IMG/VR virus record: IMGVR_UViG_3300003650_000032
Span: 1-27,682 of that record
DNA length: 27,682 nt
Direction: 5' to 3' (one strand)
Origin: a virus
Part shown: piece by piece, positions 1 through 27,682 of the stretch
How the letters are laid out: each line of letters starts with the position of its first letter
How positions within the stretch are numbered: the first letter of the stretch is position 1
Notes under the pieces: model-generated
Told to the model about the DNA's origin: nothing
The model's input: the letters and a program-made list of their open reading frames with translations, nothing else
Databases searched by the model: none
Position numbers and translations under genes: made by a program

Positions 1-681
1 CAACCAGCTGGCGGCGTTATATTCCCGTATACGCCAAGTATTGAACTTGCATACAGAGCTAATTACGACCCATATGATCTTGTGCATTCGAATTTTCGTG
101 GTTATTTTTACAAAAATAGTAGCGTAGGCGAAATTCAAATGCGTGGCACATTTACAGCACAAGATAGTAACGAAGCAGAATATCTATTGGCGGTAATACA
201 TTTTTTCCGTTCGGTGACAAAAATGTTCTATGGTCAAGATGGTCAAGCAGGCACACCACCACCAATGGTCTACCTGTCTGGATTTGGCACAAATCAATTC
301 AACAACCATCCTTGCGTGGTATCTAATTTTAACTATAATTTACCCGCCGATGTTGACTACATCCGCGCTTATGGATCTAACAACATTGGCATTAATTTAG
401 AAAATAGAAGAACTCAAAGTTCCGGACCTGCTATAACTGGATCACTTGGAACTATAATGAAGTTAATCAACAACAACCTGCCGGGCGCGTCTCTTGTTAA
501 ACCTCCGGCGCCGAGTGCTATATCGAAACAAGTAAACAATCCAACAAGCGGTACCTATGTGCCAACTAAAATGGAAATATCACTTTCGTTGTTGCCGATG
601 CAGACACGAGCACAAATTAGCAAAGAATTCAGCCTCAAAGAATTTGCCGAAGGCAGTTTATTAAGAAAAGGATTCTGGTAA
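1..681 (+). CDS. Tail tube-baseplate junction protein, gp48/gp54-like (5' truncated)
   Basis: The frame is open from base 1, so this is the C-terminal 226 residues of a gene that begins upstream; the GTG at 82 is an internal valine, not a start. T4 gp54 and gp48 sit on the baseplate hub and start or cap the tail tube. The likeness is to the C-terminal part of gp48: a helical segment 'AVIHFFRSVTKMFYGQ' (nt 193-240) resembles the gp48 'IINIYQYFNYFSYGE' stretch. It is followed by a beta-rich part and a closing strand 'TKMEISLSLLPMQTRAQISK' (nt 565-624) like the strand that ends gp48. The stop overlaps the next start by one base (TAATG), which suggests coupled translation with the gp53-like gene, a known baseplate partner. 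Assignment rests on remembered family patterns and position. A generic tube or hub structural protein is the alternative. Confidence 0.6.
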   Translation, partial: QPAGGVIFPYTPSIELAYRANYDPYDLVHSNFRGYFYKNSSVGEIQMRGTFTAQDSNEAEYLLAVIHFFRSVTKMFYGQDGQAGTPPPMVYLSGFGTNQFNNHPCVVSNFNYNLPADVDYIRAYGSNNIGINLENRRTQSSGPAITGSLGTIMKLINNNLPGASLVKPPAPSAISKQVNNPTSGTYVPTKMEISLSLLPMQTRAQISKEFSLKEFAEGSLLRKGFW

Positions 682-983
682 TGGCCGCAACTTACAATTC
701 AACAAGTCCATATTACCTTACTGGATACAATCAGTTCTATCTTAGCACAATGGTTAATCGGCCTATCCCCAAGGAAAGTGACGACAAATTCTGGACTATA
801 ACACAAACATATCAGTATAGACCCGATGCACTTGCATTTGACTTGTATGCCGATGCTGGATTATGGTGGGTATTTTATCAACGCAATCCTAATACGCTGC
901 AAGCCCCGCCGTTGGATTTTGCAATAAACACAAGAATCTATATTCCCAAGATTACTACACTTAAATCAGTGTTGGGGTTTTAA
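681..983 (+). CDS. 53: Baseplate wedge protein, gp53-like (LysM-like fold)
   Basis: This 100-aa protein carries the hallmark 'YRPDALAFDLYADAGLWWVF' (residues ~46-65), followed by a QRNP turn, a DF pair and the strand 'TRIYIPKIT'. T4 gp53 has the related RPEELANAIYGNPQLYWVL stretch. The arrangement (helix, YxDxxLWW, then an xxIYIP strand) is that of the LysM-like fold of small baseplate proteins. In T4, gp53 clamps neighbouring wedges together around the hub. It is about half the length of T4 gp53 (196 aa), so it corresponds to the fold core only. The start overlaps the previous stop by one base and there is no strong ribosome site, so translation is probably coupled. The hub gene follows after three bases. 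Confidence 0.72.
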   Translation: MAATYNSTSPYYLTGYNQFYLSTMVNRPIPKESDDKFWTITQTYQYRPDALAFDLYADAGLWWVFYQRNPNTLQAPPLDFAINTRIYIPKITTLKSVLGF

Positions 984-986
984 ACT

Positions 987-3716
987 ATGGCACTAGTACG
1001 CGACAAATGGGGTTATCTGCGAGAGCCGCCCGGGTGGATGGAAATCTCGGCGATGAAAGAAAATCTTTTTCGATTGCAAGCGGTCACTAGCAGGTACTTA
1101 CAGCAAATCGTCGATGCCCAAAATGCCGGACGTGCAGATCTGGTTGCAACTCGAGAAGCAAGCCTTGCTAGTCACCTAGAATCTATTGCAATTCTACAAG
1201 CAGAAATTGCTGTTGCCGAAGGGAACCCGCCAGCACCGGCTCAAAGCGCCGCAGCAGCCGTAACCGATGCTAATGGAACACCACCAGCCGACTCCAACAC
1301 AACAACTGCGGCCAGCACCGCAGTTGTACCCGTTACTGTTGGTGACTCTGGTATTAATCCGCCAATTAAAACACAGGAACAAACACAAGCTACTTCTAAT
1401 GCTCCCGCGGTTAACAATGGATCACCTACACCGACTACTAGTCCCGGCATCGGAGTTCCTGCCGATGCTGGTGTACCGCCGTCTGCGTCGGCTTCCAAAA
1501 CAGTATCAGAAACATACTCTCCACAAGAGGTAGCTAATAAACAAATTACTCCAAGGCCAAATGTATTAGATAATTTCAGCAGTTACACATATAGAGCAAG
1601 TGTATACTTGATGTCTCCTGACCAGTACATTCGACTAGTAACTACACGCAAAAAAACAGTCAACGGTTATCAGCTATTGTTTCAAAGCGGTGGCGCACCG
1701 AATAACACAGGCGGCAAGCAAACTACTTTGCCAGGAGCCAATGCACCAGATGCCGGTCGCAATCCTGCATTTCCAAATGACTTCTATATTGACTCTGTTA
1801 CAGTCGAAAATCTAATTGCAGGTGGCGGTATTCCAGCTGCACATGGGGCAACGAAAATTAAATTTACAGTAATAGAACCATATGGCATTACATTAATAGA
1901 CCGCCTGTATGAAGCGGTGCAAGATGTTATGGGCAAGGACAGCGACACAACTATTAATTATGTTGCAGCAACCTATCTATTAGTCATTCGTTTTTATGGA
2001 TATGATGCTAGCGGCAATCTAGTAACAGGCATTGGTGCCCCGGATATAAATGGTTCATCAGATTCGAATGCAGTAATAGAAAAATTTATACCATTTAGAA
2101 TCGCCGAAGTTAACATGCAAATACAAAACAAGGCCGTACAGTATAATTTTGAGGCGGCGCCAGTGGGTCAAATCATCGCCTCTGGCACAAGGCGAGGCAC
2201 AATTCCGTACGACATTGCGCTGAGTGCCAGCACCGTTAAAGAATTACTTGGTAGCGACGATTACTTCAATGAATCGGCTTATACAGAGAGTAAAAGTGTT
2301 GCAGGAAATAATACTAGTACATCAACCGCGCCCCCTAATGCGGCAGCCGCCCCTACTAGTAAAAAAAGTGTTACACAAGGGCTAATGGCGATGTTAAACA
2401 AATTTCAAAAAGAATTAGTTCAAAAAGGAATTTATGCGGTTGCCGACCAGTATGAAATAGTTTTTGCAAATGGTGCTGAAAATATTGCATCTGCTAAAAT
2501 TATGCCACCCGGTACTACTAAAATAGACGCAAAGCAAACGCCAACCGCACCACCCCCAACTGTTGTGCTAGACAACATAGATCCAGCAAAGGTTAGAAAA
2601 GACACTAGCGTAAGAAACTGGAGTATATACGCCGGTATGCAAATAGTGCAAGTAATTGAGTTGGCCATTAGAAATAGTACTTATATTCTTGGTCAGCAGT
2701 TGATATATGAAAATACTGAAACCAATGAAGTGACTAAAAACGACAAAGCTACCGGTAAACCAGTAAGTTGGTTTCAAATTGGATTTGAAGCGACTCAGTT
2801 GTTGCCTTACGACAAATTAAGAAATGACTATGCATTTAAAGTAAAGTTTATAATAAGTTGGAAAAAAATAGACAACTACAACAGCAAGTATTTTCCGGTT
2901 AACAAATTTAATGGTGTTCACAAAAGTTATAAACACTGGTTTACCGGGCAGAATTCAGCAGTATTAGATTATCAAGAAACATTAAACAATTTATACAGAA
3001 TAACTGTAAGTGGCAGCGATAAAAACGTTAGTATGGCTGAGCTATATCGTAGAAACGTGTCCTCTAGCATGAGAGAAATGCCATTCTATAACTTTGACAC
3101 AACCAGTACAGAAAGTATGCAAGGTGGCGCTGGCAAGACCTTTGAAGCGGCTGCAAATTTAGCGGAAACTTTGTATGATCCCAAAGGCTTGGCAAACGCC
3201 AAAATAAAAATCATTGGTGATCCTGCTTGGATGCAGCAAGGAAGTCTTGCTGGTGGGGTATCTGCACAAGAATTTAACTATAGCGCCTTTTTACCCGACG
3301 GAACTATTAACTTTGATGCGTCACAAGTTATGTTTGAAATAGCTTGGCAAAAACCCGAGGACTATGATATTAACACCGGACTAGCAGATCCTTACAGCAG
3401 AACAGCCGCGCAAGGCGGTCAACGACAACCTTTGCAAAGTCGCATTTATACTGCAATCAAAGTTGTTAATGAATTCAAACAAGGAAAATTTGAACAGACC
3501 ATTGACGGCCGACTATATACCTTTATGAAGCCCGATGCTAGTAACAAAGCAGCCGGCGCTTCAGATGCTGCTAATTGGAATATCATAGACACTACATCAG
3601 GCAGTCAAGCTGAGTTTCTACAGAATCAAGAAATACGTCGACAGGCTCGCGAGAAGCGATATGCCGATAAAGCAGCAGTGCAATCTACACCGCAAGACAT
3701 GGCAAGAGAAGCATAA
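987..3716 (+). CDS. Large baseplate hub candidate (gp27 position), with Pro/Ala/Thr linker
   Basis: 909 aa; not firmly recognised. Residues 1-75 look helical; ~76-190 are a low-complexity Pro/Ala/Thr/Ser linker; from ~191 a beta-rich core begins ('SSYTYRASVYLMSPDQYIRL'). It continues with 'FYIDSVTVENLIAGGG' (~266), a 'KFTVIEPYG' strand-turn, 'LLVIRFYGYDASG' (~331), and 'PFRIAEVNMQIQNKAVQYNF' (~369-388). A second short linker lies near 441-461. The C-terminal third has 'GDPAWMQQ' (~745) and 'IKVVNEFKQGKFEQTIDG' (~824-841), of the kind seen at the end of tube-like hub domains, then a charged helix. Its place directly before the gp5-like spike gene and its tube-domain style suggest the gp27-type hub, but length and linkers exceed T4 gp27 (391 aa). 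The start ATG lies three bases after the upstream stop, with only a weak purine stretch before it. Confidence 0.5.
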   Translation: MALVRDKWGYLREPPGWMEISAMKENLFRLQAVTSRYLQQIVDAQNAGRADLVATREASLASHLESIAILQAEIAVAEGNPPAPAQSAAAAVTDANGTPPADSNTTTAASTAVVPVTVGDSGINPPIKTQEQTQATSNAPAVNNGSPTPTTSPGIGVPADAGVPPSASASKTVSETYSPQEVANKQITPRPNVLDNFSSYTYRASVYLMSPDQYIRLVTTRKKTVNGYQLLFQSGGAPNNTGGKQTTLPGANAPDAGRNPAFPNDFYIDSVTVENLIAGGGIPAAHGATKIKFTVIEPYGITLIDRLYEAVQDVMGKDSDTTINYVAATYLLVIRFYGYDASGNLVTGIGAPDINGSSDSNAVIEKFIPFRIAEVNMQIQNKAVQYNFEAAPVGQIIASGTRRGTIPYDIALSASTVKELLGSDDYFNESAYTESKSVAGNNTSTSTAPPNAAAAPTSKKSVTQGLMAMLNKFQKELVQKGIYAVADQYEIVFANGAENIASAKIMPPGTTKIDAKQTPTAPPPTVVLDNIDPAKVRKDTSVRNWSIYAGMQIVQVIELAIRNSTYILGQQLIYENTETNEVTKNDKATGKPVSWFQIGFEATQLLPYDKLRNDYAFKVKFIISWKKIDNYNSKYFPVNKFNGVHKSYKHWFTGQNSAVLDYQETLNNLYRITVSGSDKNVSMAELYRRNVSSSMREMPFYNFDTTSTESMQGGAGKTFEAAANLAETLYDPKGLANAKIKIIGDPAWMQQGSLAGGVSAQEFNYSAFLPDGTINFDASQVMFEIAWQKPEDYDINTGLADPYSRTAAQGGQRQPLQSRIYTAIKVVNEFKQGKFEQTIDGRLYTFMKPDASNKAAGASDAANWNIIDTTSGSQAEFLQNQEIRRQAREKRYADKAAVQSTPQDMAREA

Positions 3717-3719
3717 GGA
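3715..3719 (+). promoter_or_regulatory. Ribosome binding site AAGGA of the spike gene
   Basis: AAGGA overlaps the upstream TAA stop and ends six bases before the ATG at 3726. It is one of the few clear Shine-Dalgarno sites in the window and supports that start. Confidence 0.65.
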
Positions 3720-3725
3720 TATAAA

Positions 3726-5228
3726 ATGGCAACAGAAATACAACGCAGTAGAGGGCGCTCAAAAAATTACAAATTCGACCGCGGTGGCGTGGCAGCAGAA
3801 TTTGGGCCATTCTACGGCAAGGTAAAAAACACCACCGACCCCAATAGATCGGGTCGTATTCAAGTTTATATTGAATCATTTGCTGGCGGAGACGAAGATG
3901 ATAGTGCAAAGTGGACCACCATTAGTTACATGCCTGCATTCTTTGGCTCAACTCCACATAATCCGCCCAAGGAAGGTTTAGGGAGTTATATTGATGGTAA
4001 CGCAAACAGCTACGGGATGTGGTTTACCCCGCCCGACGTTGGGATTACTGTGTTATGTGTGTTCGTAAACGGCGATCGCAGTCAAGGATTTTATATTGGT
4101 GTAAGTCCAGATCAAAGTATTGGACACATGGTGCCAGCAATAGGTGCAAGCACAAACTTTGTTGCAGAAAATGTAAATCAAGCCGCATACTTTAGCGGTG
4201 CAACGCAGTTACCTGTTGTAGAAATTAACACAAACAACATTGCATTAGAAGGGTCTAGTCGATTCTTTGACAAACCAAAGCCTGTTCAAAGTGTAGCAGC
4301 ACAAACTATCTTTCAACAAGGACTAATTAAAGATTCTGAACGCGGCCCTATCCGTAGTTCAAGTCAACGAGAAAGTCCCAGCACAGTGTATGGTGTTAGC
4401 ACACCTGGCGCACCGGTTTATCAAGGCGGCATGAAGTTCGGAGAAGTAAAACAAAAAATTGACGCAGGAGAACTTAAACCGCAAGATGCCAAGATAATTG
4501 GGCGTGTCGGCGGCCATTCAATGGTAATGGACGACGGCGACATAAACGGCGAGAACAGACTAATAAGATTTAGAACTACCAATGGTCATCAAATTACAAT
4601 GAGTGATACTGGTAACTTTTTCTATATTGTTCATGCTAACGGGTTGTCCTGGTTTGAGCTCGGCGGCGAAGGCACATTAGATGTATATTCTTCAAATTCA
4701 ATTAATTTGCGTACACAAGGTGATATTAACTTGCATGCCGATCGAGACATTAATATGTTTGCCGGGCGCGATTTTAAGGTCAGGGCTATAGAAAATGTTC
4801 ACCTTGAAGCAAAAATTGATCTAAAGATAACCGCACAAGAAGATTTAAAAATCTACAGCAAAAGTTATATTGGTGTAAAGAGTGATGGCACGCTGGCGCT
4901 GGATAGTGCAGTTGGAAGCTGGTTGGGTGGAGATAGTTTAACATTTACAGCAGGTGGTATTGACCTCAATGGCCCAGCAGCAGCAAAAGTTACAGCACCT
5001 AATCCGCTAACAACAACAGTTCTCAACGATGTTTCGTTTAGCACCAGCGTGGGGTGGAAAGTAGATGATGGCGCATTGGAGAGTGTTGTTAGTCGAGCGC
5101 CAACTCACGAGCCATATCCTTATCATAACACCGGAGTTGATGTTGCAGTTGCATTTGAAGATGTACCAACGCCGCCACCGGGTGCTATACCTGTCCCTGC
5201 TGGAGTGGAGATTAGTAGAAAATCATGA
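3726..5228 (+). CDS. 5: Central spike protein, gp5-like, lacking the lysozyme domain
   Basis: 500 aa. Residues ~24-126 read as the gp5 N-terminal OB-fold: 'FGPFYGKVKNTTDPNRSGRI', then 'MWFTPPDVGITVLCVFVNGD', 'GFYIGV'. Residues ~127-260 are a Ser/Pro/Gln-rich linker without lysozyme-like sequence. From ~263 ('GHSMVMDDGD') a VgrG/gp5C-type region leads into short repeats with DIN/DLK steps about eight residues apart ('GDINLHADRDINMFAGRD', ~319-396), the signature of a trimeric beta-helix needle. The tail has a His/Pro motif 'HEPYPYHNTG' and a Pro-rich end. In T4, the gp5 trimer under gp27 pierces the outer membrane while its lysozyme digests peptidoglycan; here only the mechanical parts are visible. 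The stop overlaps the next start as ATGA. Family assignment is strong; tip chemistry is unknown. Confidence 0.85.
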   Translation: MATEIQRSRGRSKNYKFDRGGVAAEFGPFYGKVKNTTDPNRSGRIQVYIESFAGGDEDDSAKWTTISYMPAFFGSTPHNPPKEGLGSYIDGNANSYGMWFTPPDVGITVLCVFVNGDRSQGFYIGVSPDQSIGHMVPAIGASTNFVAENVNQAAYFSGATQLPVVEINTNNIALEGSSRFFDKPKPVQSVAAQTIFQQGLIKDSERGPIRSSSQRESPSTVYGVSTPGAPVYQGGMKFGEVKQKIDAGELKPQDAKIIGRVGGHSMVMDDGDINGENRLIRFRTTNGHQITMSDTGNFFYIVHANGLSWFELGGEGTLDVYSSNSINLRTQGDINLHADRDINMFAGRDFKVRAIENVHLEAKIDLKITAQEDLKIYSKSYIGVKSDGTLALDSAVGSWLGGDSLTFTAGGIDLNGPAAAKVTAPNPLTTTVLNDVSFSTSVGWKVDDGALESVVSRAPTHEPYPYHNTGVDVAVAFEDVPTPPPGAIPVPAGVEISRKS

Positions 5229-7069
5229 GTATTTTAAGTTTAATAAGATCGACGTTAGACGCCCCTGGTGGTGTTACTGCCAGTAGCTTTGTGGACTTTG
5301 TGGCTGTTCTCAAAGATCCCACCGCATGGACTGGCCAAGGTGGATTAACCAAATTTACTTTTAAGAATATCAACGGTGAAGTCTTTGAAATAAAGGGCCC
5401 GGCCGGGATGGTGCCGGCTCAAGCCGAAGCCATCTTTAAACAGCAAATTGACACTGGGTCATTAACAGGAATTAAAGTTGGCGGCGTGTTAAGTGCAGCA
5501 ACGCAGGCAGCAGGTGGACTTTCTAGTGCCGCAGCGATGTTAGGCTCGGCTGGTGCAGGGTTAACTGGGTTGCTTCCTGCGGGTGTTAATTTAAGTTCGT
5601 TAACTGCATCATTGGGCGGCCTGGCAGGCGGCATGGCAGGTGGCGTGAAGGGCCTGTTTACCTCAGCAGGGTTGGGCGAATTACCCGGCCTAACAGGCAG
5701 CTTGCAACAAATGGGGCGCGACGCGCAGACTTTCAGCGCCGGCATGGACCGCCTGGGTGGCACTGTCGGAACACAAATATCTTCAGCATTACAAGGCGGT
5801 GCTGCTGCATTTAATTCATTAACCACAGGTGCTAGTGCAGCCACTGGAGAAATTAGCAGAACACTAGGTGGAGGCGGCATTGCTACAGGGTTATCCGGAT
5901 TGTCTTCTCTGCCAGGCGCACTAACAACAGCATTAACAGGTGCCGCCGCACAAGTAGGATCGGTTATTAATACCGCGGTAACCAATCTTAGCAGTTCAAT
6001 ATCGGGTGTTGTAGCCAACGGAATTAATATTGCCGACTTTACTAAGCAGGGTGCAGCTTTAGCCGGAATAGCAGGAATGAAATTGCCCGATGTAACTGGT
6101 GCTCTAGCTGGTGTAAGTAAGTTAATTGGACAAGGTGCTAGTGCAATTAGCAATACACTTGGCGTAGGAAAATTTGGACTCGATGTTAAGCAGTTAGAAA
6201 CAGCGGGATTAGTTAAACCTGGCAGCGCCGCAGCATTCTTAGCCGGGGGTGATGCCGACATAGTTGCTGTTCTCAAAAGTCCCGCGGTATGGACCGGCAA
6301 AGACGGTGTAACCAGCTTACGCAGTATTCTTAAGAATCCAGCCCTGCAAGACAAAATTCAACAAGGACTAATGACAGCAGGACTTGGCCAGCTAAAACAA
6401 CTAGGAATACCCATTGACAGTTTGAAGCCTGCTGCACTTGCTGGATTAGCCACCAATGCTGCCAAAAGTGTAACAGATACAATGAGTGGGTTAGCCGGGA
6501 AGTTACCCGAAGGATTACAATCAAAATTTAATGAAATAAATGCCATGGCGGCAAATGCAGTAAAATTCACCAAAGGCAAAGTTGAACCAGCCGCTATTCA
6601 AGAAACAAAGCCCGAACCAGCGAGCAACACAGTTGACACGGTTACGGTTAGTGCAGCAGCAGCTAGGGTTGTGGGCAACGAGAAAGTTCCTAGTGTAGCT
6701 GTGTCGAGCGGCCCGTTTGCCGCCGCTAGATCTGTGTTAAACACTTATGTCGATTTTGTTCTAATTAATAGTGTTGCGGATATATCTATTTGGGCTGACA
6801 TTATTTTGCTCAATAGACAATCTAGCATTACGCAAGAACAATGGAACACAGTAAACAATGAATTTCTTGCAGCGAAAGCTACCTGGAATTCTCGAATTTC
6901 GGATCTAGTATCTGCCGCTGTGGTCGCACTTAATGGACTGCCTCCAGCCGAAAGAGCTGAACTGTCGATCCTCTGGCAACACACCCAGATTCTTGTCGCG
7001 TCAGTACTGAAGCAATCCAAAGAGAACAAAGCTGGCATTAAGGACCTGGCCAACAAAATCGCCACATAA
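5225..7069 (+). CDS. Gly/Ala-rich structural protein of unknown function with duplicated VLKxPxxWTG motif
   Basis: 614 aa; not recognised. The start overlaps the spike stop (ATGA), so the two are translationally coupled and probably act together. A motif occurs twice: 'VAVLKDPTAWTGQGG' at residues 26-40 and 'VAVLKSPAVWTGKDG' at 347-361. After the first copy comes 'FEIKGPAGMVPAQAEAIFKQ'. Residues ~90-330 are very rich in Gly, Ala, Ser and Leu, with many small-residue GxxxG-like spacings and no clear signal peptide. The C-terminal ~110 residues are helical and more polar ('NRQSSITQEQWNTVNNEFLA'). The frame has strong codon-level continuity to the stop. Possible roles are a hub-associated or tip-associated protein, or one that contacts membrane during injection. 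Nothing in the sequence decides this. Confidence 0.6.
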   Translation: MSILSLIRSTLDAPGGVTASSFVDFVAVLKDPTAWTGQGGLTKFTFKNINGEVFEIKGPAGMVPAQAEAIFKQQIDTGSLTGIKVGGVLSAATQAAGGLSSAAAMLGSAGAGLTGLLPAGVNLSSLTASLGGLAGGMAGGVKGLFTSAGLGELPGLTGSLQQMGRDAQTFSAGMDRLGGTVGTQISSALQGGAAAFNSLTTGASAATGEISRTLGGGGIATGLSGLSSLPGALTTALTGAAAQVGSVINTAVTNLSSSISGVVANGINIADFTKQGAALAGIAGMKLPDVTGALAGVSKLIGQGASAISNTLGVGKFGLDVKQLETAGLVKPGSAAAFLAGGDADIVAVLKSPAVWTGKDGVTSLRSILKNPALQDKIQQGLMTAGLGQLKQLGIPIDSLKPAALAGLATNAAKSVTDTMSGLAGKLPEGLQSKFNEINAMAANAVKFTKGKVEPAAIQETKPEPASNTVDTVTVSAAAARVVGNEKVPSVAVSSGPFAAARSVLNTYVDFVLINSVADISIWADIILLNRQSSITQEQWNTVNNEFLAAKATWNSRISDLVSAAVVALNGLPPAERAELSILWQHTQILVASVLKQSKENKAGIKDLANKIAT

Positions 7070-7072
7070 ATA
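7065..7072 (+). promoter_or_regulatory. Late-promoter-like CATAAATA before the gp25-like gene
   Basis: CATAAATA overlaps the stop of the upstream gene and fits the T4-type late element (TATAAATA) and the NATAAATA form I recall for T4-like cyanophages. Transcription would begin about at the ATG (7078), giving little or no leader; no Shine-Dalgarno site is visible there. It may be fortuitous. Confidence 0.35.
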
Positions 7073-7077
7073 TTACT

Positions 7078-7452
7078 ATGACTACATTCATCGGCTTTAA
7101 CACGCAAAATCAATACAAGAAGTTCACACTCACCGACTTTGAGTTAGTTAAGCGTGATCTACTAAATGCCTTCAATATTCGCCAGGGACAATTACCGGGC
7201 CGCCCCGGATATGGAACTATCATATGGGAATACCTGTTTGAAAATCAAATACAAGCAGTACAGCAAGGTATTGTAGATGAAGTTCAGCGAGTAGCAGGTG
7301 CCGACCCGCGGCTTTTCGTGAATAAGGTCAATGTGTATCCACAATTAAACGGTATGCTAATTGAAATAGAATTGCAGATGGTTGGCACATCATCCGCCGA
7401 ACTATTGTCATTAATGTTTGACCAACAATCTCGCAGCGCCAACTATGTATAA
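7078..7452 (+). CDS. 25: Baseplate wedge protein gp25-like
   Basis: 124 aa, near T4 gp25 (132 aa). Visible family features are the N-terminal helix 'LVKRDLLNAFNIRQGQLPG', the turn 'GRPGYGT' (residues 41-47) before 'IIWEYLFEN', and a DPR triplet (D76-P77-R78) where gp25 and its type VI secretion homologue TssE usually carry EPR. The end is an amphipathic strand region ('GMLIEIELQMV'). In T4-type baseplates gp25 joins two gp6 copies to form the core of each wedge and contacts the sheath start. The gp6-like gene follows after 59 bases, the expected partner order. The ATG sits eight bases after the upstream stop without a clear ribosome site, so re-initiation or a leaderless message are the options. 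Confidence 0.88.
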   Translation: MTTFIGFNTQNQYKKFTLTDFELVKRDLLNAFNIRQGQLPGRPGYGTIIWEYLFENQIQAVQQGIVDEVQRVAGADPRLFVNKVNVYPQLNGMLIEIELQMVGTSSAELLSLMFDQQSRSANYV

Positions 7453-7471
7453 CTACCCAGTTTTTTATGTC

Positions 7472-7479
7472 CATAAATA
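7472..7479 (+). promoter_or_regulatory. Late-promoter-like CATAAATA before the gp6-like gene
   Basis: CATAAATA stands in the 59-base gap between the gp25-like and gp6-like genes, 32 bases before the ATG at 7512. That leaves room for a short leader with an AAAAAAGG ribosome site (7494-7501). It differs from TATAAATA by one base and fits NATAAATA fully. No -35 element is expected for this promoter class. Confidence 0.5.
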
Positions 7480-7511
7480 AAGTATCAGGATATAAAAAAG
7501 GTTAACAAGCG

Positions 7512-10500
7512 ATGGCACAGACCACTAGACAAACGGCAATTTTTGGGGTTGAGGACTGGAAACAGATCTATCAAACCTATCGTGAAGCCGACTTTCAAAG
7601 CTACGATTTTGAAACTCTACGCAAGAGTTTTGTAGACTATCTGCGGTTGTATTATCCCGAAACATTTAACGATTACATTGAATCATCTGAATACATCGCC
7701 TTGTTGGATGTTATTGCGTTTATGGGACAAGCAATTGCTTTCCGTACTGATCTTAACACTCGTGAAAACTATCTAGACACAGCCGAACGCCGTGACTCTG
7801 TTGTAAAACTCGCCGATCTTGTGAGTTACACTGCCAAGCGTAACACCGCATCGCAAGGCATGCTCAAGGTATTTAATATTACCACTACAGAAAATGTAGT
7901 AGATTACAACGGTGTTAGCCTGAGCAACAACACAATCAATTGGGCCGACCCCACAAATTTTGACTGGCTCGAGCAATGGAATGCTATTATAAATGCCTCG
8001 TTAGTAGACAGTCAAAAAGTTGGCAAGCCCGGTAACAAACAAACAATACTAGGTATTGATACTAGCGAATACGCAATTAATTTAGTTCCTGGTGTGTTGC
8101 CAGTCATTCCGTATACTGCAACAGTCGACGGAGTTAATATGCCATTTGATGTAGTAACTGCTACCTCCTCGGGTAGAGACTATGTTTACGAACCAAGCCC
8201 AGTTCCAAATTCTACATTTAATGTAATGTACCGCAACGACAAACTAGGATATCAAAGTTCCAACAACGGTTTCTTCTTTTTATTCAAGCAAGGAACCTTA
8301 CAAAACCAAGACTTTAACTTAGCCGAACGCATTAGTAACCGCACAGTTAACATTAACATCGAAGGGGTTAACAACACCGATCGTTGGCTATTTCAATTAG
8401 ACAATGTGGGCAATATCTCTAGAGAATGGATGTATACCGAAAACGTATATGCTGCGGCCGCCGAACAAGTGTCTGTATTACGACCAATTTATTCAACAAC
8501 AAGTCGCACCAATGATCAACTTACAATAATATTTGGTGACGGGGTGTTTAGTGAAATTCCAGTAGGCATTTTTCGTGCTTATGTTCGTGCATCTAATGGT
8601 TTGCAATACATTATTAATCCTGCAGAAATGCAAAATGTGGTATTGCCTATCAGCTACATAAGCCGTACAGGTAACCTCGAAACAATTACATTTACTTGTG
8701 GTATTACTCAGCCAGTTAGTAATGCGCAATCGCGTGAAAGTATTGAGGCAATTAAACAACGTGCACCTGCTCGATACTACACACAAAATCGAATGGTTAA
8801 TGGCGAAGATTACAACCTTTTCCCGTATACTTTGTACAATTCAATTATCAAAAGTAAAGCATTAAATCGTGCATCAATTGGCACAAGCCGATATCTTGAT
8901 TTAGTTGACAACACAGGAAAATATTCTAGCACAAACACTTTTTCAAGTGATGGCGCAGTCTGGGAAGATAATATTCTTCCTACTATAAACGTTAGTTTGA
9001 CAAACAGAAACGAGATTGCTGATTTTATTTCTAATCAAGTGCAAGCAAATCTAACCGGTCCCACAGTCACACAATTTTACTATGCAAACTTTCCTCGAAT
9101 ATCAGTAAACACCGGGCTAACTGCATTAAGCACATGGCACCAAAGTACCACCCTGTCCAACGAAACCACTGGATATTTTCAAACAGCGCCAGTGGGCGAC
9201 TTACCGCCTGTTCCTATACCGCTAGGAATTTATTACACCACCTTGCAATCATTTAGCTATGTGGTTCCTCGTTGCTCGATTAAATTTGTTGCACCAACGA
9301 TTAACGGCCAGGAGTATTATTTTGATGCTAATAATAGACTCAAACCTGGGCAGCCAACCCGCGCCGACGATCATACAGAGATTTGGGCTAGCCCAACAAA
9401 CATTGTTGGTAATGGGACCAACAACGGTATTGGTAATTTCTCATCGGGTCAAGGTCCGGTGACCCTAAACAATTTTGTGCCAACCGGAGCAATTGTTGAT
9501 AGTATCATTCCAGTTTTTATAACTAACTTATCAATTGCTATTCAACAAGAAATTAGTCAACAAATGTTGTTGTCTCGCAATTTTGGCATTGGCTATGATA
9601 GTACTGGTACAGTGCCGACCAGTGCTGGTGCAGGAACCTGGTATGTTATTACTGACACCAACCTTGCACAAAATGCTACTTGGAGCCAGGAGCATGCTGG
9701 TGACAAGTCAGGCGAAAATCTAGATGCAAGTTGGATGGCTAAGTTTGTTGTTGCAACAGATCAAAATTATCAAGCCACGTTCCGCGGACTTGCATATTAT
9801 TTTGGTAGTGTAATACAAACACGTTTCTTTTACTACGGCAATCAAAAGATTTATGATAGTCGAACAGGAACAACGATCCGTGATTTCGTTAATATACTTG
9901 CGGTGAATACAAAACCAGCTTCTACCTCGCCGCTTACTAGCGATATCTATACTACAATTATTGGACAACCAGTTGAAAGCGACGGATATGTAGATGACTT
10001 CAGGGTACTTATAAGTTATCGTGACAACGATAACGATGGTGTGCCCGACAATCCAGATTTTTTCGAAAACATAGTAGGCCTTACACCACTAGGACGCAAT
10101 GCTGTGTCTGTAAATCCAAAGTCTCCTTGGGTATTCATGCAACGAACAGTTGACTTTGATAATTTACAGCGCGATCTCTTGGTAGAACCTTTAGTGGTCA
10201 ACAGTGATTATCCTACTATCGATGCAATCGAATTAGTTAAATTCCAGTATAGCCCTGGACAAGTGTTCTACGCATATAGCACAGAGATGTTCTATCAACT
10301 TAGTATAAATGTTAATACTGTTCGTATATTAACAGAAACTCCAGAAGGTAGCTGGATTGCTAAAACGGGCAGACAAGGATTGTATTTCCAGTATCGTCAT
10401 AATTCACCGTTGACAAATCGTATTGACCCCGGATCAACTAACATTATTGACATCTACATTGTTGCACAAAGTTATTACACTGCATATCAAAACTGGTTAC

Positions 10501-11012
10501 GTGATACTACTAACACAGTAATGGAGCCACTTATGCCCACAATTGACGAACTTAGTACAGCATATCAAGGACTGCAAGATTACAAGATGTTAAGTGATAA
10601 TGTTGTTGTAAATTCTGTGGTATTCAAGCCGTTGTTTGGTGCAAAAGCGGCAAGTTCGTTACGGGCAACCATCAAGGTCATTAAAGCTGCAAATTCAACA
10701 GCAAGCACAAGCGAAATACAAAGTGCAGTTCTTACATCAATGAATACTTATTTTAGTATAGACGAGTGGAATTTTGGGGACACATTCTATTTCTCAGAAC
10801 TAGCGGGATATCTGCATAAAAATCTAGGAACTATTATCAGTTCAGTTGTATTAGTACCGCTAGACATACAAAAGTATTTTGGTGATCTATACGAGATTCG
10901 TGCAGAACCCAATGAAATATTTGTCAATGGTGCCACCATTGATAATATTATTGTAATTGAAGCATTAACAAGTACAAACTTGCGAACTTCACCAGGTAGC
11001 GGAGTAATTTAA
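7512..11012 (+). CDS. 6: Baseplate wedge protein gp6-like
   Basis: 1166 aa. The N-terminus has the gp6 signature 'FVDYLRLYYPETFNDYIESS' then 'EYIALLDVIAFMGQAIAFR' (residues ~37-78), like the YP..FNDW..S..G.ALLDLLAY stretch of T4 gp6. A baseplate-J-type region follows: 'IIFGDGVFSEIPVGIFRAYV' (~338-357) and 'ESIEAIKQRAPARYYTQNRM' (~409-428). The C-terminus has 'YFGDLYEIRAEPNEIFVNG' (~1123-1141). gp6 forms the iris-like inner ring whose dimers with gp25 hold the hub and open when the tail contracts. It is nearly twice T4 gp6 (660 aa). The extra length lies mainly in residues ~450-850 and includes a DxDxDG loop (838-849). The stop overlaps the next ATG by one base. Confidence 0.9.
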   Translation: MAQTTRQTAIFGVEDWKQIYQTYREADFQSYDFETLRKSFVDYLRLYYPETFNDYIESSEYIALLDVIAFMGQAIAFRTDLNTRENYLDTAERRDSVVKLADLVSYTAKRNTASQGMLKVFNITTTENVVDYNGVSLSNNTINWADPTNFDWLEQWNAIINASLVDSQKVGKPGNKQTILGIDTSEYAINLVPGVLPVIPYTATVDGVNMPFDVVTATSSGRDYVYEPSPVPNSTFNVMYRNDKLGYQSSNNGFFFLFKQGTLQNQDFNLAERISNRTVNINIEGVNNTDRWLFQLDNVGNISREWMYTENVYAAAAEQVSVLRPIYSTTSRTNDQLTIIFGDGVFSEIPVGIFRAYVRASNGLQYIINPAEMQNVVLPISYISRTGNLETITFTCGITQPVSNAQSRESIEAIKQRAPARYYTQNRMVNGEDYNLFPYTLYNSIIKSKALNRASIGTSRYLDLVDNTGKYSSTNTFSSDGAVWEDNILPTINVSLTNRNEIADFISNQVQANLTGPTVTQFYYANFPRISVNTGLTALSTWHQSTTLSNETTGYFQTAPVGDLPPVPIPLGIYYTTLQSFSYVVPRCSIKFVAPTINGQEYYFDANNRLKPGQPTRADDHTEIWASPTNIVGNGTNNGIGNFSSGQGPVTLNNFVPTGAIVDSIIPVFITNLSIAIQQEISQQMLLSRNFGIGYDSTGTVPTSAGAGTWYVITDTNLAQNATWSQEHAGDKSGENLDASWMAKFVVATDQNYQATFRGLAYYFGSVIQTRFFYYGNQKIYDSRTGTTIRDFVNILAVNTKPASTSPLTSDIYTTIIGQPVESDGYVDDFRVLISYRDNDNDGVPDNPDFFENIVGLTPLGRNAVSVNPKSPWVFMQRTVDFDNLQRDLLVEPLVVNSDYPTIDAIELVKFQYSPGQVFYAYSTEMFYQLSINVNTVRILTETPEGSWIAKTGRQGLYFQYRHNSPLTNRIDPGSTNIIDIYIVAQSYYTAYQNWLRDTTNTVMEPLMPTIDELSTAYQGLQDYKMLSDNVVVNSVVFKPLFGAKAASSLRATIKVIKAANSTASTSEIQSAVLTSMNTYFSIDEWNFGDTFYFSELAGYLHKNLGTIISSVVLVPLDIQKYFGDLYEIRAEPNEIFVNGATIDNIIVIEALTSTNLRTSPGSGVI
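10023..10058 (+). other. DxDxDGxPDxxD calcium-loop-like motif in the gp6-like protein
   Basis: Residues 838-849 read DNDNDGVPDNPD, the spacing of thrombospondin type-3/EF-hand-like calcium loops (acidic residues at 1, 3, 5, 9 and 12 with Gly at 6). It lies in the region that has no counterpart in T4 gp6. Metal binding is inferred from the motif only. Confidence 0.5.
11001..11004 (+). promoter_or_regulatory. Ribosome binding site GGAG of the giant gene
   Basis: GGAG lies inside the last codons of the gp6-like gene, seven bases before the ATG at 11012 that overlaps the gp6 stop (TAATG). It supports this start and tight coupling. Confidence 0.6.
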
Positions 11013-14000
11013 TGGCTAGAGTTAGAAGTGTAGATTTTCTTCCTGAAATTTTTCAGACTGATGCTAACAAGCAATTCTTAGCAGCAACTCTTGACCAGTT
11101 GATCCAGGAACCTAAATTTAAAAAGACACAAGGTTTTATTGGTCGCACTGTTGGGCCAGGAGTAAACCCAAATGACAAGTATGTTATTGAACCTAACAAA
11201 ACTCGCGCAAACTATCAATTAGAGCCGGGAGTTATTAGTCTTGATCCGGTTAACACAGGTGCAATAAAGGATGCAATAACATACCCCGGTATCAATGATG
11301 CTCTTGAATTTCAGGGTGCAATAAGCGGCCGACCCGATCGCATGTATACAAGCGAATATTATACCTGGGATCCGTTTGTTGACTTTGATATATTTGTGAA
11401 TTTTAGTCAATATTATTGGATTCCTGCTGGCCCTGCGGTAGTTGATGTTTCTACTACAGGTATACCACTTAGTGAAAATTTTGCAGTGACTCGTGCCAAT
11501 GGAGTGTACACATTTTCCGGACAAACTGGAGAAAATCCGGTCATTACCCTTGTTAGAAACGGAAATTACACATTTCAAGTTGCACAAAACAATGTCGAAA
11601 CTATAAATTTCAGAGTAGGCCGACAAGGAGTTACAAGTTATCAAATTGATTTTATAACTAACCCTGCATTAACTTTAATAAGAGGTAATACTTATGTGTT
11701 TACCCTTACTCAGTTAACTGGATTTCCTTTCTGGATCAAAACAGCAGCAACTACCGGCACAGGTGATTCCTATAATGCCGGTGTTACAAACAACGGTGCA
11801 ATGATAGGCAATGTAACATTTATAGTGCCACAAGATGCGCCGGATACATTATATTATTCGTGCGAAACACAATCGTTGATGAACGGGCAAATCAATATCG
11901 TCAATGGTGTTGCCGGAACTGGTTCTAAATTTTGGATTCAAACTAACCCCGGCATCTCGGGAAAAAATCCAGTAACCCCAAACATCAGCAGTCGCGAAGT
12001 ACTAGGTGTTTATAATAACGGTGTTGACTTAGGGACAATAAATTTCAATGTTCCTGCAAGTACAGCCCAGGATTTTTATTACAATCTCAACAATTTTGGT
12101 ACCGTTGATCTTATATGTAATTTGAGATATGATCAAATACAAGGTGCTTCGTTAGATGAATTCATTGCTAGATATGGCGGCATAGATGGTATTACCAATC
12201 TAAACACTCGCACCTTGATATTTACTAATCGAGCGAGTGGTGAGGATGGCGGCTGGATAGCTCAGAGTCCATTTGATCCACTAAATCGAGATGATGCAAA
12301 TAACGGCCTGCCCGGTAGTTTTGATAATTTAGGCTATGCTTATACTACAGAAGTCCCCGAAGATCAATACTATAATGTCTGGCAAATAAGTTATGTTACT
12401 GTAGATGGTATTAGATATCTACATCTAAGTAGCGCAGGTACTATAAACACTCTAGATAAATTTTCAATAAGATACGGAACTGTATATTCAACAACAAACT
12501 GGTACAAACTTGAATCTGGTGTGTTTGTAGAAATCCCTGTGTTGTCAGCTACATCGGACACTTTATATTATCAAGATAGCACCGATCCAGAAATCTTCGG
12601 TACAATTCGTTTGATTGATCAAACAGCAAGTAATACACTTTATATCGATGATATTATTGGTAATAAAAATTATACTAGCCCCATTGGTGTTGTTTTTACC
12701 AATGGTTTAAAAGTTCGCTTTCCTGGAGACGTTGTTCCTGCTGCTTATAGCACCAGGTCAGTTACATTAACTTGTACATCAACCGCCGCTGGCGTGAATA
12801 TTATTACCGGAGACGATACCTCTAATTTAATTATCGGGCAAACAATTGAATTCTATAGCACACCGTTTGGCGGTGTGTCCGAAGGCATAATCTATTATGT
12901 TCGGTCGATATTTAGCAGTACACAATTTTCAATATCAACGATTCCAAATGGTCCGGCAGTAACATTGACTTCTGCTGTTGGCACAATGATTGGAGTTGCA
13001 AGCCAAGCACCCGAATACTATGTAAGTGGAGTTGGGACGGCAATTGAGTTATTGCCGGTTACTGATTTTATTACTCCAGAAGTTATTACTACAGAAAATG
13101 CACAATTAGGTCAACTTGATTACCTTACTATTAATCGTGCCAGCAAAGATCTAAATGCATGGTCACGCAGCAATCGTTGGTTTCATATTGATGTTTTAAA
13201 TGCTACTGGAAAATATAACGATGCTCCGGTTGTTCTTGATAACAACTTCCGGGCAAAACGACCCGTTTTACAATTCAACAGTAACATTAGAATGTTTAAC
13301 ATGGGCACAGCAGGAAAAAGCCCAGTGAACACAATTGACTTCGCCGAAACCGACGCCTTTAGCAACATTGAAGGTAGCACAGGATATAGTGTAAATGGAT
13401 ATACACTAGTAGACGGCAGTAGAGTTATTTTTGCTGCCGACCTAGATGTCGATGTTAGGAATAAAATTTATATAGTTAATTTCATTACGCCTGACACAGT
13501 GGATCCTTTAATTGCTCAACCAATTATAAATCTAGTAGAAGCAGCAGACGGTGCAGTATTTGCAGATCAATGTACTGTATGTTTAAGCGGTGAACAAGTT
13601 GGCATTAGCTATTGGTTTGATGGAGTTGATTGGAACCAGGCACAACTAAAACAAAGTGTGCAGCAAACTCCTTTGTTTAACATATATGATATCAACGGTT
13701 ATAGCTTTAGTAATAGAACAATATATCCCAGCTCAACTTTTATAGGAAGTAAGTTGTTTAGTTATACAACAGGATATGGAATAACAGACCCTATTTTAAA
13801 ATTTAAATTAAAGTATCTTACTCTTAATAATGTAGGAGATATTGTTTTTGACAATAATTTGTATACAGATACATTTGTGTATGTTACTAACAACCAAAGC
13901 ACTATAAAGCAAATTAGTTCGGGCTTTGTTTACGAGTACGCATCAAGAGAAATATACAAAAGATTGTTAGGTTGGCAAACTGCGGTAGTCCCAACACCAA

Positions 14001-17000
14001 TGCAACAACAATTTAAATTTGTTTATGCCGGAGTACCATTACAACTCGACTGTAAAGTTTTGCCTAACAATATAACTATTGTTCCGTCGATTAAGGTATT
14101 TGTTGGCTCTGCGTTCCAAGATCCGTCTACTTATTCGATAGTAACAACAACTAACAGCACAACAATTACATTTAATACAGTTCATATAATTGGAGATGTT
14201 ATCGAAGTTGAAGCGTTAAGCAACCAAACTAGTAAAGTGGCATTTTATCAAGTTCCGATAAATCTTGAAAATAACCCATTAAACAACAATAGCAGTTTTT
14301 TTACCCTTGGTACTGTTCGTACACATTATGGAAGTATCTGTCAGAACTTAACTAACTTAATCGGTACTATAAATGGTGCAAACAACACTCGTGACCTTGG
14401 CAACATTGTTCCATATGGCCAAACTATTTTGCAACAAAGTGCTCCGTTGACAATTGCCGGATACTTCTTGCGTTCCATTGACTATAATATTTTTGGAGCA
14501 CTAGAATACAATAGCCGAGAGTATCAAAAGTTTAAAAATAAATTGTTAGAATCTGTTACAACTCAAACTATTCAATTTGAAAATGCAGGCACAATTCTTG
14601 ACACTGCGATTGCAAACATTACATTAGATCGCAGCGACCTTAATCCATTTTATTGGAGTGACATGTTGCCATCTAGTGCAGGATACACTAAAACAATATA
14701 TACTGTTTCGTATACCACTGGCAATACATTCGACACTATACAAGTTTATAACTATACTAGTGCTAATTATTTAGGTATGAATGTTTACATCAATGGTCGT
14801 ATTTTAGAAAGAGACTTTGAATATTCAGTTGCTACAGACGGTCCGCGTATTACAATTCTTGAACCTTTGTACAGTACACTAGTAAACGGCAATGTAGTTA
14901 CATTACAAGAATATTCTACGACACAAGGCACATTTATTCCTAACACCCCAACCAAACTAGGATTATATCCATCCTGGAGACCAGAAATTACATCTGTAAA
15001 AACCAGCAGCGGAGAACAACTAGTAATTAAAGGGCACGACGGGAGCGAAACTCCTGTTTTTGGAGATATTCGAGACGAAGTATTATTAGAGTTTGAATCT
15101 AGAATTTACAACAACCTAAAATTAGACGGAAATTCTGTACCACTTACTATCGTAGATGTATTACCAGGACAGTTTCGTGACACAGGATATAGTATTAGTG
15201 AAATTAATAGTATTTTAAACACTAATTTTCTAACTTATGTTGGCTGGAACAAATTAAATTACAATGATCAAAATTATATAAGTGGTAATCCATTTACATG
15301 GAACTACAGCACGGCTCAGGACAAACTCAATAATCAAAATTTAATGGGCAATTGGCGTGGTATCTATCGTTATTTTTACGATACACAACAACCTGAACGT
15401 ACACCTTGGGAAATGATTGGCTTTGAGATTAAACCCGTCTGGTGGGAAATAACTTATGGCCCTGCTCCTTATACACAAGACAACTTGGTTCTATGGGACG
15501 ACTTAGAATTGGGTATAGTAAGAGATCCAGCTGGCACATACATCTTGCCTCAATATGCAAGGGCGGGACTAGTTACAGTATTGCCAACTGGCACAGAAGG
15601 CGCATTGGTGCCACCTATTGATTCCGTAGTAGGTGACTATAGTTCTCAAGCATCATTTATTAAAAGCTGGTCTCCCGGTGACGGCGGTCCTGTTGAGGCA
15701 GCGTGGTGGAACTCTAGTGACTATCCATTTGCGGTCATGCGTTTGTTAGCATTAACACGCCCCGCTAACTTCTTTGCGTTATTTGCAGATAGAGATCTTT
15801 ATCGCTACGAGCGCGAATTTGAACAGTACTTGTATCAAGATCGTTATAGATTAAATGCCAACAAAATTCAAGTATACGGCAATGGTGTTAGCAAAGCAAG
15901 TTACATCAATTGGATAATTGATTATAATCGTCAAATAGGCGAAGATTCAACCAAGGCGCTGGAAAAAGATCTTGCTAATTTAGATGTAAGATTATGTTAC
16001 CGCATGGCTAGTTTTAGTGACAAGCAATACATTAAGATTTATACAGAAAAGGCTAGCCCTAACACCTTAAACACAACATTGTTGTTGCCGGACGAGAGCT
16101 ACGACTTATTAGTGTATAAAAACCAACCGTTTGATCGTAGTTTGTACAGCAGTGTAGTTATACAGGTTGTAAGCGGTGGGTGGGCGGTATTTGGATATAG
16201 TACTACCCGTCCTTATTTTAATATATTGAGCAGTATACCAGTAGGACAATTCCGAACATTTACAGTAGCTGAAAAATCTATCCAGGTCCCGAAGAATTAT
16301 TCTAATACCGTTGTACAGGTGCCATATGGTTTTGTGTTTACCACAGCATCAGCCGTTGCCGACTTTTTGTTAAGTTACGGAAAATTACTAGAAAACCAAG
16401 GATTTACATTTACAAATCAAACCAATGGTTATATTATGGATTGGGACCAGATGGTAGAAGAATACTTGTACTGGTCACACCAAGGATGGGGCGAGGGAAG
16501 TATAATAAATCTTAACCCACTAGCTGACCGCCTAACAATAACAAAAGCGCAGGCAGTTGCAGATAGTGTAGTGGCACAGACTGCCGAACAAGTTCTAATA
16601 GATCAAAACCGTCGCGATTTTCCAGTACGAGATCTTAACATTATTCGTGAAGATAATACATTTACTATTCAACCATTGAGCAATCAAAGCCTTAGCTTTA
16701 TTGACATGCGTTTCACTAGTTATGAAAACATGATCGTGTTGAATAATGTAAGTTTGTTTGGCGATTTAATTTACGAACCAACGACAGGTGCTCGCCAGAG
16801 TCGTTTAAGTCTGGTGGCTGTTGAAACTACCGACTGGAACGGTACATTAAATGCACCTGGTTTTATTTTAAACCAAGACAATGTCAAAGAATGGACTGGA
16901 TTGCGCATATATCCAAAAGGCGAGCTTGTTAAGTACAAAGGTTCATACTGGTCGGCCGCGTCTATGGTACAACCTAGTATTAAATTCAATTACAACAATT

Positions 17001-20000
17001 GGAATCAAAGTGACTATACATTAATCCAACAAGGGTTATTGCCCAACATTACTAACAAAGCTGACCAATTGGCCAATAGTTACAATATCAATAATGCTAA
17101 TATCGAAAGTGACAATGATCTGTTGAGTTATGGATTAATTGGGTATAGACCTCGTCAATATCTTGCAGCATTGAATCTTAGCGATGTTAGCCAGCTTAAC
17201 ATTTATCGCGAGTTCATTGGGGCAAAGGGAACTATGCTCAGTGTTGATTTATTGGGTCGTGCTAACATTGGTAAAGAAGTTGCCGACTATACAATTTATG
17301 AAAACTGGGCAGTGCAGCGCAGTGTGTATGGTGCCAATGCTAATCGAAGTTTCTTTGACTTGCGATTAAATCGCGGCAATCTCACAAGTAATCCTAATAT
17401 AGTACAAATTATTACACCTAGTCAAGCTAATTCAGCAGACCAGGCTATATTGCTTAGTAGTCTATGGAAGAGTAGTTTTGTGCCAACCACTACACAAATT
17501 CTTCCGACAACTACTACATTACCTACTGACATTGCACTACCTACTGCCGGGTATGTTAACCTCGACGAGGTTGATTTATCGGTATTTGAATTGTCTAATC
17601 CGTCGGTGCTTAGTGCAAATCTAAATTCGATTAAAACAGGTACTAGTATCTGGGTTGCAAAGGTAAATGATTACGATTGGAACATTTATCGTGCTCATGC
17701 AGTTCCCGGGGTAATCAACCATGTGTGCGACAATCTAAACGGAACTAGTATTGTAAGGTTCACAAAGCAGCACGGCTTAAGCGTCGGCAACACGTTGATT
17801 ATTAGATTCTTTGATAGCGAAGTGGACGGAGTTTACAAAGTATTATCTATTCATGATCTAAATACAGTAACTATTGCATTTAGTTTTGACGGTGACCGCA
17901 CAGTTGCAAATGGCAACGGTATTGGATATACACTACAAACCATGCGGGTGTCGCAGGCCAGTAATATAAATAACTTGTCTTATACTAAACAGATGCTCCC
18001 TGGCACTAAAGTTTGGGTTGACAACAACGGCAAAGGGCAATGGGAAGTATTAGAAAAACAAAAGCCATTTGTTCCAACCAAAGATTTGCATTCAGTATCA
18101 CCAGCACCCGGCGATGCTTTTGGAGCGAGCGTGGCACAAACATCTAATAGATCTGCTATGTTCATAGGCAGTCCTAACTATGGTGCTGGCACAGGTGCAG
18201 TTTATCTCTATGTTAAAGAAGATAGTAATCAATACAAACCAGTAAGTCCTATACAAGGGCAAGATACTATATTAACATTGGGCGCAACCGGGACACGAGG
18301 TTACGGTAATGCTATAGATGCAGGTAATACGGCATACGCAATAGCAGGTGCTAGTGCAAGTAATGGCCCAACAGGCTTACCTAATAATGGGTATGCAGCA
18401 ATACTTTATAGAGATCCTGCAGCAGGTGCTAATAACACTAGCCCATGGGTCACCAGTCAACTGTTGACATTACCTGGTACTACCCCGCCAGATGACCCCG
18501 GTGCAGGTGAGTTTGGTTACAGTGTTGCAATGAGTTTAGACGAACGCTGGATGTACGTTGGTGCACCAGGATTGAATAAAGTGTTTGCATATGGCCAAGT
18601 GTTAAACGAACTACAAAAGTTAACATACCTTGCCGACGGCACAAGTGCTATTGCGATCATAAGTTCAATTATTCAAATAGACGACCCTGATCAAATTACT
18701 GTTGTAAAAAACGGTGAATTGTTGACGTTAACTACTAACTACAGTGTAGACTTAGACCCAAGTTTTACTGAAGTAACTTTTGTTGTTACACCAGCAGCCG
18801 GCGACAGAATTATTATTAACAGAAGAAATGACTATGCTTTTAAGGTTGAGGACGTTCCAGAAACCTTTCCTGTAGCACAATATTTGTTTACTGCTACAAG
18901 CAACATTGAGTCAATCACTGTAACAGTTAATTCTGTATTGCAACGACCAAACATTGATTATACTTGGGATGGAACTTCTCTTACTTTTGCCGAAGGGCAT
19001 GAACCAATACTTGATGATATAGTATTAGTAAGTTCGCAAAATTATTATGAACTTGCTGGCACTATAATTTCAGACTCAGAATTAATTGCAACTGACAGAT
19101 TTGGACATAGTATACAATGCTCAACCGACGGTCGACAGGTTGTTATTGGATGTAAAAATGCCACAGTTGATAGTTTAACTGAAGCAGGAAAAGTATACGT
19201 GTTTGATCGTAACGTCCAACGTTTTATCCAACAAACAAAGACTACAGACCCGTATACCATTACTGTATTGGGCACTGTAATTGCACCAGTTAGCGTGTCG
19301 TTAAACAATATATTCTTAACAAATCAAGACAATGGTATTGTTAGTGCCCAAAATACGTTCAGCGTAGATGGAAACAACATTACTATTATAAACAATCTAT
19401 CAGTTGGTGATGTAATCGAAATTGAAACCAACCAGTTTGTACAACAACAAATTATTACACAAGACACAGTTTCAGAATTTACAAACTTTGGTCAAGCATT
19501 AGACTTGTGCCCGTATAACTGTAGTCTATATGTTGGTGCGCCACAAGACAATGTCACAGCATGGCAAGGCGGCGTAGTACAACGCAGTGTTAGTCAGGCT
19601 AGAATATATGGAACAATTACTGCAACTGTTGCTAACCCTGTACTTGAGGTTGGGGACACGCTGAGAGTAAACAACATTGATTTCTACGTTCCAGACGCCG
19701 TGCTGCCTACCCCTGGGGTTCCGGGCGTATCTAGATTACAAGGCCTTGCCAAGAATATCAACGCCATCAAATCTAATGCCACCGCAAGCGTGTCCCCTGC
19801 CGGGGTCTTAACTATCTATGTTACAAATACAAATGCTGCACCAATCGGTAACAAATTACTAGTAACCCCAGGTAGTATTGGCACAGCATTTGACAATCCA
19901 TTTTACAATCTTGGATTTGAGACATTTGTGTTTACACAAACAATTACAAGTCCTTATCCAGTGGATTTTGCAGGCTTTGGTAGTTCGGTGGCAATCGATG

Positions 20001-23000
20001 ACACTGCAATAAATCTTGTAGTAGGTGCTCCACAAGGCAGCTTGTATTTGCCAAACACATTTGATTATAATACAGTTACAAAAGTACCTGGTACTACTGT
20101 TGACGGAAACTCGACTACTTTCTTTAGTCCTGTAGTGCAACGCGGCGCAGTATATACATATGATTACATGCCAAGTGCCAACGACATTATTTCTAATCCA
20201 GGTAAGTTTATATTTGGCCAACAAGTTGAATCTAATATTATTCAACCATATAGCATACAAAGTCTACCCGGCATAATTCCAGAAGTTGTTGGAGGGATAC
20301 CACTATGGGGACCAGGATATGGTACCGCAGTAAGTTATAACTCTGGTGTGTTGGTAGCAACAGCACCGGGAAATGGTGCTGCATATGGTTCATCATTTGT
20401 GTTTGAAAATCCTACTCGTGCTCCTGCCTGGAACCCAATTCGTGTACAACAACCGGTGGTCGATATTAGACTATTACGCAGTGTATACATGTATGATAGA
20501 ATCACCGGTGCCAAAAGTGAATTCTTTGATTTCTTTGACCCACTACAAGGCAAGATTCTTGGCGCAGCCGCAAAAAATCTTGATTATATTGGGGGAGTAG
20601 ATCCTGCAAACTATAATATTGGCACAGTTAATAACTTTGGAAATACATGGGGCACAGAACATGTCGGCGAAATGTGGTGGGATATTAGCACCGTGCGTTT
20701 TATTGATCCTAACCAGAATAATATTACATATACTAGCCGTCGTTGGGGGCAAGTATTCCCCGGTTCCAACGTGGATGTATATCAATGGATTGAGAGTGCT
20801 ACAGCACCAGCAAACTATCCCGGTCCCGGCACACCGTATACTGCCAACAGCTATGTAATAAAAACACAGCTGAAACAAAGTGGTACCTTTGCCACCACAT
20901 ACTATTTCTGGGCTTCTGGCATTATTGAAACATATGGGCCACAAGCTAAAACATTAAGTGCTGCCACAGTTGCACAATATATTCAAGACCCTAAAAATAG
21001 TGGCATTGCGTATATTGCACCAATTAATGCAAGTACCATTGCTATCTATAATGGTCTGGAGTTTATAAATGCCACCGATACAATTATCAGTATTGAGTTT
21101 GATCAAACTTTAACGGCTGCTAACGTACATGCCGAGTTTGAATTAATAGCTCAAGGCCAACCGAGCGCATTCCTCAGTGATAATTTATACCGCAAACTCC
21201 AAGATAGTTTCTGCGGAGTTGATACATATGGACACACTGTTCCAGATCCTAACTTACCCCAAAGTCAGCGATATGGTGTACAGTACCGCCCGCGCCAAAG
21301 TATGTTTGCAGATAGATTTACAGCACTTAGAAACTATATTCAACGCGCTAACTCTGTATTTGCTTTGTACTCCATAGTCGAAAACCGCACATTTACTTTG
21401 TTAAATAGTGCCGAATCGGAGCCGGGCTCGAATACAGGTGCATGGAATCTGCGCGTAGCGAATTTAGAAATTCTAGGATTCCAAAATATCTACACTGTCT
21501 CACTTGGATACAAATATCTTGTTGTAACAGACAGTAGCCAACGCGGGTTATGGACTATCTACACAGTAGAAATATCACAAACTGATCTTGATGTTCGAGT
21601 ACTAGTATTAACGCAAGTACAAAATTACAACACACCTAACTATTGGAGCTATATCAATTGGTATGCACCGGGCTATAATTCCAGTTCCAAGATTGTTGCC
21701 GACGTTCCTAATTATGCTAGCTTGGCCACAATATCTGTTCCTGTAGGCAGTAGTGTTAAAGTAATCTCAAATGCTCGGGGAAAATTTGAAATATACTTAA
21801 AAACAAACATTGGGTGGGACAGGGTTGCATTGCAAGATGGTACCATTGAGATTAGTGCAGAAATTTATGATTATGCGTTGGGACGTTTTGGATTCGATGT
21901 CGAAGTATTTGATTCACAATACTTTGATGAAGAGCCAGTGATAGAAACTCGCAAAATAATTCAGGCCATCAATGAAGAACTATTAGTTGGAGATTTATTA
22001 GTTAAACGTAATGAATTATTGACCTTGATGTTTAACTTTGTATTAAGCGAATTTGCTGCTCCGGAGTGGCTAATGAAAACGTCATTGATTGATGTAGATC
22101 ACAAAATTCGCGAGTTAGTGCCATTCCAGAACTACATTAGAGATAATCAAGACTTTGTTAGCGGGTATATCCAAGAAGTAAAACCGTACCATGTACAAGT
22201 GAGAGAATTTAACTTGAAATATTCCGGTATTGACGAATATTTTGGAGACACAACCGACTTTGACATCCCTGCGTTTTATAACACGACGCTAATAACGCCG
22301 CAGTATGTAAGTCCAATTTTGTTGCCATATGCGCATAGTGCCCCGCAAGCGTTTAATTTCATAAGCGATACTCCTGCCGACAGCACAGTATGGAGTAGAT
22401 TGCAATATAACCAATGGTATAACAATTATACATTGTACGTTGATTCTATCTATGTGGCCAATCGAGGTTCGGGTTATACTGTACCTCCGGTTCTTTATAT
22501 TGTCCCAGCAGACGGCGACACCACTGGTTCTGGGGCCACCGCTGTAGCAACATTAAATTCGCAAGGCCAGGTAGTTGATATAAACGTAACCAATGCAGGT
22601 AACGGATATACACAAACTCCAATGGTTGTATTTGTCGGAGGTAACGGTATTAGTGCATTAGCATATCCTATTATGGCTAATAACTTAGTTCGTAGTTTCC
22701 GTACTGTAATAAAATATGATCGTTATGAATATAACAGTTTAGTTGAAACATGGAATCCCGTCGGAACTTATGTAAATGGCACATTGGTTCGTTATGCTGA
22801 TCGAGTATGGCAGGCAAAGAGCTATGGCGGCAGCACATCCGTTAGTGGTCCAGAATTTAATCTCGAAGACTGGGTCGAAATTGATGCTGCTGCGCTAAGT
22901 GGTGTAAATCGTACAATGGGCCTATACATACCCGGAGTTAATTCACCAGGATTAGACTTAGGATTGTTAATTGATGGCATAAATTATCCTGGAGTTCAAG

Positions 23001-25807
23001 TTTGGGGAGATTATTTCTTAGGAGAAGGAAGCAATCCTGATACCCCTACTATAACATGTACATACACTGAAGGCACTAAAATTACCTGCAATGAAACTTT
23101 GCGCCTAGTAGTCAACGCCCAGATTAAGTTTTACGGAGAAACATTCGGCGGGATTATTGAAGGACAAAACTATTTTGTTAGCAGTGTATTAGATGCAACG
23201 CATTTTACAATTAGTATTATAGAAAACAATCCGCCTATACCGTTGATAACTGCTAGCGGTACTATGATAGCGTATGTACCGGAACCAGCAGATGCACTGT
23301 ATGCTAGTAGTTTTTCTGATCAATATCTTGGACTTCGCCCAACTGATATTAATGTCGACGGCGGCCAATTCATTGGCCCATACGAGGGACATGCTCCAGA
23401 AGAATTAGTAAATGGTAGCGAATTTGACACACTTGATTTGCGTGTATATACCCGCCCGGGCAGTGATTGGACTCACAACGGGCATGGATTTAAAATTGGC
23501 ACAGTTAATTGGGTGTATGAACCGACCGTAACTAATACATATAGTTGGGCTGATGCAGTATTGTATCCGTTTGAAATCATTGTAACAAATACTTCTACCG
23601 GATTGGTGCTTGCCCGAGCAATTAACTACACAGTTGATTGGGCTATGCAAACTATTTCTATATTGAGTAATGTAACAAGCAACGATATTATTGGTATTTC
23701 TGTTTTTGAAATTGGCGGTGGCAGTCAATTGTTCCGCGGAACATATACTGGGACAGATGTTGGTGATTCGGTGATCATTCCTGTTAACGCAGCAGAGATA
23801 TACGAGTTGCTGGTATTCCGTAACGGTGTGCTAAACACCAACGTTACATGGAGTGCATATATTCCAAGTACCGACTGGGATATCATTATCAATTATCAAA
23901 TACAATCGGTTGTTAATTACCTAGGAGTATACTACAGAGCAATACGTACCGTACCTGTTGGTATTGTAATAACAAATGCTACTTATTGGCTTGTTTATGT
24001 TCCTACTACACAATCCATAGTCAATTTTCATACTACGTATGGTGCTAACGATGGTATTTCTTTAGTAGCAATGGGAACAGAAACACCACAGTACAGTTGG
24101 AGTAACCCACAGACACAATATATTGTAGCAGACCAAGGCATTGTTAATAGTCGCACATTGAACTTGTCTAATAGCATAGCCGGAACTAACCCAGCCAACC
24201 TAATCGTTACACGCAATGGTGTAAGATTACGCCCAGCAGACGGAATTGAATGGATTGGTGATGCCACAAGTTTTAGTTTTGGATTGCCGCAACGTGGTGG
24301 ATATAGCCAAGAATTAATTAATGCTTATACTGATATAACCGTGTGGGTAGACAACGAATTGCAAGTTCAAAACTATGGTCCTGTTGTCGGAGACTACTAT
24401 GTTACTAACTACACAGGGAGCAACACACCCGGAAGACAGATATTATTCTTTACCCCGCCTGCTAGTGGTGTACAAATTTTAATTTCAGTTGACACTGAAT
24501 CATTATATAGTGTAATTACACAAACTAATCAAATTCAATTAGCATTACTTCCCAACATTGGAGATGTGTTTGCAGTAACTACTTGGAATGACACTGCGCA
24601 ACAGAATATTTTAACATTGGTATTCCAGGGCCCAACAACTAAAGGTATTACACTAAATGAACCGTATGACAGTACTGATTACGACTTGGCTGTAGAAGGA
24701 GCAATAGATGCACCGGGCAGCTATGACTTTACTTTAGGTATATTAATACCAATTAATGATTTTAATCTTGGGCGAGATGGACAATCTGCAAATCGTTTGT
24801 GGGTAACACTTGACGGGTATCGTTTATCCGAAGGCCAAGACTACACAGTCGACGGACAATACTTGATATACACTAAAGGAGCCATTGGTGCGGAACAAGT
24901 TATGGTAATAACAGAATTTACCCAAAGTCAAACACCGGAAGCAATAGGGTTCCGTATATTTCAGGACATGGCCGGAAATCAAACTACCTACCGTATCACA
25001 GAGGATACCACAACATATCTAACCCAAGAAGTGACCGCAACTGATGATGTTATACATGTTAAAAATGCCGGCAATTTAAGTGAGCCCGTTCTTGATACCG
25101 GTTACTTTGGTATTATTACTATCGACGGCGAACGCATATTGTATCGTGTTCGTGATATTACTAACAATATTGTAAGTGGCCTACACCGCGGTACTGCTGG
25201 TACTGCTGCTGCAAGTCATGAAATTAATGCCGATGTATATGAGTTAGGTGTTGGCAATAGAATGAAACAGACCGATCAGAATTACATTGTTAGTAACACT
25301 TATACCGGCGATGGTTCCACTGTTGTATTCTATGGCCCTAACATAGATAATGATAACTTTGATGGTACATCTGCACAACTTACCGCGAGTATAGAAGTAT
25401 ACATTGGGGGTATTCGTGCAGTTACAGGATGGCCGACTAACAATATAGTAGTTGGAACAACATACACTATTGCTAGTATAGGAACTACTAATTGGCACAC
25501 TGTTGGCGTACCGAGCAATGTTATACCAATGGTTGGCTATGTGTTTACTGCATCTGCAAATGGCGCAGGGACAGGCATAGTTGGCTCCACACTTGCTAGC
25601 TATTATTATGCTATTACTGTAAATGACCCAATAACTGTAACATTTATTACCACAACTGATCTACTAGCACCACCAGTTGGGCAAGCAGTTACCTTGTTAC
25701 AACGCCGCAGCACAACTTGGTATGCACCAGGAGTAGGAACCCCAAGCGACGGTGTAGCGCTCCAAGAAACAAACACAGAAGCTGCAAGGTTCTTGCGTGG
25801 ACTTTAA
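11012..25807 (+). CDS. Giant 4931-aa modular baseplate structural protein in the gp7 position
   Basis: One uninterrupted frame of 14.8 kb (product about 540 kDa), starting in overlap with the gp6-like stop. The N-terminus ('VRSVDFLPEIFQTDANKQFL', 'NYQLEPGV', 'YYTWDPFVDFDIFVNFSQYY') is typical of long structural proteins I recall from T4-like cyanophages. Further scaffold stretches are 'LTINRASKDLNAWSRSNRWF' (~707), 'VIKGHDGSETPVFGDIRDEV' (~1338), 'WEMIGFEIKPVWWEITYG' (~1466), 'VGEMWWDISTVRF' (~3218), 'IRELVPFQNYIRDNQDFV' (~3702) and a C-terminal 'LQETNTEAARFLRGL'. Spliced into this are a nested cupredoxin-like pair (~175-366), two copies of an FGG..EG module, a seven-motif FG-GAP propeller (~2364-3137), two GxGYT repeats, three carbohydrate-binding-like modules, several NG-hairpin beta domains and a YTI cassette. 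T4 gp7 (1032 aa), which follows gp6, is the outer wedge backbone; this protein occupies that slot, but homology to gp7 itself is not shown. A host- or surface-contacting role is inferred. Confidence 0.85.
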   Translation: MARVRSVDFLPEIFQTDANKQFLAATLDQLIQEPKFKKTQGFIGRTVGPGVNPNDKYVIEPNKTRANYQLEPGVISLDPVNTGAIKDAITYPGINDALEFQGAISGRPDRMYTSEYYTWDPFVDFDIFVNFSQYYWIPAGPAVVDVSTTGIPLSENFAVTRANGVYTFSGQTGENPVITLVRNGNYTFQVAQNNVETINFRVGRQGVTSYQIDFITNPALTLIRGNTYVFTLTQLTGFPFWIKTAATTGTGDSYNAGVTNNGAMIGNVTFIVPQDAPDTLYYSCETQSLMNGQINIVNGVAGTGSKFWIQTNPGISGKNPVTPNISSREVLGVYNNGVDLGTINFNVPASTAQDFYYNLNNFGTVDLICNLRYDQIQGASLDEFIARYGGIDGITNLNTRTLIFTNRASGEDGGWIAQSPFDPLNRDDANNGLPGSFDNLGYAYTTEVPEDQYYNVWQISYVTVDGIRYLHLSSAGTINTLDKFSIRYGTVYSTTNWYKLESGVFVEIPVLSATSDTLYYQDSTDPEIFGTIRLIDQTASNTLYIDDIIGNKNYTSPIGVVFTNGLKVRFPGDVVPAAYSTRSVTLTCTSTAAGVNIITGDDTSNLIIGQTIEFYSTPFGGVSEGIIYYVRSIFSSTQFSISTIPNGPAVTLTSAVGTMIGVASQAPEYYVSGVGTAIELLPVTDFITPEVITTENAQLGQLDYLTINRASKDLNAWSRSNRWFHIDVLNATGKYNDAPVVLDNNFRAKRPVLQFNSNIRMFNMGTAGKSPVNTIDFAETDAFSNIEGSTGYSVNGYTLVDGSRVIFAADLDVDVRNKIYIVNFITPDTVDPLIAQPIINLVEAADGAVFADQCTVCLSGEQVGISYWFDGVDWNQAQLKQSVQQTPLFNIYDINGYSFSNRTIYPSSTFIGSKLFSYTTGYGITDPILKFKLKYLTLNNVGDIVFDNNLYTDTFVYVTNNQSTIKQISSGFVYEYASREIYKRLLGWQTAVVPTPMQQQFKFVYAGVPLQLDCKVLPNNITIVPSIKVFVGSAFQDPSTYSIVTTTNSTTITFNTVHIIGDVIEVEALSNQTSKVAFYQVPINLENNPLNNNSSFFTLGTVRTHYGSICQNLTNLIGTINGANNTRDLGNIVPYGQTILQQSAPLTIAGYFLRSIDYNIFGALEYNSREYQKFKNKLLESVTTQTIQFENAGTILDTAIANITLDRSDLNPFYWSDMLPSSAGYTKTIYTVSYTTGNTFDTIQVYNYTSANYLGMNVYINGRILERDFEYSVATDGPRITILEPLYSTLVNGNVVTLQEYSTTQGTFIPNTPTKLGLYPSWRPEITSVKTSSGEQLVIKGHDGSETPVFGDIRDEVLLEFESRIYNNLKLDGNSVPLTIVDVLPGQFRDTGYSISEINSILNTNFLTYVGWNKLNYNDQNYISGNPFTWNYSTAQDKLNNQNLMGNWRGIYRYFYDTQQPERTPWEMIGFEIKPVWWEITYGPAPYTQDNLVLWDDLELGIVRDPAGTYILPQYARAGLVTVLPTGTEGALVPPIDSVVGDYSSQASFIKSWSPGDGGPVEAAWWNSSDYPFAVMRLLALTRPANFFALFADRDLYRYEREFEQYLYQDRYRLNANKIQVYGNGVSKASYINWIIDYNRQIGEDSTKALEKDLANLDVRLCYRMASFSDKQYIKIYTEKASPNTLNTTLLLPDESYDLLVYKNQPFDRSLYSSVVIQVVSGGWAVFGYSTTRPYFNILSSIPVGQFRTFTVAEKSIQVPKNYSNTVVQVPYGFVFTTASAVADFLLSYGKLLENQGFTFTNQTNGYIMDWDQMVEEYLYWSHQGWGEGSIINLNPLADRLTITKAQAVADSVVAQTAEQVLIDQNRRDFPVRDLNIIREDNTFTIQPLSNQSLSFIDMRFTSYENMIVLNNVSLFGDLIYEPTTGARQSRLSLVAVETTDWNGTLNAPGFILNQDNVKEWTGLRIYPKGELVKYKGSYWSAASMVQPSIKFNYNNWNQSDYTLIQQGLLPNITNKADQLANSYNINNANIESDNDLLSYGLIGYRPRQYLAALNLSDVSQLNIYREFIGAKGTMLSVDLLGRANIGKEVADYTIYENWAVQRSVYGANANRSFFDLRLNRGNLTSNPNIVQIITPSQANSADQAILLSSLWKSSFVPTTTQILPTTTTLPTDIALPTAGYVNLDEVDLSVFELSNPSVLSANLNSIKTGTSIWVAKVNDYDWNIYRAHAVPGVINHVCDNLNGTSIVRFTKQHGLSVGNTLIIRFFDSEVDGVYKVLSIHDLNTVTIAFSFDGDRTVANGNGIGYTLQTMRVSQASNINNLSYTKQMLPGTKVWVDNNGKGQWEVLEKQKPFVPTKDLHSVSPAPGDAFGASVAQTSNRSAMFIGSPNYGAGTGAVYLYVKEDSNQYKPVSPIQGQDTILTLGATGTRGYGNAIDAGNTAYAIAGASASNGPTGLPNNGYAAILYRDPAAGANNTSPWVTSQLLTLPGTTPPDDPGAGEFGYSVAMSLDERWMYVGAPGLNKVFAYGQVLNELQKLTYLADGTSAIAIISSIIQIDDPDQITVVKNGELLTLTTNYSVDLDPSFTEVTFVVTPAAGDRIIINRRNDYAFKVEDVPETFPVAQYLFTATSNIESITVTVNSVLQRPNIDYTWDGTSLTFAEGHEPILDDIVLVSSQNYYELAGTIISDSELIATDRFGHSIQCSTDGRQVVIGCKNATVDSLTEAGKVYVFDRNVQRFIQQTKTTDPYTITVLGTVIAPVSVSLNNIFLTNQDNGIVSAQNTFSVDGNNITIINNLSVGDVIEIETNQFVQQQIITQDTVSEFTNFGQALDLCPYNCSLYVGAPQDNVTAWQGGVVQRSVSQARIYGTITATVANPVLEVGDTLRVNNIDFYVPDAVLPTPGVPGVSRLQGLAKNINAIKSNATASVSPAGVLTIYVTNTNAAPIGNKLLVTPGSIGTAFDNPFYNLGFETFVFTQTITSPYPVDFAGFGSSVAIDDTAINLVVGAPQGSLYLPNTFDYNTVTKVPGTTVDGNSTTFFSPVVQRGAVYTYDYMPSANDIISNPGKFIFGQQVESNIIQPYSIQSLPGIIPEVVGGIPLWGPGYGTAVSYNSGVLVATAPGNGAAYGSSFVFENPTRAPAWNPIRVQQPVVDIRLLRSVYMYDRITGAKSEFFDFFDPLQGKILGAAAKNLDYIGGVDPANYNIGTVNNFGNTWGTEHVGEMWWDISTVRFIDPNQNNITYTSRRWGQVFPGSNVDVYQWIESATAPANYPGPGTPYTANSYVIKTQLKQSGTFATTYYFWASGIIETYGPQAKTLSAATVAQYIQDPKNSGIAYIAPINASTIAIYNGLEFINATDTIISIEFDQTLTAANVHAEFELIAQGQPSAFLSDNLYRKLQDSFCGVDTYGHTVPDPNLPQSQRYGVQYRPRQSMFADRFTALRNYIQRANSVFALYSIVENRTFTLLNSAESEPGSNTGAWNLRVANLEILGFQNIYTVSLGYKYLVVTDSSQRGLWTIYTVEISQTDLDVRVLVLTQVQNYNTPNYWSYINWYAPGYNSSSKIVADVPNYASLATISVPVGSSVKVISNARGKFEIYLKTNIGWDRVALQDGTIEISAEIYDYALGRFGFDVEVFDSQYFDEEPVIETRKIIQAINEELLVGDLLVKRNELLTLMFNFVLSEFAAPEWLMKTSLIDVDHKIRELVPFQNYIRDNQDFVSGYIQEVKPYHVQVREFNLKYSGIDEYFGDTTDFDIPAFYNTTLITPQYVSPILLPYAHSAPQAFNFISDTPADSTVWSRLQYNQWYNNYTLYVDSIYVANRGSGYTVPPVLYIVPADGDTTGSGATAVATLNSQGQVVDINVTNAGNGYTQTPMVVFVGGNGISALAYPIMANNLVRSFRTVIKYDRYEYNSLVETWNPVGTYVNGTLVRYADRVWQAKSYGGSTSVSGPEFNLEDWVEIDAAALSGVNRTMGLYIPGVNSPGLDLGLLIDGINYPGVQVWGDYFLGEGSNPDTPTITCTYTEGTKITCNETLRLVVNAQIKFYGETFGGIIEGQNYFVSSVLDATHFTISIIENNPPIPLITASGTMIAYVPEPADALYASSFSDQYLGLRPTDINVDGGQFIGPYEGHAPEELVNGSEFDTLDLRVYTRPGSDWTHNGHGFKIGTVNWVYEPTVTNTYSWADAVLYPFEIIVTNTSTGLVLARAINYTVDWAMQTISILSNVTSNDIIGISVFEIGGGSQLFRGTYTGTDVGDSVIIPVNAAEIYELLVFRNGVLNTNVTWSAYIPSTDWDIIINYQIQSVVNYLGVYYRAIRTVPVGIVITNATYWLVYVPTTQSIVNFHTTYGANDGISLVAMGTETPQYSWSNPQTQYIVADQGIVNSRTLNLSNSIAGTNPANLIVTRNGVRLRPADGIEWIGDATSFSFGLPQRGGYSQELINAYTDITVWVDNELQVQNYGPVVGDYYVTNYTGSNTPGRQILFFTPPASGVQILISVDTESLYSVITQTNQIQLALLPNIGDVFAVTTWNDTAQQNILTLVFQGPTTKGITLNEPYDSTDYDLAVEGAIDAPGSYDFTLGILIPINDFNLGRDGQSANRLWVTLDGYRLSEGQDYTVDGQYLIYTKGAIGAEQVMVITEFTQSQTPEAIGFRIFQDMAGNQTTYRITEDTTTYLTQEVTATDDVIHVKNAGNLSEPVLDTGYFGIITIDGERILYRVRDITNNIVSGLHRGTAGTAAASHEINADVYELGVGNRMKQTDQNYIVSNTYTGDGSTVVFYGPNIDNDNFDGTSAQLTASIEVYIGGIRAVTGWPTNNIVVGTTYTIASIGTTNWHTVGVPSNVIPMVGYVFTASANGAGTGIVGSTLASYYYAITVNDPITVTFITTTDLLAPPVGQAVTLLQRRSTTWYAPGVGTPSDGVALQETNTEAARFLRGL
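11531..12109 (+). other. Nested pair of cupredoxin-like beta domains in the giant protein
   Basis: Residues ~217-300 form one domain: 'NPALTLIRGNTYVFTL', 'GFPFWIKT', 'GVTNNGA', 'NVTFIVPQDAPDTLYYSC', 'MNGQINIV'. It is flanked by the two halves of a similar domain: 'NPVITLVRNGNYTFQVAQ' before (~175-192) and 'KFWIQTNPG', 'VYNNGVDLGTINFNVP', 'AQDFYYNL' after (~306-360). The order of matching pieces shows an inner copy sitting in a loop of an outer copy. In the inner copy the Cys (C284) and Met (M290) positions of a copper site are present, but the His positions read Phe (F238) and Gln (Q287), so copper binding is unlikely. Confidence 0.6.
12752..13009 (+). other. Inserted FGG..EG beta module, copy 1
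   Basis: Residues ~582-666 hold 'QTIEFYSTPFGGVSEGIIYY', 'VRSIFSSTQFSIST' and 'SAVGTMIGV'. They interrupt what otherwise reads as one scaffold stretch ('GLKVRFPGDVVPAAYS' before, 'YYVSGVGTAIELLPVTDF' after). A second copy is at 23030-23290. Confidence 0.6.
16904..17020 (+). other. Carbohydrate-binding-like module, copy 1
   Basis: Residues ~1965-2003 read 'YPKGELVKYKGSYWSAASMV' followed by '...NNWNQ'. The pattern G-x-x-V-x-Y-x-G-x-x-Y/W-x-A with a closing NW resembles chitin-binding type 3/CBM5-12 modules common in phage tail proteins. Sugar binding is not shown. Confidence 0.45.
18101..20420 (+). repeat. Seven FG-GAP/integrin-alpha-type blade motifs (beta-propeller)
   Basis: Seven segments share an FG/YG-x-[SA] opening, a buried strand with xxxVGAP-like end and, in most, a GxVYxY-like strand. 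They are 'GDAFGASVAQ' (G2367) with 'MFIGSPNYG' and 'GAVYLYVK'; 'TRGYGNAIDAG' (T2428); 'GEFGYSVAMS' (G2499) with 'WMYVGAPG'; 'DRFGHSIQCS' (D2695) with 'KVYVFDR'; 'TNFGQALDLC' (T2824) with 'LYVGAPQD'; 'AGFGSSVAID' (A2987) with 'LVVGAPQGS' and 'GAVYTYDYM'; 'GPGYGTAVSY' (G3100) with 'VATAPGNG' and 'SSFVFEN'. Seven is the number in integrin-alpha propellers. Spacing is ~62-71 residues for the first blades, then 113-195 where other domains are inserted. Confidence 0.7.
22457..22650 (+). repeat. Two GxGYT-xxP-x-V repeats in the giant protein
   Basis: 'GSGYTVPPVLYI' (from residue 3819) and 'GNGYTQTPMVVFVGG' (from 3863) are spaced 44 residues apart, with 'ATAVATLNSQGQVVDINVTN' between. This Gly-rich beta repeat occurs in many phage fibre and baseplate proteins. 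Its ligand is unknown. Confidence 0.6.
22751..22882 (+). other. Carbohydrate-binding-like module, copy 2
   Basis: Residues 3914-3957 read 'WNPVGTYVNGTLVRYADRVW' then 'QAKSYGG' and a closing 'LEDWVEI'. It has the W..G.Y..G.LV.Y...W.A......W order of CBM5/12-like modules, and is the best of the three copies. Confidence 0.55.
23030..23290 (+). other. Inserted FGG..EG beta module, copy 2
   Basis: Residues ~4007-4093 hold 'QIKFYGETFGGIIEGQNYFV', 'SSVLDATHFTISII' and 'TASGTMIAYV', matching copy 1 at 12752-13009 piece by piece. They sit between 'GVQVWGDYFLGEG' and 'ASSFSDQYLGLRPTDINVDG', which look like one interrupted scaffold segment. Confidence 0.6.
23891..24003 (+). other. Carbohydrate-binding-like module, copy 3 (weak)
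   Basis: Residues ~4294-4331 read 'QSVVNYLGVYYRAIRTVPVG' and end in 'NATYWLVYV'. V-x-Y-x-G-x-Y-Y-R-A with a closing YW fits the same module type, but the N-terminal W/G is missing. Confidence 0.4.
25433..25597 (+). other. YTI-IGTTNW cassette inserted in the C-terminal beta domain
   Basis: Residues ~4808-4862 ('TTYTIASIGTTNWHTVG', 'VGYVFTASANGAGTGIVG') form a small Gly/Thr-rich domain type that recurs in phage tail proteins. They divide 'EVYIGGIRAVTGW' from 'YYYAITVNDPITVTFITTTD', which together would make one hairpin domain. Confidence 0.6.
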
Positions 25808-25819
25808 CAAGGTAAATAA

Positions 25820-25981
25820 ATGACCATGTCAATTACAACGCAAAAACAACCAGAAACACCGAAAACTTGGCAAGCAGCCCACGGTTGTAAACCCAATGAA
25901 CAAGGATCAATTGTTGTGCAAGCATATATGCGTATTTTTGATCCACAAACAAAACAGGTTTATGTAGAGGGACGAGCATGA
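25820..25981 (+). CDS. Small 53-aa protein of unknown function
   Basis: ATG at 25820 lies 12 bases after the giant gene's stop and the TGA overlaps the next start (ATGA, 25978-25981). The product begins MTMSITTQKQPETPKTWQAA and ends 'RIFDPQTKQVYVEGRA'. The second half looks like a beta hairpin with a 'VVQAYMRIFDPQTKQVYVEG' strand-turn-strand. 'AAGG' at 25808-25812 may serve as ribosome site. The gapless fit between two structural genes, with overlapping stop and start, is the main support. It may be a small virion component or assembly factor; no family was recognised. Confidence 0.65.
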   Translation: MTMSITTQKQPETPKTWQAAHGCKPNEQGSIVVQAYMRIFDPQTKQVYVEGRA

Positions 25982-26628
25982 TTTCAACAAACAATATGAT
26001 AGAAAATACTGGACTCGCAGTAAAGGGTTTTGGTAAAATAACCGATGTCACAGATAGAAATAACCCATTCTTGATACAAGAGTTTACTAATGCAATTCAT
26101 TACGAAAATATTAGCATCGCAATGGCGCAAACCTTAAGCAATCAACTTGATCCAAACGGTGCTAGATTTGGTATTGTGTATGAAATGGCGTTTGGCAACG
26201 GTGGATCTAGTGTAGACCCAACTGGAGTTATTACATATTTGCCCCCAAATACCACCGGGCAAAACGCCGACTTATACAATGTAACCTACGCTAAAGTTGT
26301 GGACACTAACTCTGCTACAAATACAGACCCTATAAATAATAAAATGACAGTACTACATACAAGTGGCACAGTCTACACAGATATATTAGTAACGTGTTTA
26401 CTAGACTATGGTGAACCCCCACAACAGCAAGTTTTTGACAACTCAACTAATTTTAACGGTGAATTTGTATTTGATGAATTGGGGTTAAAATCCTGGAACG
26501 GGGCAGTAGATAATTTGCGCCTTATTACACATGTGATTTTTCACCCGGTACAAAAAAGTTTAAATCGTCAAATTCAAATTGACTACACTTTAAGAATACA
26601 GACGTTGAGCAATATTAATGCTGTATAA
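25978..26628 (+). CDS. Structural protein of unknown function, probably baseplate or fibre-associated
   Basis: 216 aa, coupled to the 53-aa gene by an ATGA overlap. It has an N-terminal part 'GLAVKGFGKITDVTDRNNPF', a central 'FGIVYEMAFGNGGSSVDPTG' and 'TYLPPNTTGQNADLYNVTYA', and a C-terminal 'ELGLKSWNGAVDNLRLITHV' then 'FHPVQKSLNRQIQIDYTLRI'. These look like a beta-rich virion protein. There is no signal peptide or membrane segment. I compared it by memory with T4 gp8, gp9, gp10 and gp11 and saw no convincing match. Its place between the giant baseplate protein and the fibre makes a connector between them a reasonable but unproven guess. Confidence 0.6.
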   Translation: MISTNNMIENTGLAVKGFGKITDVTDRNNPFLIQEFTNAIHYENISIAMAQTLSNQLDPNGARFGIVYEMAFGNGGSSVDPTGVITYLPPNTTGQNADLYNVTYAKVVDTNSATNTDPINNKMTVLHTSGTVYTDILVTCLLDYGEPPQQQVFDNSTNFNGEFVFDELGLKSWNGAVDNLRLITHVIFHPVQKSLNRQIQIDYTLRIQTLSNINAV

Positions 26629-26631
26629 ATA
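26624..26631 (+). promoter_or_regulatory. Late promoter TATAAATA before the tail fibre gene
   Basis: An exact TATAAATA, the T4 late promoter element, overlaps the end of the 216-aa gene (stop 26626-26628) and lies 37 bases before the fibre ATG at 26661. This gives a sensible short leader. An exact match is expected about once or twice by chance per strand in a window of this size and AT content, so position is the real support. Confidence 0.6.
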
Positions 26632-26660
26632 AATGAAATATAGGAACAAGGCTTAACAAT

Positions 26661-27682
26661 ATGGCATACTTAATTAATCTAACAAACGGTACGAATTATA
26701 CTACCATCAATGACGGCACCGTTAACACCACTAGTAGCATGGTACTAGTCGGCAAGAACTATGCTGGCTATGGCCAATTTTTAGATGACAACTTTATGCA
26801 TCTATTAGAAAATAGTGCTAGTCCAAGTAGTGCTGGCAATCCAACGGTAGCTGCACTTGCTGCACCGCTAACCGGACAAATGTGGTGGGATGCTACTAAC
26901 GGTGTAATGAAAGTCTATAACGGTGCAATTTGGAAAATAATGACCGGTAGTACTTCGTCAATAACTATCCCTTCTGCTAGCGTAGTAGGCGATATTTGGT
27001 TTGATGTCACAAACCAACAGCTAAAAGTTTGTACAGTATCGGGCGCACCGGGCACATTTATTGTGGTTGGTCCTGCATATTCGAGTTCGCAAGGAACCTC
27101 GGGCGCAATACCACTGACTATCACAGATACTAGTTCTATTGAACATATTGTTACAGGTTTATATGCCAACGGCACATTGGTTGCAGTAGTAAACAAAGAT
27201 ACAGCATTCCTTCCTGATGTAACTTACTCAACCGCTTTCCCAACTGTATACAAAGGCGTAACAGTTTTAAATGCCGGCGTGCAGTCCGGCAATATTCAAA
27301 ATCCAGGAAATACAACAATTACTAGTGGTGGAAATACCACTGTTACAGTAACAAGTACCGGGGCAAACATTACAGGATATACTACATCTTCGGGCAATAT
27401 TACTGCCGCAAATTTCTTAACTGGTGGCTTAATTAGTGCAACTGGCAACATCACCGGTGGTAACGCCAGCATTATCGGCAACATTACTGTGGCCAACCTT
27501 ATAGTTACTAACAGTCTAACAAACGAAGCAAGTGGTCCCACAATATTCAGCGGTAACGTTAACCCATCAGCTAATGCCACTTATTTTATTGGTAATGCTA
27601 GCAATCAATGGAATGGTATAAATTCAGTAGCTGCTACTCTTGGTACAGCTAGTATCACGGGAAATGTTAACGGTGGCAATTT
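26661..27682 (+). CDS. Tail fibre/adhesin, N-terminal part (runs off the window end)
   Basis: ATG at 26661; 340 codons are open to the end of the window. Residues ~1-100 hold an anchor I recall from T4-like cyanophage fibres: 'MVLVGKNYAGYGQFLDDNFM', 'HLLEN', 'PLTGQMWWDATNGVMKVYNG', 'AIWK', with a second GD-x-WFD-x-x-x-x-x-LKV unit ('VVGDIWFDVTNQQLKVC', ~112-128). From residue ~210 the chain becomes Gly/Asn/Thr repeats (SGNITAAN, TGNITGGN, IGNITVAN, TGNVNGGN) that form the beta-structured shaft. The first part probably attaches to the baseplate and the missing C-terminus would carry receptor binding, perhaps with a self-cleaving S74 chaperone, as often in such fibres. The late promoter at 26624 suggests its own transcript. 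Confidence 0.8.
   Translation, partial: MAYLINLTNGTNYTTINDGTVNTTSSMVLVGKNYAGYGQFLDDNFMHLLENSASPSSAGNPTVAALAAPLTGQMWWDATNGVMKVYNGAIWKIMTGSTSSITIPSASVVGDIWFDVTNQQLKVCTVSGAPGTFIVVGPAYSSSQGTSGAIPLTITDTSSIEHIVTGLYANGTLVAVVNKDTAFLPDVTYSTAFPTVYKGVTVLNAGVQSGNIQNPGNTTITSGGNTTVTVTSTGANITGYTTSSGNITAANFLTGGLISATGNITGGNASIIGNITVANLIVTNSLTNEASGPTIFSGNVNPSANATYFIGNASNQWNGINSVAATLGTASITGNVNGGN
27366..27682 (+). repeat. GN-I/V-T/N-xxN shaft repeats of the tail fibre
   Basis: At least six degenerate units of the form [SAIT]GN[IV][TN]xx[NY] lie in ~105 residues. They are separated by hydrophobic strands such as 'FLTGGLISA' and 'LIVTNSL', and by a 'TYFIGNASNQWNGI' unit. The array continues past the window end. 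Confidence 0.65.

Follow-up and report, generated by a model that had tools for sequence, protein, structure and literature searches.

Known cupredoxins, among them rusticyanin, AcoP, plastocyanin and the domain of Hyphomicrobium nitrite reductase, stand alone or in tandem and carry copper ligands. The inner domain described here has the same predicted fold over residues 195-299 of a giant phage protein, but it interrupts another domain and has lost the ligands. Its closest described relatives, the nearest of them about 47-52% identical to it, are domains of cyanophage tail proteins (phrog_677, P-SSM2, P-SSM5, Bellamy), and the C-terminal part of the profile of phrog_677, a gp9-like baseplate wedge tail fiber connector, matches residues 180-298 with its positions 289-410 of 412. 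In the cyanophages, however, the domain is terminal or flanked by linkers and keeps all four ligands, and the rest of the protein is not common to the protein studied here. The body of our protein is orthologous instead to phrog_10938 proteins, namely those of PA5oct (gp355), Atu_ph07, SCTP-2 and Vibrio phage 2.275.O, which, unlike it, are without the entire outer domain that hosts the insertion.

A survey of ECOD found insertions in 20% of multidomain proteins and reported that, of 48,551 insertion events, 65.8% join different homology groups (PMC13114784). By subtraction, about one third of the events join domains of one homology group, so insertion into a homologous domain is not new in itself (PMC13114784), and an earlier note on this DNA, which had called the insertion of a fold into itself rare, put the matter too strongly. 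The order A1-B-A2 is the same here as in the surveyed domain-in-domain insertions, and the insert has 112 aa where the median of the survey is 115 residues (PMC13114784). The survey is structural; the present case additionally offers relatives with an empty site, a single clade and a host that appears to carry two inserts. Ig-like modules of phage virion proteins are also mobile beta-sandwiches, of a different fold, and the likeness to them is one of analogy, not membership (PMC5259590). No paper on cupredoxin insertions in phage proteins was found among the open-licence papers searched. The unusual features of this locus are the full set of states (outer domain absent, uninterrupted or nested), the inserted form in a single clade, the recognisable donor family with intact metal ligands, and the two-insert host.

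The giant protein and its neighbourhood

The window, meaning the whole stretch of DNA analysed, comprises the 27,682 bases of one IMG/VR virus record, and the source of its 4,931-aa ORF is an uncultured jumbo-type phage (Table 1). The phrog_10938 'virion structural protein' profile matched the ORF with E 1.6e-65 over residues 1-1000 and E 1.7e-226 over the remainder. Jumbo phages with orthologues of the ORF include PA5oct, Atu_ph07 and SCTP-2; Rak2-like and 121Q-like phages encode orthologues of other parts of the giant protein, and the inserted form is present in two records longer than 340 kb. Upstream of the ORF lie matches to a baseplate hub/gp5-type protein (3726-5228), to gp25 (7078-7452) and, at 7512-11012, to a subunit of the baseplate wedge. 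The orthologues of PA5oct and Phosso likewise have an upstream neighbour with a baseplate wedge annotation. These gp25-like and baseplate wedge/hub neighbours suggest that the giant protein is located at the baseplate, and the single pointer to its presence in the virion is the note ESI-MS/MS on the record of the PA5oct orthologue (gp355).

Pfam gave no match within the first 1000 residues of the protein, and the FG-GAP repeat (PF14312, window ~19085-19204) was the sole Pfam family in residues 1001-4931. A pattern like 'FGG..G..Y(Y/F)V.S......FSIS' was seen at 12758-13012 (residues ~583-667) and at ~23024-23266 (residues ~4005-4085); self-BLAST of the giant protein did not link these two stretches at E 0.01. 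The first of them is missing from the uninterrupted orthologue L074, and it therefore looks like a further inserted module.

Table 1. Features of the giant ORF, with window coordinates and the evidence for each assignment
Feature	Residues	Coordinates	Strand	Evidence or remark
ORF of 4931 aa, giant virion/baseplate-associated structural protein (phrog_10938), putative	1-4931	11012..25807	+	Orthologues in PA5oct, Phosso, Atu_ph07, SCTP-2
Conserved N-terminal body	1-150	11012..11461	+	Common to jumbo phages without outer domain
Outer cupredoxin-like domain, first piece, strands A-B	163-192	11498..11587	+	Uninterrupted-orthologue profile, median 36.7 bits vs 20.2 for inner A-B
Insert, inner cupredoxin-like domain (fold core 195-299)	193-304	11588..11923	+	Empty-site orthologues, predicted fold
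Outer domain, second piece, strands C-E	305-348	11924..12055	+	Uninterrupted-orthologue profile, median 83 bits vs 29 for inner C-E
Putative second insert, E-F loop of outer domain	349-511	12056..12544	+	120-357 aa in relatives; no Pfam match
Outer domain, third piece, strands F-G, probable: SDTLYYQDSTDPEIFGTIRLID	512-540	12545..12631	+	Profile-profile decoy test

The insert, the empty site and the third outer piece

The earlier note had read the span 11531-12109 (residues 174-366 of the ORF) as a cupredoxin-like domain lodged in a loop of its own paralogue. The ten motifs that it quoted each occur once and in the order given, and the nesting of a cupredoxin-like domain inside a homologous cupredoxin-like domain was confirmed as real. 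The inner copy aligns with the outer pieces by both Smith-Waterman and profile-profile comparison. Against the stitched outer domain it scored 99 by Smith-Waterman (2000 shuffles: mean 31.1, sd 5.7, maximum 55), and its comparison with uninterrupted outer domains gave a probability of 99.0% and E 2.4e-18 over 60 columns. When the proteins of the window were searched with one inner-domain profile, the ORF was matched at residues 156-193 (profile positions 7-43), 193-304 (1-112), 329-361 (62-94) and 510-540 (80-110). The three partial matches are individually weak (i-E 0.013, 0.00019 and 0.0077), and the order of first part, whole, middle part and last part is that expected of a nest. The inner domain proposed at residues 217-300 held, with wider bounds (Table 1), and so did the two flanking outer halves; a further outer piece, at about residues 512-540, had been overlooked. 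In the phage collection searched, no record covered 80% of the nested region.

Relatives do carry the outer domain uninterrupted at the same site. Among the 110 distinct orthologues of the first set, the site is empty in 58 and filled in 50, 2 sequences are truncated, and a partial insert occurs in none. A domain insertion, taken as the order A1-B-A2 with an uninterrupted host at the same site in relatives, is thus documented by 58 distinct orthologues. L074 was the first of the uninterrupted kind, found in the first scan, and a scan with the uninterrupted form returned 345 relatives, of which 80 were retained. A wider set holds 136 inserted records; the length of the insert is 112 aa in 134 of these and 113 aa in 2. 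In a tree of the body without the domain, for which phages that have no outer domain served as outgroup, the inserted sequences form one clade (SH-aLRT 100) and the uninterrupted ones another (92), so one event, gain or loss, suffices. The two forms are sister groups in this tree. In the short domain tree the inserted form falls inside the uninterrupted one, a topology that the body data reject (p 0.004, thinned body tree). A single insertion, a gain, is perhaps likelier than a single loss from the sister clade; by logic an uninterrupted host must predate the insert. No close direct repeats that would point to a recent mechanism flank the insert, those found being short and scattered.

As bounded in the earlier note, the outer domain is without its last two cupredoxin strands. 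In all sampled orthologues with an outer domain, a stretch like SDTLYYQDSTDPEIFGTIRLID lies about 165 residues downstream, at the spacing of cupredoxin F-G strands. It might be argued that this stretch is a separate element whose likeness to strands F-G arose by chance or convergence, the outer domain then being a truncated cupredoxin with one insertion; the model of the L074 uninterrupted core without it has a reasonable mean confidence (84.1), and a second 'VP' ahead of the TLYY motif is unexpected for a simple insertion after strand E. We consider this unlikely, because adding residues 512-540 to the stitched outer profile raised its score by 40 against the inner profile and by 35 against the cell/cyanophage profile, whereas decoy windows away from these residues gained 2.3-2.5 on average and 10.5 and 10.9 at most. 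The spacing equals that of the LYYxCxxHxxMxGxIxI strand pair, and in PA5oct, SCTP-2 and Vibrio phage 2.275.O the end stretch and the outer domain are absent together. The stitched outer domain matched the cell/cyanophage profile with an hhalign probability of 99.5% and E 3.9e-23 over 90 columns. By homology over all strands the outer domain appears to be cupredoxin-like, and the pairing of its strands in space would be the one that the sequence profiles suggest. A structure search with the L074 core, modelled without strands F-G, found no match, a result that we put down to the missing strands and do not take as a sign of a new fold.

With strands F-G assigned to the outer domain, the residues between its second and third pieces are taken to be another insert, this time in the E-F loop, and the outer domain would thus host two insertions. 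Residues 355-508 show no resemblance to cupredoxins (hhalign probability 0.2%), and no phage record matched residues 397-560. The idea of a complete third cupredoxin domain within residues 355-545 was rejected, as only the last 24 columns align. In one sequence (L191) the outer F-G strands are followed immediately by a further insert, at least several tens of residues long, which the other sequences displayed beside it do not have. In Phosso and Atu_ph07 (L262 and L266) a different module of about 80 aa follows residue ~150, where the outer domain sits. Such different modules mark the site as a hot spot that accepts unrelated domains, and the outer domain itself is probably an accretion on the body.

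Origin, fold and metal ligands of the inner domain

The earlier note implied that a fold had been inserted into itself. That the insert is homologous to its host was borne out; that it is a duplicate of the host was not. A copy of the outer domain placed into its own loop in this lineage would agree with the shared fold, with the collinear alignment and with the identity of 34% between the inner domain and its own outer domain, and a clade of the inner with all outer domains is compatible with the data (p 0.48), leaving room for a very old common origin within phages. The median identity of the inner domain to cell/cyanophage domains is nevertheless higher, at 45%. In the domain tree all outer domains, from inserted and uninterrupted phages together, split at 100/100 from a group that unites the inner with the cell/cyanophage domains, and the inner clade has 99/96. 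A clade of the inner domain with the outer domains of the inserted lineage was rejected (p-AU 0.0028), so the insert is not a host copy made at the lineage split. True self-insertion in this lineage is therefore improbable, and the inner domain is, as judged from sequence, a homologue of the host and not a copy of it made when the lineage split. A donor copy was sought elsewhere in 14 large, possibly incomplete contigs that bear the insert, and only the insert itself was found, mostly together with part of the adjacent outer domain.

The cell/cyanophage relatives of the inner domain are four-ligand domains from cyanophage tail proteins, Flavobacteria and marine archaea. Those from Flavobacteria and marine Euryarchaeota (L235-L254) have all four copper ligands, and in the one of them that was scanned no Pfam cupredoxin model scored above cut-off; they may constitute an unnamed cupredoxin family.

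The nested model covered 258 residues and was built with 31 sequences, the last two outer strands lying outside the modelled stretch. Its confidence is highest in the inner domain (ten-residue pLDDT blocks of ~81-96, mostly above 90) and lower in the outer pieces (~58-87). Residues 195-299 matched the cupredoxin domain of 2dv6 (Hyphomicrobium nitrite reductase) with VIA-align Z 10.9 and rmsd 1.9 A over 90 residues, and rusticyanin with Z 10.8 (Foldseek E 4.3e-5); rusticyanin and AcoP took the top Foldseek ranks. As modelled, the inner domain is a Greek-key beta sandwich of the kind seen in solved cupredoxins. Sequence searches of the PDB with the inner and outer profiles gave nothing credible. 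The predicted viral structures (BFVD) nearest to the inner fold are mostly cyanophage tail-fibre and connector proteins, and a resemblance is also seen in small 'beta-sandwich proteins' from records of Pithovirus and Marseillevirus. The possibility of an intein or some other self-splicing element was set aside on general grounds, since a 112-aa cupredoxin fold makes up the insert.

Two domains in tandem would be a very improbable description of the region, and so would an interlocked pair, with the leading A-B strands joined to the inner C-G strands and the following A-B strands to the outer ones. The A-B strands of the two copies are so similar that one automatic alignment of the nested with the uninterrupted form, made without long flanks, paired the uninterrupted A-B with the inner copy; this alignment was discarded for modelling. 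But the pieces follow one another as A-B, full domain, C-E and F-G, and half-profiles from uninterrupted outer domains scored the outer half above the inner half in 50 of 50 inserted sequences. This held for both halves, which were therefore not assigned arbitrarily. The inner stretch was also modelled as a complete cupredoxin with high confidence. The alignment of inner with outer, the uninterrupted relatives and the prediction of the inner domain as one compact cupredoxin fold all speak for a nested and not a tandem arrangement, as the earlier note had it. Automatic domain finders miss host domains of this type: Pfam was silent here, and the alignment without flanks mispaired the strands.

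Of the 27 cell/cyanophage domains, 26 have the complete ligand set H, C, H, M; no domain among the 40 distinct inner and 78 outer ones does. The position of the first His is occupied by F, Y, S or L in all 136 inserted sequences, that of the second by Q in 129 and by another residue, never His, in the rest, and that of the ligand Cys by S or A in 93. That the insert still binds copper, in a redox or metal-capture role, is scarcely credible with both His replaced in every inserted sequence and Cys in so many, for all its cupredoxin fold and the Cys284 and Met290 retained in the window's copy. Measured by the His-Cys-His-Met set, the inner domain does not qualify as a blue (type 1) copper protein. 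With the four ligands gone from both copies, structural or adhesive modules of the virion surface are likelier than electron carriers, and from the family context such a role is the most likely one for both. Ig-like modules on phage virion proteins have been proposed to aid contact with the host surface (Fraser et al. 2006, as cited in PMC5259590).

Proposed growth of the giant protein

Taken as a whole, a cupredoxin-like insert in the B-C loop of a homologous domain, a second insert in the E-F loop and modules that do not bind copper make up a reading that we hold to be highly probable. The donor unit would have been a compact cupredoxin-like beta-sandwich, 112 aa with its linkers, of the kind known from cyanophage tails and from secreted bacterial and archaeal proteins. 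It would have entered a giant phage structural protein once and in frame, lodging in the B-C loop of a cupredoxin-like domain of which it is a distant homologue. The outer domain could still close, with strand E followed by the variable second insert in the E-F loop and then by strands F-G. A baseplate-associated virion protein may in this way grow by taking up compact beta-sandwich modules as structural or adhesive decoration.

Living lineages show the outer domain absent, uninterrupted or nested, the type of the inserted domain is known and its length hardly varies, so that it can be tested when and why a fold accepts a homologue in one of its loops. Structural proteins of giant phages reach thousands of residues, and the route to such size is seldom clear. 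It is conceivable, with somewhat less than an even chance, that we see a Matryoshka of three levels within one fold, in which the outer domain entered a variable site of the body, its B-C loop later receiving a homologue and its E-F loop an unrelated module, and in which the similarity of host and insert possibly eased acceptance. If true, this would be a case of the stepwise growth of a giant virion protein through repeated insertion.

Follow-up and report, generated by a model that had tools for sequence, protein, structure and literature searches.

The giant protein encoded in the window (the whole stretch of DNA analysed, a virus record of 27,682 nucleotides) contains a predicted complete seven-bladed propeller with the fold of the human integrin alpha head. 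It was recognized computationally by its seven FG-GAP units, its modelled structure, its insertion site, a single presence/absence change on trees, and the lack of calcium loops. On balance, we think that this FG-GAP_2 propeller, inserted in a putative wedge protein of a jumbo phage, is most likely a rigid, exposed platform for docking or adhesion. The gene stands in a baseplate operon with T4-like gene order, in a 27.7-kb virus record, with the following layout.

681-983: gp53-like gene
987-3716: virion protein gene
3726-5228: gp5-like gene
5225-7069: unassigned Ala/Gly-rich ORF of 614 residues, unmatched by any PHROG
7078-7452: gp25-like gene
7512-11012: gp6-like gene, assigned from a Pfam match below cut-off and from counterparts by position in PA5oct, Atu_ph07, and RaK2
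11012-25807, plus strand: giant ORF of 4,931 residues, directly 3' of the gp6-like gene and, by gene order, the positional counterpart of T4 gene 7
25978-26628: gene for a 216-residue protein, downstream of the giant ORF
26661 onward: fibre-like gene, start only

The genes occupying the gp6 position in PA5oct, Atu_ph07, and RaK2 are annotated as 'baseplate wedge subunit', and homologues of the giant ORF are annotated as virion structural protein, with detection by mass spectrometry in PA5oct.

The initial annotation had described exactly seven FG/YG...GAP units at 18101-20420, corresponding to residues 2364-3136 of the giant protein; motif search and profile agree on this number, and neither places a unit elsewhere in the ORF. 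The units start at residues 2370, 2431, 2501, 2697, 2826, 2989, and 3103, and the resulting spacings (61, 70, 196, 129, 163, and 114) reproduce to within one residue the spacers of 113-195 residues that had been reported from blade 3 to blade 7. An all-unit profile built from 29 relatives scored the seven units at 10.7-33.5 bits, with zero other matches in 4,931 residues. When the profile was rebuilt with one unit left out at a time, units 3 and 6 remained clear (18.6 and 16.2 bits), units 1, 5, and 4 were weak (6.2, 3.0, and 1.2 bits), and units 2 and 7 were missed. Among the Pfam profiles proposed for checking, FG-GAP_2 (PF14312) matches the giant protein over four stretches (E=6.3e-10; 39.5 bits against a cut-off of 23) and 29 of 29 aligned relatives at E<=0.01, and the older FG-GAP profile (PF01839) fails, giving zero match at E<=0.001. 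Across 222 loci, which are the top matches of four scans and not a census, seven units were found in 106 and six units in another 31; several of the loci are truncated. The modest single-unit scores and the two units missed when held out lend something to the reading that FG and GAP motifs arose by chance in a beta-rich protein that is no propeller; the Pfam match above cut-off, the recurrence of seven or six units in the loci just mentioned, and two confident models with their PDB matches, described below, speak against it. We consider this reading highly improbable, and the structure models already contradict it.

Two AlphaFold2 predictions were made, from sequences distant from each other: model 1 covers residues 2290-3190 of the window protein with 29 sequences (pLDDT 82; pTM 0.85), and model 2 covers the relative L207, which lacks large inserts, with the flanks included (pLDDT 83; pTM 0.73). 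The strands of model 1 sort into seven sets, and its best fold matches in the PDB are integrin alpha chains (for alpha-V beta-8, E=1.4e-10 and TM 0.60 on a 440-residue target); for model 2, all 50 matches listed are integrin alpha chains, with E to 1.9e-15 and TM to 0.65. Structure prediction with a fold search, suggested as a check, thus returned a closed seven-bladed disc whose top-ranked PDB matches are integrin alpha propellers; closure was read from the strand order in the secondary-structure string and from a full-length integrin alignment. By this strand order, blade 7 appears to be completed by a strand at residues 2354-2359, ahead of unit 1. The interval initially given therefore holds all the units and leaves this closing strand (18071-18088) just outside, the domain running from about 18071 to 20407, and the proposal of an integrin-type seven-bladed propeller within a baseplate protein is supported by profiles, both models, and the fold matches. 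Searching the PDB by sequence, with the propeller or either of its flanking regions (upstream core, downstream flank) as the query, gave no credible match. The blades map as follows, all on the plus strand.

18071-20407: seven-bladed FG-GAP_2 propeller, residues 2354-3132
18071-18088: blade 7 strand D, which closes the ring by strand order
18113-18274: blade 1
18296-18469: blade 2
18506-19066: blade 3, with an insert at 18602-19042, T7-tail-fibre-N-like in relatives
18686-18823 and 18905-19033: two copies of a mini beta domain in the blade 3 insert
19094-19456: blade 4, with an insert at 19229-19411 and a third copy of the mini beta domain at 19280-19429
19481-19945: blade 5, with an insert at 19595-19924, flagellin-IN-like in relatives (below cut-off)
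19970-20227: blade 6; its B-C loop (20042-20131) is long and modelled at low confidence
20312-20407: blade 7 strands A-C

The inserted beta domains noticed at the outset are real: they sit between strands C and D of blades 3, 4, and 5. The mini-domain of blades 3 and 4 recurs in the giant protein at residues 1027-1068 and, weakly, at 4442-4492. In three relatives (L004, L008, and L019) the blade 3 insert matches Phage_T7_tail (PF03906) above cut-off, a profile that the window's own inserts did not reach in the Pfam scan. Compact relatives (L207, L229, and L174) are without large inserts, and in L207 and L264 the seven units can be read by eye; the ring is the constant part, and its decorations vary. 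The A-B turns are short (TSNRS, SLDER, STDGR, DDTAI), and a motif search of the domain bears out the earlier remark that classical DxDxDG calcium loops are absent. This absence is a family trait, since only 6 of 1,022 family units show even a loose DxDxDG match.

The place at which the ring entered the protein can be located from its flanks, which are common to deposited jumbo phages (PA5oct, SCTP-2, Atu_ph07, RaK2, and others). These lie on the plus strand.

14189-17431: upstream core, residues 1060-2140, conserved and common to jumbo phages without the propeller
18008-18058: hairpin strand VWVDNNGKGQWEVLEK (residues 2333-2349), which borders the insertion site on its upstream side
20426-21391: downstream flank, beginning AWNPIRVQQPVVD, kept with and without the propeller and used as the basis of the trees

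The site was marked by a strand ending in W-x-V before the ring and a strand W-x-x-x-R-x-Q after it. Both strands could be located in 24 propeller-less loci, with a median distance of 5 residues between them; the median is 840 (range, 441-1037) in 113 propeller-bearing loci, and the distance is 791 in the window. In the downstream-flank tree, which is unrooted, presence and absence of the propeller switch once, with support of 99, separating 164 loci with it from 53 without it, a set in which a very diverged propeller could escape detection; a second unrooted tree, of 85 rows under a mixture model, again shows one change. We infer gain of the propeller and not its loss, because the site is short and closed in propeller-less loci, and an older phage protein appears to have received the propeller in one of its short loops, in a single event, and to have retained it. 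The two genes downstream are alike with the propeller (122/122 and 121/122) and without it (32/33 and 31/33), and in the propeller-bearing records tested FG-GAP_2 matches are confined to the giant ORF. The FG-GAP unit is absent from the giant proteins of the four deposited phages examined, PA5oct, SCTP-2, Atu_ph07, and RaK2. The window propeller as a query matched zero deposited phages; with L207 as the query, none of 86 matching deposited records, phages with the flanks in common, covers 80% of it or aligns across the propeller, and those listed align in two pieces (40-49%). These same four phages seemed at first to hold different domains at the site, as a hotspot of module swapping would; that idea was dropped, because comparison of the junctions puts the true site at a few residues and the trees show one change. 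An attempt to read the host from GTDB contigs gave seven MAG contigs, taxonomically mixed and 29-33% identical, and was uninformative.

Two minor observations concern the giant proteins of the propeller-less phages. By eye, residues ~2130-2350 of the SCTP-2 protein (L055), just upstream of the equivalent site, look LamG-like, a domain unlisted there in the Pfam scan. Weak CBM_5_12 matches, below cut-off, occur near residues 1272-1618 of the PA5oct, SCTP-2, and Atu_ph07 giants (L054, L055, and L056), all three of them propeller-less; the domain is unlisted for the giant protein of the window.

In 28 of 30 close pairs compared, the upstream core is better conserved than the propeller, and in 28 the downstream flank is; the means are 79.7% for the propeller against 88.5 and 88.1% for the flanking regions, a divergence that is moderate and not extreme. 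Within the ring, strands B and C are the most conserved, and the B-C and D-A loops are among the least conserved parts, indeed the least among those outside the inserts. Judged from sequence, the faster divergence and the loop variability suit an exposed surface, and are unlike a swapped host-range module. They also bear on two other readings of the propeller: (i) as a candidate receptor-binding adhesin, it would bind a glycan or protein of the host surface and help to set host range, for which the lower conservation than both flanks in 28 of 30 pairs, the variable B-C and D-A loops, the fold shared with integrin heads, and the separate FG-GAP protein beside the tail-sheath genes of Atu_ph07 can be cited, but the propeller is never replaced at its site and changes once on the tree, whereas typical host-range modules get exchanged, and fibre genes are also present downstream of the giant gene, so that we rate direct receptor binding as a possible but less probable role; (ii) as inert bulk, the ring would merely widen or stiffen the baseplate with no particular binding, a reading compatible with its stable presence at one site and its highly conserved core strands but countered by the variable domains grafted on the blades, which suggest a surface in use, and one that we find unlikely. 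An exposed docking or contact platform would accordingly be ranked as most likely, direct receptor binding next, and inert bulk least.

The docking platform that we prefer can be pictured in the following steps: (i) an integrin-type ring was inserted between two neighbouring strands of a baseplate wedge protein, and would have been added to this one loop without disturbing the host fold, since the two ends of a propeller meet at its closing strand, which allows a whole ring to enter a single loop; (ii) the baseplate rim would hold about six copies, by analogy with T4 gene 7, whose position the giant protein occupies; (iii) the core strands would be retained while loops and inserts serve to dock fibres or adjoining parts of the baseplate, and may in addition make contact with the cell surface. 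Some inserts resemble the tail-anchoring domain of the T7 fibres, and these T7-fibre-N-like grafts lean toward docking. Docking through inserts cannot be the ancestral role, because the compact relatives lack such inserts. The single tree change, the fixed site, the lack of domain swapping, and the fibre-anchor-like inserts are at least as compatible with a platform for docking or structure as with receptor binding. It is in this sense that we infer the place of the propeller in the virion, its copy number, and its docking role.

T4 gp7 offers the nearest parallel by gene order, as its gene directly follows gene 6 in the way that the giant ORF follows the gp6-like gene, and the giant protein would be its counterpart on this ground. 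Homology to T4 gp7 was sought by profile comparison and not found, the best hhalign probability being 0.8% (E 0.07), and the putative rim location therefore rests on gene order. T4 gp7 has a length of 1,032 residues and is not known to contain a propeller. The giant virion proteins of PHROG 10938 (PA5oct gp355, RaK2 gp465, SCTP-2 140, and Atu_ph07 gp180) have homologous flanks and the same gene position, but differ in lacking the FG-GAP unit and in a hairpin that, wherever its strands are identifiable (in PA5oct, for example), is closed over a few residues. In T4, gp7 belongs to the wedges and lies at the periphery of the baseplate, as a monomer in six copies (PMC3004832).

With the integrin alpha chains (alpha-V, alpha-5, alpha-4, alpha-IIb, and alpha-L) the phage propeller shares seven four-stranded blades, FG and GAP motifs, and an N-terminal closing strand; it differs in having no calcium loops, in the C-D inserts of blades 3-5, in an identity of 10-17%, and in belonging to a viral protein without thigh or leg domains. 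It resembles FG-GAP_2 (PF14312) propellers in its profile match above cut-off and in its short A-B turns without calcium loops, but here the propeller is an internal domain of a protein from a baseplate operon. FG-GAP propellers are widespread among proteins of cells and of giant viruses. A few phages have them as separate proteins, by fold match in a structure library: Agrobacterium phage Atu_ph07 gp320 (also by the FG-GAP_2 profile) and cyanophage S-TIM5 H6WG31 differ from the window propeller in being separate proteins of ~400 residues, and Atu_ph07 retains a giant protein that is propeller-less. A relationship by sequence to the gp320 propeller was considered and set aside, the match not being significant. 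A0A6J5L8L4, from an uncultured phage, ranked first in the viral structure library and may be a protein of the kind seen in the window. In the literature searched, which gives partial coverage, we found no description of an FG-GAP or integrin-like propeller built into a phage baseplate protein.

The case is one in which a whole closed propeller entered one loop of a baseplate protein and was then retained through deep divergence, with the empty insertion site still visible in living relatives. It offers a traceable instance of a phage baseplate gaining an outer layer, and a natural comparison, with and without the ring, for asking whether added domains of this sort act in docking of fibres or in contact with the host. 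More speculatively still than direct receptor binding, about six wedge propellers, as integrin-like adhesion heads with fibre-anchor grafts on their blades, might form a second host-contact surface, separate from the tail fibres, in a large uncultured clade of jumbo phages and help to trigger contraction.

Some further elements were seen in passing. Atu_ph07 gp320 (NC_042013.1 243018-244199; L158) is annotated as 'hemagglutinin' and is a separate FG-GAP propeller beside the tail-sheath genes, where a 409-residue frame has the FG-GAP_2 match. At 22421-22678 the window carries GxGY...P repeats, which hub and head-closure PHROGs match too, and a large GxGY...P array occupies residues 1640-3200 of the Atu_ph07 giant protein (L056), upstream of the insertion site. 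A module YTIxSxGTTNF/W...ANGxGTG is found at 25439-25585 of the window and at ~25 scattered places in the giant proteins of relatives, both within and beyond the propeller, and looks like a wandering mini-domain.
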